A stretch of DNA of 58,174 bases from a virus. Every line of letters begins with the position of its first letter. Within the stretch, counting starts at the first letter, position 1. The position numbers and the translations under genes are program-made. Under the pieces are notes generated by a model. It was not told where the DNA came from and made no database searches. It saw nothing but the letters and a program-made list of their open reading frames with translations. Of this stretch, positions 1 through 58,174 are shown in pieces. The stretch is taken from positions 1-58,174 of IMG/VR virus record IMGVR_UViG_3300032309_000708; one strand, given 5' to 3'.

Positions 1-5
1 GTCAT
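1..5 (-). CDS. start codon of a gene running off the left edge
   Basis: On the minus strand an ATG lies at positions 5-3, two bases after the VRR-NUC stop codon (10-8). Only ATGAC is visible, so the product cannot be identified. The position suits the next gene of the same operon. SNF2-type helicases commonly follow VRR-NUC genes in phages, and an SNF2 gene lacking its 5' end lies at the other edge of this window. That connection is inference. Confidence 0.35.
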
Positions 6-7
6 GG

Positions 8-295
8 CTACACACCATCTAACCATTCGACAATGTCTATCACGTTGGTTTCGTTTATGACAAAGGCTACCCCACCTGCGTCACGTATATGTTGTAGTTC
101 TCTTTCTTGTAATGCGGTTGTCTTGCCAGCACCTGCCTTTGTTTCTATAGCAAAGAAGTAACCGCGGTAACAACCTACTATGTCAGGTATACCGCTTCTT
201 CCATACCCACCAGTAGCGGGCATGAAGTGATACACGTCACGTTTGATTAACTCTGCACGAACTTTGATTTTGACTTTGCCTTCTGGTGTGGACAT
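8..295 (-). CDS. VRR-NUC domain nuclease
   Basis: Small PD-(D/E)XK nuclease of the VRR-NUC family, 95 residues. These enzymes cleave branched or flapped DNA and in phages commonly sit beside SNF2 helicases. Visible signature: GRSGIPDIVGCYRG, then FAIETKAGAGKTTALQ, the family's D-x(n)-E-x-K core, followed by a hydrophobic helix-strand ending in VEWLDG. I start at the ATG of MSTPEG (295) rather than 352 because an AGGAGA ribosome site lies just upstream of it. The gene has its own promoter and is separated from the preceding gene by a terminator, so it may be expressed differently from the rest of the block. Confidence 0.88.
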   Translation of the reverse strand: MSTPEGKVKIKVRAELIKRDVYHFMPATGGYGRSGIPDIVGCYRGYFFAIETKAGAGKTTALQERELQHIRDAGGVAFVINETNVIDIVEWLDGV

Positions 296-323
296 CACTT
301 CTCCTATGGCTACAGGTATACAT

Positions 324-352
324 AGTATAGGGAAATGAAGAGAGGAGCGCAA
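324..352 (-). promoter_or_regulatory. sigma70-like promoter for VRR-NUC
   Basis: Minus strand -35 TTGCGC (352-347), 17-base spacer, -10 TATACT (329-324). It lies 29 bases upstream of the VRR-NUC ATG and directly after a terminator, so independent transcription makes sense. Called by eye. Confidence 0.5.
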
Positions 353-375
353 GAAATATTTAAAATATTTTTAGG

Positions 376-416
376 CATAAAAAAAGGACATAGTTACGTT
401 AAGTAAGTATGTCCTT
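376..416 (-). terminator. rho-independent terminator ending the minus-strand operon
   Basis: On the minus strand the 9-bp stem AAGGACATA/TATGTCCTT (416-408 with 392-384, 15-base loop) is followed by a T run. A second hairpin, AGGGGA/TCCCCT (420-436), sits between it and the preceding gene. It separates the gene at 446-1348 from VRR-NUC. Confidence 0.75.
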
Positions 417-445
417 GAAAGGGGAGGGAGTCCCCTGAATAAACA

Positions 446-1348
446 CTAGCAAGTCGTTAGTATATCACCACTCATTAAGAAGTACCAAACATTATCATCA
501 CTTCTGTTGTGTATCTTTACACCTACGTGCGCAACAGGTTGCCGTTCGTCAACTATCTTAAGAATAGAAAACTTAGCTTGATATACCTCTGGTAAATCGT
601 AAGACGATTCAATAGTTCGATAGGTGTTATTAGCTAGATCCGCAACTGCCAACTTGCCGTTTACCTCACCTACTAGCAAACCATCTTTCTTACATAGTGA
701 TTCGTTGATACTAACAGCTAGCTTGGCGGTGTCTAGGTCTTTCAATACCGACTCTTTATCTAGCTCATTACTAATAGCTTTCGGTATCTCAATATCCTGC
801 TCACCATTTTTCATACGTCTAAAGTATTCGACTACCTCCAACCCCGAATCGTCTAGCACTTTATTTACAGAACGTGCAGACCAGTACGTCATGTTGCTAG
901 TTTCGCCACTAATATTTTCGTAACACTTATGAACCATGTTAGCTTCAGGAGAAGTAACAAAAACTTTCAGGCAACGCTTCAACGCTTCCTTTGCATCTTT
1001 TGTTTTCTTCGTATCATTACGACCATTGTTCAGCCGGTGCTTATCCGACCTAATCTGATAGACGGTTTCCTTTGTATTACTACGATACACCTCATCGCTA
1101 ACACGAATGTAACCGACTTCTTCTATGCCGTTGTAGACTTTGACACAATTAATAAACTTAACCCATTCTGAATCTTCTATAAGATTAGCTTTGTCATCGT
1201 ACTTAGAACACTTAACAAGGTGCTGAGTATAATCATGTGCCACGAATGACAGCGATGGCATCTTCATGAATACGGTTTCCAGAAACGCATCTAGCTTCCG
1301 GCTAACTTCCATGTCTACAAAGCCTTCCTTATTTCTTTCTACTATCAT
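446..1348 (-). CDS. hypothetical phage protein
   Basis: I do not recognise this 300-residue protein. It is soluble, with no membrane segment or known catalytic motif visible. Lysine-rich helices occupy the middle, and the C-terminal half looks mixed alpha/beta (VGEVNGKLAVADLANN, then QPVAHVGVKIHNR). The start is the ATG at 1348, which has AAGGAGAAA upstream; a longer reading from 1366 would overlap the previous stop and lacks such a site. It is the last gene before a strong terminator, 11 bases after the gene at 1360-2253. It probably belongs to the same module as the MoxR/vWA genes upstream, by position only. Confidence 0.75.
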   Translation of the reverse strand: MIVERNKEGFVDMEVSRKLDAFLETVFMKMPSLSFVAHDYTQHLVKCSKYDDKANLIEDSEWVKFINCVKVYNGIEEVGYIRVSDEVYRSNTKETVYQIRSDKHRLNNGRNDTKKTKDAKEALKRCLKVFVTSPEANMVHKCYENISGETSNMTYWSARSVNKVLDDSGLEVVEYFRRMKNGEQDIEIPKAISNELDKESVLKDLDTAKLAVSINESLCKKDGLLVGEVNGKLAVADLANNTYRTIESSYDLPEVYQAKFSILKIVDERQPVAHVGVKIHNRSDDNVWYFLMSGDILTTC

Positions 1349-1359
1349 ATTTTTTCTCC

Positions 1360-2253
1360 TTACCATTCGAATTTGTTAAGTATTGCATCAACCTTCTCTT
1401 TGACACCTTGACGGATATGGTCGCTGTCTTTCAGGTCTTCCATATCCGTACCTTTGATTGCTGCTTCTAAGCTAGCACGAGCGCTTTCTAACTCTGGGTC
1501 TTTGGCTACGTTTAAGTTCTTCAACAGCACCAGCAGCTCATCGGCATTTGATAGCAGAGTAGAGTGAAAGACTTTGCGACCACCCTCATCGGTATCGGTT
1601 AGTCTCTCGCTCATGTGAACTAAGCACTCATGCAACCTACCCCATATCTCTCGCATCGCATTATCAACACGACCTTGAAAGTGTTGCTCGTACTGCGTTA
1701 CTAACTCAGCTTTTGCTTGTTCGTTGATGTCAATACGAAAATCCCCTGCTGTCGGCACAGGTGATAATGCATACGTGAACCCGAACTTCTTAGCTACCGC
1801 TTCCTGAGAAGGATACTCATCTCGATCAAAGAGATCACCCAGCTGAAAAGCTGCCGCTGCTATCAGAGTAGGATACTGCTGAACAAAATTTTCAACGAGC
1901 TTATCGAAGTTACGCTTATGCTCATCAAGCTGTGACTTGTACTTACCATACAGATGTTCTGCTGTTACGATACGCAAACCACTATCTGACCAAGGCAAGG
2001 TGTTCAGGTTATTCCACAGTCGCACGTTAGCTGCATACTTAACTACCGCTTCCAATGCGGGACTACCTGCTAACAGGTTCTTGTTGTAGTTACCTGCTTT
2101 GACTTTTGTATTCTTACTTGCATCAACTTCCATTGATACCTTCTTATCTTTCTTTCGTGCAGTCCAACAAGATATAGAAAGCTCTACCAACATTGATGAT
2201 GAAGCTATGCCAAATGATTCGAACTTTGGCTGTTCGTTTGCTAGTGTTATCAT
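1360..2253 (-). CDS. DUF3150-like phage protein
   Basis: A 297-residue, largely helical protein. The N-terminal signature LVELSISCWTARKKDKKVS, followed by AGNYNKNLLAGSPALEAVVKYAANVR, matches from memory a widespread uncharacterised phage family that I would place near DUF3150; the family number should be checked. The function is unknown. The central region has PTAGDFRIDI, then a long helix (AKAELVTQYEQHFQGRVDNAMREIWGRL in part), and the C-terminus is charged coiled coil. It lies downstream of the MoxR ATPase and vWA protein in one operon, two bases after the ribbon-helix-helix-like gene. Such proteins may act as the third partner of MoxR/vWA pairs; this is inference from neighbourhood. Confidence 0.7.
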   Translation of the reverse strand: MITLANEQPKFESFGIASSSMLVELSISCWTARKKDKKVSMEVDASKNTKVKAGNYNKNLLAGSPALEAVVKYAANVRLWNNLNTLPWSDSGLRIVTAEHLYGKYKSQLDEHKRNFDKLVENFVQQYPTLIAAAAFQLGDLFDRDEYPSQEAVAKKFGFTYALSPVPTAGDFRIDINEQAKAELVTQYEQHFQGRVDNAMREIWGRLHECLVHMSERLTDTDEGGRKVFHSTLLSNADELLVLLKNLNVAKDPELESARASLEAAIKGTDMEDLKDSDHIRQGVKEKVDAILNKFEW

Positions 2254-2254
2254 T

Positions 2255-2440
2255 TTATTTTCCCTCGTTTAAGTTAGTTTTGTACTTAAGTATTAAATGT
2301 TCTACCACCTGAGTGACACTAGGTGTGAACCCCAACTCCTCTGCTACTGTGGACTTAATTGCTAACAACTTCTCACCTGCTTCAATACTAAGATTGATTG
2401 TTACTCTTTTGTTCTTCCCTTCTAACGTAGTGTTAGTCAT
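2255..2440 (-). CDS. ribbon-helix-helix-like small protein
   Basis: A 61-residue protein with the layout of a ribbon-helix-helix DNA-binding fold: a basic beta strand (KRVTINLSIEAGEKL), a helix, a turn (GFTPS) and a second helix (VTQVVEHLILKYK). Such proteins usually act as dimeric repressors. I start at the ATG at 2440 (MTNTTLEG), preceded by AAGGGG at suitable distance; it overlaps the end of the vWA gene by 8 bases. It may regulate its own operon or the divergent region. No operator is assigned, and the fold call rests on pattern only. Confidence 0.6.
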   Translation of the reverse strand: MTNTTLEGKNKRVTINLSIEAGEKLLAIKSTVAEELGFTPSVTQVVEHLILKYKTNLNEGK

Positions 2441-3671
2441 ATATATCCCCTTCAACTAATACAGATTGACCATACATCGGAGTGAAACTTTTGTTACCTA
2501 CCACACACCACAACACAGGCACACCTAGCTCTGCCCACTTGTCTGCTTTTGATTCACCATAGAAGTAACCATCGGTTAGCATGATTAGTGCTTGTGGTTT
2601 AATCTTGTTCTCCATCATAAACACAGGCACACATTCTGGTGTAGTACCACCACCCCCCGCAGGTTGAGTAGAGTCGGCAAAGTTTTGTACCTCAGCACCC
2701 GTATACATTTCATGTTTTGCTACGTGCGCATCCCAATACAGTAGGTCAACTATCTCAGGCATTACCTCATCACAGATTGATTTGCTTTCACCTAAGAACC
2801 TACCAAGTATCGCTCCACCGATAGAACCTGATGTGTCAACACCGATAGAGAACCGTTCTGCCTTCTCTGTTATGCAACTCGGCATTACGATATCGATGCC
2901 TAAGTATCTGCGGTTAGGTCTGCGCCATGTCGATTGGTCTCCACCTTTCACATTGGTTTTGACAAACTCACGCAACGCTTCCTTCCAATCTACCTTTGGG
3001 TGCAGCATCTCATTGATGCCACGCATCACGTTACCTTTCATCTTACCTGCTAAGATTGAACCTTCACGCAAAGCATGGTCTATCTCGTTGGATAGTTCTT
3101 GTGCTTCTTCCTCAGTAAGTTCTTCAGCACCTTCCCAATCATGGTCGTCAAGGTCACCACCACTCGGTGATTTCTTATCACCTCTACCTTCACCGTCTCT
3201 ACCTCCCTTACATTCTTTCTTCAACAACTCGTACACCTGACGTGTATCCATGTCACGATACTTCTCGTCTAGCAAACCCATCAACCTACCATCTTCGTCT
3301 CTCGGCATAGCTACGATGTCTTGTGCTTTATCTGAGTCGGCAATCTGTAAGTTAATAACATAGTCCATCGCTGCATTAGCTAGATGCGCATTCTCTTTGG
3401 CTAAGTTCTTCCACACCATCAAGTGACGATACGCTTTGTGCATAGCTTCATGCACTACTAGGAAAGCCAACTGCTTATCATCTAAGCGATCAACAAACGC
3501 ACGACCATACGTTACATCTCTACCATTGGTCTTTGCTGTCGGTGTAATCTCATCGACTACCACCTTACCTACCATGAACACACCTGAGAACAAACAAAAA
3601 TCTTTGTGTCTCATCAATTGAGAGTGCGCTCTCTCGATACGCTGCTCTGCTGTTAGTTTTTTACTGGACAT
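2433..3671 (-). CDS. vWA-like protein with HExxH metallopeptidase-like domain
   Basis: A 412-residue protein of the DUF2201 type (putative metallopeptidase domain followed by a vWA-like domain). The N-terminal part has HEAMH at residues 74-78, an HExxH zinc site. A charged glycine-rich linker (about 155-180) follows, then the vWA domain with the MIDAS motif DTSGS at 279-283 and GGGGTTPE further on. Proteins of this kind work with MoxR AAA+ ATPases, and one is encoded just upstream. The start chosen is the ATG at 3671 with an AGGGGG site five bases away; a GTG at 3677 would leave no spacing. This start region is a near copy of that of the gene at 7942-8130. Confidence 0.85.
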   Translation of the reverse strand: MSSKKLTAEQRIERAHSQLMRHKDFCLFSGVFMVGKVVVDEITPTAKTNGRDVTYGRAFVDRLDDKQLAFLVVHEAMHKAYRHLMVWKNLAKENAHLANAAMDYVINLQIADSDKAQDIVAMPRDEDGRLMGLLDEKYRDMDTRQVYELLKKECKGGRDGEGRGDKKSPSGGDLDDHDWEGAEELTEEEAQELSNEIDHALREGSILAGKMKGNVMRGINEMLHPKVDWKEALREFVKTNVKGGDQSTWRRPNRRYLGIDIVMPSCITEKAERFSIGVDTSGSIGGAILGRFLGESKSICDEVMPEIVDLLYWDAHVAKHEMYTGAEVQNFADSTQPAGGGGTTPECVPVFMMENKIKPQALIMLTDGYFYGESKADKWAELGVPVLWCVVGNKSFTPMYGQSVLVEGDIYD

Positions 3672-3912
3672 AGTCACCCCCTGTAAGTTTGTCTTCGCTT
3701 TCGAAATTGTCGTAAAGTAACTTGACTGATGAGTCTAAAGATTCCATCAATGCGTATTTATCAATCTCACAATCCATAGCTGCTTTTACTAGCACCATAG
3801 TCAATGCCATTAGCGCAGTACCAAACTCTACTTCGCTGTTAGTAAGAGTATTGGCTATCAGTAAAGCTGTACCCCTTACTTTTTCCGCTTCTTTCTCTTC
3901 ATCGCTTGTCAT
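3661..3912 (-). CDS. hypothetical small helical protein
   Basis: An 83-residue protein, predicted all-helical, with an acidic lysine-bearing N-terminus (MTSDEEKEAEKVRG) and a moderately hydrophobic centre (GTALMALTMVLVKAAMD), too polar overall to call a membrane protein. I do not recognise it. It lies between the MoxR ATPase and the vWA protein and overlaps the latter's start by 11 bases, so it is translationally coupled and may belong to that complex. Its last codons also form the ribosome-binding region of the vWA gene. Confidence 0.65.
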   Translation of the reverse strand: MTSDEEKEAEKVRGTALLIANTLTNSEVEFGTALMALTMVLVKAAMDCEIDKYALMESLDSSVKLLYDNFESEDKLTGGDYVQ

Positions 3913-3921
3913 TTCTTTCTC

Positions 3922-4983
3922 CTAGAATAAGTATTGGTTCTCACGCATCCAAGTAACGAACGAACTGCTCGTCATTAAGATGTTTTTCTTGTCTTCGTTC
4001 TTCGCTGTGGTTAAGCAGAACACAGATTGCAACTCTTTCGGTGTACGCTTTAAGTAATCAAACCATGCAGCGATGTTGCTACGCTCAATGCGTTGTACTG
4101 CACCGTAAGCCATGATGCACAATGCAGCTGACGATGTTGGTACTTTGCAGTTCTTCGGGTCTTTAATTACTTCTTCCCATGTAGGTAACGTATCTGCAAC
4201 GTCAACGTATGCAAGTAAGTCTCTCGCTGTTGATTCACCGATAGTGCCAGTCAAACCTGCAAGCAAAGCATTACGACTTATCTCACTACGTTTCCATAGC
4301 ACGTTACTAGCACGATGACCTGAACGTGGAGAGAAGTAAGACTTTTGTGGAGTCTTAGGATTAAAGATATGGTAGTTCTCTTTCTGTGACGGGTCTTTGT
4401 ATGACGCAAAGATTTGCGGATACGCTTTTGCAAACGCTAACATCTCTGGTGCGATACCTGCTGATGCACCCCACTCAATCCACTCTTCTGAATAAGGATT
4501 GCGAATAGGTACGACAGTCATACGGTTTAAGCTGTGGCTCTTTAGCAAATCACCCACACCATCGGTTAGGTTGTTACCTGCTGTGATAACAATAGAGTCT
4601 TTATGCAAGTGCATACCACCAATACGTCGCTCGTTAAGCAGTGGGTGTAGCATGTTCTGCACAGCTTGTGACGTTGGCTTAGTAAACTCGTCAAGGAAAA
4701 TACAAAGCGGTTCGTTCTTGTGAAATCCCCATACCTCGTTAGGGTACAGCGATGTTGTGCGTGTCTCATGGTTCGGCATAGGTATGCCAATGTCACCCAA
4801 CTCGGTGTTAGGTATGTCGATGTACACACCACGATAACCTGTCTTTGCTACTACCCTATCAAACATGGCAGTCTTACCAATTCCAGGTTGTCCAACTAGG
4901 TGTATCGCATTTGTTTGACCACATGAAAGAATTAACTGCTCTGCTTCTGCGAGGGATACTTCTACGTTCATGTTAACTTGCAT
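3922..4983 (-). CDS. MoxR-like AAA+ ATPase
   Basis: A 353-residue AAA+ ATPase. Walker A is GQPGIGKT (31-38), Walker B is CIFLDEF (94-100) and the sensor-1 strand is IVITAGN (131-137). The stretch SQAVQNMLHPLLNERRIGG is typical of MoxR/CbxX-type ATPases. These couple ATP hydrolysis to remodelling of a partner, usually through a vWA protein, which here lies 251 bases downstream. The start has AAGGAGAAG at good spacing. The C-terminal third is helical and less familiar. The substrate in this phage is unknown. Confidence 0.9.
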   Translation of the reverse strand: MQVNMNVEVSLAEAEQLILSCGQTNAIHLVGQPGIGKTAMFDRVVAKTGYRGVYIDIPNTELGDIGIPMPNHETRTTSLYPNEVWGFHKNEPLCIFLDEFTKPTSQAVQNMLHPLLNERRIGGMHLHKDSIVITAGNNLTDGVGDLLKSHSLNRMTVVPIRNPYSEEWIEWGASAGIAPEMLAFAKAYPQIFASYKDPSQKENYHIFNPKTPQKSYFSPRSGHRASNVLWKRSEISRNALLAGLTGTIGESTARDLLAYVDVADTLPTWEEVIKDPKNCKVPTSSAALCIMAYGAVQRIERSNIAAWFDYLKRTPKELQSVFCLTTAKNEDKKNILMTSSSFVTWMRENQYLF

Positions 4984-5021
4984 TTTACTTCTCCTTGTTT
5001 GCTAGTGATTTAAGTTTATGT

Positions 5022-6092
5022 TTACTGCGACACACTTACGTCGTGTAAATTTGTCTTTACTGCTCTCGGCATTTGTCTGCCGTATGCTATGTACTTCTGG
5101 TTTGCTGCTGATGCGGGTTTATCTTTGCTTGCTAGCTCCTTATCAAATAGCATATACGCATACTCGTATCGGATTAGGTCGTACACATACTCTCTGAACT
5201 TCTTTGGCTCACATATCAACTGCCACCGTCTACCCGCACCTGTTGTTGCTGAGATTTGTACGTGCTGTGTCCATTCACGTTTTGCTGCATGAACAGAGAG
5301 AAACTGAAACAACTGATAAAACACCTGTGTCTTGTCCTCCTCTTTAGTAAAGGTAAGTGCTGCGTCTAAGTCATCGAACCATGCTGCTCTTGAGTCCTCA
5401 CAATCATCAACACCCCGATGTTTCAAAATACTAGTGTCGGTTGTCATGCGGTTGTACTTGGTTAAATCCAACTGCGTGTCCTGATGTGTGATTGTCACGT
5501 TGTCATTAAACTTCAACAACAAAGTACCGTAGTCGATGAACTCTTTGTACTTCTTACGCAGCGTTGACATCTTTGCCTTGTTTAGGGTGTAAATGTACTC
5601 AGGTGTTCCACCTTCTACTTCTCCGTTAGGGAGAATGGTTATCCCCTCTCTGATTAAGTGATACTGCTTGTTGTTGTCGATGTAGTAATTCATCGAACGA
5701 GTACGTGCAATGCGGTCTATGAAGTAATGATTTGGATTCGGCTGAAACGTGCCTAGTCCTGCTTTGATAGCTAGACCTGTTGAACATGAGTCCCAGAGAT
5801 AATTAACTGTTTCCCCATTGCGATGTACTGACGTATGGATTTGCCCTATCTTAATAGTCCCATCAGGAAAGTACGAAATAACATCTGTGCCGTAGTAGCT
5901 GCACACCACCACGTTCTCGATGCCACCAACGGTTCGCTTCTCTATTAGGGAGCGTGTGTACCTGCGATTGCCACCCCACGGTTTTTGCCCTACAAAGGTG
6001 CTGTTCTTTTGATAAGGTCTAGTCTCATCATAGCGATGCAGCGCATCTGTATAAGTCTTTAGTACGGGTATACCGTCTGCTGTCCATACCAT
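5022..6092 (-). CDS. conserved hypothetical phage protein
   Basis: A 356-residue protein of a type I recall from other aquatic phages (N-terminus with a TYTDALHRYDETRPY-like segment, then RRYTRSLIEKRTVGGIENVVVCSYYGTDVISY). The first half looks beta-rich with YFPDGTIKI and HYFIDRIARTRS segments; the second half is helical and charged. No known catalytic motif was seen. It overlaps the preceding stop by one base (TAATG), so translation is coupled. The function is unknown; its position upstream of the MoxR ATPase suggests expression in the same early transcript. Confidence 0.7.
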   Translation of the reverse strand: MVWTADGIPVLKTYTDALHRYDETRPYQKNSTFVGQKPWGGNRRYTRSLIEKRTVGGIENVVVCSYYGTDVISYFPDGTIKIGQIHTSVHRNGETVNYLWDSCSTGLAIKAGLGTFQPNPNHYFIDRIARTRSMNYYIDNNKQYHLIREGITILPNGEVEGGTPEYIYTLNKAKMSTLRKKYKEFIDYGTLLLKFNDNVTITHQDTQLDLTKYNRMTTDTSILKHRGVDDCEDSRAAWFDDLDAALTFTKEEDKTQVFYQLFQFLSVHAAKREWTQHVQISATTGAGRRWQLICEPKKFREYVYDLIRYEYAYMLFDKELASKDKPASAANQKYIAYGRQMPRAVKTNLHDVSVSQ

Positions 6093-6304
6093 TATTCATC
6101 TCCCTTCTCTATATAGTTACGTTCAATGTGACTTGCAATTGTGTTAAGAAGAATTTGCACCGATGAAACTGCGAGTGCATCACCCTTGATTACGTGGAAC
6201 AAATCATTCATCGCTTCCTCTACTGTTTCTCTAGTAGCAAACAGATTAGATTGAATGCCCTTCGTGAACTCTTTCAGTTCTTCGGTTTTAGTTTTATCCA
6301 CCAT
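6092..6304 (-). CDS. hypothetical small helical protein
   Basis: 70 residues, helical and amphipathic (VEEAMNDLFHVIKGDALAVS), with no known motif. It overlaps the upstream gene by 11 bases and the downstream gene by one base, typical of this operon's coupled layout. Confidence 0.6.
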   Translation of the reverse strand: MVDKTKTEELKEFTKGIQSNLFATRETVEEAMNDLFHVIKGDALAVSSVQILLNTIASHIERNYIEKGDE

Positions 6305-6488
6305 TTAAATCTCCCATTGTTAAGATGTTACGGAAAACTACTTTGCCTTTCGATTCGAGGATACGTTTCCATTCCTCTGCTGCTGCCTGAGTGTTAAAGA
6401 TTGCTATCTCTTCATCACCCTCTACTAACCACACCTTCGAGACTTCCTTACAGTATGTAAGTTTGTCTTGTTCGTTATCCTGTTTCAT
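6294..6488 (-). CDS. hypothetical small protein
   Basis: 64 residues with a short beta-alpha layout: VSKVWLVEGDEEIAIF, then the helix TQAAAEEWKRILESKG, then KVVFRNI. This resembles small single-domain phage proteins that sense or modify host functions, but I do not recognise the family. Its ATG overlaps the preceding stop (ATGA), and AAGG lies eight bases upstream. Confidence 0.6.
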   Translation of the reverse strand: MKQDNEQDKLTYCKEVSKVWLVEGDEEIAIFNTQAAAEEWKRILESKGKVVFRNILTMGDLNGG

Positions 6489-6694
6489 ACGATGTGCCTT
6501 ACGAGTTGGGCGGACAATTCCGCATTTACTTTGTTTGCTACGCTACTATCAAATGCCTTAACTCCATAGAAACGAGCGAGTAACTCATTGTGGTGTTTGA
6601 TAAGCATAGATTCGTGCTCTTGTTTCGCAGCAAGACGTACCTTCTTTGCGTGTTCCATCTTTACCCAATCCCTTGTTTGTTTGCTATTCGTCAT
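6485..6694 (-). CDS. hypothetical small helical protein
   Basis: 69 residues, strongly basic and helical at the N-terminus (RDWVKMEHAKKVRLAAKQEHE), probably a coiled coil. No known domain. It overlaps both neighbours. Confidence 0.55.
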   Translation of the reverse strand: MTNSKQTRDWVKMEHAKKVRLAAKQEHESMLIKHHNELLARFYGVKAFDSSVANKVNAELSAQLVRHIV

Positions 6695-6842
6695 TCATTC
6701 CCCCCATTAATAAAGCACCGAATACTGCACCTGCCCAGAACAACATAAGCTGTTGTATATACCGACCATCTACATCAAAGCAGACAACCAGTACAACAAA
6801 TATAAATACCATTACACCCATCGTAAAAAGTCTATTGTTCAT
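6684..6842 (-). CDS. small two-helix membrane protein
   Basis: 52 residues from the ATG at 6842, preceded by GGGAGGG. Two hydrophobic stretches, FTMGVMVFIFVVLVVCF and MLFWAGAVFGALLMGG, are separated by the polar turn DVDGRYIQQ, giving a hairpin inner-membrane protein. Small membrane proteins in early phage operons often act on host membrane functions or superinfection; nothing here shows which. A longer reading from 6899 is possible but lacks a ribosome site. Confidence 0.55.
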   Translation of the reverse strand: MNNRLFTMGVMVFIFVVLVVCFDVDGRYIQQLMLFWAGAVFGALLMGGMNDE

Positions 6843-7173
6843 CTTCATTCCCTCCCATAAAAGCTGCCATGTAACCTGATATATATGCTCGCAATACACC
6901 TGCGTTTACATCATCTAATAGACAATACCCATTCACCTGTTCTTCTGCCGGAAGTCCTTCATGGTCTAAAACCTTGTCTAAAAAACCATGCTCTAACAAC
7001 TTGTCAGCTGCCATGCTATCGGTGTTCAAATGCTTCAATGCCATTTTGTAAAGACTACCTTCTTCGGCATTGATACACTTCTCTATTAGCTGCATAGCAG
7101 GGCGGTCATATCGTAATGCTCTTAGCCTTTTATACTCCCGCCTTTCAGCGTCTTTATCCTCGTCTTCAATCAT
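6832..7173 (-). CDS. hypothetical helical protein
   Basis: 113 residues, all-helical, with a charged N-terminus (DEDKDAERREYKRLRALR) and a more hydrophobic C-terminus (AGVLRAYISGYMAAFMGG). No family recognised. It overlaps the upstream gene by four bases (ATGA) and the downstream gene by 11. Confidence 0.6.
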   Translation of the reverse strand: MIEDEDKDAERREYKRLRALRYDRPAMQLIEKCINAEEGSLYKMALKHLNTDSMAADKLLEHGFLDKVLDHEGLPAEEQVNGYCLLDDVNAGVLRAYISGYMAAFMGGNEDEQ

Positions 7174-7472
7174 TTCTTTTTACCTTTCTGTTTCTCCATC
7201 TTTTCCACCCAATCAAGCGCAGCTTGGAAACCACTCAGGAAAGTTTCTTCCATATCATCGTAGTTAAACAATGCTTCCTTGCCACCTTTGTCGCCCTCGT
7301 TATGCAACTGTTGAACACCTTCATCGTCTATTGAGAACTCAGGGTCGTAGTTATCCCATGCCTTGTAAGCAGCTTTTAGTCTTGGCAAAACGAGAACGAA
7401 TTCATTTGGCTCTCCCTCGACTGGCAATATGTCGTAGGCTTTGTTTTCTGTGTTGTATGTTTTGGTTGTCAT
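7170..7472 (-). CDS. hypothetical small protein
   Basis: 100 residues: an N-terminal beta segment (NEFVLVLPRLKAAYKAW), an acidic middle and a lysine-rich C-terminal tail (EKMEKQKGKKK). No known motif. Coupled by a four-base overlap to its neighbour upstream. Confidence 0.6.
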   Translation of the reverse strand: MTTKTYNTENKAYDILPVEGEPNEFVLVLPRLKAAYKAWDNYDPEFSIDDEGVQQLHNEGDKGGKEALFNYDDMEETFLSGFQAALDWVEKMEKQKGKKK

Positions 7473-7702
7473 TTAACTAACCCTCCTTTGTTGTTGATAC
7501 CGATAGCAACTTCTCTGGCAGTTTCGGCTGTGAAGAACATTGCGCCTTGTTTGTGTGGTGTTAATACAGTCCACGATTTTCTTGCTGCTTCGGCAGCAGC
7601 ATCACCGCAGGGTAAACAAGTTTTTCTACCAATCTTCCATCGCTCAAACTCGTACTCTGCTCCACACATCATGCACTCTGGTGTATGTGTGACTTCAATC
7701 AT
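7469..7702 (-). CDS. zinc-ribbon protein
   Basis: 77 residues with four cysteines as CMMC (10-13) and CLPC (29-32), a zinc-ribbon/treble-clef arrangement, followed by a beta-alpha segment (AMFFTAETAREVAIGI). It probably binds nucleic acid or a host protein. It belongs to a group of two zinc-ribbon genes at the head of this operon. The function is unknown. Confidence 0.65.
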   Translation of the reverse strand: MIEVTHTPECMMCGAEYEFERWKIGRKTCLPCGDAAAEAARKSWTVLTPHKQGAMFFTAETAREVAIGINNKGGLVK

Positions 7703-7949
7703 CTTTAACTCCCTTCTTCGCTAGGAAATCCTCTAATGCTATGAGAAGCTGCGTTTGTTCATCTCTCGCTTGCAGATACAAGTCTTTGTGCTCGTATTTG
7801 AATGGAGATTTGTACTTGAGGTGTTTTACACACAAGGTAAGCAGTTTTGTCATATTGGCATCAAACTCCTTGAAGTTATCTAATATGCTTTGCACTTTGG
7901 CTTTTACTTCTGCTCTGTTCTTTTCGTATGCTGCTTTGTCTTCAATCAT
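7695..7949 (-). CDS. hypothetical small helical protein
   Basis: 84 residues, helical, with heptad-like spacing (AEVKAKVQSILDNFKEF and QTQLLIALEDFLAKKG), so a coiled coil is likely. No known motif. It overlaps both neighbours by eight bases. Confidence 0.6.
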   Translation of the reverse strand: MIEDKAAYEKNRAEVKAKVQSILDNFKEFDANMTKLLTLCVKHLKYKSPFKYEHKDLYLQARDEQTQLLIALEDFLAKKGVKDD

Positions 7950-8130
7950 GGTTCGAATCCCTATCTGTTGTTTGCAGGTTTTGCTGCTCTGCTATGCAAT
8001 CTTCCCTTGTGCTGCATGCCTGACATACTGTGTGACCGAATGCCATGCGATTCTTGCCGATGGTGTTGACCTTGCAGTTTCGGCAAATGTTCGGGTTGCG
8101 TGTGTTGTGTGGTTTGATTCGCTTGGACAT
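7942..8130 (-). CDS. zinc-ribbon protein, first gene of the minus-strand operon
   Basis: 62 residues with CRNC (16-19) and CQAC (36-39), a basic N-terminus (SKRIKPHNTRN) and a polar tail. The start is the ATG at 8130 with AAGGGG upstream; an upstream extension to 8199 has no ribosome site. It is the first gene after the strong promoter at 8219-8247. The start region is 26/29 identical to that of the vWA gene at 3671. Confidence 0.65.
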   Translation of the reverse strand: MSKRIKPHNTRNPNICRNCKVNTIGKNRMAFGHTVCQACSTREDCIAEQQNLQTTDRDSNHD

Positions 8131-8218
8131 ATTTACCCCTTGTAAGTTTGTCGTTGAAAAATGTTGAGTAGAACAATAGCGATGTAACAACAAAAACAAT
8201 CTCTACCCAACAGACTAC

Positions 8219-8247
8219 ATTATAACACAATAACTATACAATGTCAA
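8219..8247 (-). promoter_or_regulatory. near-consensus promoter of the left minus-strand operon
   Basis: Minus strand TTGACA (8247-8242), 17-base spacer, TATAAT (8224-8219): a perfect sigma70 consensus pair. The sequence from two bases before the -35 box (ACTTGACATTGTA) is also found at the right-hand minus-strand promoter (57176). Expected to be strong and early. One octamer (8170) lies in its transcribed leader. Confidence 0.8.
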
Positions 8248-8798
8248 GTAAGTGTCCACCTTTTGTTTCATTTTCTTTTGCTATTGCAATATGGAGAGTT
8301 TGGTGGTTTTGGTGTGGGGCAGATGTTGTTTGATTAGTAATTGTTCTGCCTATTTTTTAGGCAAAATTGGTTGTAATGTTCTAAAAAAGTGGTTAAAAAC
8401 AAGAAAAACAGAACAATCAAGAACAATACAACCCAGTGTTTATGCGGATTGTACGTAATGTTCTAATGTTCTTATGTTTGAGAGAGAGAAGCGCTGAAAC
8501 GAATTCGAACATTGGGTGGTGCAGAGATACACTTGCGGGATAGCTCGCTCGAAATAGTTTTTTCAATTTTCTCTAAAAAAACACGGAACAATAGGAACAT
8601 TAGAACAAATGCCACTTTGACAATGCGTTTTTGACCATGTTTATCTTTATAATCAACGACTTAGCTGCGTTTTGTATTGTTCTATTTTTTTATTGTATTG
8701 TTCTAGCTTTTTAAAAACACAGAACAATAGGGACATGCTTACTTTGCGTAATTTTGTCGCGCTTTTCCTGTGCGTCTAGGGAATTCCTAATTAATCGG

Positions 8799-8832
8799 CT
8801 ACCACGTTGGTATGACCGTTCCTTGTCTTTTT
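8799..8832 (+). repeat. 34-bp direct repeat, copy 1
   Basis: Begins CTACCACGTTGG and contains ATGACCGTTCC; 32 of 34 bases match the copy at 9587-9620. Each copy lies upstream of one of two paralogous genes, 46 and 60 bases before the -35 box. Possible regulator site or remnant of the duplication. Confidence 0.75.
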
Positions 8833-8877
8833 TGTATTGTTCTATCCTTTTTTCTGGTCTAAAATAAATAAAATAAT

Positions 8878-8907
8878 TTCACACATAATGTTTCATTTGT
8901 GTATAAT
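8878..8907 (+). promoter_or_regulatory. promoter of the first paralogous gene
   Basis: TTCACA (8878-8883), 18-base spacer, TATAAT (8902-8907), about 56 bases before the ATG at 8964. The leader contains TTACATAGGGTAA, also present in the leader of the second paralogue. Confidence 0.65.
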
Positions 8908-8963
8908 AGACCTTAGACAGACTTACATAGGGTAAGCGAGTCTATTAATATAAAGGAAATAAA

Positions 8964-9521
8964 ATGATCACTACGTCAAAAGATGCAGGTAAACTATTTG
9001 CTAAAAGCGAAACCGATGCAGATGAGTCACTCGAATGTTTTGCTCGTATACTAGGTGATGCCCCTACTTACGATCACTTTGAGGCATGCCGAATCGACTG
9101 GTTAAACGGGTACTGTGAAATCAAACCGAACGCAAAAGGAGCAAGTGCCGATGTCGCTTTTAGTCGCTGTAAGGATAGACTAGTAGCAAAATATAATCTG
9201 GTCGTGCCGTCATCACCGAATAAAGCTGCAACCAAAAAACGTGAAGAGCGAGCGACCAAACAAGCTGACCTGATAGCAAAGTATGAAAACGTAGATTCAG
9301 ATGAAATACACGATAGAATCGAGCAAGTGTATTTAGACCTTGCAAAGAGTCCTAGTAGCAAGATACTAAAGTCACAATGCAGGGAACTAGAGCAAGTGAT
9401 TAGAATAAAAGATAAGGAAATAATAGACCAGATAAAAGATGCAAAAGCAACAATAAAAGAAAAACTTGCCGAATGTGACGACATCGGTTTACTAGAGCAA
9501 GTTATCGAACTATTGTCCTAA
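8964..9521 (+). CDS. duplicated phage protein, copy 1
   Basis: 185 residues, helical and charged. The segment LGDAPTYDHFEACRIDWLNG (about 30-49) matches LGKNPSYATYEACRIQWVSG in the gene at 9775. Both proteins continue with a lysine-rich coiled coil and end in LEQVIELL or LENVIELL, so they are paralogues. No known domain recognised. The gene has its own promoter, AAGGA ribosome site and terminator, next to the octamer region, so a role in replication or transcription control is plausible but not shown. Confidence 0.75.
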   Translation: MITTSKDAGKLFAKSETDADESLECFARILGDAPTYDHFEACRIDWLNGYCEIKPNAKGASADVAFSRCKDRLVAKYNLVVPSSPNKAATKKREERATKQADLIAKYENVDSDEIHDRIEQVYLDLAKSPSSKILKSQCRELEQVIRIKDKEIIDQIKDAKATIKEKLAECDDIGLLEQVIELLS

Positions 9522-9533
9522 CCATCAAACCTA

Positions 9534-9560
9534 AACCCTCAAAACATCGAGGGTTTTTTT
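9534..9560 (+). terminator. rho-independent terminator after copy 1
   Basis: Stem AACCCTC/GAGGGTT (9534-9540 with 9549-9555, 8-base loop) followed by T residues to 9560. The bases after it, TTTTTTTACGTC, recur after the second paralogue's terminator. Confidence 0.8.
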
Positions 9561-9586
9561 ACGTCCAGACTTTTTGGACTTTTTCC

Positions 9587-9620
9587 CTACCACGTTGGAA
9601 TGACCGTTCCCTGTCTTTTT
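9587..9620 (+). repeat. 34-bp direct repeat, copy 2
   Basis: Two mismatches to 8799-8832. It lies between the terminator of the first paralogue and the promoter of the second. Confidence 0.75.
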
Positions 9621-9679
9621 ATTAACTTTTTTGCTGGTATGCTAGGAAATTGTCTTATGAAACAAAATAAAACATTTTA

Positions 9680-9708
9680 TTTACTTTTTATTTGGTTTTC
9701 TGTATAGT
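9680..9708 (+). promoter_or_regulatory. promoter of the second paralogous gene
   Basis: TTTACT (9680-9685), 17-base spacer, TATAGT (9703-9708), weaker than that of copy 1. The leader also has TTACATAGGGTAA (about 9723-9735). Confidence 0.55.
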
Positions 9709-9774
9709 CTTAATTGGCATAATTACATAGGGTAATTATGTTTTTATTAATTAATCTTTTTATTGGAGTTTAGA

Positions 9775-10434
9775 ATGACAAACGAGAAAACAATGCAAGC
9801 AACTGAAACAGCGATTGCAAATGCGATTAATGAAGCTGCAAGCTTAAAGCCTGAGCAAGCCGATCAAGCTTTCAACTGTGGTATGCGGTCTGCTAAGATT
9901 AAGGAAAGCAATTTTGAAAACCTGAACACCTATGCTGCTACACTAGGCAAAAACCCAAGCTATGCAACCTATGAGGCTTGCCGTATTCAGTGGGTTAGCG
10001 GTTATGTATCAGAGAATCCAAATAATACGGGAGAAGCTGCGGATAAGGCTTTTCATACGTTCGCTAAGCAATTGAAGGAATTATTCGGTCTGGATAAGCC
10101 GAGTTCAGAGAATCCAGTAGCTAAGAAAAAGGCTGAGCAAAGGGCGGCTAAAAAAGCCGAGTTACTAGCAGAGTATAAAGATGAAACAATAGCCGAATTG
10201 AATGATCGCATTAAGGCAAATTTCAATACGCTATCAGTGCAGCCAAGCAATAAAGACGCTAAGAAAACAATAGCTGAGCTCGAAAAGGTAATTAAGGAAA
10301 AGCAAGCCGAGCAAGTGAAGGCTATCGGTGCAGAGCTTAAAGAACTCAAAGCCGCAGCTATTGACGAGATCAAAGCTTGTATGAATGTGACAACCTTAGA
10401 AAATGTAATAGAACTATTAATGCAATCGGATTAA
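9775..10434 (+). CDS. duplicated phage protein, copy 2
   Basis: 219 residues from the ATG at 9775, preceded by TTGGAGTTTAG. It is a longer paralogue of the gene at 8964: an extra alanine-rich N-terminus, the shared YEACRIQWVSG core, then a lysine/alanine-rich coiled coil and a VIELL end. Codons carry more GC than copy 1 (many gct and gag), suggesting the duplication is old or the copies came separately. The function is unknown. Its own promoter and terminator bracket it. Confidence 0.75.
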   Translation: MTNEKTMQATETAIANAINEAASLKPEQADQAFNCGMRSAKIKESNFENLNTYAATLGKNPSYATYEACRIQWVSGYVSENPNNTGEAADKAFHTFAKQLKELFGLDKPSSENPVAKKKAEQRAAKKAELLAEYKDETIAELNDRIKANFNTLSVQPSNKDAKKTIAELEKVIKEKQAEQVKAIGAELKELKAAAIDEIKACMNVTTLENVIELLMQSD

Positions 10435-10465
10435 TCTAGTCATTAAGCCGACAGTAGCAACCAAG

Positions 10466-10490
10466 CCCGCTAGCAATAGCGGGTTTTTTT
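10466..10490 (+). terminator. rho-independent terminator after copy 2
   Basis: Stem CCCGCTA/TAGCGGG with loop GCAA, then seven T residues, then ACGTC as in the first terminator. Confidence 0.85.
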
Positions 10491-10783
10491 ACGTCTATTT
10501 GCACCCAGTACAATTTTCCAGATAAGCCGACCGTACTACCCGCCCACCCAGCCATTTTTAATTTTTTTGTTGTACTGCATATACACTATGATTCGCACGT
10601 TAAATGAGCAACTTTGGGAACACCCCCCCCATGCCTTTTCAAAATGGCAACCCCCCACCCCCTATTTTTTGTAATTTAGAATCGGTGGTTTCGGCATACA
10701 GAAACACCCCCCTTAAGGGGACCCAAAAACCCACTTGCATTTTTAAAAATATGTTGTATTATTCGGCTAGCAATACGAAAGTC
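10491..10783 (+). other. C-rich leader region upstream of terminase
   Basis: This stretch has several runs of 6-8 C residues, a hairpin-like TGCCTTTTCAAAATGGCA and the 12-bp palindrome CCCCTTAAGGGG (10709-10720). An ORF is open through it from 10604 in frame with terminase, but its proline-rich translation and lack of a ribosome site argue against coding. The promoter at 10735-10762 follows. C runs may also be prone to sequencing error. Confidence 0.55.
10735..10762 (+). promoter_or_regulatory. candidate promoter of the packaging/head operon
   Basis: TTGCAT (10735-10740), 16-base spacer, TATTAT (10757-10762), 22 bases before the ATG at 10784. The same TTGCATTTT box with a 16-base spacer recurs at 20064-20091. 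Confidence 0.55.
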
Positions 10784-11434
10784 ATGCCTATGACTACACC
10801 AATTACACCTACTATGACAAATGCCGTTCCGGACAACTTGTCGGACGAACTAGCTCCTTCATTCCAAGAGAATGCGAGGGTTGCTGCCTCTACGGCTGCG
10901 TTAATGGCAGAGTTGGGTATGCCGTTTGAAATGACGGAAGAAGATGAGAAACTTGCACATGAGTTATTCAAGCAGGTTGACTCCAAGAAGAAACCAAACT
11001 CCCCCCAAGCTTCATATAACCCACCTAATTTATATCAAGGCAACGTTGCTTTAAAGCTATCGGCTTTACTGAACGAATACGACCATCGTGTAATTCTTGA
11101 TGCAACCCAAGCCCGTACATACATAACAAATAGGCTTCTGGAGATCAGCAGTTGCGGCGACGCAAAACAAGAACTGCGAGCCATCGAGTTGCTTGGAAAA
11201 CTTTCTGATGTCGGCGCTTTTGCAGAGAAGTCAGAGATCACAATTACCCACAGAACATCAGATGACTTAAAGAATGTCATTGCAGACAAAATACAGAAGT
11301 TGCTACTACAGCAACAGAACAAGACTATAGATATTACGCCAGACGATTCCTTAGAACGTGAGCTTGGACTAATAGAAGATGTAGAAGTAACAGATGTAGA
11401 TACGTTGCTACAAGATGGGGATGAAACTGAATGA
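10784..11434 (+). CDS. terS: terminase small subunit (probable)
   Basis: About 216 residues. Position directly upstream of and overlapping TerL (ATGA) and the helical core (LLNEYDHRVILDATQARTYI, then RLLEISSCGDAKQELRAIELLGKLSDVGAF) fit a small terminase subunit, which binds the packaging site and loads the large subunit. The C-terminus is acidic (DVDTLLQDGDETE). The start is uncertain: the ATG at 10784 follows a possible promoter, the ATG at 10790 has a better GAAAG spacing, and the frame stays open back to 10604. No strong ribosome site is seen at any of these. Confidence 0.75.
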   Translation: MPMTTPITPTMTNAVPDNLSDELAPSFQENARVAASTAALMAELGMPFEMTEEDEKLAHELFKQVDSKKKPNSPQASYNPPNLYQGNVALKLSALLNEYDHRVILDATQARTYITNRLLEISSCGDAKQELRAIELLGKLSDVGAFAEKSEITITHRTSDDLKNVIADKIQKLLLQQQNKTIDITPDDSLERELGLIEDVEVTDVDTLLQDGDETE

Positions 11435-12942
11435 ATCCTCAAGAACTGCAAACACTATTAAAGATACTTCCTACGATGACGGAATCCCAGATGCGGGATT
11501 TATATGTATCATTAGAAGAACATGACCAATTAGAAAGCAGAGAAAATGCAGCCAATAACTTCATGGATTTTGTACATAAGGTCTGGCCTAATTTTATTAA
11601 TGGAGCACATCATGTCAGAATGGCTAGGGCGTTTGAAAGAGTGGCTAGTGGCAAGTGTAAAAGGCTTATTATTAATATGCCGCCGCGACACACAAAAAGT
11701 GAGTTTGCCTCCTATCTCCTCCCAGCATGGTTCCTCGGAAAATACCCGGGCAAAAAAGTTATCCAGACGTCTCACACAGCGGAACTTGCAGTAGGTTTTG
11801 GTCGTAAGGTTCGTAACTTGGTGGACAGTGAAGTGTATGGGCAGATATTTCCCGGCGTAGCTCTTCAATCTGATAGTAAAGCAGCAGGACGATGGAACAC
11901 AAACTCTGGCGGTGACTACTTCGCTATTGGTGTAGGTGGCGCAGTTACTGGTAAGGGTGCTGATATTCTTATAATTGATGACCCGCACAGTGAACAAGAG
12001 GCTGCATTAGCTGAAATAAACCCAGAAATCTACGATAAGGTCTATGAGTGGTACACATCTGGCCCTCGTCAACGTCTGCAACCGGGTGGATCTATCGTAG
12101 TTGTTATGACACGCTGGTCAAAAAAGGATTTGACTGGGCAAGTTTTGAAGTCTGCGGCCCAAAGAAGCGGTGAAGAGTGGGAAGTTATCGAATTTCCTGC
12201 TATTTTGCCCTCTGGAAACCCACTTTGGCCCGAGTTTTGGTCTTTAGACGAGCTTTCAGCGTTAAAAAACGAGCTGCCCAACCAGAAATGGATGGCTCAG
12301 TACATGCAAAACCCCACTTCGGACGTTTCTGCGATAGTAAAAAGGGAATGGTGGCAAATTTGGGAGAAAGATGACCCTCCATCATGTGAATTTGTACTGC
12401 AATCGTGGGATACTGCGTTTGAAAAATCAAACAGGGCTGACTATTCAGCATGTACAACGTGGGGTGTGTTTTATCAGCCCGACGATACTGGTGTTACACA
12501 AGCAAACATCATTCTTTTGAACGCTTTTAGGCAGCGAATGGAGTTCCCGCTACTAAAGAAGAAAGCGATAGAAGAGTTTAAAGAGTGGGACCCTGATAGT
12601 ATTATCATAGAGAAGAAAGCTTCTGGTGCTCCACTTATATATGAGTTGAGAGCAATGGGTATACCTGTACAAGACTTTACGCCATCAAAAGGTAACGATA
12701 AGATTAGCCGTCTAAATGCGGTATCGGATATTTTTGCTTCAGGAAGAGTATGGATACCCGGCACTAATTGGGCGGAAGAAGTAGTTGATGAGGTAGCTTC
12801 GTTTCCCGGCGGAGAGCATGACGACTATGTTGACTCTGTGTCTATGGCGTTAATGCGGTTTAGAAGAGGTGGGTATATACGCACTGACTTAGATGAGCCG
12901 GAAGAGATTAAAGAGTTCCGCCGCAAGCGGGAATACTATTAA
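11431..12942 (+). CDS. terL: terminase large subunit
   Basis: 503 residues: an ATPase and nuclease that package DNA into the prohead. ATPase motifs: Walker A-type PPRHTKSE (84-91) and Walker B LIIDDPHSE (180-188). The nuclease domain has SWDTAFE (D326), IIEKK (E393) and EHDDYVDS (D463/D464), the acidic triad of the RNase H-like fold. Full length for the Terminase_6 type. The start overlaps the TerS stop by four bases. Confidence 0.95.
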   Translation: MNPQELQTLLKILPTMTESQMRDLYVSLEEHDQLESRENAANNFMDFVHKVWPNFINGAHHVRMARAFERVASGKCKRLIINMPPRHTKSEFASYLLPAWFLGKYPGKKVIQTSHTAELAVGFGRKVRNLVDSEVYGQIFPGVALQSDSKAAGRWNTNSGGDYFAIGVGGAVTGKGADILIIDDPHSEQEAALAEINPEIYDKVYEWYTSGPRQRLQPGGSIVVVMTRWSKKDLTGQVLKSAAQRSGEEWEVIEFPAILPSGNPLWPEFWSLDELSALKNELPNQKWMAQYMQNPTSDVSAIVKREWWQIWEKDDPPSCEFVLQSWDTAFEKSNRADYSACTTWGVFYQPDDTGVTQANIILLNAFRQRMEFPLLKKKAIEEFKEWDPDSIIIEKKASGAPLIYELRAMGIPVQDFTPSKGNDKISRLNAVSDIFASGRVWIPGTNWAEEVVDEVASFPGGEHDDYVDSVSMALMRFRRGGYIRTDLDEPEEIKEFRRKREYY

Positions 12943-12962
12943 GAATTAAGTAAGGATTAAAA

Positions 12963-15488
12963 ATGGCTATAGATAAATCACTTAATCAAGCACCACTAGG
13001 GTTAGGCGCGATGGACCCGCTTATGCAACCAGAGATGGAGCAAGATGATATTGAGATTGAGATCGAAGACCCAGAAAGTGTGTCTTTGCGTATGGATGGG
13101 TTAGAGATTGATATTGAGCCTATCGACGAACAAGATGATGAGTTCAATGACAACTTAGCCGAGCATCTTGATGATGACGTGTTAGCTACTTTAGCTGGCG
13201 ATTTACTTGGTGATATCGACGATGATATCAGTGCTCGTAAAGACTGGATGCAAACTTATGTTGATGGCTTAGAGTTATTAGGCATGCGTCTGGAAGAACG
13301 AAGCGAACCTTGGGAAGGAGCTTGCGGTGTATATCACCCACTGTTATCAGAAGCTTTGGTTAAGTTTCAGTCCGAAACGATTATGGAAACTTTTCCGGCG
13401 GCGGGTCCTGTTAAGACACAGATTATTGGTAAAGAAACTCCACAAAAACGCAAAGCAGCAGAGCGTGTAAGAGATGATATGAATTATCAGCTCACCGACG
13501 TTATGAAAGAGTATCGTCCTGAGCATGAGCGTATGTTATGGGGCTTGGGCTTATCAGGTAATGCGTTTAAGAAAGTTTACTTCGACCCAGCGTTGGATCG
13601 TCAGGTATCTATATTTATTCCTGCGGAAGATGTAATTGTGCCTTATGGTGCAAGTAACTTAGAGTCTGCAGAACGTGTAACACACGTAATGCGTAAGACA
13701 AAGAATGAACTACGTAAGCTACAAGTAGCAGGTTTTTATCGTGACGTTGATCTGCCAGAACCTACTAATACATTAGATGACGTAGAGAAAAAGATTGCAG
13801 AGAAGATGGGCTTTAGAGCTACATCTGATGATCGCTATAAACTTCTTGAGACACAAGTATTTTTAGACTTAGAAGGCTTTGAAGATAAAGATGATAAGGG
13901 CGAACCTACTGGTATAGCATTGCCTTACATCGTCACAATCGATAAGTCGTCACAAGAAATATTAGCCATCCGTCGTAACTGGGAGCCTGATGATGAAGGC
14001 TGTCAGAAGCGTAACCACATGGTTCACTATGGTTATATACCGGGCTTTGGCTTTTACTGTTTTGGTTTAATACACTTAATAGGTGCATACGCTAAGAGCG
14101 GTACATCCATCTTAAGACAACTCGTAGATGCAGGTACATTAGCTAACTTGCCGGGTGGTTTAAAGTCAAAAGGTATGCGTACTAAAGGTGACGATACTCC
14201 TATCGCACCGGGTGAATGGCGTGATGTTGATGTAGCGTCTGGCACCATACGTGACAATATTCTTCCTCTTCCATACAAAGAACCAAGCCAAGTTTTATCT
14301 GGCTTAATGGATAAAATCATCGACGAAGGCCGTCGTTTCGCAAGTGCTGCCGACATGAAAATATCGGATATGAGTGCAAACAGCCCAGTTGGTACTACGC
14401 TTGCAATCTTAGAGCGTACGTTAAAGATCATGTCAGCGGTTCAAGCGCGTATTCACTATGCGATGAAAGAAGAGTTCCGCTTATTAAAGCGCATCATTGC
14501 CGACTACACACCAGAAGAGTATACATACGAGCCAGTTGAAGGTTCACGTCGTGCTAAGAAATCTGACTACGACAATGTAGAAGTGATACCAGTATCTGAC
14601 CCTAATGCGGCGACGATGTCGCAGAAGGTTGTTCAGTATCAAGCCGTCATGCAGATGGCACAGCAAAACCCACAAATCTACGACCAAGTAGAACTTAACC
14701 GACAGATGTTAGAAGTGCTTGGCATTAAAAACATAGGTAAATTAATACCGAGCGCAGAAGACCAGAAACCAAAAGACCCTGTGTCCGAGAACATGGCAGT
14801 CTTAAACAACAAGCCTGTAAAAGCATTCGTGTATCAAGACCACGAAGCGCACATCGCTGTACACACATCAGCTATACAAGATCCAAAGATAGCAAAGATT
14901 GTGGGGCAAAACCCACAGGCACAGATGATGATGGCAGCAATGATGGCCCACATCAACGAGCACGTAGCGTTCCAATATCGCAAAGAGATAGAGGAGCAAT
15001 TAGGCATCCCACTACCAAAGATGGACGAGGAGTTGGAGCCAGAGATGGAGCAAGAGATTTCTCGCATGATGGCTGCAGCAGCAATAAAACTGCTACAGAA
15101 AGATTCCGCAGAAGCTCAAGCACAACAAGCTCAGCAAATGCAACAAGACCCAATTATTCAGATGCAGCAACAAGAGTTGCAGATCAAGTCAAAAGAAGTA
15201 GAGTTGAAAGCTCAAAAACTTATGATAGACGCAGCTGCAAAGCAAGACCAGATAGAGATCGAGAAAGCGCGTATCGAAGCGCAAAGAGAAATCGCTGGTA
15301 TGCAAGTTGGAGCCAAAGCCCAGAAAGACAAACTGGAAATGGAATCAAAACAGCAGTTGGAAGGACTACGTATTGGGACAGAGGTTGCAAGAAACCGCGC
15401 TCAAATGTCGTTACAAGAACGTCAGTCTATGAGACAGGCGCAAATGCAAGCAAACAAACCTAAATCTACCCCTAAAAAAGGTGAATAA
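12963..15488 (+). CDS. portal protein
   Basis: 841 residues: forms the dodecameric DNA-entry ring at one capsid vertex. The N-terminus is very acidic; the core has DWMQTYVDGLELLGMRLEERSEPWEGACGV-type segments known from podovirus portals, and an SGNAFKKVYFDPALDRQV strand region. The last 150 residues are a glutamine-rich helix (many QAQQ/QMQQ repeats and alternating charge), like the C-terminal barrel of P22 portal that extends into the capsid. It follows TerL by 20 bases with AAGGATT as ribosome site. Confidence 0.9.
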   Translation: MAIDKSLNQAPLGLGAMDPLMQPEMEQDDIEIEIEDPESVSLRMDGLEIDIEPIDEQDDEFNDNLAEHLDDDVLATLAGDLLGDIDDDISARKDWMQTYVDGLELLGMRLEERSEPWEGACGVYHPLLSEALVKFQSETIMETFPAAGPVKTQIIGKETPQKRKAAERVRDDMNYQLTDVMKEYRPEHERMLWGLGLSGNAFKKVYFDPALDRQVSIFIPAEDVIVPYGASNLESAERVTHVMRKTKNELRKLQVAGFYRDVDLPEPTNTLDDVEKKIAEKMGFRATSDDRYKLLETQVFLDLEGFEDKDDKGEPTGIALPYIVTIDKSSQEILAIRRNWEPDDEGCQKRNHMVHYGYIPGFGFYCFGLIHLIGAYAKSGTSILRQLVDAGTLANLPGGLKSKGMRTKGDDTPIAPGEWRDVDVASGTIRDNILPLPYKEPSQVLSGLMDKIIDEGRRFASAADMKISDMSANSPVGTTLAILERTLKIMSAVQARIHYAMKEEFRLLKRIIADYTPEEYTYEPVEGSRRAKKSDYDNVEVIPVSDPNAATMSQKVVQYQAVMQMAQQNPQIYDQVELNRQMLEVLGIKNIGKLIPSAEDQKPKDPVSENMAVLNNKPVKAFVYQDHEAHIAVHTSAIQDPKIAKIVGQNPQAQMMMAAMMAHINEHVAFQYRKEIEEQLGIPLPKMDEELEPEMEQEISRMMAAAAIKLLQKDSAEAQAQQAQQMQQDPIIQMQQQELQIKSKEVELKAQKLMIDAAAKQDQIEIEKARIEAQREIAGMQVGAKAQKDKLEMESKQQLEGLRIGTEVARNRAQMSLQERQSMRQAQMQANKPKSTPKKGE

Positions 15489-15682
15489 TGGACAGAACTT
15501 TAGAGATTATCAAGCACCAGATAAACGAGAAACAAGCACAAGTAGCACATGCTATGAGTGAAGGTGCGGCGAAAGATTACGCGGAATACCGCGGAATGTG
15601 CGGTGAAATTAGAGGTCTTTCCATCGCAGAAGGATACATACTTGACCTTGCAAACCAAATGGAGCGAAACAACGATGAGTGA
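15488..15682 (+). CDS. hypothetical small helical protein
   Basis: 64 residues, helical (IIKHQINEKQAQVAHAMSEGAAKDYAEY), resembling small proteins found between portal and scaffold in related phages. It overlaps the portal stop by one base and the next gene by eight. The function is unknown; a head-assembly role is likely from position. Confidence 0.7.
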   Translation: MDRTLEIIKHQINEKQAQVAHAMSEGAAKDYAEYRGMCGEIRGLSIAEGYILDLANQMERNNDE

Positions 15683-16079
15683 AAACTTAATCATTGCGAC
15701 AGAACACGGTGAAATATCCGAGTTACCGCAAACTACGGAAGAAAAGGGTAAACAGTTGCCAGAACCAGTGGGATACCACATTTTGGTAGCACTTCCAGAA
15801 GCCGAAGAGAAGTTTGAAAGCGGCATTATTAAATCAGACGAAACACGTAGGTTTGAAGAAGTCTTAGCTACTGTATTTTTTGTAGTCAAGATTGGCCCAG
15901 ATGCTTATAAAGATGTTAATAAGTTCCCTACAGGTCCTTGGTGCAAAGAAGGCGACTTCGTTCTTGCAAGACCAAATAGCGGTACACGATTGAAAATACA
16001 CGGACGCGAGTTCCGACTTTTAAACGACGACACCATTGAGGCTGTCGTACAAGATCCACGTGGCATTAGCCGCGCATAA
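15675..16079 (+). CDS. GroES-like co-chaperonin
   Basis: 134 residues with a Cpn10-like beta-barrel: PVGYHILVALPEAEEKFESGI (the usual N-terminal strand), a mobile-loop-like segment, a KEGDFVLARPNSGTRLKI strand pair and a FRLLNDDTIEAVV end. Phage GroES homologues such as T4 gp31 pair with host GroEL to fold the major capsid protein, and the capsid gene lies 2.1 kb downstream. The start is the ATG at 15675 with GGAG upstream. No GroEL gene is present in this window. Confidence 0.75.
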   Translation: MSENLIIATEHGEISELPQTTEEKGKQLPEPVGYHILVALPEAEEKFESGIIKSDETRRFEEVLATVFFVVKIGPDAYKDVNKFPTGPWCKEGDFVLARPNSGTRLKIHGREFRLLNDDTIEAVVQDPRGISRA

Positions 16080-16089
16080 GGAGGTAAAT

Positions 16090-17058
16090 ATGGCAGATAT
16101 AGAAAAGACAGAATTTGAGTTTCCCGATGAGATAGAAGCCAAAGACGGTGGTAAAGTTGAGGCTAAAAATAACGTCGAGGATGTAGATTTTGATATTATT
16201 GACGATACTCCTGAAGAGGATCGTGGTCGTGAGCCATTGCCAAAAGAGGTAGTGGATGAACTAGACAAAGATGAGTTAGAAGACTATTCTGAAAAGGTTA
16301 AGAAAAAACTAATTCAGATGAAGAAAGTCTGGCACGATGAGCGCCGTGAAAAGGAACGGGTTCAACGTGAGCAGCAAGAGGCTATTGCGTATGCACAGCG
16401 TATACTTAAAGAGAATGAAAAGCTAAAATCTAGGCTAACTGCTGGGGAGAAAACTTTCCTAGACACCTATAAAGGCGCTGCAGAATTAGAGTTAGATGCA
16501 GCTAAAAAGGCTTATAAAGATGCGTATGACAACGGCGATTCGGATAGATTAGTAGAAGCGCAACAGAAGATTTCTGACGCTAACTATAAACTTCGTAAAG
16601 CAGAAGAATACGTCCCCTCTTTACAAGATGATAAAAGTAGTGTACAAAGCGAACCAGAAGTACAAGTGTCTCGCCCTGACCCAAGAGCTACTGCGTGGCA
16701 ACAGCGCAATACATGGTTCGGTCAGGACGAGGAAATGACCAGTCTAGCACTTGGACTACATCAAAAATTGGTCAAAGAGCATGGGGCAAATTACCCATCA
16801 ACAGATGAATACTGGGAAAAAGTCGATAGCACTATGCGTCGCAGATTCCCAGACTATTTTCCAAATGAAACGTCTGAAGCGGAAACTAAACCTGCTGGAC
16901 GTACCGAAAGAGCCGCTACGGTAGTCGCTCCTGCAACACGTAGTACAGCTTCCAAAAAAGTTGTGCTCAAGCAGTCAGAATTGGCTATTGCCAAGAAACT
17001 GGGAGTTACCCCTGAGCGATATGCCCGTGAAAAACTTTTAACAAATGGAGGCCAATAA
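16090..17058 (+). CDS. head scaffolding protein (probable)
   Basis: 322 residues from the ATG at 16090 with a GGAGG site. The N-terminus is acidic (TEFEFPDEIEAKDGGK, then DFDIIDDTPEEDRGREPLP), the centre a long charged coiled coil (KKVWHDERREKERVQREQQEA and on), and the C-terminus basic (ASKKVVLKQSELAIAKKLGVTPERYAREKL). That order, and its place before the capsid gene, fits a scaffold that shapes the prohead and binds capsid through its basic end. Confidence 0.75.
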   Translation: MADIEKTEFEFPDEIEAKDGGKVEAKNNVEDVDFDIIDDTPEEDRGREPLPKEVVDELDKDELEDYSEKVKKKLIQMKKVWHDERREKERVQREQQEAIAYAQRILKENEKLKSRLTAGEKTFLDTYKGAAELELDAAKKAYKDAYDNGDSDRLVEAQQKISDANYKLRKAEEYVPSLQDDKSSVQSEPEVQVSRPDPRATAWQQRNTWFGQDEEMTSLALGLHQKLVKEHGANYPSTDEYWEKVDSTMRRRFPDYFPNETSEAETKPAGRTERAATVVAPATRSTASKKVVLKQSELAIAKKLGVTPERYAREKLLTNGGQ

Positions 17059-17507
17059 TGGCTGAAAACAAATTAAGTAGAGAACTTGAAACCCGTGCTA
17101 TTCAGGAACGTCCTAAGCAGTGGACACAACCTGAGCTTTTGCCTGAACCAGATAAGCAGCCCGGTTTTGCGTACAGATGGATTCGCGTATCAACTTTACA
17201 GAATGCAGACCCACGTAATCTTTCAGCAAAAATGCGTGAAGGGTGGGAGCCAGTAAAGATTGAGGAGCAACCAAAATTTCAGCTGCTAGCCGATCCTAAT
17301 AGTCGTTTTAAAGACAACGTTGAGATTGGCGGACTGTTGTTATGCAAGACACCCATCGAGTTTGTGGAGCAGCGTAATAGCCACTACCAGAGACAGGCCG
17401 AAGGCCAGATGGAGTCTGTAGACCACAGCTTAATGCGTCAAAGTGACCCGCGTATGCCTCTCTTTAATGAGAAGAAATCTACGACGACCTTTGGCACTGG
17501 AAAATAG
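17058..17507 (+). CDS. hypothetical head-region protein
   Basis: 149 residues with a WIRVSTLQNADPRNLSAKMREGWEPVK core found in many aquatic phages just before the capsid genes. Soluble, with no known catalytic motif. Overlaps the scaffold stop by one base. Probably an assembly or minor head protein; the function is unknown. Confidence 0.7.
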   Translation: MAENKLSRELETRAIQERPKQWTQPELLPEPDKQPGFAYRWIRVSTLQNADPRNLSAKMREGWEPVKIEEQPKFQLLADPNSRFKDNVEIGGLLLCKTPIEFVEQRNSHYQRQAEGQMESVDHSLMRQSDPRMPLFNEKKSTTTFGTGK

Positions 17508-17531
17508 TAAATAACTTTTTTGGAGCAATTT

Positions 17532-18167
17532 ATGGCTTATCCTACTGTAAACGCCCCTTACGGGCTAAAGCCAATCAATTTGATTGGTGGTCAGGTGTTC
17601 GCCGGTTCCACACGTAATCTTGCTATTACCACAGCGTCTGTTAACTACAACACACCAATTTTTTACGGTGATGTAGTTCAAATCAGCACTACTGGTACTA
17701 TCATTATTTCTACGTTGGACACTGAGTCTTCACCTGTTGCTGGTGTTGTTGGTGTATTTTTAGGTTGTACTTACACCAACCCTACTACTAACCAAGTACT
17801 ATTCTCTCAATCTTGGCCCGGCTTCGCATCTGGCGTTACTGATGCGTTTGCTATTGTTGCTGATGATCCAGATACATTGTTTAAAGTTGTTTCTGTTGGC
17901 GCTACTGCTGACACCACCGGTTTAGTACCAGTAGCTGTTGGTCAAACCATTATTGGTGGGAACATGACTTTGGTCTTGAACACTGGTGATTCACAATCAG
18001 GTAATTCAAGAATTGGTGTTACTACTCAAGCTACTGCATCCACAAGCGCAGCAATGCGTGTTGTTGACGTAGTACCTGATACTGCAACCTCGTCTGGTTA
18101 TGTTGAGTTGATCGTTAAGTTCAACTTTGGCTACCATTCGTACTATAACGCCACTGGCGTAGCATAA
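17532..18167 (+). CDS. head decoration or minor capsid protein
   Basis: 211 residues from the ATG at 17532 with GGAGC upstream. Beta-rich, threonine/glycine-rich sequence starting AYPTVNAPYGLKPINLIGG, the kind of protein encoded directly before the major capsid gene in Pelagibacter-type phages and often called a capsid or decoration protein. No cysteines in pairs and no enzyme motif. Its role on the capsid is inferred from context. Confidence 0.7.
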   Translation: MAYPTVNAPYGLKPINLIGGQVFAGSTRNLAITTASVNYNTPIFYGDVVQISTTGTIIISTLDTESSPVAGVVGVFLGCTYTNPTTNQVLFSQSWPGFASGVTDAFAIVADDPDTLFKVVSVGATADTTGLVPVAVGQTIIGGNMTLVLNTGDSQSGNSRIGVTTQATASTSAAMRVVDVVPDTATSSGYVELIVKFNFGYHSYYNATGVA

Positions 18168-18179
18168 GGAGCTTAAATC

Positions 18180-19094
18180 ATGGCTATTTCACGCGCACAA
18201 CTATTGAAAGAGCTGCTCCCCGGCCTAAACGCATTGTTTGGTATGGAGTATGCTACTTACGGTGAACAACACAAAGAGATCTACGAAACAGAGACCTCTG
18301 AGCGTTCGTTCGAAGAAGAAACAAAGCTTTCCGGCTTCTCAGCTGCTCCTGTTAAAAACGAGGGCAGTGCTATTGCTTATGACAATGCACAAGAAGCATG
18401 GACAGCTCGATATAACCACGAAACAATTGCTTTGGGCTTCAGCTTAACTGAAGAAGCAATCGAAGATAACTTGTATGACTCGTTATCAGCTCGTTATACC
18501 AAAGCTTTGGCTCGTGCTATGGCATACACCAAGCAAGTTAAAGCTGCTTCTGTACTAAACAACGGCTTCACTAACTCCGCGCAATACTACGGTGGTGATA
18601 ATGTGCCTTTGTTCAGCGCATCGCATCCTTTGATCTCTGGTGGCACTAACAGCAACATCCCATCAACTCCCGCTGACTTGAACGAAACTTCGTTGGAAAA
18701 CGCTGTTATTCAGATCGCTGCATGGACTGATGAACGTAGTCTGTTAATCGCTGCTAAACCTAAGAAATTGATTGTTCCACCTGCTCTGCAGTTCGTTGCT
18801 ACTCGTTTGTTAGAAACCAGCCTCCGTGTTGGCACTACTGATAACGATATCAATGCTATCAAGAACAATGGCTCAATCCCAGAAGGCTACACTGTCAACA
18901 ACTTCTTGACAGATACAAATGCTTGGTTCTTAACAACCGACGTACCTAACGGTATGAAGCACTTTGTACGTACGCCTTTAAGCAACTCAATGGACGGCGA
19001 CTTTGATACTGGTAACGTACGTTACAAGTCTCGTGAGCGTTATTCATTCGGTTGGTCTGATCCACTCGGTATGTACGGTTCACAAGGCGCTTAA
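18180..19094 (+). CDS. major capsid protein
   Basis: 304 residues, HK97-fold type related to Mu-like major head proteins. Visible features: the N-terminal helix RAQLLKELLPGLNALFGMEY, an extended E-loop-like region (SERSFEEETKLSGFSAAPVKNEGSAI in part), FSLTEEAIEDNLYDSL, the central TKQVKAASVLNNGF helix and a P-domain strand (PKKLIVPPALQFVATRLL). Strong AAGGAG ribosome site and a strong terminator directly after fit high expression. Confidence 0.88.
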   Translation: MAISRAQLLKELLPGLNALFGMEYATYGEQHKEIYETETSERSFEEETKLSGFSAAPVKNEGSAIAYDNAQEAWTARYNHETIALGFSLTEEAIEDNLYDSLSARYTKALARAMAYTKQVKAASVLNNGFTNSAQYYGGDNVPLFSASHPLISGGTNSNIPSTPADLNETSLENAVIQIAAWTDERSLLIAAKPKKLIVPPALQFVATRLLETSLRVGTTDNDINAIKNNGSIPEGYTVNNFLTDTNAWFLTTDVPNGMKHFVRTPLSNSMDGDFDTGNVRYKSRERYSFGWSDPLGMYGSQGA

Positions 19095-19110
19095 TAGCGT
19101 TTTAGTGAGA

Positions 19111-19131
19111 GGGGGCTTCGGCCCCCTTTTT
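19111..19131 (+). terminator. strong terminator after the capsid gene
   Basis: GGGGGC-TTCG-GCCCCC stem with a UUCG-type tetraloop followed by five T residues. Ends the packaging/head transcript. Confidence 0.92.
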
Positions 19132-19147
19132 ATTTAGTGAGGTAGAT

Positions 19148-19351
19148 ATGAATATTTTTATACAAAAACAGATTGAGTCGTCAGAACGCCTTTACAAAAT
19201 GATGTTCCAAGACCATGTGGATCGCGTCAAAAACGTTACTAATGTATATGAAGTAAGTGAAAGCTTACAAAAAAAGCTGGACCAACGTGATGCTGAAATA
19301 GCAAAATTACGCCGCCAACTACGTGCTTACGAGGTTATAGAGCGCATGTAG
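19148..19351 (+). CDS. hypothetical coiled-coil protein
   Basis: 67 residues with a long C-terminal coiled coil (SESLQKKLDQRDAEIAKLRRQL). Located just past the capsid terminator, with GAGGTAG as ribosome site. No known function; possibly an interaction or assembly factor. Confidence 0.6.
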   Translation: MNIFIQKQIESSERLYKMMFQDHVDRVKNVTNVYEVSESLQKKLDQRDAEIAKLRRQLRAYEVIERM

Positions 19352-19391
19352 CTTGTTTTACGGTTGTAATATTTATGGCATAGTATTAGAT

Positions 19392-19416
19392 GGCAGCCAG
19401 GGGTGGTTGCCTTTTT
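19392..19416 (+). terminator. terminator or attenuator before the acidic-protein gene
   Basis: Stem GGCAGCCA/TGGTTGCC (one G-T pair), loop GGGG, then five T residues. It ends 15 bases before the ATG at 19432, so it either ends the 19148 transcript or acts as an attenuator for the next gene. Confidence 0.75.
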
Positions 19417-19431
19417 GCTATGGAGAACACT

Positions 19432-19662
19432 ATGCACGTAACTATTATTTTTGAATGCGAATACGAAGAACTATTTGACGACGTTGAGTACGAAGAGTAC
19501 GAAGATGATGAAGACGGCGTTGAGTACGATGAAGATGGCGTAGCTTGGTGGTTTGATGAGGAGTCAGAAGTTTGGTACTTCTACGACGAAGATGCTGATG
19601 ACTGGTTCGAGTGGGATGAAGAAGCAGAGTATTATGAGTTTGAAGAAGTAGCAGCTGCGTAA
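19432..19662 (+). CDS. extremely acidic aromatic small protein
   Basis: 76 residues from the ATG at 19432 (GGAG six bases upstream). By my count 35 of 76 are Asp or Glu, 19 are Phe, Tyr or Trp, and there is no Lys or Arg. The sequence has runs such as EEYEDDEDG and spaced aromatic pairs (AWWF, WYFY, DWFEWDE). No known family recognised. The composition is like that of DNA-mimic proteins (for example Ocr), which block DNA-binding host enzymes, but no homology is claimed. It lies in its own terminator-flanked slot and converges with the HNH gene. Confidence 0.7.
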   Translation: MHVTIIFECEYEELFDDVEYEEYEDDEDGVEYDEDGVAWWFDEESEVWYFYDEDADDWFEWDEEAEYYEFEEVAAA

Positions 19663-20030
19663 TTTAAGGAGGCTTCGGCCTCCTTTTTCTTTTTCTTTGC
19701 TTGGTATTCCGCATCATGTAATTTTCTGTGGCAGTTTGCGCATAGTACAATACAACGTTCTTCTATTTCCTTTAATGCACCTTTGTAATTACCGTTTGTA
19801 AGTAATTTGTTAACTTTTTTATTATCTTTTGCTCTTACAACATGGTGAAAATCAAATGTAGCGGGGTGGTTTTCTCCACACTGTACACACGATAAAGTTG
19901 CTTTATAGTCACGCCATTTTTGTCTGTATTTTTCCTTACCAATTTTTGTTGTGGCTTTAATTTTAGCGGCATGTTTAGCGTAATGCCGTTTAGCTATTTC
20001 TTTCTTTTTTTCTTTATCTTTGACTGGCAT
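19632..20030 (-). CDS. HNH endonuclease
   Basis: 132 residues. Very basic N-terminus, then an HNH/treble-clef domain: C48-x2-C51, the FDFHHVVR motif with H62/H63, C97-x2-C100 and H101-RKLH105. It is a free-standing enzyme opposite in direction to all neighbouring structural genes, as with selfish homing endonucleases. Its 3' end reads through the hairpin at 19668-19683 and into the last 31 bases of the acidic-protein gene in antisense; its last residues (AEASLNYAAATSSNS) come from that overlap. A -10 TATAAT lies on the minus strand at 20078-20073; no good -35 was seen. Confidence 0.85.
   Translation of the reverse strand: MPVKDKEKKKEIAKRHYAKHAAKIKATTKIGKEKYRQKWRDYKATLSCVQCGENHPATFDFHHVVRAKDNKKVNKLLTNGNYKGALKEIEERCIVLCANCHRKLHDAEYQAKKKKKEAEASLNYAAATSSNS
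19668..19688 (+). terminator. terminator after the acidic-protein gene, inside the HNH gene
   Basis: GGAGGC-TTCG-GCCTCC followed by T residues. It lies wholly within the 3' coding part of the HNH gene on the other strand. Confidence 0.85.
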
Positions 20031-20063
20031 ATAAGCCTTTGAACGCTAGTTAATTAAAAGCGC

Positions 20064-20091
20064 TTGCATTTTATTATAACTCTGGTATAAC
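20064..20091 (+). promoter_or_regulatory. candidate promoter of the tail operon
   Basis: TTGCAT (20064-20069), 16-base spacer, TATAAC (20086-20091). The box and spacing match the promoter before terminase. It overlaps the minus-strand -10 TATAAT of the HNH gene, so the two directions may compete. Confidence 0.55.
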
Positions 20092-20099
20092 AACAACAT

Positions 20100-20183
20100 T
20101 CCGGGATTTCCGGTATATCTGAACAGCCCCGGCTGACGACATGCAGACAGATATGCCTAACTTGCATGTAAGGAAAATTTACT
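20100..20183 (+). ncRNA. structured leader of the tail operon (candidate)
   Basis: Between the promoter and the ATG at 20184 lie CCGG-GATTT-CCGG, the CCCCGGCTGACGAC segment and the pair CATGCA (20140-20145)/TGCATG (20163-20168), which encloses GACAGATATGCC and ends two bases before the TAAGGA ribosome site. This density of pairing potential near a start suggests a regulatory or protective 5' leader. The structure was not computed. Confidence 0.4.
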
Positions 20184-20615
20184 ATGGCACTCTCAACCGC
20201 ATCCGGTCCTTGGCGTTCGCTCACGGGCTATATCGTCCCAATTACTTATGTTTTCGCAACCGACATCGTTGGTGGCGAGTACCAGATTTTAGACGCTGGT
20301 GCACGTATCCTAGTTTTATCTCCTGCTGATGGCGGTCCAGCATCTGCAGTTGATTTTGTTCTTCCTAATGTAACTTTGCCTACTGGAGTCACTGCGTTTA
20401 CTGGCCCACAATCCGCTCAACCACAATTCAATGGTATCGAAGGCTCAATTACTAACTATGGCGCAGTTACCCATAAGTTAAAAGGTTATGGCGCACAAGT
20501 TGTTTCTGGTGCTGCTGAAGTAACCGTAGCTGCTGGCACTATTGTTCAGTGGGCCGGTAATGGCAACCCAAATGCTCCTTGGATCGCTATCTCTACCGCT
20601 ATTCTGGCTGCTTAA
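20184..20615 (+). CDS. hypothetical virion protein
   Basis: 143 residues, beta-rich and glycine/alanine-rich (GEYQILDAGARILVLSPADGGP, VTLPTGVTAFTGPQSAQPQF, NYGAVTHKLKGYGAQVVSG), consistent with a small structural beta-sandwich such as a head-decoration or joining protein. First gene of the second structural operon. Not recognised as a known family. Confidence 0.65.
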   Translation: MALSTASGPWRSLTGYIVPITYVFATDIVGGEYQILDAGARILVLSPADGGPASAVDFVLPNVTLPTGVTAFTGPQSAQPQFNGIEGSITNYGAVTHKLKGYGAQVVSGAAEVTVAAGTIVQWAGNGNPNAPWIAISTAILAA

Positions 20616-20651
20616 TTAATCTCAAGGAATTCCCTATAAAGGAGATTAATC

Positions 20652-20942
20652 ATGATGCAAACAGACGTAAAAGCCGTTACTACAGGCGGAACACAGACAA
20701 ACCAAGCACTTATTTCCGGTCGTACTCGGATTAAATCTGTAGTCATTACTGGCGGCGCAGGTGCGGGTAAAGCTAGGTTTCTGAACGCTTCAGGCGGCAA
20801 TATCCTGTTAGAACTAGATACTGGGTCTAACTCCAACATGACTAACGTAATCCTGCCGGGCGAGGGTATTTTGTTCCCGAACGGTGTTTGGTACACGTCA
20901 GTTTCTGTAGCCCCTCTTGGTATTACGGTGTGTTATGGCTAA
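20652..20942 (+). CDS. hypothetical small virion protein
   Basis: 96 residues, predicted beta-sandwich (TRIKSVVITGGAGAGKARFLN and GEGILFPNGVWYTSVSVAPLGITVCYG). The GAGAGKA segment resembles a P-loop by chance; no other ATPase motif is present. A similar small beta protein type is common next to connector genes in aquatic phages. AAAGGAG upstream supports the start. Confidence 0.65.
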   Translation: MMQTDVKAVTTGGTQTNQALISGRTRIKSVVITGGAGAGKARFLNASGGNILLELDTGSNSNMTNVILPGEGILFPNGVWYTSVSVAPLGITVCYG

Positions 20943-21180
20943 GTCGCCCGCATGGCAACGCAAAGAGGGAAAGAATCCCAATGGCGGCTTGAACGCCAAA
21001 GGGAGAGCCTCTGCCAAAGCGCAAGGTATGAACTTGAAAGCTCCCCAGCCGGAAGGCGGAAGTCGGAAAAAATCATTCTGCGCCCGTATGTCAGGGATGA
21101 AAAAGAAGCTTACATCTGCGAAAACAGCAAATGACCCGAACAGCCGTATCAATAAATCTTTAAGAGCATGGAAGTGTTAA
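20935..21180 (+). CDS. DUF6321-type small basic phage protein
   Basis: 81 residues from the ATG at 20935. The pattern SPAWQRKEGKNPNGGLNAKG, then LKAPQPEGGSRKKSFCARMSGMKKKL and NKSLRAWKC, is a well-conserved phage family that I recall as DUF6321 (number from memory). Very basic; probably a DNA- or virion-associated protein. Overlaps the preceding gene by eight bases. Confidence 0.7.
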   Translation: MAKSPAWQRKEGKNPNGGLNAKGRASAKAQGMNLKAPQPEGGSRKKSFCARMSGMKKKLTSAKTANDPNSRINKSLRAWKC

Positions 21181-21182
21181 TT

Positions 21183-21371
21183 ATGTCTGATATCGAACTG
21201 ACAGAACGCGAACGTTTAATCGCTAAAGAAGCCGCAAAGATTGCGCTTGAAGAGCTATCTTCTGAGTTTTACAGAAGAGTGGGTAAAACTGTTGTAGACA
21301 AAATACTAATCGTGCTTGGCATTTTGGCGGTTGGGTTTGTCTTTGGCAAAGGCTGGTTAATTAAAATTTAA
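21183..21371 (+). CDS. small single-pass membrane protein
   Basis: 62 residues: a charged helix (ELTERERLIAKEAAKIALEELSSEF), then one hydrophobic segment (ILIVLGILAVGFVFGKGWLI). Located among small virion proteins; it may be an auxiliary holin or membrane-associated virion factor. The main holin is at 35316. Confidence 0.6.
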   Translation: MSDIELTERERLIAKEAAKIALEELSSEFYRRVGKTVVDKILIVLGILAVGFVFGKGWLIKI

Positions 21372-21382
21372 GGAGTAATGAA

Positions 21383-21550
21383 ATGAAAAAGATGGCAAAA
21401 GGTGGTCTTGGTGTAGCAAATAAAATGGGTCCAGTAAAGACAGCAGCCCCTAGCCGTGATGGTATTGCAGAAAAAGGCAAAACCAAAGGCAAGCAAGTAC
21501 GAATGGGTGGCACTGTAGCCGCATTAAAAGGCGCAAGCCGGGGTAGATAA
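21383..21550 (+). CDS. small basic Gly/Lys-rich protein
   Basis: 55 residues starting KKMAKGGLGVANKMGP and ending in KGASRGR, with AAGGAGT upstream. Strongly basic with no hydrophobic core. It shares the KMA-x-GG motif with the genes at 21834 and 22172. Probably a virion-associated peptide; the function is unknown. Confidence 0.6.
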   Translation: MKKMAKGGLGVANKMGPVKTAAPSRDGIAEKGKTKGKQVRMGGTVAALKGASRGR

Positions 21551-21552
21551 TT

Positions 21553-21837
21553 ATGATGGCCTCTCGTGGTATGGGCGCTATTAAAGCGTCCAAGATGCCC
21601 AAAGGCGTGAAAAAAGCACGTCGGGATGATACCGACTTCACCCAGTATAAAGAAGGTGGGAAGGTCAAATCCGGGGTAAACGCCGCTGGCAATTACACTA
21701 AGCCCGGAATGCGTAAGTCTATGTTTGAAAGTATTAAGGCTCGCGCAGTACAAGGCACAGGCGCAGGTCAGTGGTCTGCTCGTAAGGCACAGCTCTTAGC
21801 AAAGAATTACAAAGCCAAGGGTGGTGGTTACAAGTGA
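21553..21837 (+). CDS. conserved small basic phage protein
   Basis: 94 residues, basic. The segment SGVNAAGNYTKPGMRKSMFE, followed by GTGAGQWSARKAQLLAKNYKAKGGGYK, is highly conserved in many phages as far as I recall, with no known function. It also has YKEGGKVK. Located between small basic proteins and the connectors. Confidence 0.7.
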   Translation: MMASRGMGAIKASKMPKGVKKARRDDTDFTQYKEGGKVKSGVNAAGNYTKPGMRKSMFESIKARAVQGTGAGQWSARKAQLLAKNYKAKGGGYK

Positions 21838-22172
21838 CATGGTCTAAAAAGTACAAATCGTCAATTGATTGTGATAACCCAAAAGGTTTTTCGCAGAAGG
21901 CGCATTGTGCTGGTAAGAAGAAAATGGCAGGAGGCGGTTTAGCTGCGCCGCAACAATCGCTTAAAGCTTGGGGAGATCAGAAATGGCGAACCAAAAGTGG
22001 AAAGCCATCGTCAAAGACAGGAGAGCGGTACCTCCCAGAAAAGGCGATCAAGGCTCTAAGCCCAGCCGAGTATGCTGCCACTACGAGGGCAAAGCGGGCA
22101 GGGAAGAAAGTAGGAAAACAATTTGTAGCACAACCTAAAAGTATTGCGAAGAAAACAGCGGGGTATAGATAA
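21834..22172 (+). CDS. conserved small basic protein, two-part
   Basis: 112 residues, with a GTG start overlapping the previous stop (GTGA). The first part is DCDNPKGFSQKAHCAGKKK, a motif with two cysteines seen in related phage proteins. It is followed by KKMAGGGLAAP and then a second conserved part (QSLKAWGDQKWRTKSGKPSS, then RYLPEKAIKALSPAEYAATT). Very basic. The function is unknown; it may bind DNA in the virion. Confidence 0.65.
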   Translation: MTWSKKYKSSIDCDNPKGFSQKAHCAGKKKMAGGGLAAPQQSLKAWGDQKWRTKSGKPSSKTGERYLPEKAIKALSPAEYAATTRAKRAGKKVGKQFVAQPKSIAKKTAGYR

Positions 22173-22447
22173 TGGCAAGTAAATTTCCTGATCTCACCGG
22201 TGATGGTAAAGTAACTCAGGCAGATATTCTTAAAGGTCGTGGGGTCGAAACCATGAAAAAAGGCGGTATGGCGGGGGGCAAATGGATTCAAAAAGCTATA
22301 AAGAAACCGGGCGCACTTCGGAAAGAACTGGGCGTGAAGGCAGGCAAGACCATCCCGGCAAAGAAGCTGTCTGCAGCTGCGCAAAAACCCGGTATCTTAG
22401 GAAAACGTGCCCGACTTGCAGAAACGCTAAAAGGTTTCAAAAAATAA
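22172..22447 (+). CDS. small basic protein with an EF-hand-like loop
   Basis: 91 residues. At residues 7-18 DLTGDGKVTQAD fits a dockerin-like calcium-binding loop (D7, T9, D11, D18). Then comes the motif MKKGGMAGG and a conserved basic helix region (WIQKAIKKPGALRKELGVK, then IPAKKLSAAAQKPG). Overlaps the preceding stop by one base. Probably virion-associated; the function is unknown. Confidence 0.65.
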   Translation: MASKFPDLTGDGKVTQADILKGRGVETMKKGGMAGGKWIQKAIKKPGALRKELGVKAGKTIPAKKLSAAAQKPGILGKRARLAETLKGFKK

Positions 22448-22455
22448 GGTAGATC

Positions 22456-23199
22456 ATGCCGTACACCACCACTACAACCAGTTTTAATCCTGAACTCAAT
22501 GAGTTGATGGAAGAGGCGTTTGAGCGCTGTGGCGTAGAGCTACGTACTGGTTATCAGTTCCGTACAGCAAGACGTAGTTTGAATTTTCTTATTACCGAGT
22601 GGGCTAATCGTGGTATTAACCTGTGGACTATTGAGCAAGGTCAGATTCCTCTTGTACAAGGGCAATACGTATATGATTTACCTAATGACACCGTGGATTT
22701 ATTGGAACATGTTATTCGCACTAATCCCGGATCAATTGGCAGCCAAACTGATATTAACATCAGTAGAATTAGCGTTTCCACGTACTCAACAATACCAAAC
22801 AAAATAACGCAAGGGCGTCCAATTCAAGTGTGGGTAAACCGCCGTTCTGGGCAGCAGATGGGTTCAGATTCAGCAACCCCACTAGTGCCGCAAATTAATG
22901 TATGGCCTTCTCCAGATCAGGGTACTACACAAGCTCCGTTTTATTATTTTGTGTATTGGCGTTTACGTCGTATGGTTGATGCTGGTACGGGTACTAATGT
23001 TGAAGATATACCATTCCGTTTTCAAAACTGTATGGTGGCTGGGCTAGCTTATATGTTATCTATGAAGCTACCTGAAGTATCTCCAGATCGTATTATGATG
23101 TTGAAGGCACAGTACGATGAAGCATGGGATTTAGCATCATCTGAAGATAGAGAGAAAGCACCTGATCGCTACGTACCACGCATGACCTTCTATAGGTGA
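22456..23199 (+). CDS. head-tail connector/adaptor protein
   Basis: 247 residues. The N-terminal helices (LMEEAFERCGVELRTGYQF, RTARRSLNFLITEWANRGINLW) and the strand region (GQYVYDLPNDTVDLLEHVIRT) are typical of the adaptor family that attaches to the portal in short-tailed phages. The C-terminus has FRFQNCMVAGLAYMLSMKLPE. Probably the first tail-adaptor ring (gp4-like or T7 gp11-like role). Assigned by pattern and position. Confidence 0.7.
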   Translation: MPYTTTTTSFNPELNELMEEAFERCGVELRTGYQFRTARRSLNFLITEWANRGINLWTIEQGQIPLVQGQYVYDLPNDTVDLLEHVIRTNPGSIGSQTDINISRISVSTYSTIPNKITQGRPIQVWVNRRSGQQMGSDSATPLVPQINVWPSPDQGTTQAPFYYFVYWRLRRMVDAGTGTNVEDIPFRFQNCMVAGLAYMLSMKLPEVSPDRIMMLKAQYDEAWDLASSEDREKAPDRYVPRMTFYR

Positions 23200-23202
23200 T
23201 GT

Positions 23203-23631
23203 ATGGCAAGTAAATATTCGTCAGGTAAATATTCAATCGCCGAGTGCGATAGATGTGGATTTAGGTATAAGTTAAAAGAGTTACGTAAGCTTACAATTAA
23301 GACTAAACAGGTCAGTATTAAAGTTTGTCCTACTTGTTGGGAACCAGATCAACCGCAATTATCGTTAGGTCTGTATCCGGTTAATGATCCACAAGCGGTA
23401 AGAGAGCCAAGACCAGATGTTAGCTACTATCAGTCAGGCTATAACGGGTTGCAGATAACTGGTACTAATGGGCCGGGTATAGATCAGACTGGGTACCCAG
23501 AAGGCGGTAGTAGAGTATTTCAATGGGGTTGGTACCCTGTAGGTGGATCAAGTTCATTTGATGAGGTGTTGACTCCAAATTATCTGGTGTCAGCAAGTGA
23601 AGTAGGGACCGTGACGATCACGACGACATAG
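23203..23631 (+). CDS. zinc-ribbon virion protein
   Basis: 142 residues with C15-x2-C18 and C42-x2-C45 near the N-terminus (a rubredoxin-like knuckle pair), then a Pro/Gly/Tyr-rich segment and a beta-rich end. Found between adaptor genes in related phages. Structural role inferred; no enzyme motif. Confidence 0.65.
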   Translation: MASKYSSGKYSIAECDRCGFRYKLKELRKLTIKTKQVSIKVCPTCWEPDQPQLSLGLYPVNDPQAVREPRPDVSYYQSGYNGLQITGTNGPGIDQTGYPEGGSRVFQWGWYPVGGSSSFDEVLTPNYLVSASEVGTVTITTT

Positions 23632-23640
23632 GAGTTTAAA

Positions 23641-23859
23641 ATGGCAAAAGAGAACATGAAGATGGACAAAAAGCAAGACAAAGCAATGATTAAAAAAGCT
23701 ATGGGCCAGCACGACACTCAACAGCATAAGGGTAAGAAAACTACCCTTGCTTTGAAAAAAGGCGGTTCTGCGTGTTACGCAAAAGGTGGCAAAACTGATG
23801 CTCAAATGAAACAAATGGGTCGCGGTCTTGCTAAAGTAGCTAACCAAAAGACAGGCTAA
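23641..23859 (+). CDS. small basic Lys-rich protein
   Basis: 72 residues, more than a quarter lysine, with LKKGGSACYAKGGK resembling the GG motif of the other small basic proteins nearby. No hydrophobic core. Probably virion-associated. Confidence 0.6.
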   Translation: MAKENMKMDKKQDKAMIKKAMGQHDTQQHKGKKTTLALKKGGSACYAKGGKTDAQMKQMGRGLAKVANQKTG

Positions 23860-23868
23860 GGAACGGTC

Positions 23869-24138
23869 ATGGCTAAATTTTCTCAGAAGGTAATGGGCAA
23901 AGAAGTGGGTCAAGCCGCTGTCTATGCTAAACCACATAGTATGTCTGGAGGTCCTATGACTATAAAGAAAATGGTTGACCCAAATACGTTGGCAGCCAAT
24001 AAGATGACTAGAAAAACCGCTACCCCACGCGTAAGCGCGGGCGACCCTGCTGCGGATAATGTAAAGACCGATGGTATTAAAATCCGTGGTACAGGCGCTG
24101 CTACCAAAGGTGTAATGGCACGAGGACCAATGGGCTAA
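23869..24138 (+). CDS. conserved small basic phage protein
   Basis: 89 residues, basic, glycine-rich. The C-terminal segment TDGIKIRGTGAATKGVMARGPMG is a pattern I recall as very conserved in aquatic phages. The function is unknown; its position among connectors suggests a minor virion protein. Confidence 0.65.
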   Translation: MAKFSQKVMGKEVGQAAVYAKPHSMSGGPMTIKKMVDPNTLAANKMTRKTATPRVSAGDPAADNVKTDGIKIRGTGAATKGVMARGPMG

Positions 24139-24147
24139 GGATTAACT

Positions 24148-25008
24148 GTGAACTACACAGAACTTGTTACTGAGATACAGAACTATACCCAAAACTACGA
24201 AGCAGTTTTCGTAGCTACTATACCTACGTTTGTTACACAAGCGGAAGAGCGTATCTATAATTCAGTGCAGATACCCGCTCTACGTAAGAATGTTACTGGT
24301 CTTACTACGACGGCTAATAAGTATTTGTCGTGTCCTAGTGATTTTTTATCATCTTTCTCAATGGCGGTTTTCCCATATGCGTCTACAACAGGCGTTAAAA
24401 CAGGCAACTTAACTATGCAGGTAGCATCTGCTGTTGGTGTTATTGTTGGGGCGTATGTATATGGCACAGGTATATCTAATGGCACTACGGTAGTTAGTAT
24501 AAATGGCACCACTGTAACTGTATCTTTACCGCTGACTAACTTTACATCAGGCGCTGTTACGTTTCAAGGTGAGTACGAATACTTACTTAACAAAGATGTT
24601 AATTTCATGCGGGCGTCTTATCCAAACCCAAACGATCAAGGCAAACCTAAATACTATGCGCTATTTGGGCCGACTGTAACTAGTAATGTTATTACAGATG
24701 AGTTGAGCTTTATTCTGGCTCCTACACCTGACAATATTTATAATGTTGAACTTCATTATTACTATTATCCAGAATCAATTACTGTTGCGGCAAATGGGCG
24801 TACGTGGCTTGGTGATAGCTATTCTCCCGTATTGTTATATGGTTCTTTAAGAGAAGCGTACGTTTACATGAAAGGTGAGCAAGATATTATTGCTTACTAT
24901 GAAAAAATGTACCAAGATGCTATGGCTCAGTTGAATCGTCTGGGTACAGGTCTTGAGCGCGGCGACGCATACAGAGATGGTCAGGCAAAAATTAAGGTTA
25001 ATCCGTAA
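24148..25008 (+). CDS. tail adaptor protein with inserted beta domain
   Basis: 286 residues, GTG start with AAGG upstream. The N-terminus (TEIQNYTQNYEAVFVATIPTFVTQAEERIYNSVQIPALRKN) and C-terminus (YSPVLLYGSLREAYVYMKGEQDIIAYYEKMYQDA) form a conserved phage adaptor fold. Between them, about residues 88-150, lies a Val/Thr/Gly-rich beta segment (GAYVYGTGISNGTTVVSING) that resembles the domain inserted in the fibre at 28233. Probably a second connector ring. Confidence 0.7.
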   Translation: MNYTELVTEIQNYTQNYEAVFVATIPTFVTQAEERIYNSVQIPALRKNVTGLTTTANKYLSCPSDFLSSFSMAVFPYASTTGVKTGNLTMQVASAVGVIVGAYVYGTGISNGTTVVSINGTTVTVSLPLTNFTSGAVTFQGEYEYLLNKDVNFMRASYPNPNDQGKPKYYALFGPTVTSNVITDELSFILAPTPDNIYNVELHYYYYPESITVAANGRTWLGDSYSPVLLYGSLREAYVYMKGEQDIIAYYEKMYQDAMAQLNRLGTGLERGDAYRDGQAKIKVNP

Positions 25009-25427
25009 TGGCATTACAACAGACACTGACTACGAGTTTCAAACAAGAGATGCTGCAAGGTCAGCAGAACTTGGCGTCGGATACTTTATATATTGCCTTG
25101 TATACGGGGTTTGCTACATTAGGCCCTACTACAACTGTATATACAACAGATAGTGAAGTGGTTGGTACGGGATATACAGCTGGTGGGAAAGAATTGACTG
25201 GCGTTACTATTAGTTCAGATGCTAACGGTGTTGTATATGTGAACTTCAATAATGTAGTATGGGACCCAGCAGCATTTACCACCCGTGGAGCGTTAATATA
25301 TAACGTGACACAAAGTAATACATCTGTAGCTGTACTAGATTTTGGCTCAGATAAAGTTTGTTCTAATACATTCACCGTCACCATGCCAGTTAATTCTGCT
25401 ACGACGGCGCTTTTACGTTTTTCTTAA
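25008..25427 (+). CDS. hypothetical tail or fibre-attachment protein
   Basis: 139 residues, beta-rich. The pattern FKQEMLQGQQNLASDTLYIALYTGFATLG, with GTGYTAGGKELTGVTI, recurs in phage tail-region proteins of unknown role. Overlaps the preceding stop by one base. Structural role likely. Confidence 0.7.
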   Translation: MALQQTLTTSFKQEMLQGQQNLASDTLYIALYTGFATLGPTTTVYTTDSEVVGTGYTAGGKELTGVTISSDANGVVYVNFNNVVWDPAAFTTRGALIYNVTQSNTSVAVLDFGSDKVCSNTFTVTMPVNSATTALLRFS

Positions 25428-25436
25428 GGAGTTATC

Positions 25437-26012
25437 ATGCCTTTTATAACAAAATCAACGATGGGTGAAACCATCCAAGCTGGCGCTGGCAAAGCCGTGC
25501 AGGAATCTGAGAGCATGGGTTTTGGTGGTGTCTTTAAAGTTACTTGCTTTGACGTATCTGGCAACCTGAAATGGGAAGAGGTTTTCCATAATCTAGTTGT
25601 TAATGAAGGTCTACAAGACTTAAACACTAAATACTTTAAAGCTTCTGGTTATACCGCTGCTTGGTATTTGGGTTTAGTGCTTGGTCCCGGCTCTGGTACT
25701 ACTTATGCCGCTACTGATACATTAGCTTTGCATCCCGGCTGGACTGAAGATACTAACTACGCTGGCAGTCGTAAGGCTGTTACGTTTGGTACAGCTTCTT
25801 TAGCTGACCCATCTGTTATAGATAACTCAGCTTCTCCTTCTGTGTTTGTTATGAATAACACGACTACTGTTGCTGGCGCATTTTTAACTACTGTGGCTTC
25901 TGGTACGTCTGGTATTTTGTTTTCAGTAGGTGACTTCACTGGCGGCGATAAGATCGTAGCGTCCGGCGATACGTTGAATGTAACTTACACATTCTCTGCT
26001 GACGCAGTTTAA
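25437..26012 (+). CDS. hypothetical structural protein
   Basis: 191 residues. The core FKVTCFDVSGNLKWEEVFHNLVVNEGLQDLNTKYF is a recurring phage domain found in fibre- or head-associated proteins; the remainder is a Ser/Thr/Gly-rich beta domain with WYLGLVLGPGSG. Good AAGGAG site. Exact role unknown. Confidence 0.65.
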   Translation: MPFITKSTMGETIQAGAGKAVQESESMGFGGVFKVTCFDVSGNLKWEEVFHNLVVNEGLQDLNTKYFKASGYTAAWYLGLVLGPGSGTTYAATDTLALHPGWTEDTNYAGSRKAVTFGTASLADPSVIDNSASPSVFVMNNTTTVAGAFLTTVASGTSGILFSVGDFTGGDKIVASGDTLNVTYTFSADAV

Positions 26013-26025
26013 TTAAGGAGCAGTA

Positions 26026-26205
26026 ATGGCTACTACATTTAAAAAAGGTGATACGGTTAAATTAACCGTCACCGTACCGCAGGGTCCAGTTGAGGCGTTG
26101 CGTATGGATGAAGACGGTAATGTTCAGTACATGATGTCATGGACTGATGTTAATGGTGTTACTCAGACTCGTTGGTTTGATGAGGCAGAATTAACGGCAG
26201 CTTAA
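26026..26205 (+). CDS. small SH3-like protein (DUF2158/YodC-like)
   Basis: 59 residues, with AAGGAG upstream. FKKGDTVKLTVTVPQGPVEALRMDEDGNVQYMMSW, then RWFDEAELTAA, resembles the YodC/DUF2158 small beta-barrel pattern (F-K-x-GD-x-V near the N-terminus, W-F-x-x-x-x-L near the end). The role in the phage is unknown. It lies between a structural gene and the repeat fibre gene. Confidence 0.65.
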   Translation: MATTFKKGDTVKLTVTVPQGPVEALRMDEDGNVQYMMSWTDVNGVTQTRWFDEAELTAA

Positions 26206-26221
26206 TAAAGGTTGAAGGCGC

Positions 26222-27730
26222 ATGTTTGGTTTCTCAGCATTTTCACAAGCGCCTTTTTCCACGTTAGGCGGGGCTAATGTTTTTACGGCTTCTGTTTCGG
26301 AGTCTATACAAGCATTAGCTGTTGATAGTGCAACAAGTGAACGGTTCGCTAGTTTATCGGAGTCTATAAACTTAAGTAGTACATTTGTAGTTACAGCGGA
26401 TTACTTTGGTAGTTTTGCAGACAGTGTTTTATTTGTAGACGTTATTAATGGTGATAGATTTTTATCAGCGGATATAGATGAGGATGCACAGTTTGATGCA
26501 GTTAATTCTGTTTTGCAAACAGCAGTTGGTGTCGTAGCTGAGCAAGTAGGGTTTAGTAACACGCAGTCTGTACAAGCAGATGTGTTAGGCGCAGCTTCTG
26601 AATCAACTAGATTTAGTGATGCTGTTAACAGAGCGTACTTTACAAACGTTGATGTTTTTGAGCCTATTCATGTTAGTGGGGTATTTACTGGCGGTTTCCA
26701 GAACCTTGCTGACTTTAACGACTCGATTGAATTATATGAGTTTAATATTGCTACATTCTTTCCGATTGTATTGTTTTTTGATAGGGTTAGAGTTAGTAGT
26801 AATGTTTCTGTACAGACAGACTTTGTAGCAGCACAAGACGAAGATATAAACGTAAGCGATACGGTATCAGGGCTACAAGAAGCAAATGCAGCTGTTACAG
26901 ATGCAATAGAAGTTACAGATACAAACGTAGCGCAAGTAGATTTTGCTGTAGATATAGATGAAGACGCGCAGTTTAATGCTATAAATTCTGCGGATCAAAC
27001 AGCGTTCGGCGCAGTTGACGAGACGGTAGAGTTTTCTAGTACAGAAACAGCTAGTTTACAATTTGTAGCCGCACGAAATGAAGCAATTAATGTAAGTGAA
27101 ATAAACGTAGTACAAGTTGATTTCTCTGTAGATATTGATGAGGATGCACAGTTAAATGCGATAGATGCAGTGCAGGTAGATTTTGCAGCGGCGGTAATAA
27201 ACGCAGCAAGGTTTAGTAGTAGTCAGGCAGTGCGTACAGAATTTGTAGCAGCAGTTAATGAGTTAGTGCAAGTTCAAGATTTGTTTATTGCGTTTTTGTC
27301 TTTCTTTGCGACACAAGCTGAGACAATAGAAGTAAGTAGTACCGAAGTCTCCCAGATAGATTTTGGTGCTGAAGTTGATGAAGTGGTACTAGCTGAGAGT
27401 GCTTTGACTGTACAAACTGATTTTGTTGTGGCGCGGAATGAATTTGTTAGACTGTTATCTATAGATAGCGGAAATGCAGATTTTGCAATACAGGTAATTG
27501 AGCAGATAAGATTATCTTCAGCGTTTTATGCAAGGTTCTTGTGGGAGCTGATTGAAGACGGTCAGATACCTAACTGGGACAATATAAATAGTGATGTGGT
27601 AGCTGGTTGGGCGTTAATGGATGACAGTCCGCCAGTAACTTGGCAAAATATTGACAGTGATGTAAACGCTGGTTGGGGTACGGAAGATACAAATCCTACT
27701 CCAACTTGGGACAAAATAAACACGGTATAA
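26222..27730 (+). CDS. repeat-built tail fibre or adhesin
   Basis: 502 residues made mostly of about 20-residue repeats with the pattern (V/A)Q-x-DF-x-x-x-x-(N/D)E-x-(I/V)-x-(V/F)S, for example VQTDFVAAQDEDINVS, QVDFAVDIDEDAQFNA and RTEFVAAVNELVQVQD. At least a dozen are recognisable. The C-terminus has three W-x-x-I units about 22 residues apart (PNWDNINSD, VTWQNIDSD, PTWDKINT). Acidic, with no cysteine seen. The layout suggests an elongated fibre of stacked beta units. It starts the fibre array. Confidence 0.7.
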   Translation: MFGFSAFSQAPFSTLGGANVFTASVSESIQALAVDSATSERFASLSESINLSSTFVVTADYFGSFADSVLFVDVINGDRFLSADIDEDAQFDAVNSVLQTAVGVVAEQVGFSNTQSVQADVLGAASESTRFSDAVNRAYFTNVDVFEPIHVSGVFTGGFQNLADFNDSIELYEFNIATFFPIVLFFDRVRVSSNVSVQTDFVAAQDEDINVSDTVSGLQEANAAVTDAIEVTDTNVAQVDFAVDIDEDAQFNAINSADQTAFGAVDETVEFSSTETASLQFVAARNEAINVSEINVVQVDFSVDIDEDAQLNAIDAVQVDFAAAVINAARFSSSQAVRTEFVAAVNELVQVQDLFIAFLSFFATQAETIEVSSTEVSQIDFGAEVDEVVLAESALTVQTDFVVARNEFVRLLSIDSGNADFAIQVIEQIRLSSAFYARFLWELIEDGQIPNWDNINSDVVAGWALMDDSPPVTWQNIDSDVNAGWGTEDTNPTPTWDKINTV

Positions 27731-27733
27731 ACA

Positions 27734-28222
27734 ATGGCCTTTGTATTAAAAGACAGGGTAAAAGAAAGCACAACCACAGTTGGTACCGGCTCTGTTGTTT
27801 TAACTGGGGCGGCGACTGGGTTTCAATCTTTTTCTGCTATTGGTGACGGTAATAATACGTATTACACGATTGCTGGACAAGGAACAAGTGAGTGGGAAGT
27901 TGGTATTGGCACTTATACGTCATCAACTACAAGTTTATCCCGCGATACAGTTTTAGCGTCAAGTAATAGTGGCAGCTTAGTTTCGTTTTCCGCTGGAACT
28001 AAAGACGTATTTGTTACTTATCCTGCGCTGCAAGCTGTATATGAGGATACGGGTAATGCAATAATACCCGGTATATCAGGTGCTATTTATTTAAACGCAG
28101 CAACAGTAACGCAGAACACTACGATTTCCGCTGGGTATAATGGCTCAAGTGCTGGCCCAATGACTGTGGCAAATGGTATTACCGTGACTTTAGATAATGG
28201 CACAAGATGGGTTGTGAACTAA
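27734..28222 (+). CDS. tail fibre protein
   Basis: 162 residues. The N-terminal beta domain ([22 protein letters not shown], then [13 protein letters not shown]) is a known phage fibre or neck-appendage attachment module; the C-terminal module ends in [15 protein letters not shown] and also occurs at the end of the next gene. Probably part of the fibre or its adaptor. Confidence 0.7.
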
Positions 28223-28232
28223 GGATTATGAA

Positions 28233-29249
28233 ATGACAACTACGTATTCAAACAACCTACGATTAAACCTGATTGGTACAGGCGATCAAGCTGGTGTCTG
28301 GGGCAATACTACTAACACTAACTTGGGTACGCTACTAGAGGCAGCGATTGCGGGTGTTACTTCAGTTGCAGTTACTTCCACTTCACAAGCGCTAACGGCA
28401 TTTAACGGCGCAGCAGACCAATCAAGACAAGCAGTAGTAGTACTTACAGGTACTCCGGGCGGTGCGGCTTCTGTTTATATACCACCTGCTACTAAGACTT
28501 ACATCATAAAAAATAGTACCAATCAAATCGTTACTATTGTAGTTTCAACAGCATTAAATGGTACTACACCATCAGGTGGTACTACGGTAGTTATCCCAGT
28601 TGGAAGAATAACGATTGTTGCTTGCGATGCGGTAAACGTAACTACAGCTATAGATCATGTGGCAGGTGCGTTTAGTGCGGCAGGTAACTTAAGTGCTACT
28701 GGTAATTTATCTATATCAGGTAATGGTACGTTTAGTGGTACAGGCGGTGTAACTCTACCAGTCGGTACAACAGCTCAACAAGCTGGTGGTCAGGGTACGA
28801 TCCGCTACAACACATCTTTATCCCGTTTTGAAGGTAATGACGGCTCACAGTGGGCTGCTATTGCTGGGGGTGGTGGCGGTGCTACAGGTGGTGGTACTAA
28901 CCAAGTGTTCTTAGAGAATGACCAGCAGATAACAGCGAGCTATACAATACCTGCTACAAAGAACGCAATGAGTACTGGTCCAATTGCAGTAGTATCTGCC
29001 GAAGTTACAGGTTCTATATTTGGCACTACATTAACTGTTACAGCTGTTACTTCCGGTGCTTTATATGTCGGTGCAGTTATTGAAGGTACAGGTGTTACAG
29101 TAGGTACAACAGTTACAGCTTTTGTTACGGGTACAGGCGGCGTAGGCGACTATACAGTTAGCGCATCCCAAACAGTAGCTAGTACAACAATCACATCAAA
29201 CGTAACCGTGACGGTATCAAACGGTGCGAACTGGGTAGTTATAGGTTAA
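28233..29249 (+). CDS. tail fibre protein with inserted Ig-like domain
   Basis: 338 residues. N-terminus [20 protein letters not shown], then [16 protein letters not shown], a widespread phage tail-fibre attachment module. The middle has glycine-rich repeats ([20 protein letters not shown]). The C-terminal module resembles that of the 27734 gene but is interrupted after STGPIAVV by a Thr/Val/Gly-rich beta domain ([21 protein letters not shown] and on), then resumes with [15 protein letters not shown]. Confidence 0.75.
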
Positions 29250-29259
29250 GGAGTAACAC

Positions 29260-30219
29260 ATGGCAAGTACAATTAAAGCCGGTAATGCAACAACTGGTCT
29301 GGCAATGTCGTCAGACGGTACAGGCACACTAAATATATTAACGGGCACGGGTAGCGGTACAACCGCGATGACGATTGATGCTTCTCAAAATGTGGGGATT
29401 GGCATAAGTTCAACAAATGGGTATTGGGGTTCAACAAATACAGATGCAAAAGTAAATATTGCGTATTCGTCTTCTGGAACTACTTTTGATACTTCTACCA
29501 AAGGTTTAGTTTTGCAAAATACAAATACAACCACAAGCAATACCACTTCTTTAATTTTTGGAAGTCAAAACACTGGGGGCACTGGAATTGCACAAGCCGC
29601 CATTTATTCAATAAATGGAACAAGAGGCGGTGCATTTAACTCCGGTCAACTTGGTTTTTCTTATGCAAATTCTTCTGGTGTTCTTACAGAAGCAATGCGT
29701 ATTGATGCTAGCGGTAATTTGTTTGTAAATACAACAAGTCAAATTGGAAGCGCATCAAAGATGGCAATTTTATGTCCGTCTGGTTTTTCTGGTTTAAATA
29801 TTCAAATTGGCTTAAACGGTCAAAATGGTGTTGTTTTTTACAATACAAGTGTTGGTGTAGTAGGCGCAATTGCTATTAATGCGTCAACAACAACTTATGG
29901 CACAACTTCTGATTATCGCCTCAAAGAAAACGTGCAGCCTATGATTGGCGCATTAGATAAGGTGGCATTACTTAAACCAGTTACTTATAACTGGAAAGCT
30001 GATGGTTTAGATGGCCAAGGGTTTATAGCGCACGAATTGCAAGCTGTTGTACCTGATGCTGTTATTGGTGGAAAAGACGATGTTGATGATGAAGGTAACC
30101 CAAAGTATCAAAGCATAGATACATCATTCTTGGTAGCTACATTAACCGCAGCAATTCAAGAGCAACAAGTAATGATTCAAGAACTTAGCGCAAAAGTTGC
30201 GGCATTGGAGGCTAGATAA
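29260..30219 (+). CDS. tail fibre with S74 intramolecular chaperone
   Basis: 319 residues. A Gly/Ser/Thr/Asn-rich beta shaft (about 1-210) ends in an S74 peptidase domain: SDYRLKENV with catalytic Ser217 and Lys222, LKPVTYNWKADGLDGQGFIAHELQAV, and the C-terminal coiled coil (AAIQEQQVMIQELSAKVAALEA). The domain trimerises the fibre and then cuts itself off. Good AAGGAG site. Likely a receptor-binding fibre. Confidence 0.88.
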   Translation: MASTIKAGNATTGLAMSSDGTGTLNILTGTGSGTTAMTIDASQNVGIGISSTNGYWGSTNTDAKVNIAYSSSGTTFDTSTKGLVLQNTNTTTSNTTSLIFGSQNTGGTGIAQAAIYSINGTRGGAFNSGQLGFSYANSSGVLTEAMRIDASGNLFVNTTSQIGSASKMAILCPSGFSGLNIQIGLNGQNGVVFYNTSVGVVGAIAINASTTTYGTTSDYRLKENVQPMIGALDKVALLKPVTYNWKADGLDGQGFIAHELQAVVPDAVIGGKDDVDDEGNPKYQSIDTSFLVATLTAAIQEQQVMIQELSAKVAALEAR

Positions 30220-30830
30220 TGACAGCGGGAATTAAAGCAAACGTAGACGGCTCCGGTGCCATACAGACAAATGGTATTGATGCTATTCAGATTAGTACAG
30301 GACAAGCTGTTACCGTCCCACAAACTTTGACTGTAACTGGAACGTTAAATGCTAATGGTGGTGGCACTATTAAATCAGGTACAGCGCAAGCGTCTACTAG
30401 CGGAACAAGCATTGACTTTACGGGCATCCCTTCATGGGTAAAGCGCATTACTGTAATGTTTAATGGTGTTTCTACTAATGGCTCAAGCTCTGTACAAATA
30501 CAGATAGGCTCTGGTTCTATAACAACATCAGGATATGTTAGTGCTAGTGCATATACAGGGGCATCTGCTTCTGGCGTAACTTCATCAACTGGATTTTCTA
30601 TAACAGCTAATGCAACAGGAGCTTCAAATTTATATAGTGGACAATGCACAATAAGTCTTATTAGTTCTAATTCTTGGATTCAAGCATCTACCGTAGCTAG
30701 AACAGATGGATATGCAATTATGGGCGGTGGTTCTATTACTTTAGGCGGAGCGTTAGACAGAGTTCGTATCACTACAGTTAACGGCACAGATACATTCGAT
30801 GCTGGTTCAATAAATATTTTGTACGAATAA
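30219..30830 (+). CDS. tail fibre protein
   Basis: 203 residues, Ser/Thr/Gly-rich. The N-terminus (AGIKANVDGSGAIQTNGIDAIQI) resembles that of the S74 fibre gene (STIKAGNATTGLAMSSDG), so it may be an alternative or co-assembled fibre. The C-terminal beta domain has IPSWVKRITVMFNGVSTNGS and DRVRITTVNGTDTFDAGSINILYE, a common phage fibre tip module. Overlaps the preceding stop by one base. Confidence 0.7.
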   Translation: MTAGIKANVDGSGAIQTNGIDAIQISTGQAVTVPQTLTVTGTLNANGGGTIKSGTAQASTSGTSIDFTGIPSWVKRITVMFNGVSTNGSSSVQIQIGSGSITTSGYVSASAYTGASASGVTSSTGFSITANATGASNLYSGQCTISLISSNSWIQASTVARTDGYAIMGGGSITLGGALDRVRITTVNGTDTFDAGSINILYE

Positions 30831-30840
30831 GAGGTAACAA

Positions 30841-31269
30841 ATGCCTATATCTATAAGTGCAACTAACGGCTTGAGCGGGATGCCCGCTATCTATGAGAAC
30901 GCTACTGTCTCTGCTATTGCGGCTACTGGTACGATTAACTACGACGTGCTAACTCAGTCTATCCTGCAATACACAACCAATGCGTCAGCTAACTGGACAT
31001 TAAACATCCGTGGCAATAGTTCTACTACGCTGAACTCAATAATGCTTACCGGTCAGGCTATCACTGTTGTTTTCTCAGCAGCTCAAGGCGGCACGGCTTA
31101 TTACAACAATGTATTCCAAATTGATGGTGTTACTGTTACACCAAAGTGGCAAGGTAACGCCGCACCGACATCAGGTAATACAAGTGCTACTGACGTGTAT
31201 ACATACGCTATTATTAAGACCGGCAGTGGTACATACAACGTACTTGCTTCGCAATCCAAGTTTGTATAA
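30841..31269 (+). CDS. tail fibre-associated protein
   Basis: 142 residues, beta-rich (YDVLTQSILQYTTNASANWTLNIRGNSST, GQAITVVFSAAQGGTAYYNNVFQIDG), similar in kind to phage fibre head domains. No chaperone or enzyme motif. Same operon and spacing as the other fibre genes. Confidence 0.65.
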   Translation: MPISISATNGLSGMPAIYENATVSAIAATGTINYDVLTQSILQYTTNASANWTLNIRGNSSTTLNSIMLTGQAITVVFSAAQGGTAYYNNVFQIDGVTVTPKWQGNAAPTSGNTSATDVYTYAIIKTGSGTYNVLASQSKFV

Positions 31270-31278
31270 GGAATAGTT

Positions 31279-32070
31279 ATGCCATTATTAGGAACAACTG
31301 GCACGGCTTCTGCAAAAGCTTTTAACCTATACGGTATTAAGAGTAGGGCAACTATCCCTTTGACTATTTCATCTAACTCCTATAACTACGATGTTTTTAC
31401 AAACCGTGGACCAACTTACGTTGCTGGCGCATCCGACCTTGTTGTAACTGTAAACCCCGGCATTACATTAGGTAGTACTTCTACAGGCACTTATGCTTTA
31501 CTTGTACCAAACGCGTTTAGCCCATTAGATACAGTAACAATTGTTAATAACGGTGTTATTCAAGGTATGGGCGGTGCTGGCGGTAGAGGCTCAGGGATTT
31601 TTCCGACTACTGCCGCAATAGCCGGTTCTGTTGGAGGAAATGCGATTTATGTTAACCGCCCAACTACTATTACTAATAACGGTACTGTAGCTAGTGGAGG
31701 CGGTGGCGGTGGCGGTGGTGGCAACAATACTAACCCAAAAACAGGTAATGGCGTACGTGGCGGTGGCGGAGGCGGCGGTGCTGGTTTTGATGGCGGTGCA
31801 GGTGGTGCAGTTGGTCCGGGTCCGGGTCCGGGTAGCGCTGGCTCTCCCGGTACATCTCCGGGTGGAGGCGCAGGCGGTGCGGGGGGTGTTGCCCCCGGTT
31901 TTACTAGTGGTACGGGCGGAGCCGGTGGCGGACGAGGTGCGGTAGGAACACCGGGAGGAAACGGCGGTAGTACTAGTGGTGCTGGCGGCGGCGCAGCGGG
32001 AAATTATATAGTAGGCAATCCGTTTGTAACTTGGTCTGTAACAGGAACGCGACAAGGTAATGTGGCTTAA
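31279..32070 (+). CDS. polyglycine-rich adhesin
   Basis: 263 residues. The first half is a beta domain (NSYNYDVFTNRG, then NAFSPLDTVTIVNNGVIQG). The second half (about 100-245) is over half glycine with runs of G, GGAGG repeats and Gly-Pro stretches (GPGPGPGSAG). This is the pattern of polyglycine type II helix sandwiches at phage fibre tips (S16 gp38-type), where loops between glycine helices bind the receptor. It sits immediately before the oxygenase cluster. Confidence 0.75.
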   Translation: MPLLGTTGTASAKAFNLYGIKSRATIPLTISSNSYNYDVFTNRGPTYVAGASDLVVTVNPGITLGSTSTGTYALLVPNAFSPLDTVTIVNNGVIQGMGGAGGRGSGIFPTTAAIAGSVGGNAIYVNRPTTITNNGTVASGGGGGGGGGNNTNPKTGNGVRGGGGGGGAGFDGGAGGAVGPGPGPGSAGSPGTSPGGGAGGAGGVAPGFTSGTGGAGGGRGAVGTPGGNGGSTSGAGGGAAGNYIVGNPFVTWSVTGTRQGNVA

Positions 32071-32085
32071 ATTTAGGAGTAAAAA

Positions 32086-32430
32086 ATGCAATATATAAGA
32101 ATGAAAGTCGTATCGTTTGATGAATCAACATACTCATTACTTTGCTCATTTGCATCGGACGAAACACAATCACATAATCCAGCAGACTACCCTGCGTACG
32201 CGTACCAACCTATGAATATGTGGCCTGATATTTCTGACCCAGAAATAATTAAACAGCGTATTGCATTAGCTGGGGTAGGTGTAGCTGAGAACGAAGCGCG
32301 TGAAGAAAAATTTAAAGCTGACCCTGTAAAAGTTGAACAATATAAAGCTATGGTTGGTTCAGTTGTTGAATACCCTGTTACGCCATTACTCTCAGGAAAA
32401 ACAGTTTATCCTACTGAGGTAATACTATGA
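32086..32430 (+). CDS. hypothetical protein of the fibre/cargo border
   Basis: 114 residues: an N-terminal beta segment, a Pro/Tyr/Met-rich stretch (NPADYPAYAYQPMNMWPDIS), then a charged helix. It may be a fibre-assembly chaperone from position, but no family is recognised. Confidence 0.55.
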   Translation: MQYIRMKVVSFDESTYSLLCSFASDETQSHNPADYPAYAYQPMNMWPDISDPEIIKQRIALAGVGVAENEAREEKFKADPVKVEQYKAMVGSVVEYPVTPLLSGKTVYPTEVIL

Positions 32431-32921
32431 TTATGCTAAATACAGTTAACTGTCGTGGGTTTGTATCGTGTTCTGTTGCGCTATCCCCGTCAGAAAAATT
32501 TATGCATCCTAATGCGGGTACAGGTATTAATAATCAGTTTATATACTTGCTTAGTGGTTCAATAGAAGCCGCTCCCGCTAACGGCGAAAAATTTATTATG
32601 CAGGAAAAAACATTGTATGATATGGAAGCATATATGGGTTCCCCTATTACATTTACTGATATGGGTACAGGATGCTATTCATTCGGCATAAACCCCGTTC
32701 CAGAGAATAAATTTTTTTCTGAAGAATTATTAGTTGGTCCAGTTACAAAAACTATTAACGGCACAGTACAAGAGCAATTTATTATCTGTATAGAAGGTAA
32801 CATAGTATGTAATAGTGTTTCGCTAAACTCAACGCAATATGCCAATATACTCAATAACAAAGTTGTAAATGTAGATATACCGGAAGGGGCTGTTGCTATT
32901 GTTTTTACTGTTAGAAGCTGA
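32427..32921 (+). CDS. hypothetical protein, possible cupin-like fold
   Basis: 164 residues, mostly beta strands (NNQFIYLLSGSIEAAP, SPITFTDMGTGCYSFGI, EGAVAIVFTVRS). The spacing of strands and a VALSPSEKFMHP segment recall cupins, but no metal-binding HxH set is clear. It overlaps the upstream gene by four bases and abuts the putative oxygenase downstream. The AT-rich sequence marks the start of the cargo cluster. Confidence 0.5.
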   Translation: MIMLNTVNCRGFVSCSVALSPSEKFMHPNAGTGINNQFIYLLSGSIEAAPANGEKFIMQEKTLYDMEAYMGSPITFTDMGTGCYSFGINPVPENKFFSEELLVGPVTKTINGTVQEQFIICIEGNIVCNSVSLNSTQYANILNNKVVNVDIPEGAVAIVFTVRS

Positions 32922-32922
32922 A

Positions 32923-33471
32923 ATGAAACATGCAAAAAAACTTCCATTTACTTTTGAAAATGGGGTTAACGCGCTTAATGCATTTAAACGTTTACGCGTA
33001 TTAGATGCGTATGGCAAAAATAAAAACACAGGTAAATATAGTATAACTAAAAAATACATACCTAAAAAAGCAGTACATGAATTTAAACAAGTTATACCTG
33101 AAGAATTAATGCCACACTTACTAGGCATAATAGAGTCTGAAATTTCATCGCTTGCGCCCCATGTACATACAGAGGAACAGTGCGTAATTAATTTTTATAA
33201 GAATACAAATCAAGAAGTTACTTCAATGTATGAGGGTCGTATAGAAAAATATGAAGATAATATGGAAGATAACGGTAACGGATACTATTTAGTTAATCCA
33301 CACTTATTAGAAAAAACAGAAGAATTTGTAGCTAAAGATGGTGATGTTTGGTTATTAAATACTAGACAACCTCACTCTGTACAAGAAACCGCAACTATTA
33401 GTGGAAAACCTAGAACAGTTATACAAGCGTTTTTTGATATTCCTTACGAAAAAGCAGCTAAATTATTATGA
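32923..33471 (+). CDS. possible Fe(II)/2OG-type hydroxylase (divergent)
   Basis: 182 residues from the ATG at 32923. The C-terminal part (KDGDVWLLNTRQPHSVQ, then KPRTVIQAFFDIP) looks like the distal half of a double-stranded beta-helix dioxygenase, with H151 and R164 as the distal His and Arg. A clear HxD is not seen; HVHTEE at 80-85 is the nearest candidate. It may be an inactive or divergent member. Overlaps the next gene by four bases. Similar genes occur in cyanophage-type genomes. Confidence 0.5.
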   Translation: MKHAKKLPFTFENGVNALNAFKRLRVLDAYGKNKNTGKYSITKKYIPKKAVHEFKQVIPEELMPHLLGIIESEISSLAPHVHTEEQCVINFYKNTNQEVTSMYEGRIEKYEDNMEDNGNGYYLVNPHLLEKTEEFVAKDGDVWLLNTRQPHSVQETATISGKPRTVIQAFFDIPYEKAAKLL

Positions 33472-34064
33472 GCCAAACAAGAGAAATATTTAATAAACAC
33501 GGCGCGGTGCATGTAACAAAGCTAGTGCCACCAGACTTTTATAAGTTCTTTACTCATGTGTTAATGCGTCAGGCGGACCTAAACCCCCACGGTGACATAC
33601 AGATACCAAACGCTAAAGCTATTCTTGAGCATGAGTATATGTTTGAGACGCTGCACGAGTTGTACTGGGATTCTGTAGAAGAAATTGTAGGTGAAGAGCT
33701 ACTGCCGACCTATGCGTATGCTAGGCTATATAGTAATGGTGATGTACTAACAAAACACACTGATCGTCCTGCATGTGAAGTTAGTGTAACAATACAACTT
33801 GGTAGATCGCATCACTACGCATGGCCTATCTATATGGGTGGACAACGATTCGATCTTGGTGAAGGTGACGGCGTTATATATAAAGGCTGTGATATAGAAC
33901 ATTGGCGTGACAAGTGTGATGGTCCTGATGGTTATTACTCAGGGCAAGTGTTTTTGCATTACGTACGTAAAAATGGCTCTTATGCTTCAGAAGCAGGTGA
34001 TTCTACATACCGTAGTGCATATTCATACGTTAAAAACAGAACAGACTTAATGGAGAATAAGTGA
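33468..34064 (+). CDS. Fe(II)/2-oxoglutarate dioxygenase
   Basis: 198 residues. Motifs of the prolyl-hydroxylase superfamily: YARLYSNGDVLTKHTDRP gives H97-x-D99, and GVIYKGCDIEHWRD gives the distal H145. These enzymes use Fe(II), O2 and 2-oxoglutarate to hydroxylate proteins, nucleic acids or small molecules. Overlaps both neighbours (ATGA and GTGA), so it is co-translated with two more oxygenases. Substrate unknown. Confidence 0.8.
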   Translation: MSQTREIFNKHGAVHVTKLVPPDFYKFFTHVLMRQADLNPHGDIQIPNAKAILEHEYMFETLHELYWDSVEEIVGEELLPTYAYARLYSNGDVLTKHTDRPACEVSVTIQLGRSHHYAWPIYMGGQRFDLGEGDGVIYKGCDIEHWRDKCDGPDGYYSGQVFLHYVRKNGSYASEAGDSTYRSAYSYVKNRTDLMENK

Positions 34065-34549
34065 TTGTTGTTATTGACAATGTATTACCTGAAGATAAAA
34101 GATTAGCTGTTAAAGATTATTTTTCGTTTCAGCCAAAAGAGGCAACAACTTATTGGCATGGCGGGAAAATAAATTATTTTTTAGAAGATAATTCTCCGTT
34201 AAGTGATTTAGTAAAACACGCAGCTAAATTTATAGATGTAAATAATATGGTTGGTAGTGAATATTGGACGCATTACGGTACAAAACCAGATTGGCATGTC
34301 GATAAAGATGAAAAAAAGTTAGCTAAAACAGGCGAAATTAGCTTACCTTTATGTGTGGTTGTTTACTACCCTATAGTTGAAAATTTACTAGGTGGGAAAT
34401 TTATGACAAGAACAGAAGTTATAACACCTAAAACTAATAGGGCAATTATTATGTCGTCTGATATAGAACATATGGTTGAAGACTATAGCGGGAATCGTAT
34501 GTCAGTAGCTGTAAATATATGGGATTACGTTTTAGAGGAATTTAAATGA
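34061..34549 (+). CDS. Fe(II)/2-oxoglutarate dioxygenase
   Basis: 162 residues, GTG start overlapping the previous stop, GGAG five bases upstream. PDWHVDKDE gives H79-x-D81; SSDIEHMVEDYSGNRMSVAVN gives the distal H137 and the 2OG-binding R146. LCVVVYYPI and GGKFMTRTEVITPKTNRAII form the intervening strands. Short for the family but with all ligands. Substrate unknown. Confidence 0.8.
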   Translation: MIVVIDNVLPEDKRLAVKDYFSFQPKEATTYWHGGKINYFLEDNSPLSDLVKHAAKFIDVNNMVGSEYWTHYGTKPDWHVDKDEKKLAKTGEISLPLCVVVYYPIVENLLGGKFMTRTEVITPKTNRAIIMSSDIEHMVEDYSGNRMSVAVNIWDYVLEEFK

Positions 34550-35148
34550 TATATCCAATTCCACCACGTAACGTACCCGGCAAAGAAACAATTGCGTATT
34601 GGGAAGGATTTTTAACTCCTGAAGATATTACTTTGATTCTCTCGCAGCCAGAATGGCTACAGCTGCAACCCGGCTGTATAGGTGGTGCTACAGATAACGG
34701 TACAGTGAATAAAGAAGTACGGTCTACAGAATTAGCGTGGCTTGGTGTTAAACCAGAACTACGTCACATTTGGGAAAAGTTTGCGCAAGCAACGGCTGAA
34801 GTTAACAGTCGTTTTTTCCATTTTGATTTAACAGGCTTTCATGAACCCATGCAGTTAGGTGTGTATCACGCATCAGATAATGGGCATTACAACTGGCACG
34901 TTGATGCAGGGATGGGAGATAGAAACGCGCCTCGTAAATTATCTTTATCTATGTTGTTATCTGACCCGTCTGAATTTGAGGGTGGTGAGTTTCAGGTAAA
35001 GACGGATGACGACAATGTAAAACAATTAGAAACAGTAAAAGGACGTGCGTGGTTTTTCCCGTCTTACACCCTGCATAGAGTTGCTCCAGTAACAAAAGGT
35101 GTGCGCCGCTCGTTAGTATTATGGGTAGGTGGCCCACCGTTTAGATAA
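34546..35148 (+). CDS. Fe(II)/2-oxoglutarate dioxygenase (PKHD-like)
   Basis: 200 residues. YNWHVDAGMG gives H118-x-D120; FFPSYTLHRVAPVTKGVRRSLVLWV gives H177 and the 2OG arginine (R187 or R188). The motif order and GGEFQ strand match PKHD-type hydroxylases (the PiuC/YbiX group), common as phage cargo. Last of the oxygenase cluster; GC content rises again here towards the lysis genes. Confidence 0.85.
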   Translation: MIYPIPPRNVPGKETIAYWEGFLTPEDITLILSQPEWLQLQPGCIGGATDNGTVNKEVRSTELAWLGVKPELRHIWEKFAQATAEVNSRFFHFDLTGFHEPMQLGVYHASDNGHYNWHVDAGMGDRNAPRKLSLSMLLSDPSEFEGGEFQVKTDDDNVKQLETVKGRAWFFPSYTLHRVAPVTKGVRRSLVLWVGGPPFR

Positions 35149-35160
35149 GAAAGATGAATC

Positions 35161-35319
35161 ATGGATACGTTTGATCTTTTAGTTAAAGGATGGCCTATTT
35201 TGTTGGCGTTAATTACGCTGATTATTGTGCTGTCTAAGTTAGACTTGCGTGTTGCAGTTCTTGAAGAAAAAGTCAAAGTGCTGTTTGAACAAATGAACAA
35301 AATAAGGGATAAACAATGA
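35161..35319 (+). CDS. small TM/coiled-coil protein of the lysis cassette
   Basis: 52 residues: a short N-terminus, one membrane segment (WPILLALITLIIVLS), then an amphipathic coiled coil (RVAVLEEKVKVLFEQMNKIRD). Its stop overlaps the holin ATG (ATGA), so it belongs to the lysis cassette. It may be a spanin-like or holin-modulating protein. No clear lipoprotein partner was found. Confidence 0.65.
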   Translation: MDTFDLLVKGWPILLALITLIIVLSKLDLRVAVLEEKVKVLFEQMNKIRDKQ

Positions 35320-35816
35320 TTCCATTACTTGTACCAATCCTTACTCAACTTGCAGGTGCAGGCATGCAAAAGGTCGTTGACGCTGTATTAGATAAGGGCG
35401 TTGACGTTGTTGAAGAAAAGCTCGGTATTACTTTGACACCCGACGTTGACGGCAAGTTATCAGAGGAAAAGATTGCATCGCTAAAAGAAGCCGCAATGAA
35501 GCACGAAGAGTTTATGTTTGAGCAGGAAGTCAAAGACCGTAGCAGCGCTCGTCAGCGTGAAGTTGATATTGCCACTAACGAGAACGTACCACTAATTAAC
35601 AAGATCATAACCCCAGCGTTAGCTATATTTGTAGTGCTTTCATCGTTTATCTTGTTTGGTATTTTGATCTTTGTAGATGTACGTCCTGAAGCTAAAGACA
35701 TCCTGGTCTATATATTAGGCGTGCTGTCTGCGGCGGTTACTCAGATTCTTTCATACTACTTTGGCTCATCCCAAGGCAGCAAGGATAAGTCAGAACTAAT
35801 GGCGCTAAAAAAATGA
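35316..35816 (+). CDS. holin (GTA 3TM-holin type)
   Basis: 166 residues. A hydrophobic N-terminus, a charged helical middle (EEFMFEQEVKDRSSARQREVDI), then two membrane helices (about 98-120 and 127-149) and a Ser/Lys-rich cytoplasmic tail. The order matches the GTA_holin_3TM type as I recall. Forms membrane lesions that let the endolysin through. Overlaps the endolysin start by four bases. Confidence 0.8.
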   Translation: MIPLLVPILTQLAGAGMQKVVDAVLDKGVDVVEEKLGITLTPDVDGKLSEEKIASLKEAAMKHEEFMFEQEVKDRSSARQREVDIATNENVPLINKIITPALAIFVVLSSFILFGILIFVDVRPEAKDILVYILGVLSAAVTQILSYYFGSSQGSKDKSELMALKK

Positions 35817-36259
35817 ACTTATCACCGAGCTTTACCCTAGAGGAAATGACCTCTAGTCAGACAGCGGAACGGCATGGTATTGATAACACACCAGATAATG
35901 ATGTACTGATGAATCTGCGCCGGTTGGCTTTGTTTTTGGAAGACGTGCGTACTGCTGTAGGTATGCCATTACGCATTAGTTCTGGTTATCGCAGCCCCGA
36001 AGTAAACCAAAAAGTTGGTGGAAAATCAACCAGCCAACATTGCCGTGGGGTTGCAGCAGACCTCAAAGTAAAAGGCATGACACCTGACCAAGTTGTCAGA
36101 GCAATAATAAAAGCTGGGCTACCCTACGATCAAGTAATACGCGAATTTGATAGCTGGACACATGTTAGTATTTCTAATACAAAAGATGAAAAGCCCCGTA
36201 AAATGGCGCTAATTATTGACAAAAATGGGGCAAGACCATTCCCTAAAACTGAGGTTTAA
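35813..36259 (+). CDS. endolysin, M15A peptidase
   Basis: 148 residues, a D-Ala-D-Ala carboxypeptidase/L-Ala-D-Glu endopeptidase-like lysin. SGYRSPEVNQKVGG is followed by the zinc motif SQHCRGVAAD (H76, D83) and by WTHVSI (H117), the full M15A ligand set. No signal peptide, so it needs the holin. The C-terminus (KMALIIDKNGARPFP) is typical of phage M15 lysins. Confidence 0.9.
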   Translation: MNLSPSFTLEEMTSSQTAERHGIDNTPDNDVLMNLRRLALFLEDVRTAVGMPLRISSGYRSPEVNQKVGGKSTSQHCRGVAADLKVKGMTPDQVVRAIIKAGLPYDQVIREFDSWTHVSISNTKDEKPRKMALIIDKNGARPFPKTEV

Positions 36260-36261
36260 AT

Positions 36262-38373
36262 ATGGCGTTACAAAAACTTTCATTTCGTCCGGGAATAAAT
36301 AGAGAAGGTACTACGCTTGCCAATGAAGGCGGCTGGTATGACGGCGATAAGATTCGTTTTCGTTCTGGCTATCCTGAAAAGATTGGTGGCTGGGCGCTTG
36401 CGTCTAACGCGACTTTCTTAGGTACATGCCGTTCTTTATGGAATTGGATCACCCTGCAAGGCTTTAACTTGATGGGCGTAGGTACAGAGTTAAAGTTTTA
36501 CGTTGAATTTGGTGGTACTTATTTTGATATTACACCTATCCGTAGGACAGTAACATTAAACGACCCGTTTGCCACTACAAACACTTTACCTATCGTCACA
36601 GTAACTGACGTTAATCACGGCGCTATTACAGGCGACTTTGTAATCTTCTCCGGTGCCGCTACTGTAGCTGGTTTAAACTTAAACAATGAGTACCAGATTA
36701 CGTACGTTGATTCTAATACCTACACAATTACTGCTTCAGCAAATGCTAATGCTACTGTAGCTGCTGGTGGTGGCGCTTCTGTTGTAGCAAGTTATCAAAT
36801 AAATAATGGTACTAACGTAGGCACATTGCAGGTTGGTTGGGGTGCAGGTCTTTGGGGCGGTGTAATTACAGGCGCTGCTCTTACTCAGTTAAATGGTGCT
36901 ATTAATAATTCTGTAACTACAGTCATAGTGGATTCAACTACAGGTTTCCCTGCATCCGGCACTATTGCTATTGACTCAGAATTAATTACTTACACAAGTA
37001 AAACAGGCACTCAATTTAACGGGTGTGTACGTGGGGCATTAGGTACAACCGCTGCCTCTCATTTAGATAATACTCTGACTTACAATGCTAGTGGATACAA
37101 TGGTTGGGGTCAGTCTATATCTCAGACATCTAGCAATCAATTACGTCTATGGAGTCAAAGTAACTTTGGACAGGACTTGTTGTTTGCTCCTATGCAAGGT
37201 GCGTTGTATTACTGGAGTCCCGGTACTGGCACTACCCCTGATATTACTACACGAGCAGTGTTAGTATCAGGTACAGACGTACCATCCATAATGAATGAGG
37301 TTCTTGTTTCAGATTCTTCTCGTATTGTTATTTGCTTTGGCTGTAATGATTACGGTGCATACGGCACAACACCGCAAGACCCTATGTTAATTCGTTGGTC
37401 TGCACAAGAGAGCTATACAAACTGGACACCAGCAATAACAAACCAAGCAGGTAGTTACCGACTGTCTCACGGTTCTAAAATTATCGGTGCGTTACAGACA
37501 CGTCAAGAAATATTAGTTTGGACTGATGCGGCTATTTACGCTATGCAGTATTTGGGTCCACCTCTTGTATGGGGTTTTACTTTATTAGCTGACAATATTT
37601 CTATAGCATCTTCAAACGCTATGGCAACCGCCGCTGGTGTTGTTTATTGGATGGGCGTAGATAAATTCTATGTGTACTCAGGTCGTGTAGAAACATTACC
37701 TTCTTCATTACGTACTTATGTTTTTGAAGATATAAACCGTGATCAGTTTTCTCAGATTTTCTCTGGTACTAACGAAGGCTACAGCGAGATATGGTGGTTT
37801 TACTGTTCTACTAATTCCAACGTCATAGACCGTTACGTCATATTTAATTACCTTGATCGTGTATGGTACTACGGCACTTTGGGTAGAACTGCTTGGATAG
37901 ATTCGCCTTTACGTGATTTTCCTACTGCGGCAACTTTAGGTAATCAGCTTGTCTATCACGAAGCGGCGGTTGATGATGGCACGACTAATCCGCCAAGCGC
38001 AATAAATGCTTATGTACAGTCGTCTGACTTTGATATTGGTGATGGACATAACTATGGGTTCGTGTGGAGAATGATTCCTGATATTACGTTTGATGGGTCA
38101 ACTACACCTTCTCCTCTGTTCCCGCAAGTTAGCATGACTATGCGTCCAAGACAGAATCCCGGCTCGCCTTATGGCACTGCTCCATCACCGACTGTAACGA
38201 CAACACAAAGTTATGGTGCGCAGAGTGTGTATAACGTGCAAGAGTTTACCGAGATTATTTATACCCGCATACGTGGTAGACAGATGGCGTTTAAGATTGA
38301 GTCTAATACTGTAGGTACACAGTGGCAGCTAGGTGTTCCACGTATGGATGTACGTCCTGATGGAAGAAGATAA
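36262..38373 (+). CDS. P22 gp10-like tail/DNA-stabilisation protein
   Basis: 703 residues. The N-terminus (KLSFRPGINREGTTLANEGGWYDGDKIRFRSGYPEKIGGW) and repeated beta-propeller-like strands (AIYAMQYLGPPLVWGFTLL, GVVYWMGVDKFYVYSGRVETLP) match the gp10/tail-hub family of podoviruses that closes the portal after packaging. It carries beta insertions around 110-185 (TVTDVNHGAITGDFVIFSG) and 215-275. Start three bases after the endolysin stop. Confidence 0.8.
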   Translation: MALQKLSFRPGINREGTTLANEGGWYDGDKIRFRSGYPEKIGGWALASNATFLGTCRSLWNWITLQGFNLMGVGTELKFYVEFGGTYFDITPIRRTVTLNDPFATTNTLPIVTVTDVNHGAITGDFVIFSGAATVAGLNLNNEYQITYVDSNTYTITASANANATVAAGGGASVVASYQINNGTNVGTLQVGWGAGLWGGVITGAALTQLNGAINNSVTTVIVDSTTGFPASGTIAIDSELITYTSKTGTQFNGCVRGALGTTAASHLDNTLTYNASGYNGWGQSISQTSSNQLRLWSQSNFGQDLLFAPMQGALYYWSPGTGTTPDITTRAVLVSGTDVPSIMNEVLVSDSSRIVICFGCNDYGAYGTTPQDPMLIRWSAQESYTNWTPAITNQAGSYRLSHGSKIIGALQTRQEILVWTDAAIYAMQYLGPPLVWGFTLLADNISIASSNAMATAAGVVYWMGVDKFYVYSGRVETLPSSLRTYVFEDINRDQFSQIFSGTNEGYSEIWWFYCSTNSNVIDRYVIFNYLDRVWYYGTLGRTAWIDSPLRDFPTAATLGNQLVYHEAAVDDGTTNPPSAINAYVQSSDFDIGDGHNYGFVWRMIPDITFDGSTTPSPLFPQVSMTMRPRQNPGSPYGTAPSPTVTTTQSYGAQSVYNVQEFTEIIYTRIRGRQMAFKIESNTVGTQWQLGVPRMDVRPDGRR

Positions 38374-38687
38374 TGAGTACAGGAACTACAAGAGCGCCGT
38401 CATTACCATTTGCCCCTGTTGAGTACGATAGGCAGTATCAAGATACTCTTAACAATATATTACGACAGTACTTTTCTCAGATTGATAACGCGGGTCCGTC
38501 AGCAGCTTCAACGCTAAGACCTGATACAGCCACAGTTGTAGCAGCGTTAAACTTTAGTGAAGTAGACCAAGCAACGGGGTTAAGACGGATTAGCTGCCCA
38601 ACACAGGTGGAGTACGCTGCGGGTAAGTTAAGAACTGGGGATATTTACTACGATACGTCTACGTACGTGCTTAAAATTACGCCTTAA
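38373..38687 (+). CDS. hypothetical small tail protein
   Basis: 104 residues, with an N-terminal helix (YDRQYQDTLNNILRQYFSQIDNA) and a beta C-terminus (RTGDIYYDTSTYVLKI). Found directly after gp10-like genes in related phages; probably a tail or needle accessory. Overlaps the preceding stop by one base. Confidence 0.65.
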   Translation: MSTGTTRAPSLPFAPVEYDRQYQDTLNNILRQYFSQIDNAGPSAASTLRPDTATVVAALNFSEVDQATGLRRISCPTQVEYAAGKLRTGDIYYDTSTYVLKITP

Positions 38688-38736
38688 AAGCATTAATAAT
38701 GTTAAACTTTGACAAATTTCTCAGATTGAGGTAGCG

Positions 38737-40461
38737 ATGAGCCTCCACGCACTAGCCAACCACTTGCAAGAAGCCGGACGCGGACAAGATAAAGTCCTAG
38801 TTCACATGACCCCTAAAGAAGTTAGTGGCCTTCAGTCACTTGCTATGGCACATGGCGGCTCCTTAACTGTTAACCCACAGACTGGCCTTCCAGAGGCGGG
38901 ATTCTTATCGTCAATACTCCCAATGATTGCGGGCTTTGCGCTTAATGCATTTCTACCCGGTGTTGGAACAGCTGTTGGTAGTGCGCTTGGTGGGTTAAGT
39001 GGCGCAGCGGGTACTGGTATTCTAGTCGGTGGTGTTACTGGCTTAGCAAAAGGAAGTTTAAAAGACGGCATCATGGCTGGCTTGGGTGCTTACGGTGGTG
39101 CGGGCTTGAGCGAAGGGTTGGCTTCAGCGGGGGCGGATAAACTAGGAAATGGGCTAGGTGAATTTGGTTCAACAGCAGGTCAAGGCACTGGTGCCGACTA
39201 TGCAAAGATGATGGCGGATAACAATATACAAGCCGTGTCTAATATGCCAAAAACCGTAGTAGACGCAAGTGGGGCTGGGGTTAATTCACTGAATAATGGT
39301 TTTGCAGGTTATCAAGCGCAAGGCCCATTTGCTAATGCTACAGGAACCAATGTGGCTCACATGTATGCGCCACAACCATCAGTATTACCCGGTTCTGCAG
39401 ACACTTTACGGGCTGGAATAGCTAACCCAACTATTACTACTCCTGTTAACCCTGCTGATTACGCATACGACCCAATTAGCAAAGCTATTGGTGAAGGACA
39501 AATTAAAGCGGCTAATTCACCGTTTGGGGTTGGGGCTGATGTTAACTCTATGGCTCAGCAATACGCAAAACCAATTCAAGAAGCAGCCACATATCAAACT
39601 GGAACGTATACCCCTCCACCAAGCAAATTTGATAAGATTGGTGCTGGCTTTGATCGTGCAACTAGTAGCTTTGAAGGCGCTAAAGAAGTATGGAACGCAA
39701 CCCCTAAAGGTACTGGACTTGGCTTAGCCGCAACCGGTATGAGCATAATGCAGGACCAACAAGAAGAAGCCGCCAGAGAAGCCGCCGCTGCCAATGCTGC
39801 CGCTGCCGCCGAACGTCGTGGAAGTTATCGCCCTTACGAATTCTCAACATCATTAGTAGACAATGCTTTTGCACCTAGAGAATCAACTTCTGAATTTGCT
39901 TACTTCAACGAACCTAGATATAAAGCCGGACCAGTTACAAAAGTAGCTAAAGAAGGCGGCATGATGTCTTTGGCAGTGGGTGGTCCAGTAGAAGAGATGT
40001 CTGCTCAAAATGCTATAAGCGGCAACATGATGTACCCACAGGCACAACTTCAAACTGACATGTACTCAAACCCTATGGTGCAGCGTCCAATGCCTAATAA
40101 TGTAATCTCGTCTGGCATTGATACCCCTGTTGGTATGTACACTGGCGAACAAAGAATGGCTGTTGGGGGCATATCTAGTTTAGGTGGTTATTCCGATGGT
40201 GGTCATTTACTGAAAGGACCCGGCGATGGAGTTAGCGATTCTATTCCTGCTTCTATTGGTGATCGTCAGCCTGCTCGCTTGGCTGACGGAGAGTTTGTGG
40301 TACCCGCTAGAATCGTATCGGAAATCGGTAACGGAAGCACGGAAGCGGGAGCAAGAAAACTCTATGCAATGATGGATCGTGTACAGAAAGCCCGTAAGAA
40401 AACAGTGGGTAAAAACCAAGTAGCTAAAAATACTAAAGCAGATAATCTATTGCCAGCATGA
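38737..40461 (+). CDS. internal virion/ejection protein
   Basis: 574 residues. The start SLHALANHLQEAGRGQDKVL, then VHMTPKEVSGLQSLAMAHGG, is a conserved pattern of aquatic podovirus-type virion proteins. A glycine-zipper hydrophobic region (about 65-120) could form a channel, and a Gly-rich middle and alanine-rich helix follow. It ends with GDGVSDSIPASIGDRQPARLADGEFVVPARIVSEIGNGS, a conserved C-terminal module. Ejection role inferred. Confidence 0.75.
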   Translation: MSLHALANHLQEAGRGQDKVLVHMTPKEVSGLQSLAMAHGGSLTVNPQTGLPEAGFLSSILPMIAGFALNAFLPGVGTAVGSALGGLSGAAGTGILVGGVTGLAKGSLKDGIMAGLGAYGGAGLSEGLASAGADKLGNGLGEFGSTAGQGTGADYAKMMADNNIQAVSNMPKTVVDASGAGVNSLNNGFAGYQAQGPFANATGTNVAHMYAPQPSVLPGSADTLRAGIANPTITTPVNPADYAYDPISKAIGEGQIKAANSPFGVGADVNSMAQQYAKPIQEAATYQTGTYTPPPSKFDKIGAGFDRATSSFEGAKEVWNATPKGTGLGLAATGMSIMQDQQEEAAREAAAANAAAAAERRGSYRPYEFSTSLVDNAFAPRESTSEFAYFNEPRYKAGPVTKVAKEGGMMSLAVGGPVEEMSAQNAISGNMMYPQAQLQTDMYSNPMVQRPMPNNVISSGIDTPVGMYTGEQRMAVGGISSLGGYSDGGHLLKGPGDGVSDSIPASIGDRQPARLADGEFVVPARIVSEIGNGSTEAGARKLYAMMDRVQKARKKTVGKNQVAKNTKADNLLPA

Positions 40462-40919
40462 GCTACACATTCCATTTAGGTAGGTTTAAAGAAACGTATG
40501 ACGAACTGGAGCCGTTGTACCGCCAGCACTATTTTGAGATGTGCGAGCGATTGGCAAAAGATGGAATACAGTATCCTCCTTATAACCCAAGGCTGGATAA
40601 GTATATTGAATCAGGCGAGAGTGGTTGGCTATTAACATTTTTAATTAGGCTAGATGGTCAGCCTGTTGGATATAGCAATGTTTATTTAACAAATGACATG
40701 CACAACGGTGATTTAATAGCGCAGGAAGATACTATCTTTGTACTAAAAGACCACCGTAATGGTGTAGGCAAGAAGCTAGTAAAAGTTATTCTTGAAGAAT
40801 TGAAAGAGCGCGGAGTGAAACGAGTAATAGTCTCCGCAATGACAGACCTGCGTGTAGCTAAACTATGGGGCCGAATGGGTTTCAAAGAAGCAGCAACGCA
40901 AATGATATATACATTTTGA
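40458..40919 (+). CDS. GNAT family N-acetyltransferase
   Basis: 153 residues. The acetyl-CoA motif A is KDHRNGVGKKLV (R100-x-x-G-x-G/K), followed by the helix KVILEELKERG, the strand KRVIVSAM and the C-terminal LWGRMGFKEAATQMIY. Acetyltransferases of this kind sit among ejection genes in Bcep22- and P-SSP7-like phages; the target is unknown but may be a virion protein. Overlaps the previous gene by four bases. Confidence 0.85.
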   Translation: MSYTFHLGRFKETYDELEPLYRQHYFEMCERLAKDGIQYPPYNPRLDKYIESGESGWLLTFLIRLDGQPVGYSNVYLTNDMHNGDLIAQEDTIFVLKDHRNGVGKKLVKVILEELKERGVKRVIVSAMTDLRVAKLWGRMGFKEAATQMIYTF

Positions 40920-40927
40920 GGTAAATT

Positions 40928-41905
40928 ATGTGCGGCTCATCAGCTCCTCCACCACCATCAAGTCAAACCGTAACTCAGACTTCCATACCTGAGTACGCGC
41001 AACCGTATGTAGAAAGAATGCTTGGTAAAGCAGAGGCTTTTAGTGAAGCCCCTTATCAAGCTTACGGTGGTGAACGTATTGCTGGGTTTACGCCTATGCA
41101 ACAACAAGCGCAACAAGCAGCTGCTAATCTTGGTCCTTCACAACAATTAGGATTAGGTACACAGATGGCAGGTATTGCGGGACTTGGTCAGCTTGGTGCA
41201 GGTCAGCAGTACGCAATGCAAGCAACCAACCCGTATGCAATGGGTGCGTATATGTCTCCGTATATGGAGAATGCGTTAGCACCACAAATGCGTGAAGCTG
41301 CTCGTCAGTCTGCTATACAAGGTCAGATGGATCAAGCTAGAGCTGTACAGCAAGGCGCGTTCGGTGGTGCGCGTACTGGAATTGTAGAGGCAGAGCGTCA
41401 ACGTAATTTACAAACTCAGCTTGGTGATATATATGGCAGAGGTATGCAAACTGCTTATGATCAAGCTCGTCAAGCACAACAGTTCGGTGCAACACTTGGA
41501 CTACAGGGCGCGCAAGGTGCAGCACAGACAGCAGGTACTCTTGGCCAATTAGGTCAAACACAGTTTGGTCAGCAAAGAGATATTATCAATGCCCAAGCCA
41601 CTGCAGGTGCACAACAACAGGCATTGCAGCAAGCACAACTACAACAGAAGTATCAAGACTTCTTGACGCAAAAGGCTTATCCACAACAACAACTGGCGTT
41701 CATGTCGGACATGTTGCGTGGTGCGCCATTAGGTCAACAGACACAACAGCAATACACAGCAGCAGCTCCATCAGGTATGGGTCAAGTGGCGGGTTTAGGA
41801 CTAGCCGCACTCGGTGCTAGTAAAGCAGGTTTGCTCGGTGCTAAAGGTGGTAGCGTTCCATACGGCTTAGATAAAGTAGCAATCGACCAGTTGATGAAGG
41901 GTTAA
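40928..41905 (+). CDS. Gln-rich internal virion/ejection protein
   Basis: 325 residues beginning CGSSAPPPPSSQTVTQTSIP, a pattern common to podovirus ejection proteins. Then come long Gln/Ala-rich helices (QQAQQAAANLG, TAYDQARQAQQFGATLGLQ) and a hydrophobic glycine-rich C-terminus (GQVAGLGLAALGASKAGLLG) ending in KGGSVPYGLDKVA. Likely an ejected helical protein. Confidence 0.7.
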   Translation: MCGSSAPPPPSSQTVTQTSIPEYAQPYVERMLGKAEAFSEAPYQAYGGERIAGFTPMQQQAQQAAANLGPSQQLGLGTQMAGIAGLGQLGAGQQYAMQATNPYAMGAYMSPYMENALAPQMREAARQSAIQGQMDQARAVQQGAFGGARTGIVEAERQRNLQTQLGDIYGRGMQTAYDQARQAQQFGATLGLQGAQGAAQTAGTLGQLGQTQFGQQRDIINAQATAGAQQQALQQAQLQQKYQDFLTQKAYPQQQLAFMSDMLRGAPLGQQTQQQYTAAAPSGMGQVAGLGLAALGASKAGLLGAKGGSVPYGLDKVAIDQLMKG

Positions 41906-41907
41906 TT

Positions 41908-43350
41908 ATGTCAATCAATTACGGCCCAATAAACGAGATTAAAGATTTAGCGTTTAAATACTCTAAGCCACAACTTGGACGTATGGCGCAGCTTGGGTTG
42001 ATCGATACCCAAAAAGCTGTATTAGCAGCTATGATGAGAGAACGTGTTGCTAAACAAGATGCACAACCGCCGACCGCAACAGTAGCGCAAGATGCACTTG
42101 GCTTACAACCTCCACCACAACAACAAGCTCAACCGCAGCCGCAACAAATGGGCATGCAGCAAGGGCAACCTCAACAGGCTCAGCCACAACCACAACTAGC
42201 TCAAGCCCCTGCTGGCATAGAGTCTTTACCTGCCGGTAATGTTGGCAACTACGCTGGTGGTGGCATTGTTGCGTTTGATGAAGGTGGTGAGGTACCGGGT
42301 TACGCTCGTGGTGGGTTTCCTACTATGCCAAGTACAAATATTCAGTTAGGTCAACTTAAAGGCCCACAGGAAAAAACAATTGAAGAAATAATTGCTGAAC
42401 AACAAGGCGTATACGAGCAACAAGGCTTAGTAAACCCGTATGAAGGGTTAATGCAACAGCAAGAAGCTAAGCGTGGTGAACTCGATACACGTAGAGAACA
42501 AGCTAAAGGTGAGTTCTTAATGAATCTTGGCACCGGTTTAATGCAGGCTCAAAAAGGTAGAGAGTTAGCAGCTTTAGGTACAGGTGCGCTTAAAGGCATG
42601 GCAGACTACAAAGATGCTATGAAAGATTTACGTGCATCTGAAGAAAAACTTGACGATAGAATCGGCGCATTTAAGTTGGCTGATTATCAGGCTAAGAAAA
42701 CCGGCACAGATGCTGCTATTGCTAGACGTGACTCGCTTCGTGATAAAGTTATAGAAACCGAAAATAAAAATATCGAAGCTCAAAATGCTGTTGCAGTTGA
42801 AGGCAAGAAACTTGAGATGCAAGGGTTTAATACCGCAATGGGTTATAAAGGCACTGTCGATGCCGCAAGTATACGCAACGCAGCTATGCCTGACTTATAT
42901 AAGATGGCAAATTCACCCGACATGTTAAAATCTATGCCTAACTCTACGTTTGCTCAACGACTAGAAGCAGTAGGTAAATACGCGCATCCTAAAGATTCGT
43001 ATAACGCATTAACATCACGTTTTAACTTATTAAATAAAACCATTGCTGAGACTAACTATCCATTAAGTATATCGTACAACTTGGCAAAGACAGATGCGGA
43101 GAGAAAAGAAATTTTAGATAAGATGAATGCAAATGCTACTAGAATTAGAACAGAGCAGCAGTGGACCGCGTCTGATAATGCTAGACTGCAACGCGAACAA
43201 GCTCAATTAGATGGTACAACACAAACACAAGGTCAAGCTTTACCACTGCCCCCTACCGAAGCAGAACTTCAAAAAGGGCAGCTATATACTACTGCAAGAG
43301 GCCCAGCTATTTGGAATGGAACAGCGTTTGTAGCAGCACCTGCAAGATAA
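41908..43350 (+). CDS. internal virion/ejection protein
   Basis: 480 residues. An N-terminal helix pair (PINEIKDLAFKYSKPQLGRMAQLGLI), a Pro/Gln-rich low-complexity linker (about 50-105), a conserved GGGIVAFDEGGEV patch (about 117-129), then helices. The C-terminus ends with a short beta module (KGQLYTTARGPAIWNGTAFVAAPAR). Probable ejection protein; overlaps the giant gene start by one base. Confidence 0.7.
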   Translation: MSINYGPINEIKDLAFKYSKPQLGRMAQLGLIDTQKAVLAAMMRERVAKQDAQPPTATVAQDALGLQPPPQQQAQPQPQQMGMQQGQPQQAQPQPQLAQAPAGIESLPAGNVGNYAGGGIVAFDEGGEVPGYARGGFPTMPSTNIQLGQLKGPQEKTIEEIIAEQQGVYEQQGLVNPYEGLMQQQEAKRGELDTRREQAKGEFLMNLGTGLMQAQKGRELAALGTGALKGMADYKDAMKDLRASEEKLDDRIGAFKLADYQAKKTGTDAAIARRDSLRDKVIETENKNIEAQNAVAVEGKKLEMQGFNTAMGYKGTVDAASIRNAAMPDLYKMANSPDMLKSMPNSTFAQRLEAVGKYAHPKDSYNALTSRFNLLNKTIAETNYPLSISYNLAKTDAERKEILDKMNANATRIRTEQQWTASDNARLQREQAQLDGTTQTQGQALPLPPTEAELQKGQLYTTARGPAIWNGTAFVAAPAR

Positions 43351-46300
43351 TGGCAAATACATTTTCGTTTGAAGACGCTTTAAAACCAGCGCCACAACAA
43401 GGGCCTACTACGTTTTCGTTTGAAGATGCGTTTAAGCCCGCCGTAACTTCTGGGCCGAATCCACTAGACCCACAACAACCTGCGCCAGTACAAGCAGCTC
43501 AACCTGCGCCTACACCTACACCTGTTGCTAAAGAAGAACCCGGCCTTTTAAATGATATATCTAAAGGCTTTCAACGTATACCAGCTAGCTTAGCTGAACA
43601 ATACGAAGGGATATTTACACGTAAAACTGCGCAGATGGCCAAGGGCAATCAAGTCCAAACTGCGTTGTATAACATGATTGATGCTGGTCAAATTAAATCC
43701 GACAGCGATCTTAATAAAGCTTATTTAAAATTACTGTATGGTAAAGAGCAACTATCTCCAAAAGAAATACTAGCGCATGGTAATTTAAAACAAAGTTTGG
43801 CAGCCGCAGATGCGTATGAGTATATGAACTCGTCACCAGAGCATCGTGCTGCTATGAGAAAAGGCGTTGAAACTGCAGCGTCTCAATCTTTAACTAGGTT
43901 TGAAGAATCACGAGCACGTAGTAAAGAACGTGAAGCAGAACTAGAAAAGCTTGCCCCAAGAGTTAGACAGTTTACTGATATTGGTAGTCCGTATGAAGCG
44001 GCTAGTTGGGCGGCTGGTAGATTGCCTGAGTTTGTCGGTACAAACCTTCCACAGATAGCTGCGGGTTATTTTACTGGTCCCGGCGGTCTTGCCCTTACTA
44101 GCGTAATACCAGAACTTTCAGGTGGAACTAAAGAACGTGTTAAGTACATGGAAGGTATTGTTAAAGACGAACCTGATCCAGCTAAACGCAGTCAAGCTTT
44201 AATTGATTACATAAATAAAACGCAAGATGTTACGTTGCAGGCGGCTGTGCTTAATGGTCTAACGGACATGATTATTGGTCCTGAAGCCGAAGCAGTTAAG
44301 CTTGGTGTACAAAGCGCATTTAAAGAAGAGGTACGCAAAGAAATTCTTAAGAAGCTACCAAAAGTTGTAGGTGGTGAAGCTTTAGGTGAAGGCGCTACTG
44401 GCGGCATCCAAGAAATTACCAATATGGTAGCGGAAAGATCTTTGGGTGAGATGCAAGGTGGCGTATTTACTGCTGAGAATGCTAAACGTATTATCAACTC
44501 AATGGCTGATGAAGCACTTGGGGGCGCAGGTGTATCTACTGGAATGCAACTAACTAAAGCCGCGTTAGCTAAGAAAAACTTAGCCGACACAGATACGCCT
44601 GAAGGCAGGGCAATGCGTGGCCTTGATGATTTAGTTAATCGAGAAGAAGCCGGAACAACAGAAGATATGACCGTTCCGCCTGCCCCACCTGCTCCACCCA
44701 CAGCACCACAACGTGCAATACCTACCGAACCACTATTTACGTTTGATACCCCTGAACAGGCGCAAGAGCGTACTAACCTATTAAAAGTTAACCGCCCTAA
44801 AGAAAACTTTGCGGTTCAAGAAACAGAAGATGGCAAATTCGGCGTATATCAAATACCAGTCGGAGAAACAGGAGGTACAAATGTTACCCCACCTGCAGTA
44901 AATAAAAAAGAAGTAGAACAAATAGCTAGAGGTGGGTGGTTTGAGTTATCCGATGCAGAGCGTTTAGAACTGCAGGGGGATTTACAGTTTCTTAAAGATT
45001 CAGGAAGAACTATAACCATAAATAGTATACCCGAAGAAATTCGAGCAAAACTAAGCCATTCTGCATTAATAAATTTAAAATCCGCGTTAAACCAAGATAT
45101 CAATGCAACTATAGCTGCGCTAACGCCGTCTAGCAAAAAAGAAACAGCCACAGGAGGTGAAGATGTTACCCCACCTATCACAGACGCAGATGGAGCTGGC
45201 ACTGAAAATATTGGCGAACCCCCACAAGGTACCGGTGCCGGAATCCCTCCATCATCTGAGGGAACAGGACTGGGTGTTTCTGATACAGATGTTACGGGAG
45301 CTGGAGTATCAGAAGGAATTCAGCCTCATACACTAACCAGAAAGCAATTCCAAGAAGCTAATACAGACCTTCAAACGTTTAATAATTTATTTTCGCCAAA
45401 CTTTGAACTTACAGACAACTTAGATACGTTATTAACTAGCGGCACTGAAAGCGATCTTCACGTTGCAAGCAAAATATTTGGGCTTAAACCTGTTATAGGT
45501 AAAAAACGCGCTGCGGAAAATATTTCAGCGACTATTAAAAAAATGAAATTGGCAGAGGGTTTAGATCCCGCACAAGTGGCGGGGATGAAGTTGCCTGAGC
45601 TAAAAGAATTAGCCAACGAACTTGGAATATCTACATACGGAAATAAAGATGTACTTATATCAAAAATTAATAACTTCTACCCTAATTTAGAAAGTAAAGT
45701 TGAAGAAAATTTAAAAAATTATGCCCACGAAACCGCTGTTCGTAGTGCTGTAGTAAATGGAAAACCTGTAAGTGATGAGGTACTAAAAGACTATCCGGAG
45801 ATTGCTGCGTACGCAACCCCATTGGGATCAGGGGCATATACTCAAGCTATAAAAACGTTGTCAAGGAAAATGCTACCGCAACATCTAATGGACGTGCCAT
45901 CTACTGCGCGACACCTTAGAGAAGATGCAGAGCAATCAGGTGATGGAAGACAAGCTGCCGTGCTAAGGGACATTGCCGATGCAATGGAAGAGTATTACAA
46001 AAACGCTTTTGGTATAAAAGAAGAAGCACCTGCAGCTGAAGAAACTGTACCTACAGAAGAAGAAGTAACCGCGCTTAACGACACTATTGAAAAAGGTATA
46101 AAGGATAAACTTGAAGGTTTATTAGTCGGCGATGAAGTTAGATTTGGTAACACCCCCGGCGTTGTTGTCGGCTTAGAAGGTGATTATGCTAAGTTTCATT
46201 CCGCTAGTTCATCTAATCCTAAAGCGTACACACGCGTACTAAAAAAACAATTAACTTTTGTATCGCGTCCTAATACAAATTTTACATCTGCGTCTTCAAA

Positions 46301-49300
46301 AGAACCTACAAAATTTGGCGAAGAATCGGGGATGCTTGACGTAAACAAAGCTAGGCTTACTAAGACGCTTGGCGCAAATATGTATAAGGAAAACCTTGCC
46401 GACGTTGCAGTTAAAGAGATGCTGCAAAATTCTTTTGACTCTGTAAAAGCTAATGTTTTCTTTGGAAATATTAAAGAAGGCAAAATAGATATTAAATTTG
46501 ATTCAGGTAAGCGAACTATAACTATTACAGATAACGGGGAAGGCATGACGCCTGAAATCGTTAGAAAAGCTTTCTTTACTATCGGTGGGTCACACAAAGC
46601 TGGTGTACCTATGGAACTGCAAAGTGGCGGTTTTGGTATGGCAAAGCTTGGCTTTATTATGGGGTCCGAAAGTATACAGTTAAATACTGTTAAAGATGGC
46701 GTGCGCACTAAAGTTGATGCTACTTCTGAAGATATAGGCAGTGACAACTTTAAGATACAAAAAAGCCCTGCTCCAGCAAATGAGCATGGCACTACTATAA
46801 CAGTAAAAATACCTGAAACCTATACCGATGCCCGCAGTGGTGATGAAAAATCAGTTTATTTTCCTTATGGCTTATATGGTGTAAGTGCATTAAATCGTCC
46901 ATTAATAGGGCCAGTAGAAGTAAATGTAGATTTTGATGGGGATAAGAAGACCCTTCCTATTGGGGTTAACTTTGATTTTGAAGCTACGCCAAAACTAACT
47001 ACAGTTAAGTTCCCTTGGGGTACAGCAGATGTGTATTTTGGTGTAGAGCGCAAGCCAGAAAGATACGAACCAAAACATAGAGTTTTAAGTAGCGGTGTAT
47101 ATCAGTTTGATTATAATAAATTTAATTTAGGGCAAAATGAACCAATACCATACGACATCATAGTAGATGTTAAATCTGCTGTGGAAGCTACAGATAGAGA
47201 ATATCCGTTTGAAAAAAATAGAGGAAGTTTTAATGAAGTAATTATAGAAGATATAGCATCATTAGCGCAGTATCTTGCAAAAGTAGCTAGAGGCCACGAA
47301 GCAGAAGGATTGCAAGAAACATTTAAAGATATTGTAACTATGCCTCGTACAGAGGTGGGTACAGAAACGGCTGAAGCATCTGCAAAACTTAGAAAAGTTT
47401 TTGACCAGCGTGGCGCAGACAAGGGTACGTACGAGTTACCACCAATGCCTAAAGAAATTATAATATCAGGCGGTACAGTTACAGATAACAAAGGTGCTGT
47501 GCTAGTAGAAAAAGAAAAAACAGAAGATAGAAAACGTGAGTCTGGGTTTGAAGCGGATAAAGCTGCGCCTGAAATGTCCCAGTTCTTAGTGGATATGAAG
47601 CAGGACCCACGACAGCCAATATTTCATAGTAATGTAAATACAGACTTATTAGAAATTGGTCGTAAATATGGTAACCCAGAACAGTTCTTTGCCGAGTTAG
47701 GTACTCTAGTAGTAGAGATGAAAGAGGAACTATCTAAGAGTGGTATATGGACATACGACCAGTTATCTCCAGAAAATCTATTTTTTGCCGGTGTATCCAT
47801 AGATAAAGGCTACGGCGGTGTGTTTATAAGAGTGCCATTTAAAGGTATTTTACTTAACCCGTTCTATGACTGGGGTGCAAAAACTTTATTCGGCGTTCGT
47901 CAAAACTTTTTAAACACAATGATTCATGAGATTGCACACCAAACAAGTGGTGAGCATGATCGCTCTCATGAAAATGCCATGCTAAAGATAGAACAGTATT
48001 TAGCAGATACTGGCACATTAGATTATTTTAGAGACGCTATACTAGATATTCTAGTAAAGCATGAGTCAACTTTTACCGCAATGCGGGAGGCGTATGGAAG
48101 ATCAACAACAAAGAACGTTGCAAAGTCTCTTGAGGATTACGGGAAATCTCCCACCTCAGCAGAAATTGGAAGAGATGAGGGCCGCCGCACAGACACGTCT
48201 GGTAAATTATCAGAACGAGGGGAACCAGTACGGAGTAGCGACTTACGTACCGATAGTGGCGAAACTGGAAAAAGCGAAGTCGGTAGAGGAGGCCCTAAGT
48301 TTTCTGTAAGCAACGAAGAGAAGATTATTAACCAAGGCATGGTTGGGGGTGACTTACACCCAACAGTAGTAGACGCTATTGCTAATAACGACCTTAACGG
48401 TGCGCTAAAACTAGTAGCTGATCGTTTATCTAGTATTGGGTTTAAAACCAAATCGGGTTACTTTTTAGGGCAGCTTGCAAATAGACTAGCAGATTTAAAC
48501 TTGCCTACAGGTATACGTATTGGCGACCAACGTAATTTAACGCGTAGGTCTATTGATTTATCCACTGCCCCTGCACAGATACAACTGTTTAATTTTATAC
48601 GTGTGGCTATGCCAGATGTGTATAACAAGTATTTCCAAGGTTACGATAAAGCTGAAAACCTTGAACAAGTGTATGCCGGTCTAAAGCATATTCAAAACAA
48701 TCCAAAGTTAAAGTCAGTGTTGCCACAGTACGAATCAATATTGCGGTCGTTTGACAACAACATGGTTGCTTTAAAAGCTCTTGGTGTTTACTACCCAAGA
48801 TTCGATGAAATAAATTTAAACGATAAACTCAAAGACGGGCTTTCGTATCAAACGTTTTTACATGAAGTAGTACACGCTGCTACAGAAATACTTTTGCAAA
48901 CGCCAGCAAATGAGCGTACCGCTGAACAAAATGAAGCTATTGCAGAGTTAGAGAAACTATTTAATGCAGCAAAAGCTAATTCGAATGTTGCCCATTATGG
49001 GTTTACAGATTTATCAGAATTTATAGCAGAGGTGTTTACAAACCCGGTATTTATAAAAGACTTAAAGGGTATACCATATCCACCTGCACGTACAAATATA
49101 TTTAATAGGTTTGTAAAGATAATAATGGATTTGATTGGTATGGACAACGTTGCTGGCCGTGCAATGATAGAGGCCCAAAAGTTGTTTAATGCTGACCGTC
49201 CAAACATACCAATGTCGGCGGGTCCTAGATTTGCAACAAGGCAACGTGGACCTATTAGTTCTAAATGGCGAATTGTAGAAGATACCATGAAGAGCGTTAA

Positions 49301-52300
49301 GAATTGGGAAGTTATTAAGAACGACTTAGTTCCTGCAATGTGGGACGCTACTAATGGTGTGTTCCGTAGCGCTATGCTTGGTGTTATGAACTTACGTCAG
49401 ATTGCTGACGTTACTAAAACTAAGTTCCCGCAGATTGACGCTGCTATTCGTACGATTGAAAAGATGCTTGCTTATCGTGGCAAGATTATGAACGACGGCG
49501 GTGAAATTGTTCAACGTTGGACTAAGGCTCAAGCTAAGAACTTAAAAGGTTCGCAGTTGCTAGGTCGTGTTATGTTAGAAGCTACTATTCGTGGGGTAGA
49601 AGTTGACCCACAAAGTAGTCAATATAATCCACTTAATTTTGTAGTAAATAAAGAATTAGTGGACGCTTGGGACGCATTAGGTCCAGACTTCCAACAGATA
49701 TACAGGGATGTACGGGATTTCTATAAACGTGCCGTAGAAGAAACAGTACGCCTAATGAAAGAACGTGCTAACAGTGTAACTGACCCTGTAGAGCGCCAAG
49801 AACTTTTAGACAGGATTGATGCACAGTTTGGCCCTGATAAATTAAAAGGTCCGTACTTCCCGTTGCGTCGTTTCGGTGAGTTCTGGTTCCAAGTGGGTGA
49901 AGGTAACTTTAAAGAATTCTATATGTACGAAAACCGTATAACTAGAACTATAGCTATGCGTGTTAGAAAGCGTGAATTATCCAAAGGTAATGCGCGACAA
50001 CGTGCGCTAGCAGAAACAATAAGTAAGGGTAACGGCGTGTCTACGTTGTACAGTCAGAACGTGGGTACTACTAAAATACTACAAGACGTACAAGATATAG
50101 TTGATAGTATAGGTAATAGCGTGGTTGATACAGCTACAGGCTTACCTAGAGATAAAACTCAAGATGAGTTAAAGGGCGAGATCAGAGATAGCTTAAACCA
50201 GCTTATCTACATACTGCTACCACAACAGAGCATGCGTAAGATGTTTATTAACCGCAAAGCAATTCAAGGCGCAAGCGGCGATATGTTACGTGTGTTTGCT
50301 ACACATGCGGTTCACAGTGCTTACCAACGTTCACGCTTTAAATATGCTCAAGACTTTATGGATAACTTATCCAATGCGCAAAATTGGATTGCTTCGTTTG
50401 CAAAAGGTGATAAGGCTGAAGTTTATCGTGATTATGTAAATGAAGTAGAAAAACGTTCTAAAACAATTTTAGGTACTGAAGATACTAGTTTGGCTGCAAG
50501 AGCTGCGGGTAAGGCTTCTGAGGCAGTGTTCTACTTTATGTTGTCTGCACCGTTTACTGCTATGTTAAACCTAGTGGGCTTTGCTCAAATAGCTATGCCG
50601 TACATTGGTGGTAGATATGGCTACGCAAAAACTAATGCCCGTATATTAGAAAACATGGGTAAGTATTTGCAGACAGTACCGAAGCGTACATTCTCACCTT
50701 TAGTAAACGGTGCTGTAATGGATATGTCTTTCCCTTCTATAGTAGAAGGTGGTAACTTAACTGGCATATTAAAAGACGCGGCACAACAGCTTTTAGACGA
50801 AGAGCAAATTAATATTTCTTTAACTAATGATGTTTTAAATGTTGGTTCAGGCCCAACAGCGGCATATACTGGCACATACAACGCTGTTAAACGTGGTATA
50901 TCCGCTTTGTTCCATCAATCAGAACGTCTGAACCGTGAGATTACATTACTGTCGGTTGTGGAACTTGCATATGAAAAGCTCATGTCCGAGCCTATCAAAG
51001 ATGTTAAAGGTATTGTTAAACGTGACGCACAGGGTCAACCTATGCGTTATACCGACAATGCTACAACCTCTGATGGTACAACTCAGTATTCACAAGAAGC
51101 TTTAGAGTTAGCTATTAACGAAGCTAAAGATATTGCGGGCTTATCGCTTGGTGACTTTACTCGCCAAATGAAACCTAGATTTTTTACGCCACCAATATTA
51201 AGTGTATTAACTAAGTTTAAACAGTATGCAGTTTTAGCTTCTTATGCAGTTATTCGCAATGCACATTTAGGATTACTCAAACCGTTTTCGAAAGCAGAGT
51301 TAAATGAGTTGCGTGGTGTACTAGAAGAGCATTACAAAACTGCTGTAGATAAAGATAAGATAATTGAACAGCAAATGGCTGAAGCGCAAACGCGCCAAAA
51401 AGAAATTGCTAAAGAAGCGCGTCGTAGGCTAGCAGGTATATTAGGTATGACGTATTTGTTTGGTGGCTATGTTGCCTTGCCGTTTTTTAGCACGGTTACA
51501 CCTATACTGGTTGGCATGTTGGCGGGTGACGAAGACGATGAGGACGACTTCTTTGACTGGGAAAATTGGTTTAAGAATTATATGGAAACCGAATTTGGTG
51601 GTTATGTCGGCGCTATGTTACAGAAGTTCGGTGTTGACCAAGAAAAAGCAAATAAGGTAGGTAAAAAAGTTAGTGAGACCCTTGTATATGGTCCAGCTTC
51701 TACAGTTACTGGCGGTGCTTTATCTGATCGTGTTAGCTTAGACTTAAAAAATCTATGGTACAGAGATGGTCGTTATTCACCTGACACCCGTGAAAGTATT
51801 GTAGAAAGCATGATTGCTAACGCAGGTCCTGTGGTTGGTTTAACTGTAAACGCAGCAGACGCATGGGATATGATACAAGAGGGTAAAGTTGGCCGTGCGT
51901 TTGAGAGAATGGCTCCAGCTCTATTTGCTAAACCAGTAACCGCAGCTCGTTTAGCTACTGAAGGCGCTAAAACAAAAGGTGGTGACGTTCTTGTAGATGA
52001 ACTTACAACTACAGAAATAGCATTGCAAGCAATTGGTCTACAACCTTTACGTGTAGCAAAAGCACAAAAAGCTTCAATTGAAACAGTAGAAAAAGTGCAG
52101 AAGATTCAGGACCAGTACAGCTCCTTAATGAATAGGTTATGGATGGAGCGTAACAACCCACAAGAATTTAATGACGCACTTGAAAAACTAAACGAGTTTG
52201 CTATGAAACATCCGGGGTATAAAATAAACGGCAGGACTATAAAAGAGTCGTTTAAGAAACGTGCTGAAGATGCAGCGTTGGCAGATGTGTTTGGTGCTCG

Positions 52301-52364
52301 TATACCTAAGCCGTTACAAAGCGACCCTACAGTTACGAACATGCCAAACTACGGTAAGGATTAA
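43350..52364 (+). CDS. giant polyvalent ejection protein with SAP, GHKL ATPase and two zincin motifs
   Basis: 3004 residues. Residues 4-14 and 21-31 are near-identical (TFSFEDA-x-KPA), then a Pro-rich linker and helices. A SAP-like module is at about 742-777. A GHKL ATPase domain (about 1010-1270) has the N-box E1023/N1027 (EMLQN), the G1 box DNGEGM (1061-1066) and the G2 box SGGFGMAK (1092-1099). Zincin motif 1 is HEIAH (1526-1530) with a third His at 1536; motif 2 is HEVVH (1838-1842). The last third is helical with hydrophobic stretches at about 2392-2421 and 2695-2726, the latter followed by an acidic patch. The length and mix fit polyvalent proteins delivered with phage DNA. Confidence 0.85.
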   Translation: MANTFSFEDALKPAPQQGPTTFSFEDAFKPAVTSGPNPLDPQQPAPVQAAQPAPTPTPVAKEEPGLLNDISKGFQRIPASLAEQYEGIFTRKTAQMAKGNQVQTALYNMIDAGQIKSDSDLNKAYLKLLYGKEQLSPKEILAHGNLKQSLAAADAYEYMNSSPEHRAAMRKGVETAASQSLTRFEESRARSKEREAELEKLAPRVRQFTDIGSPYEAASWAAGRLPEFVGTNLPQIAAGYFTGPGGLALTSVIPELSGGTKERVKYMEGIVKDEPDPAKRSQALIDYINKTQDVTLQAAVLNGLTDMIIGPEAEAVKLGVQSAFKEEVRKEILKKLPKVVGGEALGEGATGGIQEITNMVAERSLGEMQGGVFTAENAKRIINSMADEALGGAGVSTGMQLTKAALAKKNLADTDTPEGRAMRGLDDLVNREEAGTTEDMTVPPAPPAPPTAPQRAIPTEPLFTFDTPEQAQERTNLLKVNRPKENFAVQETEDGKFGVYQIPVGETGGTNVTPPAVNKKEVEQIARGGWFELSDAERLELQGDLQFLKDSGRTITINSIPEEIRAKLSHSALINLKSALNQDINATIAALTPSSKKETATGGEDVTPPITDADGAGTENIGEPPQGTGAGIPPSSEGTGLGVSDTDVTGAGVSEGIQPHTLTRKQFQEANTDLQTFNNLFSPNFELTDNLDTLLTSGTESDLHVASKIFGLKPVIGKKRAAENISATIKKMKLAEGLDPAQVAGMKLPELKELANELGISTYGNKDVLISKINNFYPNLESKVEENLKNYAHETAVRSAVVNGKPVSDEVLKDYPEIAAYATPLGSGAYTQAIKTLSRKMLPQHLMDVPSTARHLREDAEQSGDGRQAAVLRDIADAMEEYYKNAFGIKEEAPAAEETVPTEEEVTALNDTIEKGIKDKLEGLLVGDEVRFGNTPGVVVGLEGDYAKFHSASSSNPKAYTRVLKKQLTFVSRPNTNFTSASSKEPTKFGEESGMLDVNKARLTKTLGANMYKENLADVAVKEMLQNSFDSVKANVFFGNIKEGKIDIKFDSGKRTITITDNGEGMTPEIVRKAFFTIGGSHKAGVPMELQSGGFGMAKLGFIMGSESIQLNTVKDGVRTKVDATSEDIGSDNFKIQKSPAPANEHGTTITVKIPETYTDARSGDEKSVYFPYGLYGVSALNRPLIGPVEVNVDFDGDKKTLPIGVNFDFEATPKLTTVKFPWGTADVYFGVERKPERYEPKHRVLSSGVYQFDYNKFNLGQNEPIPYDIIVDVKSAVEATDREYPFEKNRGSFNEVIIEDIASLAQYLAKVARGHEAEGLQETFKDIVTMPRTEVGTETAEASAKLRKVFDQRGADKGTYELPPMPKEIIISGGTVTDNKGAVLVEKEKTEDRKRESGFEADKAAPEMSQFLVDMKQDPRQPIFHSNVNTDLLEIGRKYGNPEQFFAELGTLVVEMKEELSKSGIWTYDQLSPENLFFAGVSIDKGYGGVFIRVPFKGILLNPFYDWGAKTLFGVRQNFLNTMIHEIAHQTSGEHDRSHENAMLKIEQYLADTGTLDYFRDAILDILVKHESTFTAMREAYGRSTTKNVAKSLEDYGKSPTSAEIGRDEGRRTDTSGKLSERGEPVRSSDLRTDSGETGKSEVGRGGPKFSVSNEEKIINQGMVGGDLHPTVVDAIANNDLNGALKLVADRLSSIGFKTKSGYFLGQLANRLADLNLPTGIRIGDQRNLTRRSIDLSTAPAQIQLFNFIRVAMPDVYNKYFQGYDKAENLEQVYAGLKHIQNNPKLKSVLPQYESILRSFDNNMVALKALGVYYPRFDEINLNDKLKDGLSYQTFLHEVVHAATEILLQTPANERTAEQNEAIAELEKLFNAAKANSNVAHYGFTDLSEFIAEVFTNPVFIKDLKGIPYPPARTNIFNRFVKIIMDLIGMDNVAGRAMIEAQKLFNADRPNIPMSAGPRFATRQRGPISSKWRIVEDTMKSVKNWEVIKNDLVPAMWDATNGVFRSAMLGVMNLRQIADVTKTKFPQIDAAIRTIEKMLAYRGKIMNDGGEIVQRWTKAQAKNLKGSQLLGRVMLEATIRGVEVDPQSSQYNPLNFVVNKELVDAWDALGPDFQQIYRDVRDFYKRAVEETVRLMKERANSVTDPVERQELLDRIDAQFGPDKLKGPYFPLRRFGEFWFQVGEGNFKEFYMYENRITRTIAMRVRKRELSKGNARQRALAETISKGNGVSTLYSQNVGTTKILQDVQDIVDSIGNSVVDTATGLPRDKTQDELKGEIRDSLNQLIYILLPQQSMRKMFINRKAIQGASGDMLRVFATHAVHSAYQRSRFKYAQDFMDNLSNAQNWIASFAKGDKAEVYRDYVNEVEKRSKTILGTEDTSLAARAAGKASEAVFYFMLSAPFTAMLNLVGFAQIAMPYIGGRYGYAKTNARILENMGKYLQTVPKRTFSPLVNGAVMDMSFPSIVEGGNLTGILKDAAQQLLDEEQINISLTNDVLNVGSGPTAAYTGTYNAVKRGISALFHQSERLNREITLLSVVELAYEKLMSEPIKDVKGIVKRDAQGQPMRYTDNATTSDGTTQYSQEALELAINEAKDIAGLSLGDFTRQMKPRFFTPPILSVLTKFKQYAVLASYAVIRNAHLGLLKPFSKAELNELRGVLEEHYKTAVDKDKIIEQQMAEAQTRQKEIAKEARRRLAGILGMTYLFGGYVALPFFSTVTPILVGMLAGDEDDEDDFFDWENWFKNYMETEFGGYVGAMLQKFGVDQEKANKVGKKVSETLVYGPASTVTGGALSDRVSLDLKNLWYRDGRYSPDTRESIVESMIANAGPVVGLTVNAADAWDMIQEGKVGRAFERMAPALFAKPVTAARLATEGAKTKGGDVLVDELTTTEIALQAIGLQPLRVAKAQKASIETVEKVQKIQDQYSSLMNRLWMERNNPQEFNDALEKLNEFAMKHPGYKINGRTIKESFKKRAEDAALADVFGARIPKPLQSDPTVTNMPNYGKD

Positions 52365-52397
52365 AAAAGCCCCGCAAAACCAAAAGGCTAGCGGGGC
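52362..52397 (-). terminator. terminator of the right minus-strand operon
   Basis: On the minus strand GCCCCGC (52397-52391) pairs with GCGGGGC (52375-52369) and is followed by six T residues ending inside the last codons of the giant gene on the other strand. It separates the two converging operons. Confidence 0.85.
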
Positions 52398-52452
52398 AAA
52401 ACTTGAACGAAGGAGAAAGTAACGAAAGATCGCTAAATTCAAGACCATCATA

Positions 52453-52650
52453 CTACCTAATCCGCCAAACACGCAAGCCCCTAATCCCTTCCTCAATTAC
52501 CAATTTCATAACTACCTTGTACCCGAGTCGGCGGGTCACTGTTTTTATTTCTTCTTTTGCAATATCTTTGTGTATGCACGGGACAAAAAAAGAAGCTCCA
52601 AGTTTGAAGCCTCTCCAATTTATCTCGTAGCTAACACCATCAATTAGCAT
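52453..52650 (-). CDS. conserved small phage protein
   Basis: 65 residues from the ATG at 52650 (GAGGAAG upstream). DGVSYEINWRGFKLGASFFV, then a helix (HKDIAKEEIKTVTRRLGYKV), then VIEEGIRGLRVWRIR, a pattern I recall beside primase-helicase genes in aquatic phages. Basic; probably DNA-associated. Overlaps the primase-helicase end by 11 bases. Confidence 0.65.
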   Translation of the reverse strand: MLIDGVSYEINWRGFKLGASFFVPCIHKDIAKEEIKTVTRRLGYKVVMKLVIEEGIRGLRVWRIR

Positions 52651-55459
52651 CTTCCTCGGTACGTTCTGCTGCGACTTGTTCAGCCAAAAGTGTGGTATCC
52701 ATAAACTCACCTTTAGCGCAGTCAAATACATATGTGTCTACAGGCGGGGTGCTAGATAACTTTGTACCCTTAGACATACGCTTCTTAACCGTGCCTACAT
52801 AGATACCTTCGGTTGCCAAAGAGTTAAGCACATCCTTCATAGTGATTTGGTTCTCAGCACAATACTCTCTGAACTTCTTAGCTATGATGAATAACTTCTG
52901 GGTATCTGGCTCCATGCGTAAAATAAGCTCATACCGTGGCTCCAGTATTGGCAATAGCTCTACCCCTGTACGCTTATCTACATCATCGTTAATTACCAAA
53001 GTATTCATGCGATGCTCATTCCAGAACTCACCTATCACGCTAGCAACAGAAGAAGCTGGTGGCTTAATCTCCTGACGCATTTGGGTAAACTCTTTCAGCA
53101 TCCACTTAAATACCTTGCCGACATCAATATCGATAATCCCAAGACGTTTAGCGAACATCGCACCTGCTAAGTTGCAAGCAGCCACACCCGACCAAAATCT
53201 CTCCCTATTCGTAAAACCAATCTTACGGTCGATAATAATTTGCAAATCTTTAACTTCTTGGATACGTTCCTCAAGATTACAAACCAAGTCACGAAGGTAG
53301 ATACGCCCCGCATGCCCATAGTTTGTGTACAGCTTGGGGAATATCTCGTCGGCCTCTTCCTTTGGTATCTGTGTACTAGCAGGTATCTGCCATTCAACCA
53401 AACGCATAAGCTCACCATCTGGTGTGGACTTCAACGACTTCAGCTTATCCACGCCGGAAGCATTAGAAGAAGATAGAACCATGTTCTGCCATTTAGCAAA
53501 GTTCATACGCTCTACGTTCTCACTAGCTTTCATCCTGCTACGACCACGACCTTGTGAAATAGCATAGGCAAAGTCAGAGAAAGCATCAGGGTGCATCTTG
53601 GTAATCTCATCGCAACCTAAAGGCAGGTTGTTCATAACTCCAAGACGGTGTAGCCGTGTCGCTAAAGTATCCCGCTCAATCAACATAGCTTCTTCTGGAT
53701 GACCATACACACTGTGCATAGCCTTAATAACTGTAGTCTTACCAGTACCAGATTCGTTGTTAATCATGTTTAATAGCGCACCTTTTAGGTTCAAGTGCCT
53801 GAGTAGTGGCCCACCAAAAGCAGTGAAGAACCCAAACGCCATAGGCTCAAAACCCTCACGTCCATACGTATTGATTACTCTCTTCCATTCATCATAGTCG
53901 CCAACAGGTGTAAAGTGATCTGCGATTGGCGATGTGTAACTGGAAGGTGGGCTGTATCTATCTCCATCTGCACAAATTTCTGTATCTCCTACTACAAAAG
54001 ATTTGTTCTTATCTGTCCACCCAAACTGGGTTCTCATAATAGCTGCTCCTTCTTTGTACTGTAGCTCTTTGGTAAACTTAACAATATAGCCCATGATTAA
54101 ATCCATCTGCTTCTTCATAGCTATAACACCATACCAAGCAAGTTTTTCTTTTAGTTTGTCCGGAGTCAATAAATCAACCGCCGGTAACGCAAACTCTTTG
54201 ATGCCATCTTTCGGTGTATGTAAACGCATCCAAACAACTTCGCCGTTCTGTGGGTCTTTCATACGCTTAACTACATACAGGTCATGCTCATACACAAGCA
54301 CTGGGTCATCACCTTCATCCTTTGGTTTAACATATACGCCACCCATCCTGCCCCTAAAATAAGGAAAAGGATATTCAGGTATTGTGTACGTTACTGGCTT
54401 AGAAGCATCGGCTGCTGTGTACTCAACAACGTTATCCTCCGGAGCGGCCTCAACAATCTCTTGTCCTAGCGTAATAGGAGAATTAACTTTCCCTTGATTG
54501 GGGCACCCTGCACAGCCACCCGGATTGATACGCTCAAACGCATCACAAGTATACGGACCCTTGATCTTCGTTATCTTTTGTTGCGTACCTTCTGGTGAGT
54601 AGTCAGGATGACCTAACGATACTTCGTGAATACCAGTAGCCGAGTCAACACAGAATGCAGGTATAGATAAAGCTGCTCTCCATCTTGGCTCTTCAAGAGA
54701 TTCACGATTCTTAATCGCATCTTCAAGCTGCTTACACCCAGTACCCTTTTCATTCTTCAACATGATTGTGCTGAAGCGATGCTGCTTATTACCCATCAAC
54801 GCACGAGTCAACTCATTGATCTGCCCAACAGCATAATCAGGAATCTCATCCATGCTGCCACCAAGTGCTGCTCTAAATGTTTCAAAGTCAGTAGCTGGAG
54901 CTGGCAGTATCACCGTCACGTTAAGTGGTGGGTCAACCTTAAAGTTAAAGGTCTCAGGTACACGAAGAATAGATGCAACGTCCGCAGTTCTAGCAGGGTC
55001 GGCATCAAGCCCATGCTCGTGACACACAACTTTAAGGCGATCAGCTACAGGCTTCCATTGCTGCTTTGTTATGTCAGCAGTAAGAGGCCAATAGGCATGA
55101 ACACCACGTCCTGAGTCAACAAGGTATGGTCTTGGTAAACCTGCAGCAGCACAAAAATCTTTAAGTGCATCAACCCCTTCGGCTTTATCTTTATATGGCT
55201 TACCTTCACCACAATCAATATCTAACCAAAATGCACGAACAGCTTTTATGTTGTCGCCAGTACGAGTTTTCTTAGCTTCGTACTTAGCGCATGCAAAGTA
55301 TGCGTCGTAATGCTTTGCTACTAAATCATCTATTTCTTTTTCAGCTTCTTCTAAGGTCTGCACGAATACTTGTTTCGGCGTTCCTGTCTTCTTTAGTCCA
55401 ACTATGCAGTACCATCCCTCAGACGAGAGGACTGCAGACAGTAAGTCTGTTTTTGCCAT
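52640..55459 (-). CDS. AEP-type primase fused to a DUF927-type helicase
   Basis: 939 residues. The N-terminal archaeo-eukaryotic primase domain has WLDIDCG (D80, D82) and SGRGVHAYW (H121). A cysteine cluster C305, C316, C319 may bind zinc. The C-terminal ATPase has Walker A ESGTGKTT (569-576), the stretch GCDEITKM and an arginine-rich region (GRGRSRMK), as in DUF927/SF3-like replicative helicases. This one protein can prime and unwind, so it is the main replication enzyme seen in the window. Confidence 0.85.
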   Translation of the reverse strand: MAKTDLLSAVLSSEGWYCIVGLKKTGTPKQVFVQTLEEAEKEIDDLVAKHYDAYFACAKYEAKKTRTGDNIKAVRAFWLDIDCGEGKPYKDKAEGVDALKDFCAAAGLPRPYLVDSGRGVHAYWPLTADITKQQWKPVADRLKVVCHEHGLDADPARTADVASILRVPETFNFKVDPPLNVTVILPAPATDFETFRAALGGSMDEIPDYAVGQINELTRALMGNKQHRFSTIMLKNEKGTGCKQLEDAIKNRESLEEPRWRAALSIPAFCVDSATGIHEVSLGHPDYSPEGTQQKITKIKGPYTCDAFERINPGGCAGCPNQGKVNSPITLGQEIVEAAPEDNVVEYTAADASKPVTYTIPEYPFPYFRGRMGGVYVKPKDEGDDPVLVYEHDLYVVKRMKDPQNGEVVWMRLHTPKDGIKEFALPAVDLLTPDKLKEKLAWYGVIAMKKQMDLIMGYIVKFTKELQYKEGAAIMRTQFGWTDKNKSFVVGDTEICADGDRYSPPSSYTSPIADHFTPVGDYDEWKRVINTYGREGFEPMAFGFFTAFGGPLLRHLNLKGALLNMINNESGTGKTTVIKAMHSVYGHPEEAMLIERDTLATRLHRLGVMNNLPLGCDEITKMHPDAFSDFAYAISQGRGRSRMKASENVERMNFAKWQNMVLSSSNASGVDKLKSLKSTPDGELMRLVEWQIPASTQIPKEEADEIFPKLYTNYGHAGRIYLRDLVCNLEERIQEVKDLQIIIDRKIGFTNRERFWSGVAACNLAGAMFAKRLGIIDIDVGKVFKWMLKEFTQMRQEIKPPASSVASVIGEFWNEHRMNTLVINDDVDKRTGVELLPILEPRYELILRMEPDTQKLFIIAKKFREYCAENQITMKDVLNSLATEGIYVGTVKKRMSKGTKLSSTPPVDTYVFDCAKGEFMDTTLLAEQVAAERTEEDAN

Positions 55460-55483
55460 TGCTAGTGTCGTCCCATCTGACGG

Positions 55484-55735
55484 TTATGTTTTGAATCTAG
55501 CCTTTGCTAATACCCCAACGATGGCTTCAGCATGCGTTTTACGGGGCAACCATTCCCCAGAGAACCATTTATAGATGGTCATCCGGCTTACACCGAAATA
55601 CTCGGCAATATCTTTTACTGGAATGTCTTTATGTATGCAGAACCGCCCCAGCATTACACCGGGGCTTTCTGTACTAGCGGCTAGGTTCGCCTTTATGATG
55701 CTCGAAGCGTACCCACGTGGTTCCATCTCTATCAC
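55484..55735 (-). CDS. helix-turn-helix DNA-binding protein
   Basis: 83 residues, with the HTH segment VKDIAEYFGVSRMTIYKWFSGEWLP, in which GVSRMTIYKW is the recognition helix. GTG start overlapping the upstream stop (GTGA), or the ATG nine bases later. A regulator between the SSB-like and primase genes. It may bind the octamers at 8170-8843; that is inference only. Confidence 0.75.
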   Translation of the reverse strand: MIEMEPRGYASSIIKANLAASTESPGVMLGRFCIHKDIPVKDIAEYFGVSRMTIYKWFSGEWLPRKTHAEAIVGVLAKARFKT

Positions 55736-56607
55736 GCATCGTCGTCAGACGCCCAACTATTGATGACATCTGCAAAGTCTTTTTTCGCCGCAGGTTCCGC
55801 GTTCTTCTTAGCCGTGCGTTTAGTCGGCTCAGCAATCGCCTCTTCTTTAGCTGCAGCCGTGGGTGCAGATTTAGCCAAAGTTTTTTGCTTTGCACCATCA
55901 GTAGTCGCAGGGGTTTGCGTAATTGCCGATTTCGCTGCAGCGGAGTTACCCTTTTCAGTCGCAATTTCCCACTCCTCTCTTGTTAAGAAACGAATTGGTT
56001 TGAACGTTAACTTAGGTGTATCAGAGTCTGAGTCAAGACGCATTTCGGTAACGAGAGTATTAATGCTCTTACCTTGTGAACCAACATACTTAGCATACTG
56101 TTGGAACGGCATCTTATCTGAGTCACCACGACCAAAGATAGAAGTAGATGGTAATGTTAACTGGTATACATCACCTTTAATATCGTCAGCCAATACTACT
56201 GCCAAGCGTTGTTGGAATCGGCAAGCACGTGAGTCACCTTGACCAGAACCTTTAATGTTCTGTGGGCATGCTTCGCAAGTTGCAGATTGTGGTTTTTCCA
56301 AACTAGCGTCAGGCTCTTTACCATCATTAGACCAGCAATCAGGCGCAGCTGTTTCACCGGCTACATATTTACCTGCGTAGAATTGACGTGCGATATCACG
56401 ACCACCGTTAACGATAACAACATTCATTGAACGGTTTTCATTCTTAGCGATCTCTTCACCTGCAACCATCAAACGAAATACGCTACCACGAATCGATATA
56501 CGTTTTGTTGAAGTATTACCTGCAAGTGCTTTAGTAAGCTCGTCAAGCTCAACGTCTTTTAAATAGTCAGGTAAATTGTTTGATTGGAATAGAGTAATAT
56601 CACTCAT
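55732..56607 (-). CDS. single-strand DNA-binding-like protein (candidate)
   Basis: 291 residues. The beta-rich core (RISIRGSVFRLMVAGEEI, SMNVVIVNGGRDIARQFYAGKYV, RLAVVLADDIKGDVYQLTLPS) carries a four-cysteine set (CWSN, CEACPQN, CRFQ), probably zinc-bound. A Lys/Ala/Pro linker follows, then a short acidic tail ending ASDDDA. The acidic tail and core layout resemble SSB proteins such as gp32-like ones. Immediately upstream of the primase-helicase operon genes. No OB-fold could be confirmed by eye. Confidence 0.6.
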   Translation of the reverse strand: MSDITLFQSNNLPDYLKDVELDELTKALAGNTSTKRISIRGSVFRLMVAGEEIAKNENRSMNVVIVNGGRDIARQFYAGKYVAGETAAPDCWSNDGKEPDASLEKPQSATCEACPQNIKGSGQGDSRACRFQQRLAVVLADDIKGDVYQLTLPSTSIFGRGDSDKMPFQQYAKYVGSQGKSINTLVTEMRLDSDSDTPKLTFKPIRFLTREEWEIATEKGNSAAAKSAITQTPATTDGAKQKTLAKSAPTAAAKEEAIAEPTKRTAKKNAEPAAKKDFADVINSWASDDDA

Positions 56608-56622
56608 TTGTATTTCTCCTAG

Positions 56623-57012
56623 TTACTTACGTTTAATTGTAAATTCATATTCACTATCTACATTTAGTCCGGGTGGGTGTAAGTCAGGGTTACCCTCCAT
56701 AAACTCTTTCATGTTAGTTTGATGAATACGTTTTTCTAACAACCCCATTGCATCATTGTCCTGCATAAAACCATAAAAGCTTTCCCAGTCGTTAGTCCAA
56801 TAACGATTCTTGACTGTACGGTACGCTGTGTAATTGGGTGTTGAAAAAGTTGTTGCGCCGGTGTCTTTAGATAACTCAAGTAGCTTATGCTTTAGCACTT
56901 TCATTTGCTCTTCAAGTTCGGCTGTGCTTTCTTTATATGCACGATACAGCTCTTCTTTTTTGTCACGTATTTTTACATACGTTTCAACAATCTTATCTAT
57001 GGGTACATCCAT
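56623..57012 (-). CDS. coiled-coil hypothetical protein
   Basis: 129 residues: an N-terminal coiled coil (KIRDKKEELYRAYKESTAEL, EEQMKVLKHKLLEL), then a conserved segment (ATTFSTPNYTAYRTVKNRYWTNDWESF). I recall similar proteins next to SSB-like genes in phages; the pattern slightly resembles Gam-like nuclease inhibitors. First gene after the promoter at 57149-57176. Confidence 0.6.
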   Translation of the reverse strand: MDVPIDKIVETYVKIRDKKEELYRAYKESTAELEEQMKVLKHKLLELSKDTGATTFSTPNYTAYRTVKNRYWTNDWESFYGFMQDNDAMGLLEKRIHQTNMKEFMEGNPDLHPPGLNVDSEYEFTIKRK

Positions 57013-57148
57013 ACTTCCTCCTTTCGTGTTGGTTGTTGGTGGCCGGTGCTGATCTCCGACTTTCTGAGTTTGTCATGGATCGCCCACTTTGGATTCACTT
57101 CAGCTAACCCTTGCTTGCGTATCAGCCTACGCATTCACCAACAAATTT

Positions 57149-57176
57149 ATTCTACTCCTATTCTTTACAATGTCAA
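57149..57176 (-). promoter_or_regulatory. promoter of the right minus-strand operon
   Basis: Minus strand TTGACA (57176-57171), 16-base spacer, TAGAAT (57154-57149). It overlaps the SNF2 stop codon. The bases ACTTGACATTGTA and a following AG are shared with the left promoter at 8247, which suggests one regulatory class. Confidence 0.7.
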
Positions 57177-58174
57177 GTGATTTCATTAATTTCGTTCTTA
57201 TATAAATCAATTATTTTCTTGTGGATTTCTAACTTACCTTGCAACATCGCATACAACTTTGTCTCTACTGGACTGCCTTCTATATGCACAACAGTTACAG
57301 GATTCTTTTGTCCTTGTCTATGCACACGTGCGTTTGCTTGTAAGTAGAACTCTATGGATGTTACTGGAGCGTACCAGATGACTACGTTTGCTGCGGTTAG
57401 AGTCACACCATGCGCTGCAGCTTGCGGTTGTATTAATAAAACCTTTGGGTCTTTCTCTTCTTGAAACTTTTTAAATACTTCTGTGCGTTTAGTAACAGGT
57501 ACTTCCCCGTTAATAATTTCGCTAGTAATACCATTCTTGTTTAAGAAATCTTTTAATAAAGCTAACGTATGTGTGAATGGCACAAAGATAAGAACTTTAG
57601 CTGTAGCTTCTTCAATAACTTCTAGTATTACGTTGAGTCGGTTAGATACATCAAACTCAATAACATTTTTGTTATCAGAGTACACAGCACCGCATGATAT
57701 CTGTAGTAGTTTTGTTAGGTTAGCAGCAGCATTTACTGCCGACACATCTTCACCAACAGCACTAATCAAAAAGTCTTTCTTTAGTTGATCGTAATATTTC
57801 TTTTGCTGTGGGGTCAACGGTGCTATGCGGGATACGTGTGTTACTTCAGGAAGATCAAGGCATTCTTCTTTTGTGTATCTGATAGCGGGTTGCAGCATAG
57901 CGTGTACTATTTTGTCTGCGTTAGGTTTAGGTATCCATTTGAATCTGGTTAGTTGATACATGACGCTATCACGGTACGCTCCGAACAGATTCGGCGCTTT
58001 TTCTGGCACGCACATCTTGGCTAAACCATAAGCATCAAGCGGGGATTGTGCAGCAGGTGTACCCGTCATCATCCACAACCAAGTCTTTGGTGTAACTATT
58101 TCACGTAATGCTTTAAAGCGTTTTGTCTTTGCGTTCTTGTATGCGTTGGCTTCATCAACAATGATTAAATCAAA
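57173..58174 (-). CDS. SNF2-family helicase, 5' end cut by the window
   Basis: 333 residues visible and in frame to the edge, so the N-terminal part (Walker A) is missing. The Walker B motif IIVDEANAY lies at the edge, then MTGTP (motif III), and the helicase C domain with ATAKVLIFVPFTHTL, QPQAAAHGVTLTAANVVIWY and motif VI RVHRQGQKNPV. SNF2 proteins move on duplex DNA and in phages pair with VRR-NUC nucleases, one of which is at the left edge of this window. Confidence 0.88.
   Translation of the reverse strand, partial: FDLIIVDEANAYKNAKTKRFKALREIVTPKTWLWMMTGTPAAQSPLDAYGLAKMCVPEKAPNLFGAYRDSVMYQLTRFKWIPKPNADKIVHAMLQPAIRYTKEECLDLPEVTHVSRIAPLTPQQKKYYDQLKKDFLISAVGEDVSAVNAAANLTKLLQISCGAVYSDNKNVIEFDVSNRLNVILEVIEEATAKVLIFVPFTHTLALLKDFLNKNGITSEIINGEVPVTKRTEVFKKFQEEKDPKVLLIQPQAAAHGVTLTAANVVIWYAPVTSIEFYLQANARVHRQGQKNPVTVVHIEGSPVETKLYAMLQGKLEIHKKIIDLYKNEINEIT

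Follow-up and report, generated by a model that had tools for sequence, protein, structure and literature searches.

A giant phage polyvalent protein carrying an exchangeable cassette of a predicted GHKL ATPase and a Wss1-like zincin

The locus

The window analyzed here is a stretch of 58,174 nucleotides of viral DNA (IMG/VR record IMGVR_UViG_3300032309_000708). It encodes a protein of 3004 residues, hereafter the giant, which follows three genes on the same strand:

40458..40919, + strand, GNAT-type acetyltransferase of a conserved neighbourhood (phrog_1249, 4.3e-12; same order in BcepIL02)
40928..41905, + strand, member of a DNA ejection protein family, two genes upstream of the giant (phrog_4287, 1.2e-21)
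41908..43350, + strand, 480-residue gene adjoining the giant, with relatives at the same place in L009 and L003
43350..52364, + strand, giant polyvalent protein, an open frame from ATG with Pfam and NCBIfam domains and relatives in other phages

The 480-residue gene had no PHROG match. The giant's gene is located in the late structural block, lacks tandem repeats, and is under purifying selection (dN/dS about 0.15-0.22). The following features were placed within it, all on the + strand:

45150..45323, +, Gly/Thr/Pro-rich linker, codons 601-658, a DNA junction common to the window and L003
45579..45680, +, SAP domain (Pfam PF02037), residues 744-777, beyond the part of the cassette that is conserved as its core
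46032..48293, +, mobile cassette of predicted GHKL domain, middle domain and zincin 1, residues 895-1648, a block 47-84% identical between giants whose flanks are often unrelated
46302..46829, +, predicted GHKL ATPase domain, residues 985-1160
46416..46439, +, GHKL N-box, E1023-D1030
46530..46547, +, GHKL G1 box, DNGEGM, residues 1061-1066
46623..46646, +, GHKL G2 box, SGGFGMAK, residues 1092-1099
46830..47549, +, middle domain, residues 1161-1400
47562..48185, +, zincin 1, predicted Wss1/WLM-like metalloprotease, residues 1405-1612
47925..47957, +, zinc site HEIAH-x5-H of zincin 1, residues 1526-1536
48861..48875, +, HEVVH motif of zincin 2, residues 1838-1842, belonging to the LPD39 carrier
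49365..49862, +, LPD39 domain, residues 2006-2171 (Pfam PF18858, 9.3e-18)
49374..52361, +, C-terminal carrier of PLxRFG type (NCBIfam NF032893, 1.2e-86), matching giants of 57-63 kb phages by tblastn

We are highly confident in this anatomy of domains, cassette and carrier. A sequence-only reading of the same DNA had taken the protein for one of the polyvalent kind, and the domain matches bear this out: SAP, GHKL, two zincin motifs and LPD39, several unrelated biochemical activities, lie in one polypeptide. Its SAP-like module scored 24.3 bits against a Pfam cut-off of 23.9 bits; SAP was not reported by Pfam in the L016-L020 or L003 giants. Two HEXXH motifs were observed where 0.023 would be expected for a protein of this composition.

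The carrier and its neighbours

The second zincin motif, HEVVH at 1838, is present as that reading had described it and belongs to the LPD39 carrier; HExVHAAT occurs in 12 of the 18 LPD39-group giants checked, with the variant HEFSHAAT in one more. A structural protein of a Cellulophaga phage also matches zincin 2 weakly. The proposed hydrophobic C-terminal third, on the other hand, was not borne out. Its mean Kyte-Doolittle value is -0.36, versus -0.43 to -0.48 elsewhere in the giant, and only residues 2703-2726 exceed 1.6.

The giant's shared C-terminus bears the PHROG label DarB-like. We rejected a DarB-type antirestriction protein, as the SNF2 ATPase (helicase) and adenine methylase part is absent and no such Pfam match was found. 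Homology of the C-terminus to JC1 gp69 or BcepIL02 gp70 was likewise dismissed; those proteins carry LPD38, whereas the window giant carries LPD39. The carrier is common to the Skulduggery giant (2e-102), but neither that protein nor BcepIL02 gp70 matches the GHKL or zincin 1 profiles, and JC1 gp69 has helicase and methylase-type domains instead. DarB-like giants of Bcep22-type phages (BcepIL02 gp70, JC1 gp69) and the Skulduggery giant are placed, like the window giant, after head-closure, acetyltransferase and ejection-type genes.

The company of ejection genes, on which the idea of an ejected protein had partly been based, extends to relatives: besides the phrog_4287 member in the window, every one of the 25 loci extending far enough has an ejection-protein relative upstream of its giant. 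An LPD38 giant, JC1 gp69, was found in virions by mass spectrometry (PMC9144972); the window giant is of the LPD39 type, and the cassette itself also occurs in LPD38 giants. By this analogy, and from the conserved ejection gene, the giant is probably packed in the virion and delivered to the host with the phage DNA.

A predicted GHKL ATPase domain

The sequence-only reading had recognised an N-box, DNGEGM and SGGFGMAK in GHKL order, and profile searches agree with it. Pfam HATPase_c_3 covers residues 1018-1144 (46.3 bits against a cut-off of 25, E 5.6e-12), and a PDB search with the family profile returned HtpG at 1.3e-8 together with other HSP90 chains. HGT at 1146-1148 comes last in the motif order and completes the set. 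The motif residues are invariant in 34/34 relatives that have both GHKL and zincin 1, the window giant included: E1023, N1027 and D1030 in the N-box, D1061, G1065 and M1066 in G1, and G1093, G1094, G1096 and K1099 in G2. Position 1063, the first Gly of DxGxG in G1, is Ala in 29 of these giants. Structure prediction of the whole cassette from a seven-row alignment gave a pLDDT of 45, too poor to show a GHKL fold, and we assign the domain from its sequence profile and motifs.

HSP90/HtpG and other GHKL ATPases share the N-box, G1, G2 and G3 motifs and are the best solved sequence relatives. The window giant nevertheless scores 40.7 and 30.2 bits, far below the HSP90-family equivalog cut-offs of 455 and 371 bits respectively, lacks a recognisable HSP90 middle domain, and is fused to a protease; it also misses the MutL cut-off (16.9 of 180 bits). 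Three matches to the GHKL query (L001, L010, L011) proved to be chromosomal MutL or HtpG and were set aside. Among phages, the counter-defence protein T4 rIIA likewise joins a GHKL ATPase to a partner domain that varies (PMC7824862). That paper does not describe rIIA as zincin-bearing, while the window GHKL is zincin-fused, and hhalign detected no specific relation between the two (probability 1.3%). Plasmids carry GHKL relatives adjoining helicase, TIR or DGQHR genes, and no HEXXH was found in these plasmid relatives.

Of the 34 cassette giants, 33 match the middle domain with E-values under 1e-46 and the remaining one, L072, at 2e-23; W1223, Y1285, P1286 and R1291 are invariant. A PDB search with it gave no sequence relative. 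We considered an HSP90/MutL transducer, but the long hhalign span vanished once the domain was tested alone. Since the domain has no similarity to known transducer domains, coupling to ATP is a guess.

A Wss1/WLM-like zincin

The HEIAH motif at 1526 and its third His at 1536, both noted earlier, are present, and H1526, E1527, H1530 and H1536 are invariant in 34/34. A further His lies at +14 in 32/34, and remote relatives read HELAH-x5-HDxxF. The structure prediction and fold search suggested earlier gave matches for this domain: the AF2 model has a pLDDT of 82.9, and Wss1 fills the first four rows of both Foldseek and VIA-align against PDB (Z 7.5-8.1; Z 8.1 over 112 residues for the best), with a weak Foldseek E-value of 0.16. 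Pfam WLM matches six relatives (best E 1.9e-6) and scores the window giant at 18.7 bits, below its curated cut-off of 26 bits. Because the predicted fold is best matched by Wss1 in two programs, Pfam WLM recognises relatives, and HEXXH-x5-H is invariant, we assign zincin 1 a Wss1/WLM-like predicted fold rather than a generic motif.

Wss1 is a yeast DNA-cleaning protease, and Wss1/WLM enzymes are DNA-protein-crosslink proteases. Zincin 1 resembles them in predicted fold and zinc site but differs in being GHKL-fused inside a virion-type giant and in the extra His at +14. No cellular homologues of the zincin, or of middle domain plus zincin, were found in 299 Pseudomonadota genomes or in 99 genomes from the phylum to which the Cloacimonadota record belongs, in searches run without a positive control, and none of zincin 1 in the plasmid or phage records searched.

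The cassette is one mobile unit

The cassette occurs in 35 distinct phage giants and is colinear in all 34 that have upstream sequence. As these giants were collected by zincin patterns alone, the colinearity shows that GHKL and zincin 1 form one unit and that their pairing is obligate. Both the ATP-site and the zinc-site residues remain invariant (34/34) down to 28% identity. The earlier description of a set of effectors thus holds in part: the GHKL and zincin 1 domains are real, but they are one inseparable mobile unit and not separate effectors.

This unit is exchanged as a block between giants. Its carriers are of two backbones unrelated to each other, LPD39/PLxRFG and LPD38 (the latter DarB-like, in L016, L017 and L018), with at least 4-5 carrier switches. 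The sister phage L003 has a carrier 79% identical to the window's and a different cassette, with another zincin in its place. The two phages share the linker, 174 nt of 90.8% DNA identity whose flanks are non-homologous or diverged. We looked for a wider family of this linker DNA, but within IMG/VR the pattern occurs in L003 and L009 only. Since L003 has the same carrier without the cassette, the carrier does not need it.

Phage-type polyvalent proteins, including PLxRFG/LPD39 and LPD38 giants, were surveyed by Iyer et al. (2017; PMC5512222), and the window giant shares their large size, unrelated enzyme domains, LPD domains, zincins and virion or ejection neighbours. It differs in pairing GHKL fixedly with a Wss1-like zincin; the survey's main text makes no mention of GHKL. 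Domain matches, cassette spread, carrier switching, the L003 junction and ejection-gene linkage together argue that the giant is a polyvalent protein whose putative effector is exchangeable and new.

Possible functions of the cassette

As a whole, the best explanation, to which we give an even chance, is a virion-delivered polyvalent protein with a conserved LPD39/PLxRFG carrier and an exchangeable, host-directed two-enzyme cassette. The cassette would then act as a single machine, in which the middle domain couples an HSP90-type GHKL with a Wss1/WLM-like zinc protease. Most likely packaged in the particle, the giant would enter the host alongside the phage DNA; the GHKL part would close and open with ATP, capture proteins, plausibly DNA-bound ones, and present them to the protease, so that host defence or chromosome-bound proteins may be cleared early in infection. 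We propose this host-directed, ATP-gated mechanism tentatively, as catalysis, ATP gating and DNA-bound targets are all inferred.

Zincin 1 might instead cut the giant itself during or after packaging, with the GHKL domain folding, unfolding or timing the cut as part of a maturation machinery. Autoprocessing has been proposed for the zincins of polyvalent proteins, P1 DdrB and others (PMC5512222). The carrier also retains its own second zincin, which would suit self-processing. Against this reading, a same-carrier giant exists without the cassette (L003), though with another zincin there. As self-processing also leaves the GHKL ATPase unexplained, we regard it as rather unlikely, though deserving of real weight. 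Chance motifs or a decayed, functionless remnant are very improbable: short motifs alone can arise randomly, but the significant profile matches, invariance in 34 relatives, purifying selection and a HEXXH expectation of 0.02 disfavour them.

The position in the late block and the HSP90-type closest solved relatives would also fit an assembly chaperone, in which GHKL folds or loads the giant or other virion parts in the producing cell and the zincin removes failed products. Giants with the same carrier but lacking the cassette exist, however, and the cassette moves among unrelated carriers, unlike a dedicated assembly factor, which makes such a role unlikely. The cassette, delivered or expressed in a lysogen, might also target other phages or plasmids and not host proteins. 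A superinfection block has been suggested for polyvalent proteins (PMC5512222), and GHKL relatives occur on plasmids with the gene neighbours noted above. The late-gene position speaks against this reading, as it suggests virion delivery over expression in a lysogen, and we consider a target among competitors quite unlikely. The boldest form of the ATP-gated reading is a previously undescribed virion-delivered protease: a GHKL clamp, opening and closing with ATP, would hand (DNA-bound) proteins over to the Wss1-like zinc protease fused to it, and the pair would have spread among phages as a swappable cartridge in giant carriers. We regard this as a speculative possibility.

With this cassette the polyvalent-protein arsenal gains a predicted ATP-using GHKL-protease pair. 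Nearly identical carriers with and without it provide closely matched natural comparisons, which show the giants to be carriers of exchangeable payloads. Whether an ejected protease clears proteins off incoming or host DNA is thus a question that can now be tested.

Domain organization of the giant protein

The window, 58,174 bases long, is a single IMG/VR-type virus record; its forward structural block ends with the gene of a giant polyvalent protein; the next long gene past it is primase/helicase-like and lies on the opposite strand. The features considered here are:

40458-40919, acetyltransferase (PHROGs)
40928-41905, member of a DNA-ejection-protein family (PHROGs)
43350-52364, + strand, giant ORF, 3004 aa
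giant residues 744-777, SAP (Pfam, above curated cut-off)
giant residues 1018-1144, HATPase_c_3 (Pfam, above curated cut-off)
giant residues 2006-2171, LPD39 (Pfam, above curated cut-off)

The giant also contains a PLxRFG "tail-700" module (NCBIfam, 1.2e-86) and two HEXXH motifs, against 0.023 expected. A hydrophobic C-terminal third, from which the sequence-only reading had argued for ejection, is absent. We refer to the GHKL ATPase, middle domain and first zincin (zincin 1) as the cassette and to the C-terminal LPD39/PLxRFG backbone as the carrier.

HSP90-type NCBIfam models matched the ATPase with significant E-values, at scores far below the equivalog cut-offs. A profile built from 15 cassettes matched 134 distinct PDB sequences, with HtpG best (1.3e-8), and the 60 listed among these were all HSP90-family chains. 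Eleven GHKL residues (E1023, N1027, D1030, D1061, G1065, M1066, G1093, G1094, G1096, K1099 and G1147) were invariant in 34/34 giants. The first glycine of DxGxG (G1 box, window residue 1063), an ATP-contacting site, is retained in the window, but 29 of the 34 cassettes have alanine there; the substitution is unusual and of note to biochemists.

Because Pfam matches to zincin 1 in the window itself were weak, we used relatives to model it (AlphaFold2, residues 1405-1605, alignment of 34 rows), with a mean pLDDT of 82.9. Wss1 filled all of the top four PDB rows in both Foldseek and VIA-align (Z 8.1, 3.2 A over 112 residues), followed by other zincin-type metalloenzymes. Since the Foldseek E-value to Wss1 was weak (0.16), the weight of this assignment rests on agreement with an independent sequence result, namely Pfam WLM matches in six relatives of the cassette (best 1.9e-6). 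The first zincin proposed from sequence alone was thus borne out by both a predicted fold closest to Wss1 and these matches. Its zinc-site residues (H1526, E1527, H1530, H1536) were invariant in 34/34 giants, and the two most remote relatives have the HEXXH-x5-H ligand pattern as HELAH-x5-HDxxF. The BFVD predicted structure A0A516L4L2 resembles zincin 1 (TM 0.80), which shows that public sequence data already contain this zincin, unnamed.

The second zincin region (residues 1827-1931, window 48828-49142) resembles part (44255-44563) of a Cellulophaga phage phi14:2 structural protein at 27.6% identity; one record annotates that protein as RNA polymerase associated protein.

Pairing of the ATPase and zincin 1

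Scanning IMG/VR with zincin-1 patterns (40 contigs in the last scan) gave, together with the window and earlier matches and after removal of near-copies, 35 distinct cassette giants. The order GHKL, middle domain, zincin 1 was the same in all 34 with upstream sequence, a pairing that the method did not build in, as GHKL sequence played no part in the scans. The converse search, for cassette-type GHKL lacking the zincin, was a weak test, with one match, where the zincin was present. Identity to the window fell to 28% among the 34 giants with invariant GHKL and zincin residues, and dN/dS between the window and phage L009 was about 0.15-0.22 for the three cassette domains. The middle domain has invariant W1223, Y1285, P1286 and R1291; similarity to known transducers was looked for and none was detected.

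One of the largest giants with the cassette (L032, 401-12160, 3920 aa) carries one of the more divergent copies, flanked on either side by long regions that have no assignment. GHKL relatives annotated as ATP-binding proteins also occur on two plasmids:

L074 (Agrobacterium plasmid), 4932-6506, GHKL ATP-binding protein
L075 (Bradyrhizobium plasmid), 4866-6434, GHKL ATP-binding protein

On both, the gene comes immediately after genes for a DGQHR-domain protein and a radical SAM protein, a layout suggestive of an uncharacterised conflict or DNA-modification system.

GHKL ATPases are ATP-closed clamps or dimers, as in HSP90, MutL and type II topoisomerases, and Wss1-type proteases cleave DNA-attached proteins. 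The obligate pairing suggests that the ATPase and zincin 1 work as one machine. ATP binding would close the clamp on a client protein, and the closed clamp would present this client to the protease, with the middle domain placed where a transducer would be.

The main rival is autoprocessing, in which the zincin would cleave the giant itself, as proposed for many polyvalent-protein zincins (PMC5512222). As a main role, this is opposed by sister giants that lack the cassette and by the separate zincin of the backbone (1838), although in the sister phage L003 another zincin occupies this slot.

The 2017 paper that described polyvalent proteins (PMC5512222) does not mention GHKL in its main text. 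In our full-text search of open-licence literature, no account of a phage GHKL-metallopeptidase fusion turned up, which is not proof of novelty; the single paper found mentions GHKL solely in topoisomerase and rIIA (PMC7824862).

Cassette exchange and probable delivery

In 25/25 cassette loci whose upstream sequence exceeds about 2 kb, an ejection protein homologue lay upstream of the giant; these loci represent both carrier groups and include the remote L071 and L072. In purified virions, the giant gp69 of phage JC1, which has a Pfam LPD38 domain, shows one of the highest coverages of any protein (51 unique peptides; PMC9144972). BcepIL02 gp70 is matched by the LPD38-group profile at 5e-60, and the window's LPD39 carrier matches the Pseudomonas phage Skulduggery giant at 2e-102. 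Virion delivery is therefore well supported for this kind of giant, and we infer it for the window's own.

L003 encodes ejection and acetyltransferase proteins 95% identical to those of the window, and the C-terminal 1350 aa of its giant (9872-17443) are 79% identical, while its cassette is unrelated and holds another zincin. This replacement cassette (residues about 543-1178, zincin motif HEILHHLE), in which Pfam recognised no enzyme, resembles a 468-aa insertion in L017. Within the giant genes, the two phages share an island of 90.8% DNA identity:

window 45150-45323, 174-nt island
L003 11312-11485, 174-nt island

Diverged sequence precedes the island, about 1000 codons without homology follow it, and homology restarts at codon ~1664; the island is likely a crossover anchor for cassette swapping. 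Between the window and L009, dS of the Gly/Thr/Pro-rich linker at this island was 0.019 against 0.34-0.72 in the cassette domains, an imprecise value from only 62 codons. L009 aligns with the window giant over its full length (74%), more closely in the first half than at the C-terminus, whereas L003 is closer at the C-terminus, which makes the window gene a mosaic.

Cassette carriers form two groups, LPD39/PLxRFG and LPD38, between whose C-termini blast, HMMER and hhalign (probability 0.6%) detected no similarity. On the cassette tree, built by a quick method and with L071 and L072 on long branches, parsimony requires at least five carrier changes, four of them forced by well-supported branches. 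L017 and L018 are 92% and 87% identical either side of a clean insertion of ~470 aa that holds another zincin. On these sequence comparisons, payloads are exchanged within a common carrier.
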